Source: a virus. Taken from it: a DNA stretch of 54,420 nucleotides. The stretch is from the IMG/VR virus record IMGVR_UViG_3300044952_000784, positions 1 to 54,420 of that record; one strand, given 5' to 3'. Positions 1-54,420 of the stretch are shown here, piece after piece (the first letter of the stretch is position 1; each line of letters opens with the position of its first letter). The position numbers and the translations under genes were made by a program. The notes beneath the pieces were generated by a model that was not told the DNA's origin, searched no databases, and saw nothing but the letters and a program-made list of their open reading frames with translations.

Positions 1-322
1 TTCTTATTATCTCATCATATTCCATAACTTGTGGAATCATATCATCAGCTATTAAAATTAAAATATCATAATCCTCATCACTTAAATTTGCATTTATTGC
101 TTCTATTTTATTTTTGCTTTGACCATAAAATATTTTAAAATCAATATTTAAAGTTTTTATAAAGTTTTTAATATCATCATTATTCATTGTATCATCATCT
201 TCATCAAAAGTGAATATGAATTTGTATTCATTTTTATTTGACAAATGCATTAAATGTAATTGCAATGTTTCCTTGAATTTATTTGACCTCCCTCTGGATG
301 GAAATTTGAATAAAAATTTCAT
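1..322 (-). CDS. Glycosyltransferase-like protein, C-terminus outside window
   Basis: Reading the minus strand from an ATG at 322-320 gives an open frame of 107 codons that runs off the left edge. The start MKFLFKFPSRGRSNKF and the later segment IADDMIPQVMEYDEI closely match the protein at 14907-15572 (KFPTRNR and ASDDMIPQIKGYDEI), so the two are paralogues. The DD pair probably corresponds to the metal-binding acidic motif of a GT-A type glycosyltransferase; this is inferred. Its ATG overlaps the TAA stop of the GT25-like gene upstream (TAATG), suggesting coupled translation in a minus-strand glycosylation operon. Confidence 0.75.
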   Translation of the reverse strand, partial: MKFLFKFPSRGRSNKFKETLQLHLMHLSNKNEYKFIFTFDEDDDTMNNDDIKNFIKTLNIDFKIFYGQSKNKIEAINANLSDEDYDILILIADDMIPQVMEYDEIIR

Positions 323-1620
323 TAATCATATGTTTTTAAAGGATTATTTTTAATAAATTCATTTGCAATATTTTTAAGAATTGGGTTTTCTAATTCTTGG
401 TGATTTATATGTGTAACCATTATATTTTCATCATACATTTGCAAATTGTAATTATTGGTATATGTTGATGTTCTAAATATGGTTGGGGTATTATTTGCCT
501 CATCTTGGCCATGATTAAACCAAAATCCATTAATGCTTTCATTATTGTTTAGATTATTTATCATTTCTTTAAAGTTGATATCATTATTCAAGAATACCCA
601 GCCATGTTCTAAATGAATAAAATATTTTGTTTTAATTAACTCTAATAATAAATTATTTCTATTGTTTTCAGTAGAAAATCTAATATCACAATTTATTGAT
701 TTGTTTCTATTTTTGAAATAATCATATACTTGAATAATGCTATTGTGAGATGCTGAATAATCCAATATGTCATATATAATTAGAAATCTGCATTTCTCTA
801 TGGTTGGGGGAATTGACATTAATGAATATCTTAAATGTGATATGAAGTCATTGATAAATTTACCTGTTATCACAACTGTTATTTCTTGTTCAATTTGATA
901 AGTATCATATGTAAGACTTTTATCTGTAACATAATTATAAATATAATTATAATAATTTCCCTCTATCATAACATTATAGTTGACAGGTTCTCTTGGTTGT
1001 AATGTTGATACTAAATTAACACCATGATGAATGGTTAATGGTATGGTGGTCAAAGATGTGAATCCTCTTTGATTCAATAGTGGTAAAAAATCATCTATAG
1101 CCAATAAATCACGTCCATAATTTAAATTATCTAAAATGTATTTATATGCCTTCTTTTTAATGAGATAAGCCCAAGCACCTGTACTTTTAGAGTTAATTGC
1201 CAAATTATTTGTTATAGGTATTAAATAAGTTCTTGGGTTGCAGCCAAACAATATAACATCCCAATCAACCAAATTTAAATCATTAACAACACTAGTTAAA
1301 CAATCATTTAAATTAAGTGTATTGTGAGCAAATTTACATTCATCATATATCTGAAAATCATCTTCAAAAATCATTACTGTTTCAATATTTTCATCAAAAC
1401 ATTTCTGTAATATTGCCAAATGAGATTTGGTGCAAGAGTATTGATGCCAAGAATCAGTCAATGCTGGGAATCTTTCTAATCCATTAATATTATATTTCTC
1501 AATTTGTTCCTCAACCCTAACTCTCCTATCTATTGAGTTATCCAAATTAATGTAATATCCTTTTTCAGCTATTATATGGTTTATTATACTAAACATATAT
1601 ATTAAATTAAAAATTACCAC
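322..1620 (-). CDS. GT25-family-like glycosyltransferase with extra C-terminal domain
   Basis: The N-terminal part carries the hallmarks of glycosyltransferase family 25 (LPS/procollagen galactosyltransferase type): YYINLDNSIDRR at about residues 22-33, a TKSH segment near 64-67 and an EDDF acidic motif near 86-89. Family members usually open almost directly with the INLD motif, so the true start may be the internal Met at residue 9 (1596). Residues from about 245 to 432 form a second region that I do not recognise; it contains ITVVITGKF and FIHLEHGW segments and could be a second glycosyltransferase-like domain. The 5' end overlaps the upstream GT60-like gene by 14 nt. Sugar donor and acceptor cannot be told from sequence. 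Confidence 0.8.
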   Translation of the reverse strand: MVIFNLIYMFSIINHIIAEKGYYINLDNSIDRRVRVEEQIEKYNINGLERFPALTDSWHQYSCTKSHLAILQKCFDENIETVMIFEDDFQIYDECKFAHNTLNLNDCLTSVVNDLNLVDWDVILFGCNPRTYLIPITNNLAINSKSTGAWAYLIKKKAYKYILDNLNYGRDLLAIDDFLPLLNQRGFTSLTTIPLTIHHGVNLVSTLQPREPVNYNVMIEGNYYNYIYNYVTDKSLTYDTYQIEQEITVVITGKFINDFISHLRYSLMSIPPTIEKCRFLIIYDILDYSASHNSIIQVYDYFKNRNKSINCDIRFSTENNRNNLLLELIKTKYFIHLEHGWVFLNNDINFKEMINNLNNNESINGFWFNHGQDEANNTPTIFRTSTYTNNYNLQMYDENIMVTHINHQELENPILKNIANEFIKNNPLKTYD

Positions 1621-2857
1621 TTATCTTATCACACCAACCTTTAGATTCACTATGAGGCCAAACAACCCAATACTTTGGCTGCCTTATCGCATTGAATTCC
1701 CTCCATATTTTACAGTAATGGTCGGGGTCATTTAACATTCTATTAATTTCATCCTTATCTGCGTCTTTTCGATATATTGTTTCATCATTCTCATCATGGA
1801 ATGCAACCACCCAAAAATCATAATCTTTCTCTGGAACTGAATTATAAGACACATCAATACAATGTTTAAATATGCTTGAAAATGAATTTAACCAATCTTC
1901 CTCCGTTTCATAATTATATGTATTTGGGGGGTAAGAATGTTTTAATGTCTCCTCTTGAATAGCCCTTCTTGAAAATAAAATCCCAGCATACCTCTCATAA
2001 TCCCTTAATGTTCGAACAGAACCAAATCCATACAAACCATTATGACCCTCCTGAACCAAGCCATCCATCCCAAAAAGTTTCTTATTAATTAAATGGCTTT
2101 TATTATTTTTATCAACCCACTCCTTATCATCATCCCATTGTTTTGTTCTGTTCTTTCTTGTATATTCATGATAAACAGTTAATCTATGTGGATGAAATAA
2201 ATCATAACCATGTGTATATGCTCTTGCAGCAATTGAGATTTCTTCACCATGAAAATAATATTCTGGGTTATGCTGAACCTCCTTTGAAAATATGCCAAGT
2301 GTGAAACAAAAATGTGCAGAATAAAATCTTGAAGAAACTGGCTGACTTAAATTTTGCCAATTTTTAATAGTATCAGGTAAAAAAAACATTGCACCTTCTG
2401 GAATGAATCTATCAAATAGCATTCGCCAAGGTTCTTTTGACCTTGCCTCTGGATCATTATCTGGGTCAAAAGAGGATACATACCCTGTTAATAATGGTTT
2501 TGGGTAGCCAGATTTTTGAAGTTGCTTAATCATTTTAATTAAAATATCATCCCAATTTTGTTCAAAACGCATGTGGGAATCAATCTGTAATGTATATTCT
2601 TCATTATTATATAATTGTTGAACCATGTTTCTTGCCCAACAAACACCTTTTGTTTCATTATATAATATATCAATAATTTTGAATCTCTTATCTTTTCTCC
2701 ATTTATCTAATGTGCCAAACTTATCATCTGGGTGGTATTGTCGTGCAATTGCAATAACTAGGTTCTTGGGGTTTTTTGCATTTGAAATTATATCTTCTAT
2801 GGTTGATTCCAATAAATAATCTCTATAAGATGCAATTTGAACAAATATCTTACTCAT
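1607..2857 (-). CDS. GT60-like glycosyltransferase (GlcNAc-transferase family)
   Basis: The opening IFVQIASYRDYLLESTI, the DSHMRF motif at about residues 93-98 (a D-x-H metal/nucleotide-sugar site) and GEEISIAARAYTHGYDLFHP at about 204-223 match the family typified by Dictyostelium Skp1 hydroxyproline GlcNAc-transferase (GT60, Pfam GlcNAc). Related genes occur in bacteria and large viruses. The C-terminal 90 residues after the catalytic region contain WVVAFHDENDE and WVVWPHSESKGW and are of unknown role. It follows the LamG-like structural gene after a 52 nt gap and overlaps the GT25-like gene downstream, so the two enzymes probably act on the same glycan. The GlcNAc specificity is family knowledge, not proven here. 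Confidence 0.85.
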   Translation of the reverse strand: MSKIFVQIASYRDYLLESTIEDIISNAKNPKNLVIAIARQYHPDDKFGTLDKWRKDKRFKIIDILYNETKGVCWARNMVQQLYNNEEYTLQIDSHMRFEQNWDDILIKMIKQLQKSGYPKPLLTGYVSSFDPDNDPEARSKEPWRMLFDRFIPEGAMFFLPDTIKNWQNLSQPVSSRFYSAHFCFTLGIFSKEVQHNPEYYFHGEEISIAARAYTHGYDLFHPHRLTVYHEYTRKNRTKQWDDDKEWVDKNNKSHLINKKLFGMDGLVQEGHNGLYGFGSVRTLRDYERYAGILFSRRAIQEETLKHSYPPNTYNYETEEDWLNSFSSIFKHCIDVSYNSVPEKDYDFWVVAFHDENDETIYRKDADKDEINRMLNDPDHYCKIWREFNAIRQPKYWVVWPHSESKGWCDKISGNF

Positions 2858-2865
2858 TTAAAACA

Positions 2866-2885
2866 TTTAATATATTAATATTAAA
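2866..2885. promoter_or_regulatory. Perfect A/T inverted repeat upstream of GT60-like gene
   Basis: TTTAATAT and ATATTAAA are perfect 8 nt arms around a 4 nt centre. The repeat lies 9-28 nt before the start codon of the minus-strand gene beginning at 2857. It could be part of a promoter or an operator; in such A/T-rich DNA it may also be chance. Confidence 0.25.
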
Positions 2886-2909
2886 GTTTTTTACAATAAA
2901 GTAAATATT

Positions 2910-4664
2910 CTACTTTATGTATGGGTTTATTAAATTATATTTTGTTTTTAATATATTAAAATTATGCCTTATTTGACCAGCATTTAAGGGTTCAACATAC
3001 ATTCTAAATGCCCCCATATCACCTATTAAACTACCCCCAAATTCTTCTTCAAGAGTAATATTTGTGGTTAAACCAGAATATGATGTATTATTTAGTATAT
3101 CAGTTGGTAATAATTCTGGGTCTTGTATTAGGGTGTTATTTGTACATGAACTTAATGTAAGAGAATCTTTAAGCCCTTGTGTGCCACCCCCAACTGAAAT
3201 ATTGAAGGGGACGCCAATTTGTCTTTCTTTTAGAGTATTTAATGGTCTTGGGATAATTTCCTCAAAATTATCAATGATGAAGAATATTTTACCATTTATG
3301 TATATTCTTAAATTTCCATTTCTATATTTTTTTGTATTAATCCATGATTGGTCAAAATTAACAACTTCAATGCTTGCATTTGTTTCACCACTTAATTTTG
3401 GTTGTATTAATTCAATGCTTCTATTGGTTGTTGTTGCAGTATATTCCCTTGAGACTAATAATCCTAACCCCCCAAGTTCTTTTAAATCACAATTTTCAAT
3501 TAGTCTATCTCTAACAAATACTGCGTCAATTTGAACCCAATTTTCATCTTGGATATATGTTGTATTTTTAAATTCATCAAATATTCCTTTTGTTGAGCAC
3601 CATTGATTTATAGTTGCACCTGATGTTTCGCAAGTTCCTGTTAGGGTGAATGTTTTTACACAAACTATTGGGTTGCCAGAATTACCACTTAACTGAAGTG
3701 ATAGTGCATTTGAAACAGAATCATATAAGGGATTTGGTTCATTAAATATAACATCTTTATCTGGATTTGTTATTCCTGTGATTGGATATACCTTATTACA
3801 AGTTGATGCTGAATATGTGGATGCTGAATAATTTATATCACAATTGCAAGTATCCCAACAAGTTAAGCCAGATGTTGGTCTTGTATATGCACTATATGAC
3901 ACTGGATGTCCATCAGCAAAATGATAAAACTTATTTTCTGCTCTTGCACCTAAATAAAAGAATGTCCCCTTATTTTTTGGATATCTTACATTCAAACCAT
4001 TTGTATCGCCTGTCCATCTATATTTTAATACAAATTCTGCTGTCCAGCCAAGATTTGGTCTTTCTGGGAATATTTCATAATCATAACCAAATAATCTATA
4101 AAATCCTTGATAAAATGAACCATTTAATGATGAATATTTGAGACTTGATGTTGTTCCAGATGTTATATTATAAGAATAACTATTATCATTATATATTCTA
4201 TTTGTGCTTGTTGTGAACCCTGTTATGGGGTGTAATTTTAATCTTCTATCAAATTTATACCTATTATATATATCATTTGTATTTGTATATAAACCATAAT
4301 TTATTTCAATGGTTTGACCAGAAATAACATTGGTTAATCCATTATCAATTCCGGTTAATCCAATATCACATATTGAAATTTTATTTTGGTATGTATTTGC
4401 TGTTAAATTATAATTTTCTGGATTATAATAATTTTTTGAAACAATAACATCTGTTGATGAATATCCACTTGAATTACCAGAATAGTTAAAATCAAAATTG
4501 AATGGCATCCTATTCCCATCATTCTCAGCAATCAAATTTGATGAAAATACAGTTTCCTCATCAAAATTCAACTCATCCGAAGCCAAACTTATATCAATAA
4601 TTTCATTTACAGGTCTAAATCCAATCTTATTAAAATTATATTGATTAATATTTTGATAACTCAT
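2910..4664 (-). CDS. Virion-associated protein with LamG-like (concanavalin fold) region
   Basis: A 584-residue protein rich in Asn, Ser, Thr, Tyr and Gly, the composition of phage fibre, decoration or baseplate proteins. From about residue 205 it has a LamG-like pattern: GWTAEFVLKYRW, then LRIYINGKIFFIIDNFEE and a glycine-rich ISVGGGTQGL near the end. LamG/concanavalin-like domains in phages often bind glycans or decorate the particle. There is no signal peptide or membrane segment. It is the first gene of the leftward unit, divergent from the gene at 4705 across only 40 nt, and is followed by two glycosyltransferases, which makes it a candidate for being modified by them. A structural role is an inference. 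Confidence 0.65.
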   Translation of the reverse strand: MSYQNINQYNFNKIGFRPVNEIIDISLASDELNFDEETVFSSNLIAENDGNRMPFNFDFNYSGNSSGYSSTDVIVSKNYYNPENYNLTANTYQNKISICDIGLTGIDNGLTNVISGQTIEINYGLYTNTNDIYNRYKFDRRLKLHPITGFTTSTNRIYNDNSYSYNITSGTTSSLKYSSLNGSFYQGFYRLFGYDYEIFPERPNLGWTAEFVLKYRWTGDTNGLNVRYPKNKGTFFYLGARAENKFYHFADGHPVSYSAYTRPTSGLTCWDTCNCDINYSASTYSASTCNKVYPITGITNPDKDVIFNEPNPLYDSVSNALSLQLSGNSGNPIVCVKTFTLTGTCETSGATINQWCSTKGIFDEFKNTTYIQDENWVQIDAVFVRDRLIENCDLKELGGLGLLVSREYTATTTNRSIELIQPKLSGETNASIEVVNFDQSWINTKKYRNGNLRIYINGKIFFIIDNFEEIIPRPLNTLKERQIGVPFNISVGGGTQGLKDSLTLSSCTNNTLIQDPELLPTDILNNTSYSGLTTNITLEEEFGGSLIGDMGAFRMYVEPLNAGQIRHNFNILKTKYNLINPYIK

Positions 4665-4673
4665 TTATATTAT

Positions 4674-4690
4674 TATTATAATAAATAGTA
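4674..4690 (-). promoter_or_regulatory. Recurrent A/T promoter-like motif upstream of 4664
   Basis: On the minus strand this reads TACTATTTATTATAATA and ends 9 nt before the start codon of the LamG-like gene. It shares the core TATTTATTA with sites before other first-in-unit genes. It lies in the 40 nt divergent gap between two operons. Confidence 0.4.
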
Positions 4691-4704
4691 TTTAGTGAAT
4701 ATTT

Positions 4705-5493
4705 ATGAATAAAAGTCAAATGATAAATATTAACGAAGAATATTTTAATTCACCTTATTATTTTTTAATTAGAGAAAAGACTGATAAATATTCACTATAT
4801 TTCTCAATAAATGGCACATTGTCCGAAGCAAGAGATAATGATGAAGTTGTTCACTTTGATAAAAAAAATATTAAAAAAATAAAAAATCACTTAAATAAAA
4901 TTGTTAAAACCAAAAGAAAACCAACAACAAAGAAGTTAAAAAAAGAATTGGAAGAATTGGTTGATGATGATGGTTCAATGCTAACATCAAAAATCCCCAT
5001 ATTAAATAATACGCAACATACTCATAGAACAATGGATCAAATTATTCCAGCAACAAGGCAAACAAATGACCCTGTAACTCGTGGATATAGAACATATTAT
5101 GGTGAGGGGATTGAAGAGATTGATATGTCCAATGCATTTGGCTATGAGGAAACAAAAAATCTTGATGGTAAAAAAACATATAAATATTTGGTTGATAAAC
5201 TTGATGTTGAACCTGATGAGGCAAAGCAAAGAACAAAAGAATTTGGTAAAGACCCTTCTGGGAAAATAAGCAAAAAGAAAAAGAAAGGGTCTATTGATAA
5301 AATGACATTATCTGAGTTCAATAAAATGGTTGAAGATTTGGTTGTATCAAAAAGAAATGGAGATAGTGATTTGCAGTCATCAAAAGATGAAACAAATCCA
5401 ATTATCAAAAAGAATATTAAAATGTTGAAAACCCAAGCAGAGAAAAACGGATTAAGTATAAATGATTTAATAAAAATGCTAAAAAGTGAATAG
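4705..5493 (+). CDS. Uncharacterised lysine-rich protein
   Basis: A 262-residue hydrophilic protein I do not recognise. It is strongly charged, with lysine clusters near residues 55-80 and 189-195 (KISKKKKKGS). The middle includes RTYYGEGIEEIDMSNAFGYEETKNLDGKKT and a likely helical C-terminal half ending in a short helix (SINDLIKMLKSE). There are no membrane segments. It opens a rightward unit of five small genes ending at the terminator at 7304-7343, in a neighbourhood of structural genes; a virion or assembly role is possible but unproven. Confidence 0.6.
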   Translation: MNKSQMININEEYFNSPYYFLIREKTDKYSLYFSINGTLSEARDNDEVVHFDKKNIKKIKNHLNKIVKTKRKPTTKKLKKELEELVDDDGSMLTSKIPILNNTQHTHRTMDQIIPATRQTNDPVTRGYRTYYGEGIEEIDMSNAFGYEETKNLDGKKTYKYLVDKLDVEPDEAKQRTKEFGKDPSGKISKKKKKGSIDKMTLSEFNKMVEDLVVSKRNGDSDLQSSKDETNPIIKKNIKMLKTQAEKNGLSINDLIKMLKSE

Positions 5494-5956
5494 TAAACTT
5501 TATAATAGACCAATTCCTTTTCCTCCAGAAATGAAACAACATTTAATGATGTGTATGAACTCTATTGGACAAATTCCCCAAGATAGCGAAGGTTATAAAA
5601 GGAATAAAGAATTACAAGGGAAAAATACAATATCATATACCCAAATGAAAAGAATAAAAAGTTATTTTGATACTTATAAAGGTGATTTTAAGGATGCTGA
5701 ATTTATTTTAAATGGTAGTCTTAAAATGAAATATTGGGTTGAACAAACATTAAATCAAATGAGAGCAAATGTTAAAATGACCCAAAGAAATAGAACAAAT
5801 GCTGGTGAATCAAATCAATTTATTGATTCACATGATAAAGATGATACCAATGTTAGACCATCAGAAACACATAAAAAGGCAACAGAAAGGCATGCTTCCT
5901 CAATACCAAAAATAACAGAGGAAATAAATAAAATAAAAAAATTAATAAAATATTAA
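5486..5956 (+). CDS. Uncharacterised protein, probable GTG start
   Basis: A 156-residue hydrophilic protein of unknown family. The frame opens with a GTG at 5486 that overlaps the previous stop codon by 8 nt; the first ATG in frame is at 5531. I prefer GTG because the overlap is typical of this genome and the intervening residues (SKLYNRPIPFPPEMKQ) look coding. The region KRIKSYFDTYKGDFKDAEFILNGSLKMKYWVEQTLNQMRANV is predicted helical by eye. The tail is polar and ends in a lysine-rich helix. It lies between two unknown proteins of the same unit. Confidence 0.6.
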   Translation: MNSKLYNRPIPFPPEMKQHLMMCMNSIGQIPQDSEGYKRNKELQGKNTISYTQMKRIKSYFDTYKGDFKDAEFILNGSLKMKYWVEQTLNQMRANVKMTQRNRTNAGESNQFIDSHDKDDTNVRPSETHKKATERHASSIPKITEEINKIKKLIKY

Positions 5957-5960
5957 AATT

Positions 5961-6260
5961 ATGGGAGATGAATTAGCAATTGATTTAAGCCAAAATATTG
6001 AAAATAATTTGAGCAAATTTGCAGAAGAGCAAAGAGCAAAGCTATTACCAAAAAATGAATATAAGGATATAGCATTTGAATATTCATCAAAAAATCCAAA
6101 TGCCCTTGGGGATGGCGATGGAAAAGGTAGGGGCAATGGTATTTTCCTTGATACTCATACACCAACAATTGGAACACAACTAGATGTTACTGAAAGAAAA
6201 AGTGAAATAAAAATAAATAAATTTAAGGAAAAAAATCCATATCCAGATTTTAAGAAATGA
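5961..6260 (+). CDS. Uncharacterised 99-residue protein
   Basis: A small hydrophilic protein of unknown family with a glycine/aspartate-rich stretch (ALGDGDGKGRGNGIFLDTH) near the middle and a lysine-rich C-terminus. It begins 4 nt after the preceding gene and its stop overlaps the next start by 4 nt, supporting real translation within the five-gene unit. Confidence 0.55.
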   Translation: MGDELAIDLSQNIENNLSKFAEEQRAKLLPKNEYKDIAFEYSSKNPNALGDGDGKGRGNGIFLDTHTPTIGTQLDVTERKSEIKINKFKEKNPYPDFKK

Positions 6261-6685
6261 AATTAACAAATACATTAAAATCATTATTAACAGAAATTGC
6301 TTCAATTGAATCAATTGCTTCAGCAATAAAGGGTAGACAAGTCTGTGTCGTTTATTATGATGGTGATGAGCCAGGGGGTAAAGGATTAAGACTAATTGAA
6401 CCTGTTTGTCTTGGTACAACCAAAGGTGGGAATAGAGCAGTTAGGGCATATGATATTGAAGGGGCTTCACATACTGGTTATTTGGGGAAACAAATTCTAC
6501 CCGGTTGGAGGATATTTAGATTGGATAAAATAATGTCATTAAATCCATCAGGTGAAGTATTTACAACCCCAAGAGAAGGGTTTAACTTTAATGGGGATAA
6601 AACTTTCAGAGGTGGTGTGTGCTTGGTTAAAGCAGAATTTGATGGGGATTATAATACACCAGAAGATGAAATAAATATTACATAA
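6257..6685 (+). CDS. Small protein with WYL-like domain
   Basis: In this 142-residue protein the segment LRLIEPVCLGTTKGGNRAVRAYD (about residues 44-66) followed by GWRIFRLDKIMSL (about 83-95) resembles the WYL fold pattern, in which an R-x-(V/I)-E-P-Y-x-L strand leads to an AYD-like strand and then an FRLDRI strand. WYL domains usually sense ligands in transcription regulators or modulate CRISPR and defence proteins. Here there is no DNA-binding helix-turn-helix; only a short helical N-terminus precedes the domain. The canonical WYL triplet itself is not conserved. The assignment is by eye and would need profile confirmation. Confidence 0.5.
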   Translation: MKLTNTLKSLLTEIASIESIASAIKGRQVCVVYYDGDEPGGKGLRLIEPVCLGTTKGGNRAVRAYDIEGASHTGYLGKQILPGWRIFRLDKIMSLNPSGEVFTTPREGFNFNGDKTFRGGVCLVKAEFDGDYNTPEDEINIT

Positions 6686-6709
6686 AATACCAAATAAATA
6701 TTACATAAT

Positions 6710-7282
6710 ATGGAAAATGATTTAATGCAAAAACTAATGAAATCCAAAGCAATAATGGATGTTCACAACAAGTTACCAAGAAGTGGTAACGCAATACCAA
6801 CGGGTGATAATGTTGATTTTTCAATACCAAATGCAAGATATAATATACCTGATGATATACTATCTGAAAATGAAATGACAGCACCAGTTATGCCAATAAG
6901 AAATATTGAAACCCCCTCTGAAGATGCAATAAAGAAATCAAGATTGCCAGATGAAATTAAAAGGATTATGCTGGAACATCCAATTGCACAAGTTCAGCAA
7001 CCTATTGGTAGAAATATTTTAACAGATGAGATGGTTGAAAAAGCATCAAAATTAATGGGCAATAAACCAAAACAAAATATAGTAGAACAAAAACAAGTAT
7101 CAAACACACAAATAGACGCAGAATATATTAAAAAAATTGTAAAAGAAACAGTTAAATCAACCATTAAAGAAATGGGGTTATTAACAGAAAGTACAGAGAA
7201 GTCAGATGAGTTTTTCCAATTTAGGGTGGGGTCACATATTTTTGAAGGTAAAATACAAAAGATTAAAAAAATTAAAAGTTAA
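6710..7282 (+). CDS. Uncharacterised phage protein, last gene before terminator
   Basis: A 190-residue hydrophilic protein of unknown family. The first half is proline-rich and probably disordered (SIPNARYNIPDDILSENEM). The second half has a helical stretch near residues 140-160 (AEYIKKIVKETVKSTIKEMG) and ends with a compact segment FFQFRVGSHIFEGKIQKIKKIK that looks like a short beta element. It closes the 4705-7282 unit; a strong terminator follows 22 nt after its stop. Confidence 0.6.
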   Translation: MENDLMQKLMKSKAIMDVHNKLPRSGNAIPTGDNVDFSIPNARYNIPDDILSENEMTAPVMPIRNIETPSEDAIKKSRLPDEIKRIMLEHPIAQVQQPIGRNILTDEMVEKASKLMGNKPKQNIVEQKQVSNTQIDAEYIKKIVKETVKSTIKEMGLLTESTEKSDEFFQFRVGSHIFEGKIQKIKKIKS

Positions 7283-7303
7283 TTAAATAATTATTTTGTT
7301 TGT

Positions 7304-7343
7304 AAAAAGCAATATGCAATCTCTGCATATTGCTTTTTTTTTT
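7304..7343 (+). terminator. Strong intrinsic terminator
   Basis: A 15 nt stem (AAAAAGCAATATGCA at 7304-7318 pairing with 7324-7338) with a 5 nt loop ATCTC runs into an uninterrupted T tract of ten bases (7334-7343). It separates the small unknown genes from the glycan island. The stem is itself flanked by A and T runs, so weak function on the other strand is possible. Confidence 0.93.
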
Positions 7344-7346
7344 GAT

Positions 7347-7370
7347 TTTATTTATTATATTTAAATATAA
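7347..7370 (+). promoter_or_regulatory. Promoter-like A/T motif before the glycan island
   Basis: TATTTATTATA at 7349-7359 followed by TTTAAATATAA lies between the terminator and the ATG at 7380. It matches the core seen before other unit-opening genes, and its position directly after a terminator is what a promoter needs. Confidence 0.45.
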
Positions 7371-7379
7371 AATATAAAA

Positions 7380-8600
7380 ATGAGTAAACAAATAAAAGTT
7401 TTAGTAGTCCCATCTGACCGCTCTGGGGTTGGAAAATTCCGCTCAATTGACCCCCATCTTTTCTTACAATCAGAATATTCTGGTGAATTTCACATAGATA
7501 TTGATTATGAACCCCCAATGGATGATATGAACTTTTGGAAGAATTATGAAATTGTTGCTTTCCATAGAAGTATTGGTCATGATTTTGATAAAGCAAAGAG
7601 CCTTATATTAACATTAAATAATATGGGTATAATTACAATTTGTGATATTGATGATTATTGGATGCCAACAAAGGATCACCCAATACATGAGATTATAAAA
7701 ATTCATAAAATAAATGAAAAAATAATTGAAAATTTAAAAGCAGCAAAATATGTTACAACAACAACAAAATTATATGCAGATTTAATCAAAAAATATAATA
7801 AAAATGTTTTTGTGTTTCCAAATGCTATAAATCCAAATGACCCCCAATTTAATGAGCCAACCCTTGAATCTGATAGGGTTAGAGTGGGTTGGCTTGGTGG
7901 GTCTAGTCATCAACATGATTTAATGATTTTAGATAAACCATTTAGTTCATTAACAAAATATTCAAATAAATTACAATTTGTATTATGTGGATTTGATACT
8001 AGGGGTTCTGTTACTGAAATTAATTCTGAAACAAAAGAGCAAAAGAAAAGAAATATTAAACCAGAAGAAACTGTATGGGCAAGATATGAAGAAATATTTA
8101 CACAAAAATATTCTACAATAAGTGAGGATTATAAAAAATATTTGTTTAAATTTGTACAAGAACCTTATGATAAAGAAAATAATGAGGCTTATTTAAGAGT
8201 GTGGACAAAACCTGTTACTGCATATGCTAAGAATTATGCAAAATTTGACATATCTTTAGCACCAATAAAGAATCACATTTTTAATGAAATGAAGTCGCAA
8301 TTAAAAGTAATTGAAGCTGGGTTTTATAAAAAAGCATTAATAGCCTCAAACTTTGGTCCTTATACGATTGATTTGAAACATGGATTAGATAGAGGTACTT
8401 TTGTAAAGGGGGGGAATGCTTTGCTTGTTGATGCTGATAGGAATGGGGTTGATTGGGCAAAGTATATTGAAAAGTTACTGAAGAATCCCAACTTAGTACA
8501 AGACCTTGGAGAAAATTTATATGAAACAGTAAAGGATACATATTCCTTAATTACTGTAACAAAAAATAGAGCAGAATTTTATAAGTCACTAATTAAATAA
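7380..8600 (+). CDS. GT4-like (GT-B) glycosyltransferase
   Basis: A 406-residue protein with the C-terminal pattern of GT-B glycosyltransferases: VRVGWLGGSSHQHD near residues 160-173, then VIEAGFYKKALIASNFGPY with GNALLVDADRNGVDWAKYIEKLL and a terminal helix. The N-terminal domain starts with VLVVPSDRSGVGKFRSIDPH, which resembles the nucleotide-sugar-independent acceptor domain of GT4 enzymes found in large phages. The usual EPxGxxxxE motif is reduced to K-V-I-E-A-G. It opens the glycan island after a terminator and promoter-like motif. Donor and acceptor are unknown. Confidence 0.8.
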   Translation: MSKQIKVLVVPSDRSGVGKFRSIDPHLFLQSEYSGEFHIDIDYEPPMDDMNFWKNYEIVAFHRSIGHDFDKAKSLILTLNNMGIITICDIDDYWMPTKDHPIHEIIKIHKINEKIIENLKAAKYVTTTTKLYADLIKKYNKNVFVFPNAINPNDPQFNEPTLESDRVRVGWLGGSSHQHDLMILDKPFSSLTKYSNKLQFVLCGFDTRGSVTEINSETKEQKKRNIKPEETVWARYEEIFTQKYSTISEDYKKYLFKFVQEPYDKENNEAYLRVWTKPVTAYAKNYAKFDISLAPIKNHIFNEMKSQLKVIEAGFYKKALIASNFGPYTIDLKHGLDRGTFVKGGNALLVDADRNGVDWAKYIEKLLKNPNLVQDLGENLYETVKDTYSLITVTKNRAEFYKSLIK

Positions 8601-8607
8601 CTACAAC

Positions 8608-9309
8608 ATGATAAATGTACCTTTAAACAAAATCTTATTCCTTGACATTGAAACTGTTGGTTGTGAAGCCAGTTTTGATGCCTTAAAAACAAACAAACCT
8701 GAATTAGCCTTTCAGTTTGAAAATTATTATGATTGGTTTGAAAAAAGATTTCCAGAGGATGGTGCTGATGGTTTTGATTCTATGTTTCATAATCGTTCAG
8801 CACTTGTTTCTGAGTTCCTAAAAATTGCTTGTGTTTCTCTGGCATTTGTTAATGATGATGGGTCAATTAAAATGCAATCATTTTCTGGAAAAGACGAATT
8901 GGATATTCTTAAAAAAACCCAAAAGGTTCTTCAAAAAGTTGGCTCATTAAATTATTTCCTTTGTGGCCATAATGTTAAGGGATTTGATATTCCAGTATTG
9001 GCTAAGAGAATGATGATTAATGGACTGATGCCCCCAAAGATTTTACCAAGTTTTGATACTAAACCTTGGGAAGTTAAAGCAATAGACACAAAAGACATTT
9101 GGCAATATGGTCAATTTGGTTCAATTGCATCTTTAGAGTTAATGTGTGTTAGTCTTGGTATAGAATCATCAAAGAATATGGATGTTACAGGTAATAAAGT
9201 ACATGACGCATATTGGAATGACAACAATATTGAAGGTATTACAAAATATTGTGAGAGGGATGTTGAGGTTTTAATTGATGTAATTAAGAAACTTTTAATT
9301 TTAAAATAA
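8608..9309 (+). CDS. DnaQ-like 3'-5' exonuclease (PolB-type, DEDDy)
   Basis: A 233-residue predicted exonuclease. All four metal-binding acids of the DEDDy class are visible: D13 and E15 in LDIET, D127 in GHNVKGFDIPVL, and D218 with Y214 in YCERDV. The family (predicted 3'-5' exonuclease related to the PolB proofreading domain, Pfam PF10108) removes nucleotides from 3' ends of single-stranded DNA. No polymerase domain is attached. It lies between a glycosyltransferase and a nucleotidylyltransferase, so it is a DNA-metabolism gene embedded in the glycan island. Confidence 0.88.
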   Translation: MINVPLNKILFLDIETVGCEASFDALKTNKPELAFQFENYYDWFEKRFPEDGADGFDSMFHNRSALVSEFLKIACVSLAFVNDDGSIKMQSFSGKDELDILKKTQKVLQKVGSLNYFLCGHNVKGFDIPVLAKRMMINGLMPPKILPSFDTKPWEVKAIDTKDIWQYGQFGSIASLELMCVSLGIESSKNMDVTGNKVHDAYWNDNNIEGITKYCERDVEVLIDVIKKLLILK

Positions 9310-9312
9310 GGT

Positions 9313-9702
9313 ATGAAGGTCTGGGTAAATGGTTGTTTTGACGTTTTACATATTGGGCATATTCATTTGTTAGAATATGCAAAAAGTTTTGGTTATGTAT
9401 TTGTTGGGTTAGATAGTGATATGAGAGTTAAAGAATTAAAGGGTAATGATAGACCCTTTAATTCTTTGGATGCAAGATTTAAAGTAATGTCCTCTTTAAA
9501 ATATGTTGATGAAGTAACTTCTTTTGATTCTGATACTGAATTAAAATCAATTTTGGCTTACTATCAACCAGATATAATGATTATTGGAGATGATTATAAG
9601 GGGAAAGAAATAATTGGTCAAGAATTTGTTAAAGAGGTTGTTTTCTTTGAAAAAACACCTAATATTAGTACAACTAAAATATTAAATAACAATAAAAACT
9701 AA
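9313..9702 (+). CDS. Nucleotidylyltransferase of the HldE-C/TagD type
   Basis: A 129-residue cytidylyltransferase-like protein with the HxGH nucleotide-binding motif (H13-I-G-H16) after the opening VNGCFDVLH, and the ISTTKI motif near the C-terminus, which corresponds to the conserved ISSTxI of this superfamily. Members activate a sugar phosphate or glycerol phosphate with CTP or ATP. The phrase RPFNSLDARFKVMSSLKYVDEV and the short length fit the adenylyltransferase domain of HldE (ADP-heptose pathway) best, but a glycerol-phosphate cytidylyltransferase cannot be excluded. No partner kinase is seen in this window. Confidence 0.82.
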   Translation: MKVWVNGCFDVLHIGHIHLLEYAKSFGYVFVGLDSDMRVKELKGNDRPFNSLDARFKVMSSLKYVDEVTSFDSDTELKSILAYYQPDIMIIGDDYKGKEIIGQEFVKEVVFFEKTPNISTTKILNNNKN

Positions 9703-9707
9703 AAAAA

Positions 9708-10316
9708 ATGAGTTTAGGAAATGATTTTGATGATTTATCGCAAGAAGAAATTGAAAGATTGCAAAATCTTATGAATGAACAAGGTGATGATGATGATATT
9801 AATGGACTTTTGGAAATGTTTGGCATTTCACCAGAAGAATATGGTACATTATTTGAAACTGCAATGAAGGTAAAAAACCTTGGATATAAAAAAGTACATC
9901 CAGATGCAATTGAACCATTTTATAATTATGAAAAAGATTCTGGATTTGACCTCTGTTCAGTAGAAGAAGTTGTATTAAAACCCCTATCTAGGCTAATGGT
10001 AAACACGGGGTTGGCCTTTAATATACCAGATGAACATGAAATACAGATTAGACCAAAAAGTGGATTAGCAATCAATTATGGGGTTACTGTATTGAACACA
10101 CCATCTACTATTGATGGGGGTTATGTTGGGGAAGTTAAGGTAATTTTGTTTAACACATCAAGAGAAGAGTTTCATATTAAGAAAGGAACAAAGATTGCAC
10201 AAGCAGTATTGTGTCCAGTAATACAAGGCAAATATGTTAATATAGAAAATATTGATGAATTACCCCAAACAGATAGGGGGGATAATGGTTTTGGATCAAC
10301 AGGAATACAATTATAA
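9708..10316 (+). CDS. dut: dUTPase with acidic N-terminal extension
   Basis: A trimeric-type dUTP diphosphatase, which hydrolyses dUTP to dUMP and diphosphate to keep uracil out of DNA. All five motifs are present: DSGFDLCS (77-84), RPKSGLA (115-121), TPSTIDGGYVGEVKV (131-145) with the catalytic D136 region, GTKIAQAVLCPV (160-171) and RGDNGFGSTG (190-199). At 202 residues it is about 55 residues longer than the usual enzyme; the extra N-terminus is acidic and helical (QEEIERLQNLMNEQGDDDD) and is unlike the catalytic core. It starts after an A-rich leader, six nt behind the nucleotidylyltransferase. Confidence 0.97.
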   Translation: MSLGNDFDDLSQEEIERLQNLMNEQGDDDDINGLLEMFGISPEEYGTLFETAMKVKNLGYKKVHPDAIEPFYNYEKDSGFDLCSVEEVVLKPLSRLMVNTGLAFNIPDEHEIQIRPKSGLAINYGVTVLNTPSTIDGGYVGEVKVILFNTSREEFHIKKGTKIAQAVLCPVIQGKYVNIENIDELPQTDRGDNGFGSTGIQL

Positions 10317-10322
10317 TAAATT

Positions 10323-10928
10323 ATGGAGTTAGTTTTGATAGGGGCTGGTGGGTGTGCTAATGAGATTAGAGCTGAAATGAAAAATAATATAAAATGTTTT
10401 GTTGAAGATACTTTCTTTAATGAAAATAATGATAATATTTATCCTTTATCCAAATTTGATCCAAAAAAATATATTGTTTTAGTTGCAATAGGTGATAGTA
10501 AATTAAGAAAAAGTTTAGTTGAAAAATTACCAAAGGAGACTATATATACAAAATATATTAGTCCTTCAGCACAAATTTTAAATAAAAACATTGAATTTGG
10601 CGAAGGTAGTATTGTTTGTTCAGGTGTGATTATTACAACTAATTGTAATTTTGGTAAACACACTCATTTAAACATACATACATCAATAGGTCATGATTGT
10701 AAAATTGGAGATTATTTTACAACTGCTCCTGGTGCAAGAGTTTCAGGAAATTGTAATATTGGAGATGTTGTTTATTTGGGGACTAATTCTAGTGTAAAAC
10801 AGAAGATTAATATTTGTGAAGAAGTTGTAATTGGTTCAAATGGTTGTGTAGTGAAAGATATAAATAAACCTGGAACTTATGTTGGAGTTCCTGTAAAAAT
10901 AATTAAAAATGGCGCAAGGAGTTTATAA
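10323..10928 (+). CDS. NeuD/PglD-type sugar O- or N-acyltransferase
   Basis: The N-terminal LVLIGAGGCANEI (residues 3-15) is the nucleotide-sugar binding start of the NeuD/PglD family, and the second half is a left-handed beta-helix with hexapeptide repeats (IEFGEGSIVCSGVIITTNCNFG, then VVYLGTNSSVKQ). A conserved histidine pair is visible in LNIHTSIGHDCKIGDY, where PglD uses such a His as catalytic base. The family acetylates UDP-amino sugars or sialic acids. The 3' end overlaps the short DegT-type aminotransferase by 20 nt; this PglD/PglE-like pairing suggests acetylation of the amino group made by its neighbour. The substrate is inferred. Confidence 0.88.
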   Translation: MELVLIGAGGCANEIRAEMKNNIKCFVEDTFFNENNDNIYPLSKFDPKKYIVLVAIGDSKLRKSLVEKLPKETIYTKYISPSAQILNKNIEFGEGSIVCSGVIITTNCNFGKHTHLNIHTSIGHDCKIGDYFTTAPGARVSGNCNIGDVVYLGTNSSVKQKINICEEVVIGSNGCVVKDINKPGTYVGVPVKIIKNGARSL

Positions 10929-11553
10929 AATAACTGAAGACTTTGAGAAAAGTATATGCGATTATACTGGAGCACCTTATGCAATTGCTTTAGACAATAT
11001 GAGTAATGCTCTTTTTCTTTCATTGTATTATGAAAAAAACATTAAAAAATCATTGGCCACTGATTATGTAGATTGCCCTTCAAGGACATATCCTTCAGTT
11101 CCTTGTGAAATAATTCATGCAGGGTTAAAAGTTAATTTTACACCTGTAGAGGGTAACACAACTAAAGGCTCATATAGGTTAAACCCAACAAATGTGATAG
11201 ATTCTGCCCTAAGATTTACTGCAAATATGTATATACCAGAAACTCACATGTGTGTATCATTCACAGGACCATACAAAACATTGAAATTGAGTAAAGGCGG
11301 TGCAATTTTAACAGACAATCTGCATGCTGCTATGTGGTTCAAAAGAGCAAGGTTTAGTGGTAGAAGAGAATGTTCTTATCATGATGATTATTTTGATATG
11401 TTAGGTTGGAATTTTTATATGATGCCAGAACTTGCAGCAAGAGGATTATTGATGATGAGTCAATTTTATAACTTGAATGGAACAAAAAAACATAATGAGG
11501 ATTTGGAATTACCATATCCTGATTTATCTACTTATGAAATTTATAAAAAATAA
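10909..11553 (+). CDS. Short DegT/DnrJ/EryC1-like sugar aminotransferase
   Basis: The 214-residue protein matches the large-domain core of PLP-dependent sugar aminotransferases: YAIALDNMSNALFLSL (cofactor phosphate region), IDSA with D98 (pyridine-nitrogen contact) and SFTGPYKTLKLSKGGAIL with the likely Schiff-base lysine K123. Typical members have 360-400 residues; the C-terminal small domain is missing and no room is left before the next gene at 11574. The end (YPDLSTYEIYKK) is shared with the other short copy at 24529-25128, so the shortness looks original and not due to a break. Partner of the NeuD-like acyltransferase that it overlaps. Confidence 0.8.
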   Translation: MAQGVYKITEDFEKSICDYTGAPYAIALDNMSNALFLSLYYEKNIKKSLATDYVDCPSRTYPSVPCEIIHAGLKVNFTPVEGNTTKGSYRLNPTNVIDSALRFTANMYIPETHMCVSFTGPYKTLKLSKGGAILTDNLHAAMWFKRARFSGRRECSYHDDYFDMLGWNFYMMPELAARGLLMMSQFYNLNGTKKHNEDLELPYPDLSTYEIYKK

Positions 11554-11573
11554 TTTTAAAACATTAAAAAAGT

Positions 11574-13241
11574 ATGAAAGTTGCAAAACTAATAATGTCG
11601 TGTGATGATTCATATTACCAAGACTATTGGCCTGTGGTTGCCAAGGTTTGTAAAAAGCAATTAGGAGCAACTCCAGTATTATTTAAAATAGGAGAAAAAG
11701 AAACTGATTTTTATTTTGATGGAAACGGATTGGTTAAGGAAGTCAAAGCCCTGCCACAAATTCAAATAAGTATTCAAGCTATATTCTATAGACTATATGG
11801 AACTAAGTTTTTTCCAGATGAAGTTTGTCTAATTTCTGACATTGATATGATGTTGTTTAGTTATGACTATTTTCAAAACACAATAAAAGATTTTGATGAG
11901 GACAGCATTGTGGTATATTCTAGTGATGCGTATGATTTAGAAAGGAATGATTCTAAAGGATGGTTTGATTCTAATATTTTTGCAATGTGTTATAACGCAG
12001 CAAAGGGTAAAATATTTGAAGAAATTTTTAATTTGGAAGGCAGTTTCTCAGATTTTTTTGATCGGTTAAGTAAATTTAAATACAAAAAAATATTAAAGTG
12101 GTATGGTGACGAAATATATTTAACCAAAAAAATTGAAGAATTCTCGGATAGGTTTCAGGTACATAAATTAAGACGCGGTTATGAGGAAGGATTTTTTCTT
12201 AAAGACAGAATTGAAAAGTGGCATTTTCCAATAGACTATGTTGACAACCAAATGAAATCACTTAACGCACGTGATGGTAGTTATGATGAAAAACTGCTAA
12301 AAGAAGGATTTTACTTAGATTGTCATTGTGTAAGACCTTTTGATTTACATGAAAAAGAAATTAATTATGTTGCGGATATGATCACATGTAGACAAAATTT
12401 AATCCAAACTATTCCAGGTCAAGATTATAGTACAGTAAATGACAGATGTTTAATTCATAATGGGGATGTAGTGGATATAGGTTGTTTGAATTGGGATTGG
12501 AGTAATTTTTTTATTGGGAAGAAAAGAGTAATTGGTGTCGACCCCTTTGAAAATCAAATTAGACACACAGAGCTTTTCAAAGGAGTAATTGGTAAAGAAG
12601 ATGGCATCATAAAAATGAAAAACAAAGGTATAAACACATCTATGATTAACTCAGAGGATGGGGAAGAGGTAAAAGTTAAAACATGGAAAAATTTTTGTAA
12701 AGAATTCTCAATAAACAAAATTTCATTATTGAAAATCAATATTGAAGGTGCAGAATATGATTTATTAGATAGTTTTGATAATCAAGATTTTGAAAATATT
12801 GACCAAATAGCTATAAGTTTCCATGATTGGATGATTCCAGAATGGAAATCAAAAACAGAAAAATCTTTAAGTGTTTTAGAATCAAAAAATTTTTCTTTAC
12901 AAAAAATAAATAATCCTTGGAATTGGTTTTTAGCAACCAAAAAAGAATTCTTAAATGAAAAATATCAAAATAAGAAAAAAAATGAAATCCACATTTCTTT
13001 TTTGGATACTCCACAATTAGAGATTAAGGGCAATACGTTAAAAAATTACTATGTTGAATTTTTGGACGAGAATGACAATGTTATTTATTCTTCAGAAATT
13101 AAAACAGGTATGTGGACATCTTGTAATAAAAAACACTATAAAAAATGGAAAATTAAGATTAATGGTAAAATTGTCCACGATTTAAACAATACATTCATTC
13201 CTTACAATAATGAAGTGATGGTTTACATTGATAATTGCTAG
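11574..13241 (+). CDS. Fusion of GT-A glycosyltransferase, FkbM methyltransferase and C-terminal beta domain
   Basis: Residues 1 to about 280 look like a GT-A glycosyltransferase: VCLISDIDMMLF contains the D-x-D motif (near 89-91) and WYGDEIYLTKKI the later acidic motif. Residues about 300-460 are an FkbM-type methyltransferase: VDIGCLNWDW, VIGVDPFE and the family signature LLKINIEGAEYDLL. The last 75 residues contain KNYYVEFLDENDNVIYSSEI and MWTSCNKKHYKKWKIKI, a beta-rich module often appended to glycan enzymes. A bifunctional enzyme that adds a sugar and O-methylates it (or a neighbour) is inferred. The start ATG follows a 20 nt gap after the short aminotransferase. Confidence 0.8.
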   Translation: MKVAKLIMSCDDSYYQDYWPVVAKVCKKQLGATPVLFKIGEKETDFYFDGNGLVKEVKALPQIQISIQAIFYRLYGTKFFPDEVCLISDIDMMLFSYDYFQNTIKDFDEDSIVVYSSDAYDLERNDSKGWFDSNIFAMCYNAAKGKIFEEIFNLEGSFSDFFDRLSKFKYKKILKWYGDEIYLTKKIEEFSDRFQVHKLRRGYEEGFFLKDRIEKWHFPIDYVDNQMKSLNARDGSYDEKLLKEGFYLDCHCVRPFDLHEKEINYVADMITCRQNLIQTIPGQDYSTVNDRCLIHNGDVVDIGCLNWDWSNFFIGKKRVIGVDPFENQIRHTELFKGVIGKEDGIIKMKNKGINTSMINSEDGEEVKVKTWKNFCKEFSINKISLLKINIEGAEYDLLDSFDNQDFENIDQIAISFHDWMIPEWKSKTEKSLSVLESKNFSLQKINNPWNWFLATKKEFLNEKYQNKKKNEIHISFLDTPQLEIKGNTLKNYYVEFLDENDNVIYSSEIKTGMWTSCNKKHYKKWKIKINGKIVHDLNNTFIPYNNEVMVYIDNC

Positions 13242-13272
13242 TTTTTTCAATGAAATAAAAAATAATAACAAT

Positions 13273-14907
13273 ATGATAACAATAGGATTTTCAACAAGAA
13301 AGAGCAATCCAGCATTTATTGAGCAAGTTAAGAAAACAGTTGGCCCAAAAAATGTGGAAATTATTGAGGTAATTAACAATGGTGAAAAATCATTGGCAAA
13401 AGTTTATAATGAAATACTAAATAAGGCAAAGAACAACATTGTTGTTCTTTGTCATGATGACATCATTTTTGAAGATAAAGGTTGGGGGAATAAATTAATT
13501 AAGCACTTTGATAAAACCAATTTTGGCATATTGGGTATTGCTGGCACAACTAGTATGCCATCATCTGGTATGTGGTGGGAAGAAAGAAATAAGATGCTTG
13601 GTATTGTTAACCATAAGCATGAGGGTAAACAATGGGAATCCAAGTATTCAACCTCATTAGGTAATGAGGCAGAAAAGGTGGTAATTGTTGATGGCTTGTT
13701 TATGGCAATTCATAAAGATAGAATTAAGAGCAATTTTATTGAAGATTTTGATGGATTTCATTTCTATGATATATCATTTTGTTTTGAAAACTATATGCAA
13801 GGGGTTAATATTGGCGTTTTATATAATATAAAAATAACTCACTTATCAATTGGACAAACAAATGAGAAATGGGAAGAAAATAAAATTAAATTTGCTGAAA
13901 AGTATGCAGATAACTTGCCAGTTAAATTACCCCATAATGGGAAAAGAAAATTAAATGTTTTAATATCTTGCTTATATTTTAAAAACTTCACAGGATCTGA
14001 ATTATACGTATATGAGTTAGCTAGAAACTTATTAAATCAAAATTGCAATGTTACTGTTGTTTCAGATATAGGGGGGTCATTAACAAAGATGGCAGCAAAT
14101 CTTGGAATTAATGTTTTTCACATAAATGAACCCCCAGGTTTTAAATTGGGTGATGGTAAGTGGGGTGTCAATACTGAGGAGGGTTTTAAAGTTAGTGAAG
14201 AGAATATGCTATATTCTGTTGCACCAGTTAATTATGATGTGATTCATATTCAGCATAAACCAATTGCTGAAAAAATATGTCAATTATATCCGGGTATCCC
14301 AAAACTATATACCATCCACTCAGAGGTTATTTCTGTAGAAGAACCAATATTACATCCATCCATAAAAAAATATGTAGCAATTAGACCTAGTATAGCAGAT
14401 TATATTGAAAATGATTTTAGGATTCCATTGGAAGATATTTCAGTTATATATAACCCAATTGATGAGAATAGATTTAATTTAAATAAATCATCAAATGATA
14501 ATTATGTTTTATTTGTTGGAACAATTGATTATTTAAGAGAGAAAACAATAAGAGACTTAGTTATTTATACCAAAGAAAAAAATCTTGAACTTTGGTTGGT
14601 TGGAGATAGTTCATCAAATTACTTATCTGAATTATTAAATGATTCTCATGTTAAACATTTTAAATCAACTTGGAACATTGAAAAATATACAAAAAAATGT
14701 GTTGAAACTGCTGGTATAATGTTAGGTAGAACAACAATTGAAGGCTGGATGTGTGGAAAAGGTGGTTGGATTTATGAAGTTAATGATATTGGAGATATTT
14801 TGAGTAAAGAATTTCACTTACCCCCAAATCAAGAGGAGTTGGAGGACAAATATTTTGGTTCAACAGTTGCAAAACAAATAAAGGATGAATATATTAAAAT
14901 AATATAA
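13273..14907 (+). CDS. Bifunctional glycosyltransferase, GT2-like plus GT4-like domains
   Basis: The frame opens at 13228, but I choose the ATG at 13273 because the GT fold begins there (MITIGFSTRK) and the upstream residues are low-complexity. The first 205 residues resemble a GT2-type domain, with VVLCHDDIIFED as acidic D-x-D-like motif and FDGFHFYDISFC later. The remaining part, from VLISCLYFKNFTGSELYVYELARNL on, is a GT4-type GT-B enzyme with the interdomain segment VLFVGTIDYLREKT. The acidic E of the usual EPxGxxxxE is in TTIEGWMCGKGG. Two transfer activities in one chain are inferred. It precedes three single-domain glycosyltransferases. Confidence 0.82.
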   Translation: MITIGFSTRKSNPAFIEQVKKTVGPKNVEIIEVINNGEKSLAKVYNEILNKAKNNIVVLCHDDIIFEDKGWGNKLIKHFDKTNFGILGIAGTTSMPSSGMWWEERNKMLGIVNHKHEGKQWESKYSTSLGNEAEKVVIVDGLFMAIHKDRIKSNFIEDFDGFHFYDISFCFENYMQGVNIGVLYNIKITHLSIGQTNEKWEENKIKFAEKYADNLPVKLPHNGKRKLNVLISCLYFKNFTGSELYVYELARNLLNQNCNVTVVSDIGGSLTKMAANLGINVFHINEPPGFKLGDGKWGVNTEEGFKVSEENMLYSVAPVNYDVIHIQHKPIAEKICQLYPGIPKLYTIHSEVISVEEPILHPSIKKYVAIRPSIADYIENDFRIPLEDISVIYNPIDENRFNLNKSSNDNYVLFVGTIDYLREKTIRDLVIYTKEKNLELWLVGDSSSNYLSELLNDSHVKHFKSTWNIEKYTKKCVETAGIMLGRTTIEGWMCGKGGWIYEVNDIGDILSKEFHLPPNQEELEDKYFGSTVAKQIKDEYIKII

Positions 14908-15572
14908 TGAAGATATTGGTAAAATTTCCAACAAGGAATAGAAAAATTAAATTTTTTAATGTTTTAAAAATATACCAAACTCTTGCAAATAATTTGGATA
15001 ATATGTTGTTTTTAATAACAATTGATGAGGATGATATCGAAATGAACAATTCTGATTGTTTGGAAATTTTATCAACTTTTAAAAATTGCAAGGTTGTGGT
15101 TGGTCAAAGTTCTTCAAAAGTACATGCAGTTAATAGAGATATGGACTATGCAAAAGATTGGGATATTTTGCTTTTAGCATCAGATGATATGATTCCCCAA
15201 ATTAAAGGATATGATGAAATTATCATTAATAAAATGAAAGATATATATCCTAATACAGATGGGGTTCTGTGGTTTAATGATGGGTTTAAAAAGAGTGAAT
15301 TAAATACAATTTGTATTTTGGGCAAAAGATATTATGAAAAATTTAATTACATTTATTATCCTGGATATAAATCAACATGGTGTGATAATGAATTTATGAG
15401 TGTTGCAAATTTATTAGGTAAGCAAACATATTTTGATGATGTCATCATAAAACATGAACACCCAGATTGGGGATTTGGAAAACAAGATGAAATTCATAAA
15501 AAAAATTATCAAGATTTAAATTATGATACAAATCTTTACAATAACAGAAAAAAAATTAATTTTGAATTATGA
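14907..15572 (+). CDS. GT-A type glycosyltransferase, paralogue of the left-edge gene
   Basis: A 221-residue protein that opens MKILVKFPTRNRKIKFF and has LLASDDMIPQIKGYDEI near residues 90-106, in parallel with the partial gene at 1-322. The segments FLITIDEDDIEM and SSSKVHAVNRDMDY fit nucleotide-sugar binding of a GT2-like fold. Its ATG overlaps the preceding stop (TAATG), and the next gene starts 4 nt before its own stop, so the series is probably translated as a coupled unit. No assignment to a substrate is possible. Confidence 0.72.
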   Translation: MKILVKFPTRNRKIKFFNVLKIYQTLANNLDNMLFLITIDEDDIEMNNSDCLEILSTFKNCKVVVGQSSSKVHAVNRDMDYAKDWDILLLASDDMIPQIKGYDEIIINKMKDIYPNTDGVLWFNDGFKKSELNTICILGKRYYEKFNYIYYPGYKSTWCDNEFMSVANLLGKQTYFDDVIIKHEHPDWGFGKQDEIHKKNYQDLNYDTNLYNNRKKINFEL

Positions 15573-16222
15573 ATAAAGTAATATCTTTTAGTCTTTGGGG
15601 AGACAATCCAAAATATACTTTAGGTGCAATTAAAAATGCTGAATTGTCAAAAACAATTTACCCAGATTGGGTCTGTAGGTTTTATTGTGGGAAATCAGTG
15701 CCAGAAGATATTGTTGAAAAATTATCAACATTTGATAATGTTGAAATTGTTAAAATGCTAGATGAAGGTGATTGGACTAGTATGTTTTGGAGATTTTATG
15801 CTTGTGAAGACTCAGATATAATGATATCAAGAGATACTGATAGCAGAGTATCAATTAGAGAGAAATTAGCAGTAGATGAATGGCTAAAATCCAATAAAGA
15901 TTTCCATATTATGAGAGATCACCCTTACCACAACGCACTAATAATGGGTGGTATGTGGGGATGCAGAAATAAAATATTAAAAAATATTAAAAATTTAATT
16001 AATGAATATGTTAAGGGTGATTTTTGGCAAATTGACCAAAATTTCCTAAAAGATATTATTTACAATAAAGTTAAAGAAAATTCTTTTGTTCATGATTCAT
16101 ATTTTACTTTAGAAAAAAATACAGTTAAATTTCCTAATAATAGAATGAATAATGAATTTGTTGGCGATGTTTTTGATGAGAATGAAAATAGACATCCTAA
16201 ATTTTATTTAGAAATTTATTAA
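15569..16222 (+). CDS. GT-A type glycosyltransferase with D-x-D motif
   Basis: A 217-residue protein that opens VISFSLWGDNPKYTLGA, a start seen in several viral and bacterial glycan loci. The D-x-D motif is in MISRDTDSRVS (near residues 86-96) and MGGMWGCRNKIL follows. WQIDQNFL near residue 150 resembles the acidic second motif of enzymes that read a D-Q pair. It overlaps the neighbour upstream by ATGA and ends 6 nt before a GT2 gene. Substrate unknown. Confidence 0.72.
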   Translation: MNKVISFSLWGDNPKYTLGAIKNAELSKTIYPDWVCRFYCGKSVPEDIVEKLSTFDNVEIVKMLDEGDWTSMFWRFYACEDSDIMISRDTDSRVSIREKLAVDEWLKSNKDFHIMRDHPYHNALIMGGMWGCRNKILKNIKNLINEYVKGDFWQIDQNFLKDIIYNKVKENSFVHDSYFTLEKNTVKFPNNRMNNEFVGDVFDENENRHPKFYLEIY

Positions 16223-16228
16223 AGAATT

Positions 16229-16879
16229 ATGAAATTAACAATTTTAATTTGTGTGCATAGTATAAATGAATTTTATGATATGTTATTGAATAAATCAATA
16301 AATTCATTGGTTAATCAAACTTATAAAAATTTTAAAACTATTATTGTTTTAGATGAATGTTGGGATTATACTCAAAAAATGATTGAATTAGCAAATTACA
16401 ATTTAGATTTAACCATATTAAAAAAAGATAAAAAACAAGGATTATCATATGCTAAAGAATTTGGTTTAAAGCATGTTGAAACTGAATGGGTTGGATTTTT
16501 GGATGGCGATGATTTATATTTACCAGACAAACTTGAAAAGCAACTTCACTACATAGAAAATAATGAAATTGATTTTTTAGGAACACATGCTTGGAATATT
16601 ACTGGAATAAATGATGATAATTTATTGCCAAGTTGTTTTGATGTTAATGACAATATAACTCATTTAGATATTTTTAATAAAATTTTTAGTGAGAATGTAT
16701 TAACTCATGGTTCTATGTTAGTTAGAAAAAATGCATTATTAGAATTAGGTGGATATAGAGATATTAAAGGTATGGAGGATTGGGATTTATGGCAAAGAGC
16801 CATTAATAATGGGTATAAGTTTTATCAAATACCTGAAAGATTATATATTTATAGATTAAATACTAGTATTATTAGATAA
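16229..16879 (+). CDS. GT2 family glycosyltransferase
   Basis: A canonical but short inverting GT2 enzyme: LTILICVHSINEFYDMLLNKSINSLVNQTYKNF gives the first nucleotide-binding half, GFLDGDDLYLPDKLEKQ contains the D-G-D-D motif (near 91-96), and GGYRDIKGMEDWDLWQRA supplies the catalytic ED-W motif. There is no membrane segment, so it acts in the cytoplasm on a soluble or membrane-proximal acceptor. It sits in the run of glycosyltransferases at 13273-20373. Confidence 0.92.
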   Translation: MKLTILICVHSINEFYDMLLNKSINSLVNQTYKNFKTIIVLDECWDYTQKMIELANYNLDLTILKKDKKQGLSYAKEFGLKHVETEWVGFLDGDDLYLPDKLEKQLHYIENNEIDFLGTHAWNITGINDDNLLPSCFDVNDNITHLDIFNKIFSENVLTHGSMLVRKNALLELGGYRDIKGMEDWDLWQRAINNGYKFYQIPERLYIYRLNTSIIR

Positions 16880-16880
16880 T

Positions 16881-17936
16881 ATGAATAAAATTAAAATTTT
16901 ATTTTACTCACATACCATAGACTATGGGGGTACTTGGAGGTCACATGAAAGAATATTATTAAATTTAAACCTTGATTTATTTGATGTATACGTTTGTTAT
17001 AATCCTAACCAAGACAATAATCGGTTAAATTTTTTAAAAACAAAACTAAACAATTCTCAACTAATACCTTTTGAGGCGTCAACAGATAAATTAGGCCCGG
17101 ATATGGGTTATCCTTATAGAGAAAATAATTTTACCAAAATAGTTAAATCATATAATTTTGACATAATTCATTTTGCAAGAAGTGGATATTTTGAATGGCC
17201 GTTTAATCAAAGAATTTGCCCAATTCAAATTGAAACAAATATATTTGGTGGTAAGGATTTTTCTGAATTTTTAGATTGTTCTGTAACAATTAGTAATAAG
17301 GTAACAGAGATTAGAAATGGTTCTGATTATATGATTTACAACCCAATTCCTTTTCCGTTAAATTCAAAGGATAATTTAAAATTAGAATATAATATCCCTA
17401 AAGATTATTTTGTATTTGGTAGAACGGGTAGAAAAGATAATTTTCATCCAATAGCTTTAAATTCATTAAAAAAAATAAAAGATAATGGTTATAAATTTAA
17501 ATACATTATAATTGGCGCATGTTGTCAAACTATAAATTTAATTAATAGTTTAGAATTAAATAATAATTGTATAATTATTGACCCAACAAATGATGATGAA
17601 TTAATACATAAATTCCATAATACTATTGATATGTTTTTACACTATAGAAGTGATGGAGAAACATTTGGAACTGCAATAGCACAATCTATGATTTATGGTA
17701 AACCAATTATTTCTCATTTTGCTGGATATAATGCTCAAGATGAAATTATAAAAGATGGTGGATTTGTATGTAAAAATGAAAACGAATATGTAGAATCTAT
17801 TACAAACCTTTGTAATGACAAAGAATTATATAAAACAATGTCCTATAATGCAAAAAACAGGGCAATAGATTTTGAAGAAAAAAAAATAACATTAGAATGG
17901 GAAACTTTATATCAAAAATTATATGATAATAGATAA
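16881..17936 (+). CDS. GT4-type glycosyltransferase
   Basis: A 351-residue GT-B protein. The start KILFYSHTIDYGGTWRSHERILLNL resembles the acceptor domain of GT4 enzymes, FVFGRTGRKDNFHPIAL opens the donor domain, and DGETFGTAIAQSMIYGKPIISHFAGYNAQDEII is the nucleotide-sugar motif with the family's E replaced by A in the GxxxxE position of EPFGxxxxE (FGTAIAQS). It overlaps the next gene by 14 nt. Confidence 0.86.
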   Translation: MNKIKILFYSHTIDYGGTWRSHERILLNLNLDLFDVYVCYNPNQDNNRLNFLKTKLNNSQLIPFEASTDKLGPDMGYPYRENNFTKIVKSYNFDIIHFARSGYFEWPFNQRICPIQIETNIFGGKDFSEFLDCSVTISNKVTEIRNGSDYMIYNPIPFPLNSKDNLKLEYNIPKDYFVFGRTGRKDNFHPIALNSLKKIKDNGYKFKYIIIGACCQTINLINSLELNNNCIIIDPTNDDELIHKFHNTIDMFLHYRSDGETFGTAIAQSMIYGKPIISHFAGYNAQDEIIKDGGFVCKNENEYVESITNLCNDKELYKTMSYNAKNRAIDFEEKKITLEWETLYQKLYDNR

Positions 17937-18714
17937 TATAATTAAAACTAAAGTAGATTGGTTTGAAATATATACTTTCAAAAATGATGGTATTGGTGGG
18001 GATATAATTAACGGAAAAATTTGGGAAAAACATATTATTGAATTTTTAAAAACTAATTTAGATAGTGACTCAACCTTTATAGACGTTGGAAGTAATTATG
18101 GGTGGCATTCAATAATTGCCTCTAAGTATTGTAATATAGTTTATAGTTTTGAACCTCAAAAAATTATGTTTGATATCCAAACATTATCAATTAATGATAA
18201 CAACATTAAAAACATAATTGTATATAATTTTGGATTAGGTAATGAAAATATTGTATCTAAAATGAATCAAATTAATTACAATTCTCCTTGGATTAATATT
18301 GGTGATTTAAGTGTTGGTGCTGGTGGTGAAGAAATTAATATAAAAACAATTGATAGTTTAGATTTACCAAAAATAGATTTTATTAAAATTGATGTTCAGG
18401 GATATGAAAAATTTGTGTTAGAAGGTGGGGTTGAGACAATAAAGAAAGATAAACCAACATTGATTGTAGAGTTAGAAAATTTTCAATTAACCAAATTTGG
18501 ATATGATGATTCCAATATTTTTAAATTACTTAAAGATATTGGATACATTCCTTTTTATTTAGAATATGATTATCCTTCTGACCATATTTTTGTACATAAA
18601 GACAATATTGAATTGTTTACTCAAAAAAATAATATCCAACCATTAACCGAAGGGAATCACTTAAATAATAATTTAATAAATGGGGTTATCAATAAAATTA
18701 TAACAAATTATTAA
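17923..18714 (+). CDS. FkbM-family methyltransferase
   Basis: A class I SAM-dependent methyltransferase of 263 residues. STFIDVGSNYGWHSIIAS (near 50-66) is the SAM-binding motif I, VYSFEPQ the acidic end of beta 2, and IDFIKIDVQGYEKFVLEGG the FkbM signature. The family O-methylates sugar hydroxyls. It is the second of three FkbM domains in the island and overlaps the 3' end of the GT4 gene by 14 nt, so it may methylate the residue that enzyme adds. The last 45 residues are an unrelated Asn-rich tail. Confidence 0.9.
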   Translation: MIIDNIIKTKVDWFEIYTFKNDGIGGDIINGKIWEKHIIEFLKTNLDSDSTFIDVGSNYGWHSIIASKYCNIVYSFEPQKIMFDIQTLSINDNNIKNIIVYNFGLGNENIVSKMNQINYNSPWINIGDLSVGAGGEEINIKTIDSLDLPKIDFIKIDVQGYEKFVLEGGVETIKKDKPTLIVELENFQLTKFGYDDSNIFKLLKDIGYIPFYLEYDYPSDHIFVHKDNIELFTQKNNIQPLTEGNHLNNNLINGVINKIITNY

Positions 18715-18715
18715 T

Positions 18716-19564
18716 ATGTTAAAAATACTTTTAATACAAGAGAATGGCAGACATAATGAAAATAGACATTTTAGAGAATGTTTTTGTTTACAAAGAGCAT
18801 TTATTAAGTTAAATCAAGAATGTGATGTTTGGGGTTTAGGTCACAATAATTTTAATGATAATATAGATTATGAATCATATGATTTAATAATAAATTTAGA
18901 AAATTATAATGAGACAGGATGGGTTCCAAATTTATCTAAAGTTAAAACAACAAAATTTTTATGGAGTATTGATGCGCATGTAAAAGGGGAAGAAGGGTAT
19001 ATAAAAGAATATAATAGAGGTAATTATGACATTTTATTACACTCAACTAAAGATTATGTTAATAAAGATTATAAGATTTGGTTTCCAAACTCATTTGATG
19101 ATACATTAATCTCTCCAAGAAATGCTGCTAAAAAATGTGACCTTGGGTTTTGTGGTAACTTACTTAATAGAAACAACTATATAGATTTATTATCAAGTAA
19201 TTTTAGTTTTATATTTGATAATTTTGTTATTGGTGACTCTATGGTTAATGCAATAAATTCCTACAAAATACATTGGAATTGTAACTTATCAAATGATATT
19301 AATTATAGAAGTTTTGAGACCATAGGATGTGGCATACCCTTAGTGACTAACTATAATTACCAGTATGAAGAATTGGGTTTTATTGATGGTGTAAATGTTA
19401 TGATGTATAAAGATAATAATGAAATGATTTTAAAAATAAAACAATTACTATCTAATGATAAATTAAGAGAGTCTATTGGTAAATCTGGATTGGAGTTGTC
19501 AAAAAAGCATACATATGAAAAAAGATGTGAAACTTTAATAAATCTATATACCACAAAAATATGA
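18716..19564 (+). CDS. CgeB-like glycosyltransferase
   Basis: A 282-residue GT-B related protein. FLWSIDAHVKGEEGYIKEY and LLHSTKDYVNKDYKIWFPNSFDD correspond to the middle of the CgeB/spore-maturation-like group, and KIHWNCNLSNDINYRSFETIGCGIPLVTNYN is the donor-binding motif of the Glyco_trans_1_2 family. The end (ESIGKSGLELSKKHTYEKRC) is the usual terminal helix. Substrate unknown. The next gene's ATG overlaps its stop by 4 nt. Confidence 0.84.
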   Translation: MLKILLIQENGRHNENRHFRECFCLQRAFIKLNQECDVWGLGHNNFNDNIDYESYDLIINLENYNETGWVPNLSKVKTTKFLWSIDAHVKGEEGYIKEYNRGNYDILLHSTKDYVNKDYKIWFPNSFDDTLISPRNAAKKCDLGFCGNLLNRNNYIDLLSSNFSFIFDNFVIGDSMVNAINSYKIHWNCNLSNDINYRSFETIGCGIPLVTNYNYQYEELGFIDGVNVMMYKDNNEMILKIKQLLSNDKLRESIGKSGLELSKKHTYEKRCETLINLYTTKI

Positions 19565-20373
19565 ATTTTATAACTACAAATCATCAAGGTGGGATATGTA
19601 ATGTTATGTTTAAATTATCTGCATCAATTAGTTTGGCTTTGGATAATAATGTTGATTATATTTTTTCAAATGAATTTTTAAGACCAATTAGTACTGAGAC
19701 GCCAAAACCAGGGTTTGACCCTGATTATAGTGTTTATAAAGATAATTTATTACGTAATATTACTTTTATAGAGAAATTACTATTACCATATAGAGTACAT
19801 GTAGAACCTATAACATTTAATTATGGGCAAATAAAATATAACATAGGTGAAAATTTATTAATTGAAGGTTATTTTCAGAGTGAAAAATATTTTATAAATA
19901 ATAAAGATTATATTATCAATCTTTTTAAACCAACTATAAATATTAAACAAATTATTTTGGAAAGATTACCAAATGTTCAAAATTCAGTTTCAATTCATAT
20001 TAGAAGAGGTGATTATTTATCATCATCTAATTACCATCCACAACAATCTATAGAGTATTATATGTCAGCTATTAATTTGATTGGTCTTGATAGAAATTAC
20101 TTAATATTTAGTGATGATTTAAATGGTGTTAAAAGTATGTTTGATTTTTTACCTAATAAAGAATTTGTTAGTTTGGGCAAAGATTATTTAGATTTATACT
20201 CAATGAGTATGTGTGAACACAATATAATATGTAATAGTACTTTTGGTTGGTGGGGTGCTTATTTAAATGAAAATAAAGATAAAAAAATAATTGGACCTAA
20301 TAATTGGTTTGGACCCTCAGCGTCACATCTAAACTCTTCTGACATATTACTTGATAATTGGATTAAAATTTAA
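19561..20373 (+). CDS. GT11-family fucosyltransferase (alpha-1,2 type)
   Basis: Motifs of GT11 are present: HIRRGDY at 146-152 (GDP-fucose binding), LIEGYFQSEKYF near 100-111 and CNSTFGWWGAYL near 224-235, with an N-terminal GGICNVMFKLSASISLALDNN. The family transfers L-fucose from GDP-fucose, usually to the 2-OH of galactose. At 270 residues it is close to bacterial family members. The same island encodes GDP-mannose 4,6-dehydratase and GDP-fucose synthase, so donor supply and transfer are both phage-encoded. Confidence 0.94.
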   Translation: MNFITTNHQGGICNVMFKLSASISLALDNNVDYIFSNEFLRPISTETPKPGFDPDYSVYKDNLLRNITFIEKLLLPYRVHVEPITFNYGQIKYNIGENLLIEGYFQSEKYFINNKDYIINLFKPTINIKQIILERLPNVQNSVSIHIRRGDYLSSSNYHPQQSIEYYMSAINLIGLDRNYLIFSDDLNGVKSMFDFLPNKEFVSLGKDYLDLYSMSMCEHNIICNSTFGWWGAYLNENKDKKIIGPNNWFGPSASHLNSSDILLDNWIKI

Positions 20374-20376
20374 AAA

Positions 20377-20790
20377 ATGAAAAAGATATATTCAAAAATT
20401 AATGAAACTAAACTACTACACATAATAGTTAGAAAAAATGAAATAACCCCAGGAAGAGAAGATATAATATCTGGGGATAACTTTATCCAATGTTCAAAAT
20501 TAAATTTAACTAAGGGTACAACATTTAAACCACATAAACATATTTGGAAAGAAAGAACTAGAAATGTAATTGCACAAGAAAGTTGGGTGGTATTACAAGG
20601 GAGCGTCAAATGTATATTTTACGATATTGATGATTCAATTTTAACAACAGAAATTTTATATTTTGGTGATGCATCATTTACATTAGAAGGTGGGCATAAT
20701 TATGAAATATTAGAAGATAACACATTAGTATATGAATATAAAACAGGTCCTTATGAAGGACAAGAATTTGATAAAACTTTTATTTTATGA
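20377..20790 (+). CDS. WbuC-like cupin protein
   Basis: A 137-residue cupin. FKPHKHIWKE with H53 and H55 resembles the metal-binding part of cupin motif 1, ESWVVLQGSVKCIFYD the following strands and GHNYEILEDNTLVYEYKTG the second half. WbuC-type cupins are found in O-antigen clusters and are of uncertain function, possibly sugar modification. A shortened, decayed copy of parts of this gene lies at 21414-21505, on the other side of the FkbM gene. Its stop overlaps the next ATG by 4 nt. Confidence 0.78.
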   Translation: MKKIYSKINETKLLHIIVRKNEITPGREDIISGDNFIQCSKLNLTKGTTFKPHKHIWKERTRNVIAQESWVVLQGSVKCIFYDIDDSILTTEILYFGDASFTLEGGHNYEILEDNTLVYEYKTGPYEGQEFDKTFIL

Positions 20791-21422
20791 GACAAGACAT
20801 TACAAGTTTAAATAAGTGGTTTGGGGATAATGGTGATTATACCCATAACATAAATTATGAATTAAATAACAATTCAATTGTTATTGATTTAGGGGGGTAT
20901 TATGGGTTATGGATTGATGAAATTTTAAAAAAAAATAACCCATATGTTCCTAATATAATATTAGTTGAACCTGTCCCAGACTTTTATAATCATTTAGTTA
21001 CAAAATATGAAAATTATAAAAAAATAAAAGTAATGAATGTAGGTGTATCTACAGATAAAAATGAGGCAACTAAATCTTTATATTTGTCAAATGATGGCTC
21101 ATCAACAAATTTTAATACAAATGGTAATTCTGTAATCCAAATTAAAACCTTACCTATTGATAAAATACTTTCAGATAATAACATTAATCAAGTAGATTTA
21201 CTTCAGATTAATATTGAGGGCGATGAATATGCATTAATGGAATATATGATTGAAAGTAAAATTATTAATAAATTTAAAAATATACAAATACAGTTTCATT
21301 TAGGTATTGAAAATGATATAGAAAGAAGAATTAATATTCAAAAAAACTTAATTTATAATGGATTTGAAAATAAATTTGATTATCCTTTTGTTTGGGAGTC
21401 ATGGGAAAAAAATAAAATGTAA
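20787..21422 (+). CDS. FkbM-family methyltransferase with a recombinant 3' end
   Basis: A 211-residue SAM-dependent methyltransferase: IVIDLGGYYGLWIDEIL (near 31-47) is motif I, IILVEPVPDFYNHL motif II, and VDLLQINIEGDEYALMEYM the FkbM signature. It probably O-methylates a sugar. The last codons and the TAA stop fall in sequence homologous to the middle of the neighbouring cupin gene (compare AATGTAATT at 21416-21424 with 20564-20572), so the present C-terminus was probably created by recombination. The protein still has the expected fold length. Confidence 0.88.
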   Translation: MRQDITSLNKWFGDNGDYTHNINYELNNNSIVIDLGGYYGLWIDEILKKNNPYVPNIILVEPVPDFYNHLVTKYENYKKIKVMNVGVSTDKNEATKSLYLSNDGSSTNFNTNGNSVIQIKTLPIDKILSDNNINQVDLLQINIEGDEYALMEYMIESKIINKFKNIQIQFHLGIENDIERRINIQKNLIYNGFENKFDYPFVWESWEKNKM

Positions 21423-21505
21423 TTATCCAAGAAAGTTGGGTATTAGTATATGAATATAAAACAGATTTCTGCAAAAGGTAAGAATTAGATAAAACATTTC
21501 TATAA
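21414..21505 (+). pseudogene. Decayed internal-deletion copy of the cupin gene
   Basis: The sequence CCAAGAAAGTTGGGT near 21427-21441 matches CACAAGAAAGTTGGGT in the cupin gene (20573-20588), and ATTAGTATATGAATATAAAA directly after it matches the cupin 3' part near 20724-20743. The tail AGAATTAGATAAAACATTTC corresponds to the cupin end. About 130 nt between the two blocks are missing and the frame is destroyed. It is a fossil of a second cupin copy left between the FkbM and FabH-like genes. Confidence 0.85.
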
Positions 21506-22450
21506 ATGAAGAGTGATAAAGTAACAATAATTGGTACTGGGTCTTATCTACCTAATAGGGTTGTGAGTAATAGTGAACTATGTAAAAACATAGACACAAC
21601 ACCAGAATGGGTTGAACAAAAATTAGGTATTTTAGAAAGAAGATTTATTGCTGATGAGAAAACTTCTGATTTAGCTTACTATGCTGCCATAAATGCTTTA
21701 GAATCGGCTAACATAAATAAAGAAGATTTAGATTTAATTATAGTAGTTACTTCTAGTCCTGATCAAATATCACCATCAACTGCATGTGTTTTACATAATA
21801 AATTAGATATTGAAAAAAATGTACCATCATTTGATATTAATGCAGTTTGTGCTGGGTTTGTCTATGCTATGTCATTTGCATCAACATTAATTAGTACTGG
21901 TATATATAAAAATATATTAATTGTTGCTAGTGAAACATATTCTAAACATACTAACTTAAATAATCGTCATTGTGTATTTTTTGGCGATGGTGCTGGAGCT
22001 GTAGTTTTAGGACCCTCAGATAATAGTTGGATGGTAAGTGAAATATTGTCTAATGGTAAAGGTACTGGTATGACAGGTTTTAGAATGCCATTAGATAAAC
22101 CATTTGAAATGGTAGGCAAAGAAGTTTGGGAACAAGCAACTAAAGTATTACCTGAATCAATTAAAAGTGTTTTAAAAGAAGCTAATTTAACAGCTGATGA
22201 TATTAATATGTTAGTACCACATCAACCTAGTATTAATATATTAAAGTTGGTTGCAAAAGATGTTGGTTTACCAATGCATAAAGTAAAAACAATAATGGAT
22301 AAATATGGTAATATTGCAGGTGCATCAATACCAATTGCTTTAGATGATGCAATTAAATCAGGTGAAATAACTTATGGTGATAATATATTATTATCAGCTG
22401 TTGGTGCTGGTTGGGCTTGGGGTTCAATGATAATTAAGTATAATCAATGA
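21506..22450 (+). CDS. FabH-like 3-oxoacyl-ACP synthase III
   Basis: A full-length ketoacyl synthase III (314 residues; E. coli FabH has 317). The complete triad is visible: C115 in FDINAVCAGF, H239 in VPHQPSINIL and N269 in YGNIAGASIP; GDGAGAVVL and the C-terminal GAGWAWGSMIIKY are also typical. KAS III condenses an acyl-CoA with malonyl-ACP. The enzyme is very unusual in a phage and, being followed by an SDR reductase and an acyltransferase within overlapping or close genes, probably makes a short 3-oxoacyl group for a sugar instead of membrane lipid. That role is inferred; it would depend on host ACP and malonyl donors. Confidence 0.95.
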   Translation: MKSDKVTIIGTGSYLPNRVVSNSELCKNIDTTPEWVEQKLGILERRFIADEKTSDLAYYAAINALESANINKEDLDLIIVVTSSPDQISPSTACVLHNKLDIEKNVPSFDINAVCAGFVYAMSFASTLISTGIYKNILIVASETYSKHTNLNNRHCVFFGDGAGAVVLGPSDNSWMVSEILSNGKGTGMTGFRMPLDKPFEMVGKEVWEQATKVLPESIKSVLKEANLTADDINMLVPHQPSINILKLVAKDVGLPMHKVKTIMDKYGNIAGASIPIALDDAIKSGEITYGDNILLSAVGAGWAWGSMIIKYNQ

Positions 22451-23097
22451 TTATGAAAAAAATAGTTGTTTTTGGTGGAAAAGGTGGTCTTGGAACTAAA
22501 TTAGTACCATTTCTTAAAAAAAAATATGAAGTAATTGATTTAAGTAGTAAAGACGTTGATGTAACAAACCCAAAAGAAGTAAATAATTTTTTTAATGAAA
22601 ATCAAGTAGATATTGTTTTAAATATGTCAGGTAAAAAATATGATGTATTTTTAAATAGTATTACTGAGGATGATTATAAAGAAATTGATGATATGTTGAA
22701 TGTAAACATAAAAGGTAATATAAATATACTTTCTGGATGCTTACCAAATATGATTAAAAATAAATGGGGTAGAGTGATATCAATATCTTCAATTTTTTCT
22801 GAAATGAATGTACCTAAAAATTCATTATATTGTGCATCAAAAGCTTTTTTGGATAGATTAATTTCGGTTGCTAATAAAGAAAATATAAAACATGGAATAA
22901 CATGTAATACAATACAACTAGGATATTGGGATGGTGGAATGGGTGATAGAGTTGAATCTAAATATCAAGATATTGCAAAAGAAAAAATAGGTTTAAAAAG
23001 GTTTGGTAAAACTGAAGAATTATATAATACTATTGATTATATTATAGAAAATGAATATTTTTGTGGTGGTAATTTAAAAATAAATGGTGGATTATAA
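22447..23097 (+). CDS. Short-chain dehydrogenase/reductase (FabG-like)
   Basis: A 216-residue SDR. GGKGGLG (10-16) binds NAD(P)H, and the catalytic tetrad is complete: N87 in NVNIKG, S114 in ISISSIF, and Y128 with K132 in YCASKAF. The final GGNLKINGGL is the classical SDR C-terminus. Directly coupled to the FabH-like gene (ATGA overlap), it is a natural candidate for reducing the 3-oxoacyl product to a 3-hydroxyacyl group, although a sugar-ring reductase is an alternative. The start could be the second Met at 22453. Confidence 0.9.
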   Translation: MIMKKIVVFGGKGGLGTKLVPFLKKKYEVIDLSSKDVDVTNPKEVNNFFNENQVDIVLNMSGKKYDVFLNSITEDDYKEIDDMLNVNIKGNINILSGCLPNMIKNKWGRVISISSIFSEMNVPKNSLYCASKAFLDRLISVANKENIKHGITCNTIQLGYWDGGMGDRVESKYQDIAKEKIGLKRFGKTEELYNTIDYIIENEYFCGGNLKINGGL

Positions 23098-23106
23098 ATA
23101 TAAAAA

Positions 23107-23637
23107 ATGAAAAAATTAAAAAAAGTGGGGAAAGATGTTAGGGTTAGTAATTTAGCAATAATATCAAGACCTGAATTAGTTGAAATAGGTAATCATGTAG
23201 CAATTGATATGTGGACTTATATATCAACTCAAGCAATATTGGGGGATTATATTCATATTGCACCAAGTGTTTCAATTATAGGTGGTGCGCCAGCATTAAT
23301 TGTTATGGAAGATTTTACTAACATTGGTTCTGGAAGTAGAATTGTCTGCGCAAGTGATGATTTTACTCAAGGATTAATATCGCCTGTTGTTCCATTAGAA
23401 CATCGAATGGTCATAAATAAACCAGTAATATTTAAAAGATACTCTACTTTAGGTGTTAATTGTACTGTTTTACCTGGTGTAACATTAGGTGAAGGGTCAA
23501 TAGTTGGAGCTGGGTCTGTTGTTACTAAAGATACAGAACCTTGGACAGTATATGCTGGATCACCAGCAAAACCAATCAAAACGAGAGATTCAAAACAAAT
23601 ATTAGAAAGTGCTAAAAAACTTATGAACTATGAATAA
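23107..23637 (+). CDS. Hexapeptide-repeat acyltransferase
   Basis: A 176-residue left-handed beta-helix transferase. Repeats such as VEIGNHVAIDMWTYI, AILGDYIHIAPSVSIIGG and TLGEGSIVGAGSVVTKD are clear, ending in the YAGSPAKPIKTR signature of the LacA/maltose acetyltransferase and NodL group. Such enzymes transfer acetyl or other short acyl groups from CoA or ACP to sugars. Its position just after ketosynthase and reductase genes suggests that it transfers their product to a sugar. Confidence 0.9.
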   Translation: MKKLKKVGKDVRVSNLAIISRPELVEIGNHVAIDMWTYISTQAILGDYIHIAPSVSIIGGAPALIVMEDFTNIGSGSRIVCASDDFTQGLISPVVPLEHRMVINKPVIFKRYSTLGVNCTVLPGVTLGEGSIVGAGSVVTKDTEPWTVYAGSPAKPIKTRDSKQILESAKKLMNYE

Positions 23638-24532
23638 TTTTAAACCATCAAACAACTCATTAGACATTCCATGGATTGAATCACCATTTTTTCACGAATT
23701 ATTGGATGATTCAGGGCTAACCAATAAACAAAAAGAAAATTGTAAATTTTATAATGAAAATGGTTATCTTATTATTGATTTAGAATTAACTGATGATGAT
23801 ATATTACCAATAGTAAATGACACGTATAGTGCACTAAATAATGAAAATACTACATATCATGCTGACCACTTTCAATATACAGAAAGTAAAAGAATATTTG
23901 AACATTGGAAAAAAAGTGACTCAATTGCTAATTTAACAATACACCCTAAAATTATTAATACTCTTAGTTATTTATATGGAAAAACGCCATTTCCATTTTC
24001 AACTATTAATTTTATTAAAGGTAGTAATCAACCACTACATAGTGATACAATACATTTTCACACAATACCACATCTTTGGATGGTTGGTGTGTGGGTAGCA
24101 TTTGAAGATGTTGATGAAACTAATGGCACTTTAAAAATAATACCGGGTAGTCATAAATGGCCAGTATATGAATACCATAATCTTAATTTACCTCACCCTG
24201 ATACTATTGAAAATGGGGAATCTAATAATTATAAAATATATGAAGATTTTTTAATTGAATTAATAAAAAGTAAAAAAGCCTCTGAAAAAAACGTAAGTTT
24301 AAAAAAAGGACAAGCTTTAATATGGGCTTCAAATATGTTGCATGGTGGCTGTAATGTTGAAGGTGTTACAGATTTTAATAAAACTAGATTAACTCAAGCC
24401 AATCATTATTTTTTTGAGGGGTGTGCCAAACATTACCATCCAATGTTTTCAAGACCGTTAGAAGGTCAATACGCACTTAAATGGTGTGATGATAACAACA
24501 ATATTAAAACCTATTTAAATGATAAAAAATGA
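23630..24532 (+). CDS. PhyH-type Fe(II)/2-oxoglutarate dioxygenase
   Basis: A 300-residue oxygenase with the iron-binding triad H137-x-D139 (QPLHSDT) and H238 (NMLHGGC), and the 2-oxoglutarate-binding R253 (NKTRLTQ). The intermediate VGVWVAFEDVDETNGTLKIIPGSHKW is highly typical of phytanoyl-CoA dioxygenase-like enzymes. They hydroxylate aliphatic or acyl positions. In this context hydroxylation of the acyl chain or sugar built by the neighbours is plausible. The 5' end overlaps the acyltransferase gene by 8 nt and the 3' end overlaps the short aminotransferase by 4 nt. Confidence 0.92.
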   Translation: MNNFKPSNNSLDIPWIESPFFHELLDDSGLTNKQKENCKFYNENGYLIIDLELTDDDILPIVNDTYSALNNENTTYHADHFQYTESKRIFEHWKKSDSIANLTIHPKIINTLSYLYGKTPFPFSTINFIKGSNQPLHSDTIHFHTIPHLWMVGVWVAFEDVDETNGTLKIIPGSHKWPVYEYHNLNLPHPDTIENGESNNYKIYEDFLIELIKSKKASEKNVSLKKGQALIWASNMLHGGCNVEGVTDFNKTRLTQANHYFFEGCAKHYHPMFSRPLEGQYALKWCDDNNNIKTYLNDKK

Positions 24533-25128
24533 ATTTTGAAGTAGTTTCAACTTTTGAAAATAAAATATCAGAGTTTTTTGGTTCTTCTTATGCAGTTGCT
24601 GTTGATAGTTGTACACATGGGTTAGAATTATGTTTAAGATATGTTAAAGAAACCAAAATTAATGTACCTACAAGAACATATTTGTCTGTACCATTTTTGG
24701 CAGAAAAAATAGGTATAGAACTAGAATGGAGATATGAAGATTGGGAAAATTATTATACACTTAATTATGGTGATAAAAGAATTATTGATGCAGCAGTATT
24801 GTGGAAAAAAAATAGTTATATTCCCAACACATTTATGTGTGTTAGTTTTCAATATCAAAAACATCTTTCATTAGGTAGAGGGGGTATTATTTTACTTGAT
24901 AATGAAATTGATTATATTTCATTAAAGAAAATGTCTTATGATGGAAGATTACCTAACATACCGTGGAGAGACCAAGATATAGACACTCTTGGATTTCATT
25001 ATTATATGACACCTGAGATTGCACAATTAGGACTAAATAAATTACAAGATGCAATCAATACCCCACCAAGGCAATGGGTAGTTACTGATTGGCCTGATTT
25101 AACTAAAATGAAAATTTTTAAAAAATAA
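24529..25128 (+). CDS. Second short DegT/DnrJ/EryC1-like sugar aminotransferase
   Basis: A 199-residue PLP-fold protein. YAVAVDSCTHGLELCL corresponds to the cofactor phosphate site, IIDAAV has D87, and SFQYQKHLSLGRGGIIL carries the probable Schiff-base lysine K111. As in the copy at 10909-11553, the C-terminal half of the usual 360-400 residue enzyme is absent, and the end (WPDLTKMKIFKK) matches that copy. It lies directly before gmd (1 nt gap): GDP-4-keto-6-deoxymannose would be a logical substrate, giving GDP-perosamine as in known DegT-type perosamine synthases. This is inference; amino-transfer by such a short protein is unproven. Confidence 0.8.
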   Translation: MNFEVVSTFENKISEFFGSSYAVAVDSCTHGLELCLRYVKETKINVPTRTYLSVPFLAEKIGIELEWRYEDWENYYTLNYGDKRIIDAAVLWKKNSYIPNTFMCVSFQYQKHLSLGRGGIILLDNEIDYISLKKMSYDGRLPNIPWRDQDIDTLGFHYYMTPEIAQLGLNKLQDAINTPPRQWVVTDWPDLTKMKIFKK

Positions 25129-25129
25129 T

Positions 25130-26128
25130 ATGAAAAAAGCATTTATTACAGGAATTAATGGGCAAGATGGCTCATACTTATCAGAATATTTATTGTCTTT
25201 AGGATATGAAGTTTATGGCATTGTTAGAAGAAATTCAGTACCTGAACACCAACAAAGCCGTATTGAATCCATAAAAGATAGAATGTATGTTTATTATGGG
25301 GATGTTTTAGACCAAACAAATTTACAAAAATTATTAGATAAAATACAACCTGATGAAATATATAATTTAGCAGCACAAAGTCATGTTAGAATAAGTTTTG
25401 ATATACCAGAATTTACATTACAAACAAATTCAAATGGTGTTTTAAATATGTTAGAAGCCTATAGAAGAAGTTGTCCAAATGCTAAATTTTATCAAGCATC
25501 ATCATCAGAAATGTTTGGAAACTCTGTTGATAGTGATGGCTTTCAACGAGAAACAACACCAATGATACCAGTATCACCATATGGGTGTTCTAAATTATCT
25601 GCATATTCATTAGTTAGAAGTTACAGAAGGGGTTATGGATTACATGCTGTAAATGGAATACTATTCAATCATGAATCCCCAAGAAGGGGATCCAATTTTG
25701 TAACAAGCAAAGTTATTAAAACTGCTCTTGAAATAAAACATGGATTAGCAAATAAACTAGTCATTGGCAATATGGATTCATATAGAGATTGGGGTCATTC
25801 TAAAGATTATGTAAAAGCAATGCACTTATTATTAAACCACAATACACCAGATGATTATGTTGTATCAACAATGAAAACTCATTCAGTTAGAGAAATGATT
25901 GATTATGTATTTACTAAACTAGAACTTGATTATAATCTATATGTTGTCCAAGACCAAGAATTTATGAGACCTGAAGAATTAAAATATCTTAAAGGTGATT
26001 CTACTAAAATTAGAAAAGAATTTGGTTGGAAGCCAGAATATACTTTTGAAATGTTAATGGATGAAATGATTGAGCATTGGGATGAACAAGTTAGGATTAC
26101 TAAAATGATTAATAATAAAAAATATTAG
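25130..26128 (+). CDS. gmd: GDP-mannose 4,6-dehydratase, first copy
   Basis: A 332-residue extended SDR: TGINGQDGSYLSEYLL (NADP binding, 7-22), VRRNSVPEHQQSRIE (nucleotide contact), YQASSSEMFGNS with S125 and E127, SPYGCSK with Y151 and K155, and NHESPRRGSNFVTSKV. It converts GDP-mannose to GDP-4-keto-6-deoxymannose, the branch point to GDP-fucose, GDP-rhamnose and GDP-perosamine. The E. coli Thr of the T-E-Y-K set is replaced by Ser, which is common. Next genes are GDP-fucose synthase and a second gmd. Confidence 0.96.
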   Translation: MKKAFITGINGQDGSYLSEYLLSLGYEVYGIVRRNSVPEHQQSRIESIKDRMYVYYGDVLDQTNLQKLLDKIQPDEIYNLAAQSHVRISFDIPEFTLQTNSNGVLNMLEAYRRSCPNAKFYQASSSEMFGNSVDSDGFQRETTPMIPVSPYGCSKLSAYSLVRSYRRGYGLHAVNGILFNHESPRRGSNFVTSKVIKTALEIKHGLANKLVIGNMDSYRDWGHSKDYVKAMHLLLNHNTPDDYVVSTMKTHSVREMIDYVFTKLELDYNLYVVQDQEFMRPEELKYLKGDSTKIRKEFGWKPEYTFEMLMDEMIEHWDEQVRITKMINNKKY

Positions 26129-26133
26129 TTTAT

Positions 26134-27036
26134 ATGCTAAAATTGTTAGTAACTGGTGGATATGGTTTAGTTGGTTCACATATTAAATCAGATATTAAGA
26201 TTGGAAGTGAAATTGATTTAACAAACCCCCACCTTACATATGAAGCCTTTGAAAAGCATAAACCAACACATATTATTCATTGTGCTGGTAAAGTTGGTGG
26301 ACTTGGGGGTAATATGAAGTATAAGGGTGAATATTTCTATGATAACATTATGATAAACACAAATGTTATAGAATCAGCAAGGAAGGTTGGAGTTGAAAAT
26401 TTGGTTTGTTTCTTATCCACTTGTGTATTTCCAGATAATATTGATTACCCCCTAACTGAAAAGAAGATACATTTGGGTGAGCCTCATTCATCAAATTATC
26501 CCTATGCTTATGCCAAGAGAATGGCAGATATACAAATTAGGGCATATAGAGAACAATATGGGTTAAATTATAAATCAGTAATACCAACAAACATATATGG
26601 TTCTAATGATAATTTCTCATTAGAGCATGGTCATGTTATTCCTATGTTAATTCATAAATTATTTTTGGCAAAAGAAACAAAAACTGATTTTATTGTTTGG
26701 GGATCTGGTAAACCATTAAGAGAATTTATTTATGTTAAAGATGTTGCAAGATTAAGTGAATGGGTTTTAAATAATTACAATGAATCTGAACCAATTATTT
26801 TGAGTCCCTCATCTGAAATTAGTATAAGAGATTTGGTTGACTTATTGGTAAATTATTTTAACTTTAAGGGTAAGGTAATATTTGATGATTCTAAACCTGA
26901 TGGACAATTTAGAAAGCCATCTGATAATAGCAAATTGATGTCATATTTACCAGATTTTAAATTCACCCCAATTGAGGAGGGGTTGAAGGAAACAGTTGAG
27001 TGGTTTATTGAAAATTATACTTATGCAAGAAAATAA
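26134..27036 (+). CDS. fcl: GDP-L-fucose synthase (GMER)
   Basis: A 300-residue epimerase/reductase: TGGYGLVG (7-14), CAGKVGGLGGN, the active-site STC (S95, C97) in FLSTCVFP, Y124 and K128 in YPYAYAKRM, and H167 in EHGHVIP. It turns GDP-4-keto-6-deoxymannose into GDP-L-fucose by 3,5-epimerisation and 4-reduction. With gmd on either side and a GT11 fucosyltransferase upstream in the same island, the complete fucose supply and transfer route is present. Confidence 0.95.
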   Translation: MLKLLVTGGYGLVGSHIKSDIKIGSEIDLTNPHLTYEAFEKHKPTHIIHCAGKVGGLGGNMKYKGEYFYDNIMINTNVIESARKVGVENLVCFLSTCVFPDNIDYPLTEKKIHLGEPHSSNYPYAYAKRMADIQIRAYREQYGLNYKSVIPTNIYGSNDNFSLEHGHVIPMLIHKLFLAKETKTDFIVWGSGKPLREFIYVKDVARLSEWVLNNYNESEPIILSPSSEISIRDLVDLLVNYFNFKGKVIFDDSKPDGQFRKPSDNSKLMSYLPDFKFTPIEEGLKETVEWFIENYTYARK

Positions 27037-28024
27037 AATAGCATTGATATCTGGGATAAATGGTCAAGATGGATCATACTTAGCAGAATTATTGATTGAG
27101 AAAGGATATGAAGTTCATGGAACATTGAAAAGAAATTCAGTTGCAGAAAATCAAACATCAAGATTGGATAATATATATGATAAGTTAAAATTACATTATG
27201 CTGATTTGACTGACTTATCATCATTAATTAGAGTAATACAAGATGTTAGACCTAATGAGATATATAATTTGGCAGCACAATCTCATGTAAGAATATCATT
27301 TGACCAACCCATTTACACAGCAAATGCAACTGGACTTGGCGTTTTAAACTTACTTGAAGCGGTTAAACTTGTAGATAAGTCAATTAAAATATACCAGGCA
27401 TCATCATCTGAAATGTTTGGTAATTCAATTGATGCTGATGGATTTCAAAGGGAAACAACGCCTTTAAATCCGGTATCACCCTATGGTTGTTCAAAAGTAT
27501 TTGGGTATAATATTGCAAGAAATTATAGAAATTCATATGGTATGTTTATATCAAATGGGATTTTATTTAATCACGAATCCCCAAGAAGGGGGACAAACTT
27601 TGTAACAAACAAGGTGGTTAAACAAGCAGTTAAAATAAAATTGGGATTAGCTAATTCATTAAGTTTGGGTAATTTGGATGCTACAAGGGACTGGGGACAC
27701 GCAAAAGATTATGTGGAGGCAATGTGGTCAATATTGCAATTAGATAATCCTGATGACTTTGTGTGTGCCACAGGGGTATCCCATTCTGTTAGAGAATTGT
27801 GTGAATATGTTTTTTCATACTTGGGGTTAAATTATATGGATTATGTAAAACAAGATGAAAAATTTTATAGACCAGAAGAACTATATGATTTAAAAGGAGA
27901 TGCAACAAAATTAAGGAAAACAATTAACTGGCAACCAAAATATACATTTGAAACAATGCTTGATGAAATGATAGAATATTGGTTACATAAATTTAATGAT
28001 GAAAATTTGACTACTAAATTCTAG
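27023..28024 (+). CDS. gmd: GDP-mannose 4,6-dehydratase, second copy
   Basis: A paralogue of the gene at 25130-26128, with ISGINGQDGSYLAELL, LKRNSVAENQTSRLD, YQASSSEMFGNS, SPYGCSK and NHESPRRGTNFVTNKV all conserved. The open frame extends upstream to 26996, but I choose the ATG at 27023 (MQENKIALISG), as the fold starts there; it still overlaps fcl by 14 nt. The two copies differ in many surface positions, so this is an old duplication or a separate acquisition. Why two are kept is unclear; one may feed fucose and the other an amino- or deoxy-sugar. Confidence 0.94.
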   Translation: MQENKIALISGINGQDGSYLAELLIEKGYEVHGTLKRNSVAENQTSRLDNIYDKLKLHYADLTDLSSLIRVIQDVRPNEIYNLAAQSHVRISFDQPIYTANATGLGVLNLLEAVKLVDKSIKIYQASSSEMFGNSIDADGFQRETTPLNPVSPYGCSKVFGYNIARNYRNSYGMFISNGILFNHESPRRGTNFVTNKVVKQAVKIKLGLANSLSLGNLDATRDWGHAKDYVEAMWSILQLDNPDDFVCATGVSHSVRELCEYVFSYLGLNYMDYVKQDEKFYRPEELYDLKGDATKLRKTINWQPKYTFETMLDEMIEYWLHKFNDENLTTKF

Positions 28025-28030
28025 TTCCTA

Positions 28031-28050
28031 TTATTTATTATTAAATAAAA
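28031..28050 (+). promoter_or_regulatory. Promoter-like A/T motif before phoH
   Basis: TATTTATTA at 28032-28040 followed by TTAAATAAAA occupies the 34 nt gap before the ATG at 28059. It is the same core as at 7349, 36351 and several minus-strand starts. Confidence 0.4.
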
Positions 28051-28058
28051 ACAACTTA

Positions 28059-28790
28059 ATGACGAGAAGAAGATTTGTGAAAAAAGAAGATGAGGTTGAG
28101 TTAGCTCCCCAATCTAGGAAAAGCCAAATTTGTAGTTTACTTAAAAAGAAAACAAAAGAAAAATTCCTAAATGACAATCAAGTGGTTTATTATGACAAAT
28201 TGTTAAATAACCAAATTACAATTTGCATTGGTCCTGCTGGAACTGGAAAGAGTTATATGTCTATGAAAGCAGCCATTGACTTACTTGCAGACCCCAGCAA
28301 TACATATGACAAGTTGGTGATTGTTAAACCAGCAGTTGAAGCAGAAGAGAAACTAGGGGCGTTACCTGGAAATGTAAATGAGAAGATGGATCCATATATT
28401 TATCCATCATTTTATTTAATTAACAAAATAATTGGCAAAAATATCCGTGAGAAATTAATGGATATGGAGGTTATTGAGGTTATGGCTCTTGCTTATATGA
28501 GGGGTTTAAACATTGACAACACCATCTTGGTATTAGAAGAGGCACAAAATACCACACCAAATCAAATGAAATTACTATTGACAAGAATAGGTTTTAATAC
28601 TAAATTCTTTATATCTGGAGATTTGGAACAAACTGATAGATATAAAGACAAGAGGGGAACTGGATTATATGATGCTATGGAAAGATTACAAGGCATCTCA
28701 GATATTGCTCACCATGAATTTTATAGTGAGGATATTGTTAGAAACCCCATCATAAGCAAAATTTTAAAAAAGTATGACAATAGCAATTGA
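28059..28790 (+). CDS. phoH: PhoH-like ATPase
   Basis: A 243-residue P-loop protein with Walker A GPAGTGKS (58-65), Walker B ILVLEEAQN (156-164), the PhoH pattern VKPAVEAEEKLGALPGNVNEKMDPY and the sensor ISGDLEQTD. PhoH-like proteins are common in marine and T4-like phages; the biochemical role is probably RNA/DNA helicase-like. It starts a new unit after the glycan island and overlaps the HAD-like gene by 17 nt. Confidence 0.96.
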   Translation: MTRRRFVKKEDEVELAPQSRKSQICSLLKKKTKEKFLNDNQVVYYDKLLNNQITICIGPAGTGKSYMSMKAAIDLLADPSNTYDKLVIVKPAVEAEEKLGALPGNVNEKMDPYIYPSFYLINKIIGKNIREKLMDMEVIEVMALAYMRGLNIDNTILVLEEAQNTTPNQMKLLLTRIGFNTKFFISGDLEQTDRYKDKRGTGLYDAMERLQGISDIAHHEFYSEDIVRNPIISKILKKYDNSN

Positions 28791-29361
28791 TTTAAATGGA
28801 ATATTAAGGGACACTCTTGGGAAGATAGAACAAGTTTATGATAAGTTTTATGTTGCAAATGAAGATAATGAATCAGAATTTAAATATGAAATAAATTACC
28901 CAATTGATTCCTTAAATCTTTTAAATCATTTTAAATTTCCATTGGATGATGATTTGTATAATTTTTTATACATTGAACATCCAATGGAGATATTTGGGCA
29001 TGCAGCATCTGTTGAATATACAGGGATGAATGATTTGAATGATTTTTATTTGGATATGAGAGATAATCATGAGATTATTATTGTTTCCGATGAAATTGGA
29101 AAATCAAAGCCAGCAACATTGTTCTTTTTATCAAAATTTTCTTGTTTGATTGAAAATATCAAATTTTATAGCGAACAAACAAAAAATGAGATGATTAAAC
29201 CAATAGATGTTTTACTTACGGCTAATCCTAACCTATTATTAGATGTGCCAAACAATTTGGTTATAATTAAGTATGAACAAGAATACAATAAAAATATTAA
29301 AACCAAACATAGCATAAATAAACTAAGAGAATTTAAAGACAAAATTTTAGAACTATGTTAA
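28774..29361 (+). CDS. HAD-like protein with altered catalytic motif
   Basis: A 195-residue protein that opens MTIAIDLNGILRDT, resembling HAD motif I (DxDGxxxDT) of 5'(3')-deoxyribonucleotidases, but with Asn in place of the second Asp. IIVSDEIGKSKPATLFFLSKF near the middle fits motifs II and III. The region where motif IV normally reads DVLIDDxP is DVLLTANP, lacking the acidic pair. The protein may have lost phosphatase activity and serve as a binding or regulatory protein, or may use other residues. It overlaps both neighbours, which supports the frame. Confidence 0.65.
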   Translation: MTIAIDLNGILRDTLGKIEQVYDKFYVANEDNESEFKYEINYPIDSLNLLNHFKFPLDDDLYNFLYIEHPMEIFGHAASVEYTGMNDLNDFYLDMRDNHEIIIVSDEIGKSKPATLFFLSKFSCLIENIKFYSEQTKNEMIKPIDVLLTANPNLLLDVPNNLVIIKYEQEYNKNIKTKHSINKLREFKDKILELC

Positions 29362-29633
29362 AAATTTTAGGAGAACATTATTATGTTGATTTAGATATTG
29401 TTGAAAAGTATGTTGATATGACAGAAGTTGCATCAATAGAAATAACAGGTACAACAGATACAAAAATAAATATTATAAAATATGAACTTGTAAAACTAAT
29501 GTTAGATGTTATTCTAACAGAGAATGATGACATTGATGAAAAACTTGGATTAAGTTCAGGTAATAACTTGACTCTACCATTTAAATTGGCATTTAATACA
29601 TTATTAAACAAAAAGATAATAAACAAATATTAA
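29355..29633 (+). CDS. Uncharacterised 92-residue protein
   Basis: A small acidic protein of unknown family, with a beta-like N-terminus (KILGEHYYVDLDIVEKYV) and a helical C-terminal half. It starts 7 nt before the end of the HAD-like gene and stops one base before the next ATG, so it is tightly embedded between real genes. Confidence 0.6.
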   Translation: MLKILGEHYYVDLDIVEKYVDMTEVASIEITGTTDTKINIIKYELVKLMLDVILTENDDIDEKLGLSSGNNLTLPFKLAFNTLLNKKIINKY

Positions 29634-29634
29634 C

Positions 29635-30681
29635 ATGAATGATATTAAACCAAAAATTGAAAATTCTTTAAATATCTTAAAAGATAAGAAATCAAGGATT
29701 TATTTTGTGGCTCAAGACACAAAAGGAAATGCTAGGGCATCCATAAAATATATATACGATGTGGCATTATCATTAAAAGATAACGGCTTCAATCCTATTA
29801 TATTACACGAAAAGAAAGATTATTCAGGTGTTGCTTCTTGGCTTGACGAAAGTTATATGACCTCATTACCCCACCGTTCAATTGAGGGGGAGAATTTGGA
29901 AATTAGTCCAGAAGATTTTATTGTACTTCCAGAAATATATGGATTTATTATGGAACAAATAAAAGATTTGCCTTGTGGTAAAATTGTATTGATGCAATCT
30001 TACTCTTATGTTTTAGATACATTACAACCAGGGCAAAGTTGGCCTTCATTAGGATTTTTAAAATGTATAACAACTTCTGAAAAACAAAAGGATGAACTAG
30101 ATTCATATATGAAGAAAATGTCTTATGACATTATTACCCCAGTAATTTCAGATTTATTTGATAAACCAAAAGTACCCCCAATGCCAATTATTGCTGTTCA
30201 CACAAGAGAGCAGACTGATACAATTAATATTGTTAAACAATTTTATTTAAAATACCCCCAATTTAGGTGGTTCACATTTAGGGATATGAGGGGTCTTAGC
30301 CAAAGTGAATTTGCTAATTCTTTAAAGAATTGTTTTTTAAGCGTTTGGATTGATGATATTAGTGGTTTTGGAACATATCCATTAGAATCTATGGCTTGTG
30401 GTATTCCAGTTATTGGTAGAATACCAGATTTAATACCTGAATGGATGAATGATAAAAACGGCATTTGGATACAAGACAAATTAAAAATGGTTGATTATAT
30501 TGCCGAATTTATTCAGAATTGGTTGGAAGACAGTATAACACCTGAACTATATGAAGAGATAGAAAAGACATCTAATATGTATAAAGATAAGGATAAATTC
30601 ACATCAACAGTTATCAATTGTTTTAATTCATATTTTGATAATAGAATAAACGCATTTCAAGAGCAACTAAACAAATTATAA
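29635..30681 (+). CDS. GT4-like glycosyltransferase
   Basis: A 348-residue GT-B type protein. RIYFVAQDTKGNARASIKYIYDVALSLKDNGF starts the acceptor domain; MPIIAVHTREQTDTINIVKQFYLKYPQFRWFTF and SGFGTYPLESMACGIPVIGRIPDLIPEW form the donor domain, with G-x-x-P-L-E-S-M-A being the family's E-containing motif. It lies outside the main glycan island, between a small unknown protein and a GT2-like gene, near the sigma factor gene. Substrate unknown. Confidence 0.82.
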   Translation: MNDIKPKIENSLNILKDKKSRIYFVAQDTKGNARASIKYIYDVALSLKDNGFNPIILHEKKDYSGVASWLDESYMTSLPHRSIEGENLEISPEDFIVLPEIYGFIMEQIKDLPCGKIVLMQSYSYVLDTLQPGQSWPSLGFLKCITTSEKQKDELDSYMKKMSYDIITPVISDLFDKPKVPPMPIIAVHTREQTDTINIVKQFYLKYPQFRWFTFRDMRGLSQSEFANSLKNCFLSVWIDDISGFGTYPLESMACGIPVIGRIPDLIPEWMNDKNGIWIQDKLKMVDYIAEFIQNWLEDSITPELYEEIEKTSNMYKDKDKFTSTVINCFNSYFDNRINAFQEQLNKL

Positions 30682-30682
30682 A

Positions 30683-31489
30683 ATGAGCAAAAAATTATCA
30701 CTATCAATTATATTACCAATTAAATCATCAAAAGTTAAAGACTTTGATATGTTTTTCACCAAAGCAATTGCGTCATTGGAGAAACAAGAAAATGATTTTG
30801 ATGAATTGGTTATTATCCATACAAAAGAAGATTCTCTTGTTAAATATTTAAATGAATATGATTTTAAATCTATTAATGTTAAAAAATTAGCTTGGGATTC
30901 TGAACCAAATTATTGTGAGCAAATTAATTATGGCGTTGAAAACGCTTCATCAGAATGGATTTCATTATTTGAATTTGATGATGAGTATTCAAATATTTGG
31001 TTTAAGAATTTTAAAAAGTATGCAGAAGTTTATCCTGAATATGGGGCATTTTTACCTGTTGTTGTTGATGTTGATGCAAAAGAAACATTTGCTGGTTTTA
31101 CAAATGAAGCAACATTTGCGGCAAATTTCACCCAAGAAATGGGAGTTTTAACAAATGACATCCTACAAGAATATCAAAATTTTCAAACTTCTGGAATTAT
31201 TTTGAAAAAGGATATATTTATTAGCACAGGTGGATTTAAGCCATCAATAAAATTAACATTTAGTTATGAATTTTTATTGAGGTTAACTTATAATTCAACA
31301 TCAGTTATGACAATACCAAGATTGGGATATAAACATACCAATTTAAGGGAGGGGTCAATATTTTGGAATTATAAGTATGATGATAATAAAATTACTGAAG
31401 ATGAAGTTAAATTTTGGCTTCAAACTGCTAAAAAAGAATATTTTTTTACAACTGATAGAAAAATAAAGTACGAAATTCAAAATTCTTAA
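30683..31489 (+). CDS. GT2-like glycosyltransferase
   Basis: A 268-residue GT-A protein. LSLSIILPIKSSKVKDFDMFFTKAIASLEKQ is the start of the GT2 fold, ASSEWISLFEFDDEYSNIWF contains the acidic motif, and QTSGIILKKDIFISTGGFKPS marks the substrate region. It starts one base after the GT4-like gene and shares one base with the sigma factor gene downstream. The pairing with a GT4-like enzyme suggests two consecutive sugar additions. Confidence 0.8.
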   Translation: MSKKLSLSIILPIKSSKVKDFDMFFTKAIASLEKQENDFDELVIIHTKEDSLVKYLNEYDFKSINVKKLAWDSEPNYCEQINYGVENASSEWISLFEFDDEYSNIWFKNFKKYAEVYPEYGAFLPVVVDVDAKETFAGFTNEATFAANFTQEMGVLTNDILQEYQNFQTSGIILKKDIFISTGGFKPSIKLTFSYEFLLRLTYNSTSVMTIPRLGYKHTNLREGSIFWNYKYDDNKITEDEVKFWLQTAKKEYFFTTDRKIKYEIQNS

Positions 31490-32223
31490 TGACAACCCAA
31501 ACTATTGATGTAATAGATGATACTAAGAAAACAAAGAAAACCCCAAAAGAAAACTATTTTGACATAAGGGAAGAAAAGGCTGTTGTAGATTTTCTAACAG
31601 CAAATACTTTACATGAAAAAAACAAAATATACAACCAATTTCTTAGAAAGCCTTTAGATAAAATGATATCGTCAATAATTAGACGATACAGGTTATATAG
31701 AAAAGATATGGACTTCAATGAGATTCATACTGATGTTCATTCTTTTCTTATGACCAAAGTAGATAAATTTAAACCATCCAAAAATAAAAAAGCATATTCA
31801 TACTTTGGTACGATATGTAAAAATTATTTGATGGGTCAAATATTAAAAGACCAAAAAGAAACCAACAGAAAGGTATCTTATGAAGATATTTCAGCATCAA
31901 TAGAAGAACGCCCAGATATGTTATATAACATAGATGATGATGTGGTTGATTTAGATTTAATTATTGTTGAATATACTATTAAACTAAAAGATTTTGTTGA
32001 AACCCAATCTTTAACTGATAATGAAAGAAAATTAGGATTAGCATTAATAGATGTTTTTGAAAAATATGAAACAATATTTACAGCAACAGATAATTCAAAG
32101 TTTAATAAAAATTTAATTTTGTTGTCATTGCGTGAAATGACAAACTTAACAACTAAAGAGATTCGAGTTTCGTTAAAGAAATTTAAATCTCTTTATATTT
32201 TTATTATAAATAAAATTGTTTAA
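31489..32223 (+). CDS. 55: gp55-like late-transcription sigma factor
   Basis: The region KKAYSYFGTICKNYLMGQILKDQKETNRKVSYEDI is similar to the T4 gp55 core ([29 protein letters not shown]), which binds host RNA polymerase core and reads the late promoter. At 244 residues it is longer than T4 gp55 (185) and has an extra helical C-terminus (LSLREMTNLTTKEIRVSLKKF) that looks like a helix-turn-helix. It would direct transcription of the late genes; the recurrent TATTTATTA motifs are its plausible targets. The assignment rests on motif similarity and gene context. Confidence 0.78.
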   Translation: MTTQTIDVIDDTKKTKKTPKENYFDIREEKAVVDFLTANTLHEKNKIYNQFLRKPLDKMISSIIRRYRLYRKDMDFNEIHTDVHSFLMTKVDKFKPSKNKKAYSYFGTICKNYLMGQILKDQKETNRKVSYEDISASIEERPDMLYNIDDDVVDLDLIIVEYTIKLKDFVETQSLTDNERKLGLALIDVFEKYETIFTATDNSKFNKNLILLSLREMTNLTTKEIRVSLKKFKSLYIFIINKIV

Positions 32224-32225
32224 TT

Positions 32226-32594
32226 ATGGCTAGACCAGTTAAAAAAGAAATTTCTTTTAATAAGGAATCAATTCTAAATCTAATGCAAGAAATATACAAT
32301 GAACTTGTTGAGCAGAGGACAACTGCCATTAGAATACAAAACAAAATGCTAACAATGTTAAAGGATCCAGAAGATATGACAATGATTGGACCTGTTATTG
32401 AAAAGCAACAAAAAATTATTAATGAGTGTGTTGAAAAAAAATTAAGTTTATCTAAATTACAATCAAGTATCTGGGAAAAAATGAGTAAAGATGAAACATC
32501 TTATTCATTTGCAGATTTGGATGAAACTGTATTAGAAAATTTATTAAATAAAGACATAAATAATGATTTAACAAATAATTACACATTAAAGTAA
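32226..32594 (+). CDS. Uncharacterised helical protein after the sigma factor
   Basis: A 122-residue mostly helical protein. The run ILNLMQEIYNELVEQRTTAIRIQNKMLTMLK and the following IEKQQKIINECVEKKLSLSKLQSSIWEKM could form coiled coils. T4 places co-activators such as gp33 in the late-transcription apparatus, but I see no motif that identifies gp33, and this remains a guess from position. The start is 2 nt after the sigma factor stop. Confidence 0.6.
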   Translation: MARPVKKEISFNKESILNLMQEIYNELVEQRTTAIRIQNKMLTMLKDPEDMTMIGPVIEKQQKIINECVEKKLSLSKLQSSIWEKMSKDETSYSFADLDETVLENLLNKDINNDLTNNYTLK

Positions 32595-32598
32595 TGGT

Positions 32599-34641
32599 AT
32601 GCCAAATTTAATTAATGAATATAAGAACATTAGCAAAAAAATTGATGCATATACAACTTACTTAGATAGTAACAATGCGTCAAAAACAGCTAGAAGACAG
32701 AGTGAAATCTTTTTTGATAAAGTTGTTTCTAATGTAAGTAATTCAATTAATATAAATAAAGCCCCAAGCAATTTAAAGACCAATAAAGCCCCCTCTGTTT
32801 TTGAACAAATAATTAGTTATATAAAAAAAATAGATGGTGAGGGATTGGATACTAATAACAAATTATTAAAGACATTTTCAGATATTACAGTTAAAAACCT
32901 TTCAGAAATAAAAAAAATATTATCTGATGAGGCAATTAAATTATTAGGTTGTAGAGATGACCAAACATTTCCAGTTATACCTAAAAATGAATATATTAAG
33001 CCATCATTTAAAATGGACAAAAAATCAAAAGTTTTTGTCCCTATTAAGAATTTAGATTTATTTGGTAATTTAACAAAAAGTCCAGATTCTACATCTGGTA
33101 TATTTTTTTATGAAAATCTAAAAAACACCACAATAGGTCAAAACATTACAAATGATAAATATAAAGGATATGGTGGCAATTTAGGGTTTTCATTTAATCG
33201 TGAGTTATATGAGCGATTAAGTAATGAGAAAGAAACTTTTTATCAAAAATATGGTACAAATTATAAAGGATATTCTGGATTGGATTTATTTGATTTTTCA
33301 TATGAAACAAAAAATGATTTAGATGTAGATGGGGATTTTATTGCGGTTGCTTTGTTGGGGGATGGTGATAATACATTTAATTCTTATAGTAAATTTATAT
33401 TTGATTATTACGATACATTAGACATCATTGATTTTAATAATATTATAAAAAACATATTTAGTTATCTTATTGATGGTGCAGATATTACAGAAAGTAGTAC
33501 AGAAACAGACATAAAGGAGAAAAGTAAATTTATGTTATTAATTGAAAGATTTTGTAATAAATGTATTGACAATAGTGAAGAAATAAATGTTAGTGGCATT
33601 TCTAAAATATCAGAACTAGATAATGATACTGATGATTTTTTCACATTTTCTGAAATTGATTTAAGAAAAATAGATAGGAATATAAATAATTATCAAAATA
33701 AAATAATTGATTATGAGAGTTGTGGGGTATTAAATCAGCCAATTGATTATGAGATTATAAGAGATTTTGCAAAAGATATTATTGATACATTTGATGGATT
33801 ATCTGAACAAGAAAAAAGTAATGCAATAAATGAGGGAATATTAAGTATATTACAAAATAATAATTTACAAAATAATAATGCAACTTTATTTTCTTTTGTT
33901 AAAGCAACCATTGAATCTATTATTAGCCCAAAATTATTATTTCCAATAATGGTGTTGGGTCAAGTTATTGAAGGGACAATTAATGATAAATATAATGAAC
34001 TAAAAGACCAAGCTGAAAAAAATTTAAATGAGGCTAAAAGTAATTTATCATATGCAAAAGAAGTAATTGGGAGTGCTGAAATATTTGCAAAAAAATATAA
34101 AGTTTATATTCAAAATGTTACCAAAAAAATATTGGAATTATTCTTAAAAGAATTATTTAACATATTGAAGGGTAAATTAAAAAAGATGGTGTCAAAAGTG
34201 GTTGGAGGTATTTTTGAAAAATACACCAACAAACAAAAAAGAATAATACTTGCATTGACTTCATCTTTATTTGGTATATTATCAATTAAGGTTGATTTAA
34301 AAAAATGTAAAAGTGTAATTGAATCTATTGGACAAATATTAAATTCAATTAATGTTTTAAGTAAAAGAGCAATTATACCAATACCAGCACCATTATTACT
34401 TGGTGCTCAATTTTTACCTGGGTATTCAAGTGAACGAGCTAAAATAAATGTTATTTCTGAAATGCAAAATTTGGGTTTAAAAACTGAAAACTTGTTAGAT
34501 GGTTCACCAAATAGAGTTTTATTGTTTGCTGAATCACTTATAAATGGCATGGATTCTGAAGAAATTACAAATGGTGCAGTTGATGGTTTTATTGACCCCC
34601 TATTAACAGGAAGGGTTTTTGCTAAAAAAAGACATGGTTAA
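32599..34641 (+). CDS. Large uncharacterised protein, probably virion structural
   Basis: A 680-residue protein I cannot place in a family. The N-terminal 130 residues are helical and polar; a glycine/aspartate-rich mid part (YKGYGGNLGFSFNRELYERL, GDFIAVALLGDGDNTF) follows. Between about 460 and 590 is a long helix (LKDQAEKNLNEAKSNLSYAKEVIGSAEIFAKKYK) and a hydrophobic stretch RIILALTSSLFGILSI that may be membrane-interacting or a buried core. The proline-rich IPIPAPLLLGAQFLPGYSSERAK near 600-623 is distinctive. Position directly before baseplate genes suggests a tail or baseplate role. Confidence 0.6.
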   Translation: MPNLINEYKNISKKIDAYTTYLDSNNASKTARRQSEIFFDKVVSNVSNSININKAPSNLKTNKAPSVFEQIISYIKKIDGEGLDTNNKLLKTFSDITVKNLSEIKKILSDEAIKLLGCRDDQTFPVIPKNEYIKPSFKMDKKSKVFVPIKNLDLFGNLTKSPDSTSGIFFYENLKNTTIGQNITNDKYKGYGGNLGFSFNRELYERLSNEKETFYQKYGTNYKGYSGLDLFDFSYETKNDLDVDGDFIAVALLGDGDNTFNSYSKFIFDYYDTLDIIDFNNIIKNIFSYLIDGADITESSTETDIKEKSKFMLLIERFCNKCIDNSEEINVSGISKISELDNDTDDFFTFSEIDLRKIDRNINNYQNKIIDYESCGVLNQPIDYEIIRDFAKDIIDTFDGLSEQEKSNAINEGILSILQNNNLQNNNATLFSFVKATIESIISPKLLFPIMVLGQVIEGTINDKYNELKDQAEKNLNEAKSNLSYAKEVIGSAEIFAKKYKVYIQNVTKKILELFLKELFNILKGKLKKMVSKVVGGIFEKYTNKQKRIILALTSSLFGILSIKVDLKKCKSVIESIGQILNSINVLSKRAIIPIPAPLLLGAQFLPGYSSERAKINVISEMQNLGLKTENLLDGSPNRVLLFAESLINGMDSEEITNGAVDGFIDPLLTGRVFAKKRHG

Positions 34642-34642
34642 T

Positions 34643-34852
34643 ATGAAAAATAATGAAAATATTATTGAATTCTGTAAGGATATTAAAAATAAAAGTAATA
34701 GTGAAATTATTAATGTTTTGGATAGTTTGACTGAGGAATTTAATGAAACAAAAAATATAGTTATCAATCTGACTTATAAATTAGATGAGATTGAGGGGGC
34801 TTATTCTAAAATTTTAGAAGAATATAATTCAAGAAATAATTATGGACAATAG
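34643..34852 (+). CDS. Small coiled-coil-like protein
   Basis: The frame is open from 34619, but the ATG at 34643 follows the stop of the previous gene directly and starts the polar protein MKNNENIIEF; ATG at 34634 is an alternative. The 69 residues are charged and helical (INVLDSLTEEFNETKNIVINLTYKLDEIEGAY), suggestive of a short coiled coil. It overlaps the start of the baseplate gene by 11 nt. Role unknown. Confidence 0.6.
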   Translation: MKNNENIIEFCKDIKNKSNSEIINVLDSLTEEFNETKNIVINLTYKLDEIEGAYSKILEEYNSRNNYGQ

Positions 34853-36350
34853 AGTACTATTTCCAGCGGAGATAATTGATATTGAAGACCCATTAGGATT
34901 AAATAGGGTTAGGGCTAGGGTTGATTCAGATAGAAATGATGATATATTAAATTCAATTAGTAACCCAAATTTTAATGAAAAAACAGACATCTGGGGGGAT
35001 AGGGATCCTTTCATATTTAAACCATTATTGCCTTATTATATAAATGCTCCCTTGAGTGCTGGAGAAAGAATATTGGTTATTTATGCAAATAAAGATTTTA
35101 AGTTTGATAATCAATATTATATTCAATCTGATTTTAATTCTCCTATGCGAGCGGATTCTAATACTGTGACAGAATCTCGTATATTAACTGGTTCAGGTAG
35201 AAGATTTAAAAGAACATTAACATTAAAAAATCTTGATGGTTCATATAGGAAATCAAAAGTTAAAGGCATATTTGTTGAACCTAATGATACTGGTATTATT
35301 GGTAGGGGATCATCTGACATTTTAGTTAAAGAGGATGATGTTATAATTAGGGCAGGTAAATACAAGGGGTCAATGAATCCAAATGAGTTTCCTACACCAA
35401 ATTATAATAGGTCATTTGTTCAAGTATCACAGTTTAAATCAAGGAAAGTAAAAAATCCCCCAGAAGTTATTGAACTTGAAAGAGAAAAAACATTAGGAAC
35501 AAAATTCTTGATTGAATGGGTTATCCAAAATCCTGATGCTACAAATGATAAATTTGATGGATTTATTAATTTATATAATTTAATTCAAAATGAAAGAGTA
35601 GCTATTAAAAATTTGGATATTAATAGTACTATTGATGATTTAAAAATATTTAGATGTAGGGTTAAGTTTAATCAATTAAGTAAAGAAAATACAATTAAAT
35701 TTATTAATGATTTTATTCAAAAATGCAATTCAGGTGTAAAACTTGATGATGGAACACAATTATTTTTTGAAAATGAAATAAAATTCCCAATATTTTTTAG
35801 ACCAGGATATTCAACTTATTTAAGATTGAGTGGAACATTTTTATCTAAAACACCATCTACAAATGTTATTGACATATATAATGAAATAAAGTTTGATAAA
35901 TTTTCAAATAAAAGGGGTTCAGGATTTATTTATTCAAAAGATAGTACAATTGTTCCTACTTTTACTGAAAGTGGTGTTGTTATTGGTAATACAATAATAA
36001 ACGAAGAAAATTCATCTGCTTTAATTGGTGCTGACACAATTTATTTATTAAGCCACAATACTACTCCTTCACCTAACAAATCCAAAATTGATTTAACAGA
36101 TACTTTATATGGTATTGATAATGATAAAATTGTTGATAGTATTGACCCCAATACATCTTCAATTATTAGGGGAGAAGAACTTCTTGAATTGATTAATTTA
36201 ATCATTAGATTTTTGGTTACACATGCACATCCATTTCCCGGGGAGGCACCAGTTTCTGTTACAGAAGATGGATCAACAATTCAAAATCTATTACGTGAGT
36301 TTTCACTTGCAACAACAAAAATATTAAACAAAAAAATTAGGATTAATTGA
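34842..36350 (+). CDS. Baseplate hub/spike protein with gp5-like OB domain
   Basis: The first 110 residues follow the gp5 N-terminal OB-fold pattern: FPAEIIDIEDPLGLNRVRARV, then LPYYINAPLSAGERILVIYANKDFKFDNQYYIQS. In T4, gp5 forms the central spike complex of the baseplate. No lysozyme domain is evident. The middle is beta-rich, and near the C-terminus a short THAHPFPGEAP motif (about residue 460) is found, as in many phage spike proteins. Two structural genes flank it. The gene is 502 residues; the assignment to the spike is by domain pattern. Confidence 0.75.
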   Translation: MDNRVLFPAEIIDIEDPLGLNRVRARVDSDRNDDILNSISNPNFNEKTDIWGDRDPFIFKPLLPYYINAPLSAGERILVIYANKDFKFDNQYYIQSDFNSPMRADSNTVTESRILTGSGRRFKRTLTLKNLDGSYRKSKVKGIFVEPNDTGIIGRGSSDILVKEDDVIIRAGKYKGSMNPNEFPTPNYNRSFVQVSQFKSRKVKNPPEVIELEREKTLGTKFLIEWVIQNPDATNDKFDGFINLYNLIQNERVAIKNLDINSTIDDLKIFRCRVKFNQLSKENTIKFINDFIQKCNSGVKLDDGTQLFFENEIKFPIFFRPGYSTYLRLSGTFLSKTPSTNVIDIYNEIKFDKFSNKRGSGFIYSKDSTIVPTFTESGVVIGNTIINEENSSALIGADTIYLLSHNTTPSPNKSKIDLTDTLYGIDNDKIVDSIDPNTSSIIRGEELLELINLIIRFLVTHAHPFPGEAPVSVTEDGSTIQNLLREFSLATTKILNKKIRIN

Positions 36351-36366
36351 TATTTATTAAATAAAA
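36351..36366 (+). promoter_or_regulatory. Promoter-like A/T motif before 36369
   Basis: TATTTATTAAATAAAA lies directly after the preceding stop codon and ends 2 nt before the ATG. If it is a promoter, the transcript would be nearly leaderless; it could instead be an A-rich translation-start element. Confidence 0.35.
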
Positions 36367-36368
36367 AA

Positions 36369-37871
36369 ATGTCAATTCATCTATCTTATTTTAATAGAAA
36401 CAACACTTTAATTGCAAATTCAAAAATAAATACAGGTAGAAACCCTGTTATTGAATTAACTTATGGTGCAACAGATTACTTAATCCCAGCATATGGACCA
36501 ACAAGGCTAATTTTTGATTTAGATTTAGAACCTCTAATTGATAAAGTTAATGATGATATCATTTTTAGCGGTTCATTGTCAAGTGTCACACATACATTAG
36601 TCTTAAAAAATTCAGCATCTTTTGATGAATCCTTATTAAATGGGAAAATGCCAAATCAAAAACGTAGAGCATCTTCCTTTGATTTGGTTTTATTTAGAAT
36701 TCCATTGAGTAGTGGTAGCACAGGGTATGTTCAAAATTGGGATGAAGGTGTAGGTTATGATTATACAGATTATTCAAAAAACTTAAATTCAGGGTCAGGG
36801 GCGAAATATCCCCTAGTTATAAAGAATGATAATTCATTTGCATCAACCCCCTCAAATTGGTATAATGCTCAAACATTAAGCGGATGGACTGAACCTGGTA
36901 TTTATAACAATAAAAATACGGGAAATGTTAATTATAGCGGATTGACCATTCTTGATACCAAACATTTTGAATTTGGTAATGAAGATGTTTCATTTAACAT
37001 GACAAATGAAATAAACGCCATTTTAAGCGGTTCTACCACATCTTATTCTGGTTGGGGCATTGCTTATACCCCATCTTATGAAAATGCAACAGGGTTAACG
37101 GAAAGCTATTCTGTTGGCTTTTTTTCAAGGCACACCCAGACATTTTATGAACCTTATCTATTAACAACTTATGATGATTTGATTAAGGATGATAGAAATA
37201 ATTTTGTTAAGAATAGGGTAAATAAATTATATCTTTATGTAACAGATGAAGATTCGTATTCAAATTTGGATAACAATCCAATTGTTAATATATTTGACAA
37301 TGATGGGAATGTTGTTACTGGTTGCACAAACTTATCAACAAAATTAATTACCAAGGGTGTGTATGAGGTATCTGTACCAAATGTATTTAGTGGATATACA
37401 GCACCTATGGTATTTACTGATGTTTGGAGTGGGATGACCTTAAATGGAATTACATTACCCAATGTTGAAAATGAATTTGTATTATATGATGTAAATAATC
37501 GAATTAAAACTGGAACAAAGACAACAGAAAGTGAAACATATAATTTTGATTTCTATAACATTATGCAAGGGGAAAAAATACTCAATACTGATGTTAGAAA
37601 GATTGGGGTTATAATTAAAAAAGCATATAGCACAAGTGAATTATTAACAAACATTAAAGGATTTTATCGTGTTTATGTTAAGGAGGGGGAAACCCAAGTT
37701 CAAGTTCAAGATTGGACAGAATTTAACAGAACACCAAATGAATATTATTTTAATTTTGACACAAGAGATAAAATACCAAATAAATATTTTGTTGATTTAA
37801 AGGTTCAAATTGCTGGGGAGATTACCACTTATAAAAAACAATTGCACTTTTTTATTATAAATAAAAAATAA
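36369..37871 (+). CDS. Beta-rich virion protein with DNRLRE-like domain
   Basis: A 500-residue protein. The first 290 residues resemble DNRLRE/disaggregatase-related domains, with FDLVLFRIPLSS, a long linker, HFEFGNEDVSFNMTNEINAILSG and YSGWGIAYTPSYENATG strands. The last 200 residues form further beta modules (KLYLYVTDEDSYSNLDN, VYEVSVPNVFSGYTAPMVF). Such proteins usually form fibres, appendages or baseplate parts in phages of Bacteroidota. It precedes the LRR array by 7 nt, so structural and LRR genes may be transcribed together. Confidence 0.6.
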   Translation: MSIHLSYFNRNNTLIANSKINTGRNPVIELTYGATDYLIPAYGPTRLIFDLDLEPLIDKVNDDIIFSGSLSSVTHTLVLKNSASFDESLLNGKMPNQKRRASSFDLVLFRIPLSSGSTGYVQNWDEGVGYDYTDYSKNLNSGSGAKYPLVIKNDNSFASTPSNWYNAQTLSGWTEPGIYNNKNTGNVNYSGLTILDTKHFEFGNEDVSFNMTNEINAILSGSTTSYSGWGIAYTPSYENATGLTESYSVGFFSRHTQTFYEPYLLTTYDDLIKDDRNNFVKNRVNKLYLYVTDEDSYSNLDNNPIVNIFDNDGNVVTGCTNLSTKLITKGVYEVSVPNVFSGYTAPMVFTDVWSGMTLNGITLPNVENEFVLYDVNNRIKTGTKTTESETYNFDFYNIMQGEKILNTDVRKIGVIIKKAYSTSELLTNIKGFYRVYVKEGETQVQVQDWTEFNRTPNEYYFNFDTRDKIPNKYFVDLKVQIAGEITTYKKQLHFFIINKK

Positions 37872-37878
37872 TTAGATA

Positions 37879-38586
37879 ATGGAAAAAGAAACATTAAAAA
37901 GAATATTTGAATTCCTTGAAGAGAAAGGAGAACATAGAGCACCATTTAAATGGAAAATATTAAATAATGAGCCAATAACCAAAGAAGATTTAGATGTTAT
38001 AGGTAATTTGTGGTTTTATGAAACAACAATAACCTCATTACCAGAAGGTTTGAAAGTTGGTGGTAATTTCGATTTAAGAAGATCAAAAATAACCTCATTG
38101 CCAGAAGGTTTGAAAGTTGGGGGTAATTTGAATTTAGGTTCAACAAAAATAACATCATTACCTGAAGGATTGGAAGTTGGTGGTGATTTGTTTTCATCTA
38201 ATACAGATATAACCTTGCTACCAAAAGGATTGAAAGTTGGTAGGGATTTGTATTTAAATAATACAAAAATAACTTCATTACCAGAAGGATTGAAAGTTGG
38301 AGGGCATTTAGTTTTAAATAATACAAAAATAACTTCATTACCAGAAGGACTTGAAGTTAGGAAAGATTTGGTGTTATTTGGTTGTAAAAATATACAATCA
38401 TTGCCAGAAGGTTTAAAAGTTGGTGGTGATTTGGATTTAAGACTAACAGATTTAACCTCATTACCAAAAGGATTGAAAGTTTATGGATCTATAATGTTGA
38501 ATCTTTCCCATTTAGATGAAATTAGTAATTATAGATTAAGAAAGATGATTCAACCTGGATTTATAAAAGGAAAAATAGTTAGATAA
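37879..38586 (+). CDS. LRR paralogue 1, eight repeats
   Basis: First and, with eight repeats, the most repeat-rich plus-strand member (235 residues). The N-terminal module is MEKETLKRIFEFLEEKGEH then PFKWKILNNEPITKEDL; repeats run from ITSLPEGLKVGGNFDL (about residue 53) to LTSLPKGLKVYGSIML; the cap is NYRLRKMIQPGFIKG. It starts 7 nt behind a virion gene. LRR repeats usually bind proteins; no catalytic domain, signal peptide or membrane segment is seen, so it should stay in the infected cell or the virion. Its partner is unknown. Confidence 0.88.
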   Translation: MEKETLKRIFEFLEEKGEHRAPFKWKILNNEPITKEDLDVIGNLWFYETTITSLPEGLKVGGNFDLRRSKITSLPEGLKVGGNLNLGSTKITSLPEGLEVGGDLFSSNTDITLLPKGLKVGRDLYLNNTKITSLPEGLKVGGHLVLNNTKITSLPEGLEVRKDLVLFGCKNIQSLPEGLKVGGDLDLRLTDLTSLPKGLKVYGSIMLNLSHLDEISNYRLRKMIQPGFIKGKIVR

Positions 38587-39182
38587 TGGAAAAAGAAACA
38601 ATTGAAAAAATACTTGATTTTCTTGAAGAAAAGGAAGGGGTAATACCTAAAAATAATTTAAGGTGGAAGTTATTATTTAATAAACCATTAACAAAAGATG
38701 AATTAAATATAAAAGATGATTTGAATTTAATGTACTCAAGTATAGAATCATTACCAGAAGGGTTAAAAGTTGAGGGGGACTTAATTTTAACATTTTCAAG
38801 AATACAATCATTACCAGAAGGATTAAAAGTTGGGAAGCATTTGTTTTTAGCATATTCAAAAATAACCTCATTACCAAAAGGATTGAAAGTTGGTGGTAAT
38901 TTGCATTTAAATTATACATCCATTAGTTCATTACCTAATGACTTAAAAATTAGGGGTTTTTTGGATTTATATTCTTGCAAAGATTTAATTTCACTACCAG
39001 AAGGATTAAAAGTTGGTAAATATTTGAATTTAAAAGATACAAAAATAACATCATTACCAAAAGGGTTAGAAGTTAGGGGGGTATTGTATATAGAAAATAC
39101 CCCATTACGAAAATACACAGATGGACAATTAAGAGAAATGGTTTATCCTGGATTTATAAAAGAAAAAATATCAAGATTGTGA
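38586..39182 (+). CDS. LRR paralogue 2, six repeats
   Basis: A 198-residue member with N-terminal module MEKETIEKILDFLEEKEG and LRWKLLFNKPLTKDELN, six repeats (IESLPEGLKVEGDLILTFSR to ITSLPKGLEVRGVLYIENTP) and cap YTDGQLREMVYPGFIKEKI. One repeat has the Cys variant (YSCKD). Its start overlaps the stop of paralogue 1 by one base, and its own stop overlaps a GTG start of paralogue 3. Confidence 0.88.
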   Translation: MEKETIEKILDFLEEKEGVIPKNNLRWKLLFNKPLTKDELNIKDDLNLMYSSIESLPEGLKVEGDLILTFSRIQSLPEGLKVGKHLFLAYSKITSLPKGLKVGGNLHLNYTSISSLPNDLKIRGFLDLYSCKDLISLPEGLKVGKYLNLKDTKITSLPKGLEVRGVLYIENTPLRKYTDGQLREMVYPGFIKEKISRL

Positions 39183-39592
39183 AAGAAGAAACATTAAAAA
39201 GAATACTTGAATTCCTTGAGAAGGAAGAAAATAGAAAAAAACCTTTTGCTTATAAAGTAAAAAATAATGAACCCTTAACAGAAAAAGATTTAAATATTGA
39301 AGGTAATTTGGATTTATCAAATTTTAAAATAACTTCATTACCAGAAGGATTGAAAGTTGGGCGTGTTTTAGATTTAACAGACTCAGATATAAAAACATTA
39401 CCAGAAGGATTGGAAGTTGAGGGTAATTTATGGTTAGCTGGGTGTTGGGGTTTAACCTCATTACCAAAAGACTTGAAAGTTGGGGGTAGTTTATATATTT
39501 ACAGAACAAAATTTACAGAAATTTCAGACAATGAATTATTGAATATGATAAAGCCAAATGGTTATATAGGAGAAATAATAGGAAATATGTAG
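39179..39592 (+). CDS. LRR paralogue 3, three repeats, GTG start
   Basis: The frame begins with GTG at 39179 (GTGA overlapping the previous stop), giving KEETLKRILEFLEKEEN, which aligns perfectly with the ATG-started paralogues; hence GTG is the start. With 137 residues it is among the shortest, holding three repeats (ITSLPEGLKVGRVLDLTDSD, IKTLPEGLEVEGNLWLAGC, LTSLPKDLKVGGSLYIYRTK). The cap is NELLNMIKPNGYIGEI, a variant with an inserted Asn. Confidence 0.85.
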   Translation: MKEETLKRILEFLEKEENRKKPFAYKVKNNEPLTEKDLNIEGNLDLSNFKITSLPEGLKVGRVLDLTDSDIKTLPEGLEVEGNLWLAGCWGLTSLPKDLKVGGSLYIYRTKFTEISDNELLNMIKPNGYIGEIIGNM

Positions 39593-39595
39593 ATA

Positions 39596-40135
39596 ATGGA
39601 AAATAAAACATTTAAAAAAATACTTGATTTTCTTGAAAAGGAAGAAAATAAAATGCCCCGAGATAAAGGTAGTTTTAAATGGAAGGTTATATTTAATGAA
39701 TTAACATATGATGAATTAAATATTAATGGTAATTTGGAATTATCATATACAAAAGTAACATCATTACCAGAAGGATTAAGAGTTAAGGGTTGGGTTAATT
39801 TAATGGGTTGTTCGGCAATAGTCTCATTACCAGAAGGGTTAGAAGTTGGGGATTATTTATCTTTAGCAAGTTCAAATATAGAATCACTACCAAAAGGATT
39901 GAAAGTTGGTGGTAATTTGAATTTAAGGAACTCAAAAATAAAAAATATACCTGATGATATTGAAATTGGTGGTTCTTTGTATTTGCAGAAAACAAAAATA
40001 ACTTCATTACCAAAAGGATTGATAATTAAGGGTTATTTAGTTTTAAATAGTAATGATAGTTTATCCAAATTTTCTAATGCTGAATTAAAAGAAATGGTTA
40101 AACCTGGATTTATAAAAGGAATATTAAGAGAGTAA
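39596..40135 (+). CDS. LRR paralogue 4, five repeats
   Basis: A 179-residue member: module MENKTFKKILDFLEKEENK then SFKWKVIFNELTYDELN, five repeats including IVSLPEGLEVGDYLSLASSN and the diverged IKNIPDDIEIGGSLYLQKTK, and cap NAELKEMVKPGFIKG. The diverged repeat closely resembles one in paralogue 9 (IKNIPNDIKIGASLYLHNTK), pointing to exchange of segments between members. Confidence 0.86.
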   Translation: MENKTFKKILDFLEKEENKMPRDKGSFKWKVIFNELTYDELNINGNLELSYTKVTSLPEGLRVKGWVNLMGCSAIVSLPEGLEVGDYLSLASSNIESLPKGLKVGGNLNLRNSKIKNIPDDIEIGGSLYLQKTKITSLPKGLIIKGYLVLNSNDSLSKFSNAELKEMVKPGFIKGILRE

Positions 40136-40608
40136 TGGAAATAGAAACATTAAAAAAAATAATTGAATTCCTTGAGAAAGAGGAAAATAGACCAAAACCT
40201 TTTGCTTATAAAGTAAAAATTAATCACCCATTTACAGAAGATGAATTAAATTTTGATGGGGATTTAATTTTAAATCATTCAGCAATAACCTCATTACCAG
40301 AGGGATTGAGAGTTCAAGGTGATTTGTCATTATTTGCATCAGCAATAAAAACATTACCAGAAGGGCTATATGTTAAGGGTAGTTTGGATGTATCACATAC
40401 ATATATTGAATCATTACCAGACAATTTATATGTTGGGGGTGATTTATGGTTTAAATATTCAAATATAGGAGAAATACCAAAAAATTTATACGTTGGTGGT
40501 GAATTAGATATAGAAGAGACCCCCCTCGCCAAAAAATATACAGATGGTGAAATAAGAAGAAATAAAAATTTAAATAATGGTTCATTTAAAGGAAATATAA
40601 TTAGATAA
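40135..40608 (+). CDS. LRR paralogue 5, four repeats
   Basis: A 157-residue member: MEIETLKKIIEFLEKEEN, PFAYKVKINHPFTEDEL, four repeats (ITSLPEGLRVQGDLSLFASA to IGEIPKNLYVGGELDIEETP) and an unusual cap YTDGEIRRNKNLNNGSFKG that differs from the KMVKPGFI type. The last 250 nt are nearly identical to the frameshifted next gene, showing a recent duplication. Confidence 0.87.
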   Translation: MEIETLKKIIEFLEKEENRPKPFAYKVKINHPFTEDELNFDGDLILNHSAITSLPEGLRVQGDLSLFASAIKTLPEGLYVKGSLDVSHTYIESLPDNLYVGGDLWFKYSNIGEIPKNLYVGGELDIEETPLAKKYTDGEIRRNKNLNNGSFKGNIIR

Positions 40609-41077
40609 TGGAAAAAGAAACATTAAAAAGAATATTTGATTTCCTTGAAGAAAATGATGATATCAAAACACCATTTTTATGGAAATGGGTAAATAATGAA
40701 CTAACAAAAGAGGATTTAAATATAAAAGGCAATTTAAATTTGGAATTTACAACTATAACCTCATTACCTAATGGGATGAGAGTTGAAGGTAAATTGTGGT
40801 TGTTGGGATCAGAAATAAACTCATTACCAGAAGGGTATATGTTAAGGATAGTTTTAACTTATCCCATACAAATATAGAATCATTACCAGACAATTTATAT
40901 GTTGGGGGTGATTTGTATTTTAGACATTCAGATATAGAAGAAATCCCAAAAAATTTATATGTTGGTGGTAATTTATATATAGGAGAATCCTTCCTTGCCA
41001 AAAAATATACAGATGCTGAAATAAGAAGAAATAAAAATTTAAATAATGGTTCATTTAAAGGAAATATAATTAGATAA
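40608..41077 (+). pseudogene. LRR paralogue 6, split by a one-base frameshift
   Basis: The gene starts normally at 40608 (MEKETLKRIFDFLEENDD), but after LPEG near 40836 the frame is lost and stops at 40877. The remaining part continues in another frame to 41077 with YVKDSFNLSHTNIESLPDNL and the cap YTDAEIRRNKNLNNGSFKG. Comparison with paralogue 5 (CCAGAAGGGCTATATG at 40361 against CCAGAAGGGTATATG here) locates one missing base near 40837. It is either a decaying or phase-variable gene or a sequencing error; the rest is intact with four repeats. Confidence 0.9.
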
Positions 41078-41556
41078 TGGAAAAAGAAACACTAAAAAAT
41101 ATACTTGATTTTCTTGAAAAAGAAGACAATAAAAAACATAAAAACAAAGGAACTTTAAGGTGGAAATTTATGTTTAATGAACCATTAACAAAAGAAGATT
41201 TAATTGTTAGAGGCGATTTGGATATATCTGGCATAAATATACAACATTTACCAAAAGGGTTAAAAGTTATAGGAAATGCTGATTTTCGGTTCTCAAGTTT
41301 AAAAACATTCCCAGAAAAATTATTTGTTGAGGGTGATTTGAATTTTGAATGGACAAGTTTCAAATCCTTGCCAGGTGATTTATATGTTGGTCGCGATTTA
41401 GATTTAACATATTCAGATATAGAAACATTATCAAAAGGTTTAAAAGTTGAACGTAATTTACATATTGTAAAAACTCCATTAGCAAAACTTTCAGATGAAA
41501 AAATAAGAGAAATGGTTGAACCAGATGGGTTTATAAATGGTAAAATAATTAGATAA
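41077..41556 (+). CDS. LRR paralogue 7, four diverged repeats
   Basis: A 159-residue member with module MEKETLKNILDFLEKEDNK and LRWKFMFNEPLTKEDLI. The repeats are more divergent than in others (LKTFPEKLFVEGDLNFEWTS, FKSLPGDLYVGRDLDLTYSD, IETLSKGLKVERNLHIVKTP). The cap is KIREMVEPDGFINGKI. It starts with a one-base overlap with the end of the frameshifted paralogue. Confidence 0.86.
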   Translation: MEKETLKNILDFLEKEDNKKHKNKGTLRWKFMFNEPLTKEDLIVRGDLDISGINIQHLPKGLKVIGNADFRFSSLKTFPEKLFVEGDLNFEWTSFKSLPGDLYVGRDLDLTYSDIETLSKGLKVERNLHIVKTPLAKLSDEKIREMVEPDGFINGKIIR

Positions 41557-42164
41557 TGGAAAAAGAAGCAATAAAAAATATATTTGATTTCCTTGAAAAG
41601 AAAGAAAATAAAAAACATAAAGATAGGGATAGCATTATTTGGAAATTAAAATTTGATGAACCAATAACAGAAGAAGAGTTAAATGTAAAAGGTAATTTGG
41701 ATTTATCATATTCAAAAATAACCTCATTACCAGATGGGTTGAAAGTTGGTGGTTATTTGATTTTAAATTATTCATCTATTAAATCATTACCTGATAACTT
41801 AAAAGTTGGGGGTCGTTTAGATTTAGAAGGTTGTGAAGATTTAATTTCACTGCCAAGAGGATTAGAACTTGGAGCGTCTTTATATTTAGAAAATTCCACA
41901 AATTTAATATCTTTACCAAAAGGATTGAAAGTTGCGCATAATTTAGATTTAGAAAATTGCACAAGTTTAACATCCTTGCCAGAAGGATTGGAAGTTGGCC
42001 GTGATTTGTATTTAGAAAATTGCACAAGTTTAACATCATTACCAAAAGGGTTGAAAGTTAGGGGGATTTTAATTATAAGTGGATCACCATTAGTAAAATT
42101 TTCTGATGAAGAATTAAGAAATATGGTTAAACCTGGATTTATAAAGGAGCAAATAATTAGATAA
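41556..42164 (+). CDS. LRR paralogue 8, six repeats with Cys variants
   Basis: A 202-residue member: MEKEAIKNIFDFLEKKENK, IIWKLKFDEPITEEELN, six repeats, four of them 21 residues long (GCED, NSTN, NCTS, NCTS before a Leu-started repeat). Two neighbouring repeats are almost the same in DNA (near 41950 and 42010), indicating recent intragenic duplication. Its first 75 nt are nearly identical to paralogue 9. Cap: EELRNMVKPGFIKEQI. Confidence 0.88.
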   Translation: MEKEAIKNIFDFLEKKENKKHKDRDSIIWKLKFDEPITEEELNVKGNLDLSYSKITSLPDGLKVGGYLILNYSSIKSLPDNLKVGGRLDLEGCEDLISLPRGLELGASLYLENSTNLISLPKGLKVAHNLDLENCTSLTSLPEGLEVGRDLYLENCTSLTSLPKGLKVRGILIISGSPLVKFSDEELRNMVKPGFIKEQIIR

Positions 42165-42703
42165 TGGAAAAAGAAGCAATAAAAAATATATTTGATTTCC
42201 TTGAAAAGAAAGAAAACAAAAAACATAAAGATAGAGATACCTTTATTTGGAAATTAAAACTTGGTGATCCCCTAACAAAAGAAGATTTAATTGTTAATGG
42301 TGATTTAGATTTAACAGATTCAACTTTAAAATCATTACCAGATAATTTGGAAGTTAAAGGTAGAATGATTACTAGATTTTCAAAAATAGAAGAATTACCA
42401 AAAGGGTTAAAAGTTGATGGTTCTCTGGAGTTATCGCATTCAATTATAAAAAACATACCAAATGATATTAAAATTGGTGCTTCTTTGTATTTGCATAATA
42501 CAAAAATAACTTCATTACCAGAAGGGCTAGTAATTGACCTTTGGTTATCAATAATGGATACACCAATAAAAAGATTACCAAAAGGATTGGAAGTTAATGG
42601 ATATTTAGCCGTGAGTGTTGGAGATAGTTTAGACAAATTTTCAGATGCTGAATTAAGAGAAATGGTTAAACCTGGGCGTATAGGTAGAATAATTAGGATA
42701 TAA
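42164..42703 (+). CDS. LRR paralogue 9, five repeats
   Basis: A 179-residue member sharing the start MEKEAIKNIFDFLEKKENK with paralogue 8, followed by FIWKLKLGDPLTKEDLI and five repeats (LKSLPDNLEVKGRMITRFSK to IKRLPKGLEVNGYLAVSVGD). The cap AELREMVKPGRIGRIIR has GRI instead of GFI. It ends the first block of the array; a 139 nt gap with no other feature but a promoter-like motif follows. Confidence 0.86.
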   Translation: MEKEAIKNIFDFLEKKENKKHKDRDTFIWKLKLGDPLTKEDLIVNGDLDLTDSTLKSLPDNLEVKGRMITRFSKIEELPKGLKVDGSLELSHSIIKNIPNDIKIGASLYLHNTKITSLPEGLVIDLWLSIMDTPIKRLPKGLEVNGYLAVSVGDSLDKFSDAELREMVKPGRIGRIIRI

Positions 42704-42820
42704 CCACATACAATTTAACCACAACAGCAGATTTTAATAAAGATGACATAGTAATAGGCTAAAACAAAAAGTCCCTTAAAATCAAAATATGAGAGCCATA
42801 ATCAAAATAAAGAATAATGA

Positions 42821-42836
42821 TATTTATAATAAAAAA
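42821..42836 (+). promoter_or_regulatory. Promoter-like A/T motif before 42843
   Basis: TATTTATAATAAAAAA ends 6 nt before the ATG at 42843. The remaining gap 42704-42820 shows no hairpin, repeat or coding frame. The motif shares the TATTTAT core of other starts and contains TATTTATA, the reverse complement of the T4 late element. Confidence 0.4.
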
Positions 42837-42842
42837 TAAGAT

Positions 42843-43265
42843 ATGATACATCCAGTAATTAAAAAAATTGTTAAGAATGCAATAAATGAGCAAGCAACAG
42901 AAAATTATATGTTTTTTGGAAACTTAAAACAAATTAAAAGACAATGTGAATTATTGCTTGAATTTCAACCTGATGAAATTAATGAATTGTTGACCAATGG
43001 CCATGATTGGGCTGATGACCATGTGACAGTTGCAAAAGAAAACTTGGATCAAGTTTTTGATTTTATGATGAATGAATTTGAAAATAGGGATAGCCAGAAC
43101 ATAACAGAAGCAAAGGAAAAAAAGAATAAACCAACAAATCCCAAGTTATGGAGTCAATGTTTGAGTTGGGCAAGGTCTAGGTATAAAGTATGCCCAAGCG
43201 CATATTGTAATGGTGCTGCGGCAAAAAGGTATAAGAAATTGGGTGGAAAGTGGAAGAAAGGATAG
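42843..43265 (+). CDS. Small conserved phage protein with C-terminal basic Trp/Cys motif
   Basis: A 140-residue protein. The N-terminal part contains PDEINELLTNGHDWADDHVTVAKENLDQVFDFMM, and the C-terminus carries NPKLWSQCLSWARSRYKVCPSAYCNGAAAKRYKKLGGKW, which is a recurrent motif of phage and giant-virus proteins, with the positions W, K-V-x-P-S-A-Y, N-G and Y-K-K-x-G-G-x-W conserved. The function is not known; the basic tail suggests nucleic-acid or packaging contact. It separates the two LRR blocks and is followed by the next LRR gene after 3 nt. Confidence 0.8.
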   Translation: MIHPVIKKIVKNAINEQATENYMFFGNLKQIKRQCELLLEFQPDEINELLTNGHDWADDHVTVAKENLDQVFDFMMNEFENRDSQNITEAKEKKNKPTNPKLWSQCLSWARSRYKVCPSAYCNGAAAKRYKKLGGKWKKG

Positions 43266-43268
43266 ATA

Positions 43269-43733
43269 ATGGAAAAAGAAACATTAAAGAAGATATTTAA
43301 ATTTCTTGAAAAGAATGATGAAATAAGAGCACCATTATTATGGAAATGGTCAAGTGGTGAACCATTAACAGAAGATGATTTGCATATTAAAGGTGATTTG
43401 GATTTTTCAGATTCAGGGATAGAAACATTGCCAGATAATTTATATGTTGAAGGTGACTTGTATTTACAATTTTCTGATATTAAATCATTACCAAAAGGAT
43501 TGAAAGTTGGGAGACATTTAGATTTATCAAACACAAGAATAACTTCTATGCCAGAAGGATTAGAAGTTGGGGTTGATTTGGATTTATCCTACTCTGAAAT
43601 AGCATCATTACCAAAAGGATTGAAAGTTGGGCAAAATTTGTTTATTGGTGGAACACCATTAGCAAAATTTTCAGATGATGAATTAATAAAAATGGTTGAG
43701 CCTAGTTTTTTAAATAGATATATATATAGATAA
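43269..43733 (+). CDS. LRR paralogue 10, four repeats
   Basis: A 154-residue member that opens the second block: MEKETLKKIFKFLEKNDE, LLWKWSSGEPLTEDDLH, four repeats from IETLPDNLYVEGDLYLQFSD to IASLPKGLKVGQNLFIGGTP, cap DELIKMVEPSFLNRYIY. The ...RWKWSNG-type N-terminal variant is shared with paralogue 11. Confidence 0.88.
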   Translation: MEKETLKKIFKFLEKNDEIRAPLLWKWSSGEPLTEDDLHIKGDLDFSDSGIETLPDNLYVEGDLYLQFSDIKSLPKGLKVGRHLDLSNTRITSMPEGLEVGVDLDLSYSEIASLPKGLKVGQNLFIGGTPLAKFSDDELIKMVEPSFLNRYIYR

Positions 43734-44380
43734 TGGAAAAAGAAACATTAAAGAAGATATTTAATTTCCTTGAAAAGAAGGATAATAGGAATACGCCACT
43801 TAGGTGGAAATGGTCAAATGGTTTTCCATTCACAGAAGATGATTTACATGTTAAAGGTGATTTGAATTTATCAGATTTAGAGATAGAAGAATTGCCAGAA
43901 GGATTGAAAGTTGAAGGTGATTTGTTTTTACAAAATTCAGATATTAAATCATTACCAGAAGGATTGGAAGTTGGAGGGCATTTAGTTTTAAATTATACAG
44001 AAATAAGAAAATTACCAAAAGGATTAAAAGTTAAATTAGATTTGGATTTATCATATACACAAATACAATCATTACCAAAAGGATTAAAAATTGAAGGTGA
44101 ATTAAATTTAAATACCACCCCATATTTGGAATCATTACCAGAAGGAATGGAAGTTGGTATATTATCTTTGGAGGATTCAGAGATAGGATTTTTACCAAAA
44201 GGATTAAAAGTTAATAGATTGTTAGATTTAATGCGTTGCAAAAATTTAACTTCATTACCAAAAGGGTTGGAGGTTTATGGTAATTTGGCCATTCACGACT
44301 CTGGGTTAGCAAAATTTTCAGATAATGAATTAAGAAAAATGGTTAAACCAGGATTTATACTTGGAAATATAGAAAGATAA
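43733..44380 (+). CDS. LRR paralogue 11, seven repeats
   Basis: A 215-residue member: MEKETLKKIFNFLEKKDNR, LRWKWSNGFPFTEDDLH, seven repeats, one of them shortened (LESLPEGMEVGILSLEDSE, 19 residues), and cap NELRKMVKPGFILGNI. Its start and stop overlap the neighbours by one base. Confidence 0.88.
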   Translation: MEKETLKKIFNFLEKKDNRNTPLRWKWSNGFPFTEDDLHVKGDLNLSDLEIEELPEGLKVEGDLFLQNSDIKSLPEGLEVGGHLVLNYTEIRKLPKGLKVKLDLDLSYTQIQSLPKGLKIEGELNLNTTPYLESLPEGMEVGILSLEDSEIGFLPKGLKVNRLLDLMRCKNLTSLPKGLEVYGNLAIHDSGLAKFSDNELRKMVKPGFILGNIER

Positions 44381-44784
44381 TGGAAAAAGAAACACTAAAA
44401 AAGATATTTACATTCCTTGAAGAAGAAGAAAATAAGGATAAACCATTTATGTGGAAATTAATGAATAATGAACCATTAACAGATGAAGAGTTATTTGTTG
44501 AAGGGGATTTGGATTTAACAGAAACAGATATTGAATCATTACCAGATGGATTGAACGTTGAGGATATTTTAAGTTTATATGGTTGTAAAAATATACAATC
44601 ATTACCAGAAGGATTAAAAGTTGGGGAGGATTTGGATTTGGGACATTCAAATATAACATCATTACCAAAAGGGTTGAAAGTTTGGGGTCGTTTGTTTATT
44701 AAAAATACACCATTAACAAAATATTCAACTGAGGAATTAAGGCAAATGGTTAATCCTGGATATATAAATAATATAATTAGATAA
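44380..44784 (+). CDS. LRR paralogue 12, three repeats
   Basis: A 134-residue member with module MEKETLKKIFTFLEEEENK and FMWKLMNNEPLTDEELF, and three repeats. The first, IESLPDGLNVEDILSLYGCKN, is in the 21-residue Cys class and is followed by IQSLPEGLKVGEDLDLGHSN; the same order appears in paralogue 1. Cap: EELRQMVNPGYINNII. Confidence 0.87.
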   Translation: MEKETLKKIFTFLEEEENKDKPFMWKLMNNEPLTDEELFVEGDLDLTETDIESLPDGLNVEDILSLYGCKNIQSLPEGLKVGEDLDLGHSNITSLPKGLKVWGRLFIKNTPLTKYSTEELRQMVNPGYINNIIR

Positions 44785-45350
44785 TGGAAAAAGAAACACT
44801 AAAGAATATATTTAATTTTATTGAAAAGTTAGATGGTACAAAAATTCCATTTTTATGGAAAATAACAAATGGTTCACCATTAACAAAAGAAGATTTAATT
44901 GTTAATGATGATTTGGATTTATCAAATTTTAAAATAACTTCATTACCAGAAGGATTGAAAGTTAGTGGCAATTTGAATTTAGATTATTCAAAAATAACTT
45001 CATTACCAGAAGACTTGGAAGTTGGGGGCGAGTTATCTTTAGAACATTCAAATATAAAATCATTACCAGAACTATTGAAAGTTGGGGGTGATTTGGATTT
45101 ATATGGCTGTGAAAAACTTGAATCATTACCAGAAGGATTAAAAGTTAATGGTACATTATATTTAAATCATTGTTACAAATTACAATCATTACCAAAAGGA
45201 TTGAAAGTTGATGATGGAATAAACATAACTTACACAAAATTAACCAAATACACTGAAAATCAATTAAAAAAAATGGTTAAACCTGGATATATTAAAGGTA
45301 TTATATTAAATGAGGATCCTGATTGGGATGAAACAGAATTTGCTATTTAA
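44784..45350 (+). CDS. LRR paralogue 13, five repeats, extended tail
   Basis: The last plus-strand member, 188 residues: MEKETLKNIFNFIEKLDG, FLWKITNGSPLTKEDLI, five repeats with two Cys-type ones (YGCEK, NHCYK), cap NQLKKMVKPGYIKGIIL, plus an acidic tail NEDPDWDETEFAI not found in the others. Nothing resembling a terminator follows; a promoter-like motif and a new gene come after a 33 nt gap. Confidence 0.87.
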   Translation: MEKETLKNIFNFIEKLDGTKIPFLWKITNGSPLTKEDLIVNDDLDLSNFKITSLPEGLKVSGNLNLDYSKITSLPEDLEVGGELSLEHSNIKSLPELLKVGGDLDLYGCEKLESLPEGLKVNGTLYLNHCYKLQSLPKGLKVDDGINITYTKLTKYTENQLKKMVKPGYIKGIILNEDPDWDETEFAI

Positions 45351-45362
45351 TTCAACTTGTAG

Positions 45363-45380
45363 TATATTTGTAATAAAAAA
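45363..45380 (+). promoter_or_regulatory. Promoter-like A/T motif before 45384
   Basis: TATATTTGTAATAAAAAA ends 3 nt before the ATG. TATATTTG also fits the Bacteroidota -7 element TAnnTTTG, though no properly spaced -33 TTG is visible. Confidence 0.35.
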
Positions 45381-45383
45381 ACT

Positions 45384-45770
45384 ATGAACATTAAATCTTG
45401 GTTGACCCCCCTAGTTAATTCATTTAAAGAAAACATCTTGGCATTAACTGACCCAACAGAGGATGAAGTTAGGTGTAAAAATATTATCTTTAAAATGCTG
45501 GACAATCCAGATGCCAAACTTGCTTATTCATCAAAATCGCCAGAAAGATTAATTTATCTTGAAGATGAGAATATCTTTATCATTATATATGATAGAGAAA
45601 TTCATATGATTTATGAATATGAACTTTTCAAGTTTTTTATTAATCACCATCAAACACATATTGATATTATCAGCAGGTTTGATGATAAGATGCAATCAAA
45701 ATTTGATACCTTTTATGAGTTGTCAAATTATCTAAAAGAAAACTTTTTAATTAAGGTTGAAGCCTTTTAG
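45384..45770 (+). CDS. Uncharacterised 128-residue protein
   Basis: A small protein of unknown family, with a helical N-terminus (MNIKSWLTPLVNSFKENIL), a beta segment RLIYLEDENIFIIIYDREIHMIY and a helical, charged C-terminal part (FKFFINHHQTHIDIISRFDDKMQSKFDTFYEL). Found after the LRR array and before the possible nuclease, from which it is separated by 42 nt (counting the preferred start). Confidence 0.6.
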   Translation: MNIKSWLTPLVNSFKENILALTDPTEDEVRCKNIIFKMLDNPDAKLAYSSKSPERLIYLEDENIFIIIYDREIHMIYEYELFKFFINHHQTHIDIISRFDDKMQSKFDTFYELSNYLKENFLIKVEAF

Positions 45771-45812
45771 GTTAACAAAGATATGATAATATCATATAAA
45801 TTTAAAAACATT

Positions 45813-46721
45813 ATGAGCAAAATAAAAATTCTTATAACTCCTAATCAAGCAGATGAAATTTCAAATAAACTAAAAAAAACATCAGCTTCAGAAAAAGGTA
45901 CAGACTTTGAAAACTATATTTTTGAACTATTCAAAAAAACAGATTTGTTTTCTGATTTAACCAAAAAAACTATTGATAAAAATAAATTTATAAATATTGA
46001 TTCAAAAACTTCTTATGGTGAGGAAAGAAAAACAATAAAAAAATTATTTATACAATTAATGGGAAAATTTAAAAATATGAAACCCCAAACAACACTAAAG
46101 GGTGATTATTTAATTCAAATTAATGGGGAGGATGAAGTATTTGATGCAAAAAATTATGATAGCATTATTCCTATATTTAAATTCCCTGAAATTGAAGGGT
46201 TATCCCCTAAATCTTTTATGAAGGGTAGCGACTCAAACATAAAATACCCTACTTTTTATTATCTAAAAAACCATGCTACTATTCTTTATAATTTTTTATT
46301 CCCTAGTAACAATACTAAAAAAAATGAAGCCAAAGCAATTATTGAAACTGAATTTACAACAAAAAAACAAATAACTGAAATAACAAAAGATGAATTTATT
46401 GCAATATTTAGGATGACTGAATTAGGTTATGCTTGGAAAGAATTTAATATAATACCCAAGAGGAATTTTATTATAAAAAGTGGTAAAAAAATACAATATA
46501 AATTTGCTTCTTTTGATGAAATACCAAATAATAATGTTATAGTTGATTTACTTACACAAAATGGTTACTTGTATCTTTTTTTCACCCAAAATGATAATAT
46601 TTTATTTATATTATCACAAAGGGTTTCTGGACAAGGAAATTGTTCATTTATTAATTTAGATTATGTTCATTTAGTAAATGAAGTTAATGCTAATGATTAT
46701 GAATTAAAAACTCTTCAATAA
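45813..46721 (+). CDS. Possible PD-(D/E)XK-type nuclease, uncertain
   Basis: The open frame begins at 45783, but the ATG at 45813 (MSKIKILITP) gives a more typical start. KGTDFENYIFELFKK near the N-terminus could be the acidic first helix, and LKGDYLIQINGEDEVFDAKNYDSI (about residues 95-118) has the spacing of a PD-(D/E)XK core: D, then D-x-K (F-D-A-K) after a strand and turn. The remainder, about 190 residues, is of unknown type. The fold is guessed from pattern only; no restriction or defence partner gene is next to it. Its 3' end overlaps that of the minus-strand gene by 32 nt. Confidence 0.5.
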   Translation: MSKIKILITPNQADEISNKLKKTSASEKGTDFENYIFELFKKTDLFSDLTKKTIDKNKFINIDSKTSYGEERKTIKKLFIQLMGKFKNMKPQTTLKGDYLIQINGEDEVFDAKNYDSIIPIFKFPEIEGLSPKSFMKGSDSNIKYPTFYYLKNHATILYNFLFPSNNTKKNEAKAIIETEFTTKKQITEITKDEFIAIFRMTELGYAWKEFNIIPKRNFIIKSGKKIQYKFASFDEIPNNNVIVDLLTQNGYLYLFFTQNDNILFILSQRVSGQGNCSFINLDYVHLVNEVNANDYELKTLQ

Positions 46722-47043
46722 TTCTTATTAAACTTTCCTTTGTAACCATTGTTGGTTTATTGCCCGTTCCAGATTTTGGATTCTTTTTTTCAGCCGCTCT
46801 TTTCTTTGTACAAGCTGACTTCTTTTCAGCATCACTCATCTTACTAGCAACACCAGCCGCCTTACATTTAGGATATGCACCCTTATCATCAGATTCTCTG
46901 CCACAGGGGGGGTGCTTACCATTTGAATCTTTTCTACATATATTAACCCAAGGACCTTTGGGTTGATTGCTACCTTTTGGTTTTTTCTTATCACCAAACC
47001 AAACTCTTAAATCTTCATTAAAAAATGATGGCTTATTTTCCAT
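46690..47043 (-). CDS. DUF5872-like small phage protein
   Basis: I choose the ATG at 47043 (MENKPSFFNEDLRVWFGDKKK); the frame is open to 47088 but that extension runs into the capsid-gene terminator. The 117-residue protein has the DUF5872 pattern GPWVNICRKDSNGKHPPCGRES, AYPKCKAAGVASKMSDAEKKSACTKKRAAEKK, basic and rich in Lys, with conserved Cys positions. The family is common in phages and large viruses; function unknown. A helical tail (LIRIIEEFLIHNH) is specific here. It overlaps the convergent gene at the 3' ends. Confidence 0.82.
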   Translation of the reverse strand: MENKPSFFNEDLRVWFGDKKKPKGSNQPKGPWVNICRKDSNGKHPPCGRESDDKGAYPKCKAAGVASKMSDAEKKSACTKKRAAEKKNPKSGTGNKPTMVTKESLIRIIEEFLIHNH

Positions 47044-47050
47044 AAAATTT

Positions 47051-47066
47051 TTATTAATAAATATAT
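47051..47066 (-). promoter_or_regulatory. Promoter-like A/T motif before 47043
   Basis: Minus strand ATATATTTATTAATAA, ending 7 nt before the ATG, directly downstream of the capsid terminator. This arrangement (terminator, motif, gene) repeats that at 7304-7380. Confidence 0.45.
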
Positions 47067-47071
47067 GCAAA

Positions 47072-47103
47072 TAAAAAAAGGGTTGCAAAAAAATGCAACC
47101 CTT
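47072..47103 (-). terminator. Intrinsic terminator of the capsid gene
   Basis: On the minus strand AAGGGTTGCA (47103-47094) and TGCAACCCTT (47087-47078) form a 10 bp stem around a 6 nt loop, followed by a T tract of seven bases (47079-47073, partly within the stem). It lies 25 nt after the stop of the major capsid gene. Confidence 0.93.
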
Positions 47104-47127
47104 CCTATTATATCAATATAAAATTGA

Positions 47128-48918
47128 TTATCTTAACTCTTGTAAGTCAAATGTTCTAACACCATCAACCGTAATTCTACCGTAGAAACGGTTGTTAACT
47201 AGTTTTTTAGCATATCTTGTCATTATACCTTTAATTGGTGTAAAGTTGAATGGATTATACATTGTTGGTGTTAATTGTAATGGTACATATGGTGCATAGA
47301 TATAACCAGTGTCTAATAATGATGTTCCTTTGTGTCCCATTAACACTTGGTTTGCTGGGAAGTAAGGGTCACGATATACTTGGTAACGACCTGCTAATGT
47401 ACCAACTCTTTCAATACCCATGTTGTATTGGTCTTGGTCAGGAGATGCATTTGATACGTGGAAGTATTCCAAATCATCAAAAATTGCACTAACTTCAGAA
47501 GAAACAACAATCCAGTTTGCACCACCTCTCAATGTTGATTTGTGGATTTGTGCTGATACTTGGTTAATAGTTGTGATTAATGTTTGATTCCAGTCTTTCT
47601 GTGTGTAAGGGATAGCGTTTGTACCCAATCTCTTCCAACCATTGTAATCCCAACGTAAATTCCAAGCAGCACCTTTTCTAAGGTCTCTTAAAATTTCTCT
47701 ATCAATCTCAGCTGCAATTTGCTCTGATAATAAAGCAGTTAATTCTGCTTCAGCATCAATGTTATGGAATGCAGCAACGTCTTGTGCCATTTCTGGTGAC
47801 CATTGTGCTCTTAACTTTCTTTCTGTAACTGAAACAGTAACTGATTGTAAATCAAAAGAAACCTCACCAATTTTATCTTCAAATTCTAAACTCTTGTAAA
47901 TTCTATAAGTTGCTGTAAAGTCAGTTGCGGCTGTACCTGAAATTGATGTTGTGAAACCTGTGTAACCATCTAATGAATCTGCACCAACTGTTGCAGGTCT
48001 TTGTAAATCAACTTCAAGATAAACAACACCAGCAGGTGTTGATAAATCATTGTATGATCCACCTCCTGTTCTACTACTAGGGAAAGTTATTGTATTCTCA
48101 GAACCATATTGAACAAGCCCTTTTGCATATTTCTGTGTAACAACTCTAAACAATAATGGATTGCCAAGTCCAGATGCTGTTGTAACACCAGAGAATGCAC
48201 CACCTGCTGATGTACTTGCATAAACAGTCAAACCAGCCAAGAAACTTTCATTATCCATTGGATGACCATCAGGTCCAATTAATTTACCTTCACCATCAGA
48301 TCCAAAACCTGTCAAAGCTAGTATAACTCTTCTATAATTACCTGCTGAATAACCTGAAGTAACTAATGAACCATCACTCCAAACAACTGTAGTACCTGTT
48401 GCAGTAACTGCACTATATTGTCCTTTTGAATAATCATAAAGACCTTCTGGGTTTAAGCTTGGCTCATTACCTTCATAAAATCTATCATATAAATTTTTTC
48501 CACTACCATAACCAGTAGTTGGTGTTTGAGTATCTGCTGCACCTGGAGCACCATATGGTGAATAGTGTGCACCAGAATTTGCTTCTTGGATTTGAGGTAC
48601 AAAGAAGAACAGTTTACCAATTGGTAAATTCATTGCCTGTACAGATACAATATCATTAGCCAATAATTTAGAGAATACTCTCCTAACGATTGGGAAAACA
48701 ACTGTTTCAAACGCACCAGTATCAGATGTACTAGCCGCTTCGTTAATAAGATATGATGCTTGGTTTTCATATAACTGTGCAACATTCTCTTTTAAATGAC
48801 CTTTTAAGCCTTCAAGGAATCCTAATTTATTCCATTTGTTAATTGTATCTTCTTTGATAACTTTTAGGTGTTTCAACCCAATATTACCAACAAGACCTGA
48901 TTCTAATAATGCTCCCAT
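47128..48918 (-). CDS. 23: Major capsid protein, T4 gp23-like
   Basis: A 596-residue protein with the gp23 signature: ALLESGLVGNIGLK at the start, LYENQASYLINEAA near 49-62 and LLANDIVSVQAMNLPIGKLFFFVPQIQ near 85-110. T4 gp23 has 521 residues; the additional length is in a Gly/Ser/Thr-rich insert around residues 115-330, likely the outward insertion domain. The second half contains VSVTERKLRAQWSPEMAQDV and LTALLSEQIAAEIDREILRDL, typical of the HK97-like core of this group. Located between its terminator and the scaffold gene upstream, within the minus-strand head unit. Confidence 0.95.
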   Translation of the reverse strand: MGALLESGLVGNIGLKHLKVIKEDTINKWNKLGFLEGLKGHLKENVAQLYENQASYLINEAASTSDTGAFETVVFPIVRRVFSKLLANDIVSVQAMNLPIGKLFFFVPQIQEANSGAHYSPYGAPGAADTQTPTTGYGSGKNLYDRFYEGNEPSLNPEGLYDYSKGQYSAVTATGTTVVWSDGSLVTSGYSAGNYRRVILALTGFGSDGEGKLIGPDGHPMDNESFLAGLTVYASTSAGGAFSGVTTASGLGNPLLFRVVTQKYAKGLVQYGSENTITFPSSRTGGGSYNDLSTPAGVVYLEVDLQRPATVGADSLDGYTGFTTSISGTAATDFTATYRIYKSLEFEDKIGEVSFDLQSVTVSVTERKLRAQWSPEMAQDVAAFHNIDAEAELTALLSEQIAAEIDREILRDLRKGAAWNLRWDYNGWKRLGTNAIPYTQKDWNQTLITTINQVSAQIHKSTLRGGANWIVVSSEVSAIFDDLEYFHVSNASPDQDQYNMGIERVGTLAGRYQVYRDPYFPANQVLMGHKGTSLLDTGYIYAPYVPLQLTPTMYNPFNFTPIKGIMTRYAKKLVNNRFYGRITVDGVRTFDLQELR

Positions 48919-48943
48919 TTTCTATTTTTTTTTATTTAATTTA

Positions 48944-50728
48944 TTAACCTAATTTACCCATCAAATCCTTCATCCTCAAAAATTGAGGATTTTCATAAGT
49001 TTTTGATTCAATTAAGTTAGCTGATGAACCTGTTGACGCAACATTTGAAATCTTACGGTTAACAGACTCATTTAAAGACGAATTTGAATCTTTTGATAAT
49101 TCATTGTTAATAGCAGAATACAAGTTTTTAGATTCTTGTAATGTCTGAATATTATCAAATCGTCTTAAAATGTTTATTTTTTCTTTTTTAGTAGTTGAGT
49201 GTTCAGTAAACAATCTTGTTGCATATGCTAAATTAGCATTGAAAACTGCAACATCATTTAGTTTCTCTCTAAAAATGTTTAATGATTTTTTATAATCATT
49301 ATTTGTTTGTTTTAATTCAGAAACTTGGTTTTCCAGAGCCTCTAAATGTAAATTTCTATTTGGTGTTACGCCTTTTCTAAGACCTCTACCTGCTTTACTT
49401 CCCATTCCGTAAGTTCTTGATGCTTCTTTGGTTTCTTGTTTTTTACCAGTTGTAACTTTTTTCATTTTCCCATCAACATTTGCTGCGGATTTGTCATAGT
49501 TAAATTTGGCTTTACCTGTTCCCATTTTTTTAGGACCCTCTTTCATTTTTTCATTAAAACCGTTTTTAGCCATCTTGTACTTAAATTTGGAAGTCTTTTT
49601 AGCCTCACCTAAATAATTATAATTCTCTCCAACATTACCATCGCCACCATTTAAACAACCTTTTTCTTTCAAGTAATCATACACATCAGAAATAGTTGCT
49701 TTTGGATTTTTGGCTAAATAATCTGAAGTGCTAAAATTAGAACAATCAAAATCTTCATCATCTTCCATTTCATAATCATCATCTTCCATTTCATAATCCT
49801 CATCTTCCATCTCATAACCATCATCTTCTACATCAAACTCTTCTTCGTCTTCCATTTCTATTTCATAAATAACATTGCTATGTTTATTTGCTTTTTCAAA
49901 AATTTTATCAATTGTTGATTGCGTATCATCTTCTTCTAACTCCATATCATCTTCCATATCATCATCTTCTTCTTTGTTGTCATTAAAATATTTCAAACCA
50001 AGTCTTTTGCTCATAGCATAGTCCACATCAATATCTTCGTTTTCGTCATCAAAAGGTTCAAAATCACCTTCTTCATCGTCGTCATTAAAATATCTCATAC
50101 CATATTCTTGAGCATCATCTTCTTCATCACCATAACTTGACTTGATATAATCATCCTCTAAATCATCATCACCATCATCCATTTGATTACTAAGATGACG
50201 AACCATACGTGAATATTGTTTACCTTTCCCCATATCTGAATCAAAATCTTCTATTTGTTCTCCTAGTCTTATTAAATATTCATCACCATCATCAGTTAAT
50301 GAGATATCATTACCATCTTTTGATATAATTATACCATCTTCATCATCCATTGCTTTAAATACTTTTAAAAGTTCACTTTGTGATGCTCCCCTCATATCAA
50401 TAACATCATCCTCCATATCCATATCATCTTCCATATCCATATCATCTTCCATATCCATATCATCTTCCATATCCATATCATCTTCCATATCATCTTCCAT
50501 ATCATCCTCCATATCCATATCATCTTCCATATCCATATCATCTTCCATATCTAAATCAGTTTCATCATCTTCAATATCTGCTTGCTCATTTAAAGATTCT
50601 TTAACTAATTCTTCGATTTCTTCCTTCATTGTTGAAGCAAGTATTCCTTTTGCGTTTTCTGCAAGCACATCTTCAATTTGTTTCATTTGAATTAGTGCTT
50701 CTTCTACTAAATTTTTTTCAGATTGCAT
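48944..50728 (-). CDS. Prohead scaffold (core) protein, acidic repeats
   Basis: A 594-residue protein directly upstream of the capsid gene. The N-terminal helix (SEKNLVEEALIQMKQIEDVLAENAKGILA) is followed by a very acidic region of tandem MEDDMD units (about residues 58-110) and more Asp/Glu-rich segments to about residue 340, then a basic central part (KTSKFKYKMAKNGFNEKMKEG) and a coiled-coil C-terminus with LNDVAVFNANLAYATRLFTEH. That last pattern is found in scaffold/core proteins of related phages, corresponding to T4 gp22 in role. Removal by the gp21-like protease during maturation is expected but not shown. Confidence 0.82.
   Translation of the reverse strand: MQSEKNLVEEALIQMKQIEDVLAENAKGILASTMKEEIEELVKESLNEQADIEDDETDLDMEDDMDMEDDMDMEDDMEDDMEDDMDMEDDMDMEDDMDMEDDMDMEDDVIDMRGASQSELLKVFKAMDDEDGIIISKDGNDISLTDDGDEYLIRLGEQIEDFDSDMGKGKQYSRMVRHLSNQMDDGDDDLEDDYIKSSYGDEEDDAQEYGMRYFNDDDEEGDFEPFDDENEDIDVDYAMSKRLGLKYFNDNKEEDDDMEDDMELEEDDTQSTIDKIFEKANKHSNVIYEIEMEDEEEFDVEDDGYEMEDEDYEMEDDDYEMEDDEDFDCSNFSTSDYLAKNPKATISDVYDYLKEKGCLNGGDGNVGENYNYLGEAKKTSKFKYKMAKNGFNEKMKEGPKKMGTGKAKFNYDKSAANVDGKMKKVTTGKKQETKEASRTYGMGSKAGRGLRKGVTPNRNLHLEALENQVSELKQTNNDYKKSLNIFREKLNDVAVFNANLAYATRLFTEHSTTKKEKINILRRFDNIQTLQESKNLYSAINNELSKDSNSSLNESVNRKISNVASTGSSANLIESKTYENPQFLRMKDLMGKLG
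49741..49860 (-). repeat. Short acidic codon repeats in scaffold gene
   Basis: A second low-complexity block in the scaffold gene encodes repeated YEMEDD/YEMEDE units (blocks like ATCTTCCATTTCATAATC on the plus strand). It is separate from the MEDDMD block. Confidence 0.8.
50405..50555 (-). repeat. 18/12-bp tandem repeat encoding MEDDMD/MEDD in scaffold gene
   Basis: The unit CATATCATCTTCCATATC (plus strand) recurs in a nearly perfect array with a few shortened 12 bp units, encoding Met-Glu-Asp-Asp-Met-Asp. Such an array can expand or contract by slippage, so scaffold length may vary between isolates. Confidence 0.93.
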
Positions 50729-50743
50729 AATTTTTATTTATTT

Positions 50744-50757
50744 TTATAATAAATATA
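50744..50757 (-). promoter_or_regulatory. Promoter-like A/T motif before the scaffold gene
   Basis: Minus strand TATATTTATTATAA, ending 15 nt before the ATG at 50728 and just after the terminator at 50801-50837. Fits a late promoter of the scaffold and capsid genes. Confidence 0.5.
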
Positions 50758-50800
50758 TCAAAAAGTAAAAAAGTTACTGATTATCATTATTATTTTTAAA

Positions 50801-50837
50801 ATAAAAAAACCCCTAACATTATTTATGCTAGGGGTTT
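50801..50837 (-). terminator. Intrinsic terminator after the DUF4494-like gene
   Basis: On the minus strand AAACCCCTA (50837-50829) pairs with TAGGGGTTT (50816-50808), with further C-G, A-T pairs and a short loop, followed by a T run (TTTTTTTATT encoded by 50810-50801). It isolates the small gene from the scaffold/capsid unit. Confidence 0.93.
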
Positions 50838-50856
50838 ACGATAAAAGTTATTTGTT

Positions 50857-51066
50857 TTAAACAAAAACCTCATCAATTTTTGATTCTGAAACTGCTGTTA
50901 TTCTCCAATCTTGGGAAAAGTTTTTATACTTTTCTGTAACTTTTGCTTCAACATCTGTTACAGAATAACCTTTAACTAATTTCTCTTCTCTTACTTTTTT
51001 CATTTTACCAGTATTCTCATCAGGTAGAGAAAAAGTTAATCTGGCAACAAAGAATTTTTCATCCAT
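50857..51066 (-). CDS. DUF4494-like small protein
   Basis: A 69-residue protein. FFVARLTFSLPDENTGKMKKVREEKLVKGYSVTDVEAKVTEKYKNF and the end WRITAVSESKIDEVFV follow the pattern of DUF4494 (a small protein family mostly of Bacteroidota), in which a strand pair is followed by a LVxAxSxTEAEAR-like helix and a final xAxxxSKIxEIF strand. The function is unknown. It is a separate transcription unit with its own A/T motif (51088-51099) and terminator. Confidence 0.8.
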   Translation of the reverse strand: MDEKFFVARLTFSLPDENTGKMKKVREEKLVKGYSVTDVEAKVTEKYKNFSQDWRITAVSESKIDEVFV

Positions 51067-51087
51067 AGGTATTGTTTTTTATTTGTT

Positions 51088-51099
51088 TGTATAAATATA
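51088..51099 (-). promoter_or_regulatory. Promoter-like A/T motif before 51066
   Basis: Minus strand CTATATTTATAC (with TATTTATA core) about 22 nt before the ATG at 51066. The other strand reads TATAAATA, which equals the T4 late promoter element but points away from this gene. Confidence 0.35.
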
Positions 51100-51126
51100 G
51101 TTGTTTTTTTTGTAAAATCAAATTTT

Positions 51127-51717
51127 TTAATCTCTAATTATTGAACCTTTTATAACTCCAGGTTTAACCATTTTTCTTAATTCATCATCTGAATATTTTT
51201 CTAATGGTGTTCCAGCAATATCCAAACCACCTTTAACTATCAAACCTTTTGGTAATGTTTCTATTTTTGTAAAGGATAATATTAACTCTCCCCCAATTTT
51301 AACTCCTTGGGGTAATGATTTTATTTGGCTATTAAATAAATTTAAATCCCCACCAACAAACAATCCTTCCCCAATGGAAACTATTCGTTTTGGTGATAAT
51401 TGAATGCTGTCACCAACTTTTAATCCTTTTGGTAATGAGTTTATGGCATCACAACCAATTATGTTTAAATGACCACCAACTTGTAAATCATCTGGTAATG
51501 AGCTTATTTCTGAAAAGGTTAACATCAAATCACCCTCAACTTTCAAACCATCTGGTAAGGAGGTTATTTTTGAATTTTCTAAATTTAAATCACCTTTAAA
51601 AGTCAAATCTTCTTCTGTTAATGGTATATCATTTTTCAATTTCCAAAATAATGGTAAATTTTGTTTGCTCTTTTCTTTGATAAATTCAAATATCTTTCCT
51701 AATGTTTCTTCTTTCAT
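51127..51717 (-). CDS. LRR paralogue 14 (minus strand), six repeats
   Basis: A 196-residue member of the LRR family: MKEETLGKIFEFIKEKSKQ, LFWKLKNDIPLTEEDLT, six repeats (ITSLPDGLKVEGDLMLTFSE to IETLPKGLIVKGGLDIAGTP; one, IVSIGEGLFVGGDLNLFNSQ, has LP replaced by IG) and cap DELRKMVKPGVIKGSIIR. The IKEK type N-terminus is shared with paralogue 16. It lies between the head gene units. Confidence 0.88.
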   Translation of the reverse strand: MKEETLGKIFEFIKEKSKQNLPLFWKLKNDIPLTEEDLTFKGDLNLENSKITSLPDGLKVEGDLMLTFSEISSLPDDLQVGGHLNIIGCDAINSLPKGLKVGDSIQLSPKRIVSIGEGLFVGGDLNLFNSQIKSLPQGVKIGGELILSFTKIETLPKGLIVKGGLDIAGTPLEKYSDDELRKMVKPGVIKGSIIRD

Positions 51718-51718
51718 T

Positions 51719-52120
51719 TTAATATATGTTACCTATATAGCCATCTGGTTTTACCATATTTAATATTTTCTCATCTGACATTCTCCCTAATGGTGTGCCA
51801 CCAAGCCATATATTACCCCGAACTTTTAAATCTTTTGGTAGGGATTTTAAATTTTCACAATCTTGTAACTGCAAATCACCACCAACTCTTAAACCTTTTG
51901 GTAATTTTTTTATTGGTGTGGCATTTAACAATAAATTACGTTTAATATATAACCCTGCTGGCAATTGTTCTATGTCTTCCCCTTGTAAATCCAAATCACC
52001 TTTGACATATAATTGTTCTTTAGTAAAGGGGATTTTATTCATCATTTTCCATTTTATGGATAATTTTTTTTCATTTACTTCAAGGAAATTAAATATGTTT
52101 TTTAATGTTGCTATTTCCAT
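51719..52120 (-). CDS. LRR paralogue 15 (minus strand), three repeats
   Basis: A 133-residue member: MEIATLKNIFNFLEVNEKK, SIKWKMMNKIPFTKEQLY, three repeats (IEQLPAGLYIKRNLLLNATP, IKKLPKGLRVGGDLQLQDCEN, LKSLPKDLKVRGNIWLGGTP) and a cap EKILNMVKPDGYIGNIY resembling that of paralogue 3. Only one base separates it from paralogue 14, and it overlaps paralogue 16 by one base. Confidence 0.87.
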   Translation of the reverse strand: MEIATLKNIFNFLEVNEKKLSIKWKMMNKIPFTKEQLYVKGDLDLQGEDIEQLPAGLYIKRNLLLNATPIKKLPKGLRVGGDLQLQDCENLKSLPKDLKVRGNIWLGGTPLGRMSDEKILNMVKPDGYIGNIY

Positions 52121-52881
52121 TATCTCATTATCCTATTTATATGTCCAGGTTTAACCATTTCTCTTAATTGCTCATCTGTGTATTTTGTTAATGGTGCATT
52201 TTTAATATACAAACCACCAAAAACTTCCAACCCTTTTGGTAATGAGGTTATTTTTGAATATCCTAAAAACAAATGCTCCCCAACGTTTAATCCTTCTGGT
52301 AAGGATGTTATTTCTGAATATCCTAAAAACAAATGCTTCCCAACTTTCAATCCTTCTGGTAATGAGGGTATTTTTGTATGTTGTAAATGCAAATCACTAC
52401 TTATTGTTAAATTTGAATTAAGTATTAATTTGTTGATAGTTACAATTCCTTCAGTTATTACACCTTTTGGTATTTCGTCTATATTAAATATATGACTATT
52501 TATTGCATAGATAACTCCACCAACTTCCAATCCTTTTGGTAGTATTCCTATACTTGTATAAGATATAACCAGAGAACCACCAACTTTTAATCCTTTTGGT
52601 AATTTGCTTATCATACTATCAGAAACATTTAACGTACCGCCAACTTCTAATCCTTCTGGTAATGATCTTACTTTACTATACCCTAAACTCATATTCCCAT
52701 AAACTTTCAAGCCTTTTGGTAGTGAGGTTATGTTTCTATTTGATAAATGCAAATCACCTTTAACATTCAAATCTTCTTCTGTTAATGGCATATTATTTTT
52801 CATTTTCCAAAATAATGGTAAATTTTGTTCACCCTTTTCTTTGATAAATTCAAATATCTTTCCTAATGTTGCTATTTCCAT
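52120..52881 (-). CDS. LRR paralogue 16 (minus strand), seven repeats plus a degenerate one
   Basis: The longest LRR protein here (253 residues): MEIATLGKIFEFIKEKGEQ, LFWKMKNNMPLTEEDLN, seven recognisable repeats and a degenerate stretch around residues 125-160 (IFNIDEIPKGVITEGIVTINKLILN) where the periodicity is blurred. Two repeats next to each other (KHLFLGYSE, EHLFLGYSK) are nearly the same in DNA. It starts 1 nt after the protease stop and could be co-transcribed with it. Confidence 0.88.
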   Translation of the reverse strand: MEIATLGKIFEFIKEKGEQNLPLFWKMKNNMPLTEEDLNVKGDLHLSNRNITSLPKGLKVYGNMSLGYSKVRSLPEGLEVGGTLNVSDSMISKLPKGLKVGGSLVISYTSIGILPKGLEVGGVIYAINSHIFNIDEIPKGVITEGIVTINKLILNSNLTISSDLHLQHTKIPSLPEGLKVGKHLFLGYSEITSLPEGLNVGEHLFLGYSKITSLPKGLEVFGGLYIKNAPLTKYTDEQLREMVKPGHINRIMR

Positions 52882-52882
52882 T

Positions 52883-53584
52883 TTATTTCAAATAACTATC
52901 AAGTTTATTCATTAATTTTAATATATTAGTTGAGGGGTCAATTTTCTTTTCTTCTTCTAGTTTTTCATCATACTTATGCCTATCTTCCTTATTTGAGAAT
53001 AGGTATGCCCCGGGTGTTGATGGGGATGAAACCAAATCAAAACAAATCAATTCAAAATCATCTTGAACCTCATTTTTCTCCCCAACTTTTTTAAGTGATC
53101 CAACCCCCCTAGAACTGATTCCTAGGCTCACTCCTTGCCTCATTAGATTTGCGGCAACATCACCCTTGGTTGACACAACACCGCTCTGGTGAAAGCCAGG
53201 AGAGGTTAATAGCAATAATTTACCCATTAGTATATTGCCATCCCACCAAATTTCTGTTATTAAGTGGGCAACTCTATCTAAGTCAATTAAGGATGATTCG
53301 GGGTGATTTAATTCAGAAGTAGATAAACCCTTTTCAATAATTTGCTTATATCTTTCAGCCTCCCTTTTTAATATTTTTTCAGGATATGTTCTACCATTTC
53401 TATTTGGTACATCATGCTTTTGCAATACAGCATAAAATTCAAAAGGGTTCTTATAATCTAACTTTTTGTTTTCTTGTATTAAATTAACATTTAATTGGTC
53501 TTTGGGATTAATCCAACCAGCATCAGCCTCAATTAATATTCCATGACCAATTTCATTTGATTCTAATATTCTTAAACTATTCAT
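52883..53584 (-). CDS. 21: Prohead maturation protease, T4 gp21-like
   Basis: A 233-residue serine protease of the T4 gp21 group. VPNRNGRTYPEKIL (about 59-72), TSELNHPESSLIDLDRVAHLI with the probable catalytic H94, GVSLGISSRGVGSL with the serine (157 or 158), and FELICFDLVSSPSTPGAYL are typical. It cleaves scaffold and capsid proteins during head maturation. The C-terminal 35 residues are a charged tail that is probably removed or disordered. It stands at the start of a minus-strand unit with a promoter-like motif. Confidence 0.95.
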   Translation of the reverse strand: MNSLRILESNEIGHGILIEADAGWINPKDQLNVNLIQENKKLDYKNPFEFYAVLQKHDVPNRNGRTYPEKILKREAERYKQIIEKGLSTSELNHPESSLIDLDRVAHLITEIWWDGNILMGKLLLLTSPGFHQSGVVSTKGDVAANLMRQGVSLGISSRGVGSLKKVGEKNEVQDDFELICFDLVSSPSTPGAYLFSNKEDRHKYDEKLEEEKKIDPSTNILKLMNKLDSYLK

Positions 53585-53591
53585 ATTATAT

Positions 53592-53608
53592 TTTATATAA
53601 TAAATATA
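53592..53608 (-). promoter_or_regulatory. Promoter-like A/T motif before the prohead protease
   Basis: Minus strand TATATTTATTATATAAA, 7 nt before the ATG at 53584. One of the closest matches to the shared TATTTATTATA core. Confidence 0.45.
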
Positions 53609-53622
53609 TAAAATGTTTTGTT

Positions 53623-54063
53623 TTATTGAATTAAATCTCTTTTTGTTATGAAAAAATCAAAATATTTGTTTTTAGAAATATTTTTATTATATATTTCTTT
53701 TATTATTTTTCTAACAGAGTCCTTTAATTCATTTGATTTAAAATCAACCCCAACTTTAGCAAATAAAGTTATTTCAAGGTTCATAAAAGATTTTTTATCT
53801 AACGAAAGACCACTATGTCTAATATCCAAATCAACAATTGTTGATTTATGAAATAAATTCAAATCATTGACATCTAATATTGTGTGCTTAATATCCCTTG
53901 ACTGGGTGCAAACAATTTTTTTCCAGTTAGTATAGTCATCTTTTGGCTGAACCCAAGATTGAATATTTATGTAAATTGATTTTAATTCAATATAATCAAT
54001 AGTACCGTAAAATACTTTTAAATCATTAAATAACCTAAGTCTTATTTTTTTCCCATTCTTCAT
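53623..54063 (-). CDS. Uncharacterised 146-residue protein near head genes
   Basis: A protein of unknown family, beta-rich at the N-terminus (IRLRLFNDLKVFYGTIDYIELKSIYINIQSWV) and with a charged helix near the end (LKDSVRKIIKEIYNKNIS). It is transcribed before the prohead protease in the head region; a head-completion or assembly role is possible. The ATG at 54063 follows a short A/T inverted repeat (54074-54095). Confidence 0.6.
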   Translation of the reverse strand: MKNGKKIRLRLFNDLKVFYGTIDYIELKSIYINIQSWVQPKDDYTNWKKIVCTQSRDIKHTILDVNDLNLFHKSTIVDLDIRHSGLSLDKKSFMNLEITLFAKVGVDFKSNELKDSVRKIIKEIYNKNISKNKYFDFFITKRDLIQ

Positions 54064-54073
54064 TGATTGTTAA

Positions 54074-54095
54074 TTGTTTATTTAAAAATAAACAA
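54074..54095. repeat. A/T inverted repeat upstream of 54063
   Basis: TTGTTTATTT (54074-54083) and AAATAAACAA (54086-54095) are perfect 10 nt inverted arms with a 2 nt centre, 11 nt before the start codon. No T tract follows on the transcribed strand, so it is not a usual terminator; a binding site is possible. Confidence 0.3.
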
Positions 54096-54119
54096 AAACA
54101 ATATAATTATCAAATGAAA

Positions 54120-54407
54120 TTACCCATTTAATGATTTATTTAAATTTTTTATTTCATAATAATTCAATATATCAAACTTATCAGTTTTAACCTTATCAAT
54201 TGCCTTTAATATTTTTGTCTTAACTTCAGCATTTGTTTCGGTCAAAGACAATTCAACTAGTTTCTTCTCTGTATCAGATTTTAATGTTATAAAATCAGCA
54301 TTTAATTTATTCTTATCTTCTTTTAATAATGATAAAATTTCCTTTTTTGTTTCCTCATTTAATGAATTAATATATTCATTAACTTTTGTATTAACAACTT
54401 TAACCAT
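54120..54407 (-). CDS. Uncharacterised helical 95-residue protein
   Basis: A small, charged, all-helical protein (VNEYINSLNEETKKEILSLLKEDKNKL and KTKILKAIDKVKTDKFDILNYYEIKNL). It is the first minus-strand gene visible at the right edge; the complete frame appears to start at 54407, although the upstream region is cut by the window. T4 encodes small prohead core proteins in this neighbourhood, but nothing identifies it as one. Confidence 0.55.
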   Translation of the reverse strand: MVKVVNTKVNEYINSLNEETKKEILSLLKEDKNKLNADFITLKSDTEKKLVELSLTETNAEVKTKILKAIDKVKTDKFDILNYYEIKNLNKSLNG

Positions 54408-54420
54408 TGAACTTATTGGT

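Follow-up and report, generated by a model that had tools for sequence, protein, structure and literature searches.

A phage gene run with a ketosynthase III and an AntD-like acyltransferase is a candidate pathway for an N-acylated amino sugar

A conserved unit at positions 20377-26128 of a viral contig brings together genes for a cupin, a KAS III, an SDR, an N-acyltransferase, a PhyH oxygenase, a half-size DegT aminotransferase and a GDP-mannose 4,6-dehydratase (Table 1). The window, that is, the whole stretch analysed, is the 54,420 nt at positions 1 to 54,420 of IMG/VR virus record IMGVR_UViG_3300044952_000784. In our preferred reading, to which we give a probability of roughly 0.57, the genes let the phage make an N-acylated amino sugar, the acyl group being most likely 3-hydroxybutyryl, and the sugar is placed on phage proteins. 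The enzyme families, catalytic residues, linkage and conservation reported here were established by sequence or fold. A first-pass annotation had described a cassette of four contiguous genes (KAS III, SDR, acyltransferase and PhyH). The four ORFs were found exactly at the positions in Table 1: the first two overlap by 4 nt, 9 nt separate the second from the third, and the third and fourth overlap by 8 nt. This cassette is real, but the run goes on through a 4-nt overlap into the aminotransferase and, after a 1-nt gap, into the GDP-mannose dehydratase; the four genes provide the acyl supply within a larger unit.

Table 1. Features of the conserved unit, neighbouring sugar genes and the capsid gene in the window
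Feature	Position	Strand	Basis
PglD/NeuD-like N-acyltransferase	10323..10928	+	PF17836 PglD_N + Hexapep
Second half-size DegT aminotransferase	10909..11553	+	PF01041 48.2 bits; aligned with first copy
Cupin, WbuC-like (weak)	20377..20790	+	TIGR04366, 36.6 bits against a 42-bit cut-off
FkbM-type methyltransferase	20787..21422	+	Pfam PF05050, NCBIfam TIGR01444
KAS III, FabH-like	21506..22450	+	TIGR00747 above cut-off; C115/H239/N269
SDR, FabG / acetoacetyl-CoA reductase type	22447..23097	+	N87/S115/Y128/K132
Hexapeptide N-acyltransferase, AntD-like	23107..23637	+	Nearest solved relative AntD 3vbi-3vbp
PhyH-type Fe(II)/2-oxoglutarate oxygenase	23630..24532	+	PF05721 78.4 bits; H137-x-D139/H238/R253
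Half-size DegT-family PLP aminotransferase, 199 aa	24529..25128	+	PF01041 50.1 bits; K111, D87
GDP-mannose 4,6-dehydratase	25130..26128	+	PF16363 377.4 bits
GDP-L-fucose synthase-like epimerase/reductase, accessory	26134..27036	+	PF01370 165.7 bits
Second GDP-mannose 4,6-dehydratase	27023..28024	+	PF16363 399.9 bits, measured on the longer TTG-start ORF 26996-28024
Gp23-type major capsid protein	47128..48918	-	PF07068 253 bits; marks the contig as phage

It is confirmed that these four genes are intact and that the contig carrying them is truly from a phage. A Gp23 capsid gene lies in the window as well, and the same stretch is present at or near 100% identity in seven other IMG/VR records, although two of these (L002 and L016) reach a contig end and hold only part of it. 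Host contamination, which the first-pass annotation had named as a way for its proposal to fail, was ruled out by these near-identical separate assemblies, the contigs of the three longest (113, 107 and 80 kb) also bearing Gp23 capsid genes. For the KAS III, SDR, acyltransferase and PhyH genes, dN/dS was 0.06-0.13 in seven of eight pairs, with dS saturated in the eighth; this purifying selection indicates that the genes are not decaying.

The acyl-amino-sugar reading draws on the AntD-like acyltransferase and on the aminotransferase and dehydratase genes nearby, whose products would provide an amino sugar. By sequence the protein matched AntD with 103.6 bits, and with a 7-row profile 125.5 bits, the next protein reaching 54.4. 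The predicted fold matched AntD 3vbi with Z 27.4 (rmsd 1.8, 174 aligned), ahead of FdtD (Z 21.0) and PerB (Z 20.1). As AntD is the nearest solved relative by both routes, the window protein is predicted to be an AntD-type enzyme; its NCBIfam matches all fell below the family cut-offs, so it belongs to no named NCBIfam equivalog. According to their titles, AntD structure 3vbj holds dTDP and 3-hydroxybutyryl-CoA and others hold dTDP-4-amino-4,6-dideoxyglucose. Several features count against the reading, namely an identity to AntD of only about 35%, the replacement of AntD Ser84 by Gly74, and the use of a dTDP-glucose-type sugar in the dTDP-anthrose pathway of Bacillus cereus, where the phage has a GDP-mannose dehydratase. 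Asp94, which like Ser84 is a position mutated in solved AntD structures, corresponds to Asp84 in the window (Glu in L013). To our knowledge, the anthrose operon is without a KAS III.

The amino sugar itself would come from the two genes downstream. The solved relatives of the dehydratase are GDP-mannose 4,6-dehydratases, and its product would be GDP-4-keto-6-deoxymannose, from which the half-size aminotransferase could form a 4-amino-4,6-dideoxyhexose of the GDP-perosamine type. In profile comparison the best solved relative of the latter was perosamine synthetase. Its model (pLDDT 93.9) matched 3bn1 with Z 18.3, but 50 DegT-type entries fell between Z 17.2 and 19.3, so the fold comparison leaves the sugar position unfixed, and by fold alone the enzyme is equally close to sugar 3-aminotransferases and perosamine synthase. 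The PLP lysine K111, matched in the alignment by K186 of the enzyme from Caulobacter, and D87, which we take to be the PLP-N1 aspartate, are invariant in 24 of 24 sequences. The protein is without the C-terminal domain of the DegT family, whose full two-domain chain has about 370 residues. At the acyltransferase and PhyH loci (best 80 of 190 and best 80 of 81 matches, copies included), 120 aminotransferase ORFs were shorter than 260 aa and 16 were longer, 15 of the latter being weak matches. We predict that the enzyme works like PerA, though it is half-size and so not filed as one. The isolated Flavobacterium phage vB_FspM_immuto likewise encodes a half-size aminotransferase, adjoining a gene whose annotation reads pilin glycosylation protein; in the part of its genome around these genes no KAS III is annotated. 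The set in the window resembles PerA/RfbE and PerB in having a dehydratase, an aminotransferase and an N-acyltransferase that would act on a GDP sugar, and differs from them in the half-size aminotransferase, the AntD-like acyltransferase and the additional KAS III, SDR and PhyH genes.

Other sugar genes lie nearby. The epimerase/reductase, which we take to be a GDP-fucose synthase, is missing beside the unit in many relatives and probably belongs to a separate GDP-fucose branch. The PglD/NeuD-like acyltransferase could represent a second amino-sugar branch. The FkbM-type methyltransferase was seen in some relatives only. The cupin family TIGR04366 was matched by 12 of 12 cupin members, with the window member below the cut-off, and the family searches gave no match to an FdtA-type 3,4-ketoisomerase family. 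A table in a karst lake virus study has entries for Gmd, fcl and rfbE perosamine synthetase (PMC8226683).

The KAS III would begin the acyl group by joining a malonyl unit to a short acyl starter, most probably acetyl-CoA, and the SDR would reduce the 3-keto group; host FabG could do so where a phage is without an SDR. The families and catalytic residues claimed for the four genes all hold. The window KAS III scored 312.6 bits against TIGR00747 (cut-off 292.1) and 331.1 against NF006829 (cut-off 249); its catalytic residues were invariant in an alignment of seven viral relatives, and the Cys-His-Asn triad was present in 43 of 43 viral KAS III proteins. The SDR set was invariant in an alignment of 13 viral relatives, its best solved matches being acetoacetyl-CoA reductase (120.4 bits) and then FabG (109.5), and the PhyH set was invariant in 18 of 18.

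By its sequence the window protein is a KAS III, but the docking positions lend no support to its being an ACP-dependent FabH. With FabH of type II fatty-acid synthesis it shares the triad and a Trp that is presumably CoA-stacking. At the E. coli positions that we take to form the basic ACP-docking patch (Lys214, Arg249, Lys256 and Lys257), the window has E209, N244, K251 and D252. The mean charge of the four positions was -0.86 in the 43 viral proteins, where the patch is mostly neutral or acidic, versus +1.75 in 12 reference proteins, three of which, all acidobacterial, likewise have a weak patch. The Lys214 position is mostly Glu or Asp in the viral proteins and the Arg249 position mostly Asn (Arg or Lys in 10 of 43). 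A quick tree of 46 viral rows put 43 of them in one group, which also included a single actinobacterial row on a long branch (SH-aLRT 84, not starred), and left L061, L062 and L063 outside; the L063 gene lies near ORFs that resemble desaturases by eye. A scan of bacterial genomes with exact short patterns, which may miss closer sources, gave six KAS III relatives at 39-43% identity. KAS III matches in 23 'phage' records (Listeria, Staphylococcus, Helicobacter and others) were all below 60% identity and were not counted as phage cassettes; these are probably FabH proteins of hosts, from prophages or from records that were poorly filtered. PHROGs had no family for KAS III or PhyH (E 0.001), and PhyH had no match at E 1e-5 among 50,697 phage records.

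At the position of Phe87, presumably the gate residue, 40 of the 43 viral proteins have Ser (Ser89 in the window) and three have Ala. An enlarged entrance might mean that the KAS III makes another acyl group, such as a 3-hydroxyacyl that is longer or branched, or 3,5-dihydroxyhexanoyl started from 3-hydroxybutyryl. We consider this unlikely, since Phe stands at the gate in only six of 12 bacterial references, which makes the residue a weak guide to substrate, and since the acyl group known for the nearest acyltransferase, AntD, is C4. Nevertheless, Qui4N of a Shewanella polysaccharide bears 3-hydroxybutyrate or 3-hydroxy-3-methylbutyrate (PMC3210612), and the small gate residue could permit a C6 chain, built by the KAS III on a C4 starter. 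The dihydroxyhexanoyl product of the first-pass annotation found no specific support. Such a group is carried by Qui2NAc4N in the O-polysaccharide of Flavobacterium psychrophilum, where the wfp genes include two ketosynthases, a ketoreductase and a PglD-like acyltransferase, proposed to make a hydroxyacyl group and put it on a 4-amino sugar; that cluster also has an ACP of its own, and its sugar derives from UDP-GlcNAc (PMC6519341), whereas the phage set has one KAS III, no ACP in 49 viral records, an AntD-like acyltransferase and a GDP-mannose route.

The genes recur in a group of phages that are large and uncultured, with records of 100-340 kb among them, and a scan of IMG/VR gave 57 viral KAS III loci. 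For counting, 13 of 59 viral loci were dropped as near-copies by an identity table, leaving 46; near-copies by shared 4-mers were likewise dropped from the acyltransferase loci (best 80 of 190 matches; 62 non-redundant) and from the 79 PhyH loci (best 80 of 81 matches; 52 non-redundant). Dehydratase matches below 300 bits and SDR matches below 180 bits were not counted, and a later recount set floors for other families too. Within 5 kb of the 62 acyltransferases from the best 80 of 190 matches, we found the aminotransferase at 61 (60 of them at least 150 bits), the cupin at 56, the dehydratase at 55, KAS III at 26, PhyH at 24 and the SDR at 17; some of the 36 loci where no KAS III was seen stop at a contig end. 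The 52 PhyH loci (best 80 of 81 matches) had the acyltransferase at 48 and KAS III at 34. An AntD-like gene lay within 5 kb at 33 of the 46 KAS III loci and an aminotransferase at 37, eight of these being weak, full-length-type matches, and at many viral KAS III loci the gene abuts or overlaps that of the acyltransferase.

This gene order argues against a role of KAS III, SDR and PhyH in the infected cell's membrane or fatty-acid metabolism, with the sugar genes nearby by accident, as do the mostly altered ACP-docking positions. Prophages with acpP-fabF-fabG (PMC8224337), fabF in freshwater pelagimyophages (PMC7029224) and the L063 locus would fit such a role, which we nonetheless judge very improbable. 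The distribution also tempers the acyl-amino-sugar reading. The SDR is missing near about half of the viral KAS III genes, while a strong SDR match occurred at 15 of 18 PhyH loci without KAS III (from the best 80 of 81 PhyH matches). The SDR may therefore act at a different step, or the host may provide the keto-acyl group, and confidence in the whole explanation is slightly lowered. In its favor we count adjacency, intact active sites, recurrence near the acyltransferase and purifying selection, and against it, beyond the differences from AntD, the patchy occurrence of KAS III and SDR, the half-size aminotransferase and a cupin without an assigned role.

Where the sugar goes depends on carrier and export genes. 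The viral records compared are all fragments, and among 49 of them none had an ACP (PF00550; positive in 11 of 14 control genomes), a Wzx-type flippase (PF01943; 13 of 14) or a phosphoglycosyl transferase (PF02397; nine of 14). By a crude scan, all 68 ORFs of the window have at most one hydrophobic span, including the nine that match Pfam glycosyltransferases. Together with the altered docking patch, this suggests that the pathway may run on CoA thioesters, with phage proteins as the final acceptors. The same kind of sugar could instead be put on host LPS, O-antigen or capsule via host export, blocking superinfection or changing the surface. Phage sugar genes are often interpreted in this way, O-chain modification is favored by the authors for pelagimyophages (PMC7029224), and N-3-hydroxybutyryl sugars occur on bacterial O-antigens, those of the Cytophaga-Flavobacterium-Flexibacter group included (PMC3210612). 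The use of host machinery may be compatible with fragment records that hold no export genes, but the zero counts for flippase, phosphoglycosyl transferase and multi-span ORFs make this destination the less probable one.

In the pathway that we prefer, the AntD-like enzyme would transfer 3-hydroxybutyryl to the 4-amine, and the phage glycosyltransferases would attach the sugar in the cytoplasm, structural proteins of the phage being the most likely acceptors. The product is likely to be a GDP-4-amino-4,6-dideoxyhexose of the perosamine type that bears N-(3-hydroxybutyryl) and may also be hydroxylated; the target of PhyH would probably be the acyl chain, or else the sugar. Substrates, product, order of steps, PhyH target, acceptor and host are all what we infer from the genes. 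Of the acyl-sugar pathway originally proposed, the formation of a 3-hydroxyacyl group by KAS III and SDR and its transfer to a sugar by the hexapeptide enzyme gain from the AntD kinship and the adjoining amino-sugar genes, whereas the hydroxylation step is still conjectural. N-3-hydroxybutyryl 4-amino sugars are recorded in bacteria (PMC3210612, PMC8074265). A viral parallel is the UDP-viosamine pathway of Mimivirus (R141, L136 and L142). This eukaryotic giant virus supplies its own particle with a 4-amino-4,6-dideoxyhexose that it synthesizes and N-acylates, from a UDP sugar and with an acetyl group; the account consulted mentions no ketosynthase (PMC4691112). In the open-access literature we found no identical phage cassette, in line with the first-pass annotation, and nothing on hydroxybutyramido clusters or flagellin viosamine.

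Hydroxyacyl-on-amino-sugar chemistry is thus already known from bacterial surface sugars, and the phage set probably makes it. A bolder picture, possible but tentative, is that large T4-like phages have evolved a KAS III lineage of their own, no longer part of fatty-acid synthesis, which, like an acetoacetyl-CoA synthase, uses CoA thioesters without ACP docking; with the reductase, the AntD-like acyltransferase, the oxygenase and the half-size aminotransferase, it would dress the virion in (di)hydroxybutyryl-perosamine that mimics host surface sugars. If true, the half-size aminotransferase and a KAS III lineage that does without the usual ACP patch would be small soluble enzymes useful to glycochemists. 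With dozens of viral records holding the set, it is no isolated case. Fatty-acid-type chemistry would be joined to viral sugar decoration in a phage that itself makes the acyl group used in glycosylation, giving a concrete product to seek on virions and suggesting that phages imitate or forestall the antigen chemistry of their hosts.

The four open reading frames (ORFs) of the set, which encode a FabH-like β-ketoacyl synthase III (KAS III), an SDR, a hexapeptide acyltransferase and a PhyH-type protein, were called at exactly the positions proposed in the first-pass annotation, and the junctions it gave (a 4-nt overlap, a 9-nt gap and an 8-nt overlap) were borne out. Pfam and NCBIfam assign the ORFs to these same families, and all the catalytic residues that it listed are present and conserved across the aligned relatives. 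The gene unit is larger than these four genes. PhyH overlaps by 4 nt a gene for a 199-aa DegT-type aminotransferase, and a GDP-mannose 4,6-dehydratase gene starts 1 nt after the latter; farther downstream come a fucose-synthase-like gene and another dehydratase gene, while a cupin and an FkbM methyltransferase are encoded upstream. Nine ORFs in the window match Pfam glycosyltransferases. For seven genes, dN/dS was 0.06–0.24 in 13 of 14 pairs, the remaining pair being saturated, which indicates purifying selection. Elsewhere in the window, a PglD-like acyltransferase gene is paired with another half-size aminotransferase gene.

Coordinates of the features discussed, in the window and in loci retrieved as relatives (L-numbers)
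Record	Positions	Feature
Window	10323-11553	PglD-like acyltransferase and half-size aminotransferase
Window	20377-26128	Wider gene unit, with cupin
Window	21506-22450	KAS III
Window	22447-23097	SDR
Window	23107-23637	Acyltransferase, AntD-like
Window	23630-24532	PhyH
Window	24529-25128	Half-size DegT aminotransferase
Window	25130-26128	GDP-mannose 4,6-dehydratase
Window	37879-45350 and 51127-52881	Short ORFs with repeated motifs
L063	4302-9000	KAS III, PglD-like gene, several desaturase-like ORFs (by eye)
L066 (cyanophage S-SCSM2R)	7998-8585	Half-size DegT gene annotated 3-amino-5-hydroxybenzoic acid synthase
L068 (595-kb uncultured phage)	7594-10523	Cupin, AntD-like acyltransferase, full-length DegT aminotransferase, GDP-mannose dehydratase
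L208, L217, L219, L228, L232	around 6001-6837	SDR directly after PhyH

Among solved structures, the acyltransferase is nearest to AntD of Bacillus cereus. Its profile scored 122–125 bits against AntD structures and at most 54.4 bits against anything else, and the single sequence scored 103.6 bits. The best structural model (pLDDT 91.0; the other four, 67–73) superimposes on AntD 3vbi over 174 residues (Z 27.4, rmsd 1.8), followed by FdtD (Z 21.0) and then PerB (Z 20.1). AntD entry 3vbj contains, by its title, 3-hydroxybutyryl-CoA. With a KAS III and a ketoreductase encoded beside the AntD-like enzyme, the acyl group is most naturally taken, to begin with, as 3-hydroxybutyryl. An Ilyobacter plasmid carries the same kind of acyltransferase, adjoining an aminotransferase, RfbA and a dTDP-glucose dehydratase; its sugar is probably dTDP-linked, whereas that of the window is probably derived from GDP-mannose.

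The Cys, His and Asn of the active site and a Trp, presumably the CoA-stacking residue, are found in all 43 viral KAS III sequences. At the position of E. coli Phe87, which we take to be the gate residue, the viral proteins have Ser (40/43) or Ala (3/43), with Phe in only 6 of 12 reference proteins. At the presumed docking positions of the E. coli enzyme, Lys214 is replaced by Glu or Asp in 33/43 and Arg249 by Asn in 32/43, Arg or Lys being kept in 10. The mean charge over four docking positions is −0.86 in the viral proteins (n = 43) versus +1.75 in the references (n = 12), three of which, all acidobacterial, also have a weak docking patch. No ACP gene was detected in the 49 viral records searched. 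The boldest reading offered here is that the pathway may run on CoA thioesters from start to finish, which AntD also uses, much like the acetoacetyl-CoA synthase NphT7. The KAS III of L063 falls outside the main viral group.

Gene neighbourhoods were counted within 5 kb in non-redundant viral loci. Near KAS III (46 loci) were an aminotransferase in 37 (eight being weak, full-length-type matches), an AntD-like gene in 33, an SDR in 26 (three weak), PhyH in 26, the dehydratase in 25, the cupin in 24 and a PglD-like gene in five. The best 80 of 190 acyltransferase matches left 62 non-redundant loci; in these, aminotransferase, cupin and dehydratase were found nearby in 61, 56 and 55 (60, 55 and 55 with score floors), and KAS III, PhyH and SDR in 26, 24 and 17, with or without the floors. 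By these acyltransferase-centred counts, the cupin, acyltransferase, aminotransferase and dehydratase are the core, while KAS III, SDR and PhyH have the look of an optional part that supplies the acyl group. No KAS III lies near the core genes of L068. PhyH (52 non-redundant loci) had the acyltransferase nearby in 48 and KAS III and SDR in 34 each; 15 of the 18 PhyH loci without KAS III have a strong SDR match, which argues against a strict KAS III-SDR pair. Such loci must either obtain the keto-acyl group from another source or use the SDR for a different task. Relatives of the L208-type loci have KAS III between PhyH and SDR, as if it had been lost or gained as a single gene. In six loci (L024, L026, L029, L033, L040 and L056), KAS III is accompanied by the second half-size aminotransferase type, and the dehydratase has no strong match in the vicinity; L056 also lacks the acyltransferase. 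This sub-group probably makes a different sugar.

The PLP lysine K111 and the aspartate D87 of the half-size aminotransferase are kept in all 24 aligned sequences. Its model, a confident one (pLDDT 93.9), aligns with GDP-perosamine synthase 3bn1 over 193 of 199 residues (Z 18.3, 2.5 Å), but all 50 fold matches listed have Z between 17.2 and 19.3. Among cultured phages, the half-size form occurs in Flavobacterium immuto phages and S-SCSM2R. In Flavobacterium phage immuto (L070) it adjoins a gene annotated as a pilin glycosylation protein, and in S-SCSM2R radical SAM and amidinotransferase genes are close by.

The sugar could be destined for an O-antigen or for the phage's own proteins. Neither a Wzx-type flippase nor a phosphoglycosyl transferase was matched in the 49 records searched. 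In a crude hydropathy scan, none of the 68 window ORFs had more than one hydrophobic span, and among the 938 ORFs that surround KAS III in the viral loci only two, both in L063, had at least four. This favours cytoplasmic glycosylation of phage proteins over O-antigen building, although host machinery could be borrowed. For viruses, N-acylated viosamine has a precedent in Mimivirus (PMC4691112).

The gene set belongs to phages. The window, an IMG/VR virus record (54,420 bases, 28% G+C, no tRNA found), has genes for a Gp23 capsid protein and for a prohead protease. One scan of IMG/VR for KAS III returned 15 loci, and one with a seven-row alignment returned 57; seven records, two of them only partly, are near-identical to the window across the genes compared. 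Gp23 was matched in 17 of 49 viral records (14 above the cut-off), including the three longest near-identical ones, and tail sheath in 10 (seven above). The top-ranked capsid relatives (35–44% identity across 56–66% of the capsid) belong to an uncultured phage, Microcystis phage Mel-JY01, Flavobacterium immuto phages and Rhodothermus phage RM378. Shine-Dalgarno-like motifs precede 7 of the 45 gene starts checked, which is the background rate of 15%; this and the capsid relatives would fit a Bacteroidota host. Flanking the capsid gene on both sides are 16 short ORFs (counted by eye) with a common N-terminus and repeated leucine-rich-type motifs ('SLPEGLKVGG').

Prophages are reported to carry acpP, fabF and fabG, with fabD and fabH absent from that study's phages (PMC8224337), freshwater pelagimyophages to carry fabF and a 2OG-type oxygenase (PMC7029224), and a table entry lists rfbE, perosamine synthetase (PMC8226683); further sources are PMC6519341, PMC3210612 and PMC8074265. 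Searches of open-access papers turned up no description of a sugar cassette with KAS III in a phage. The acyl-sugar pathway suggested by the first-pass annotation was of the right kind, and can now be described more sharply as a probable AntD-type N-(3-hydroxyacyl) amino-sugar module. Acyl sugars as such are not new; what is new is that viruses add a KAS III and use an aminotransferase of half size, in a module that recurs across many large phages.
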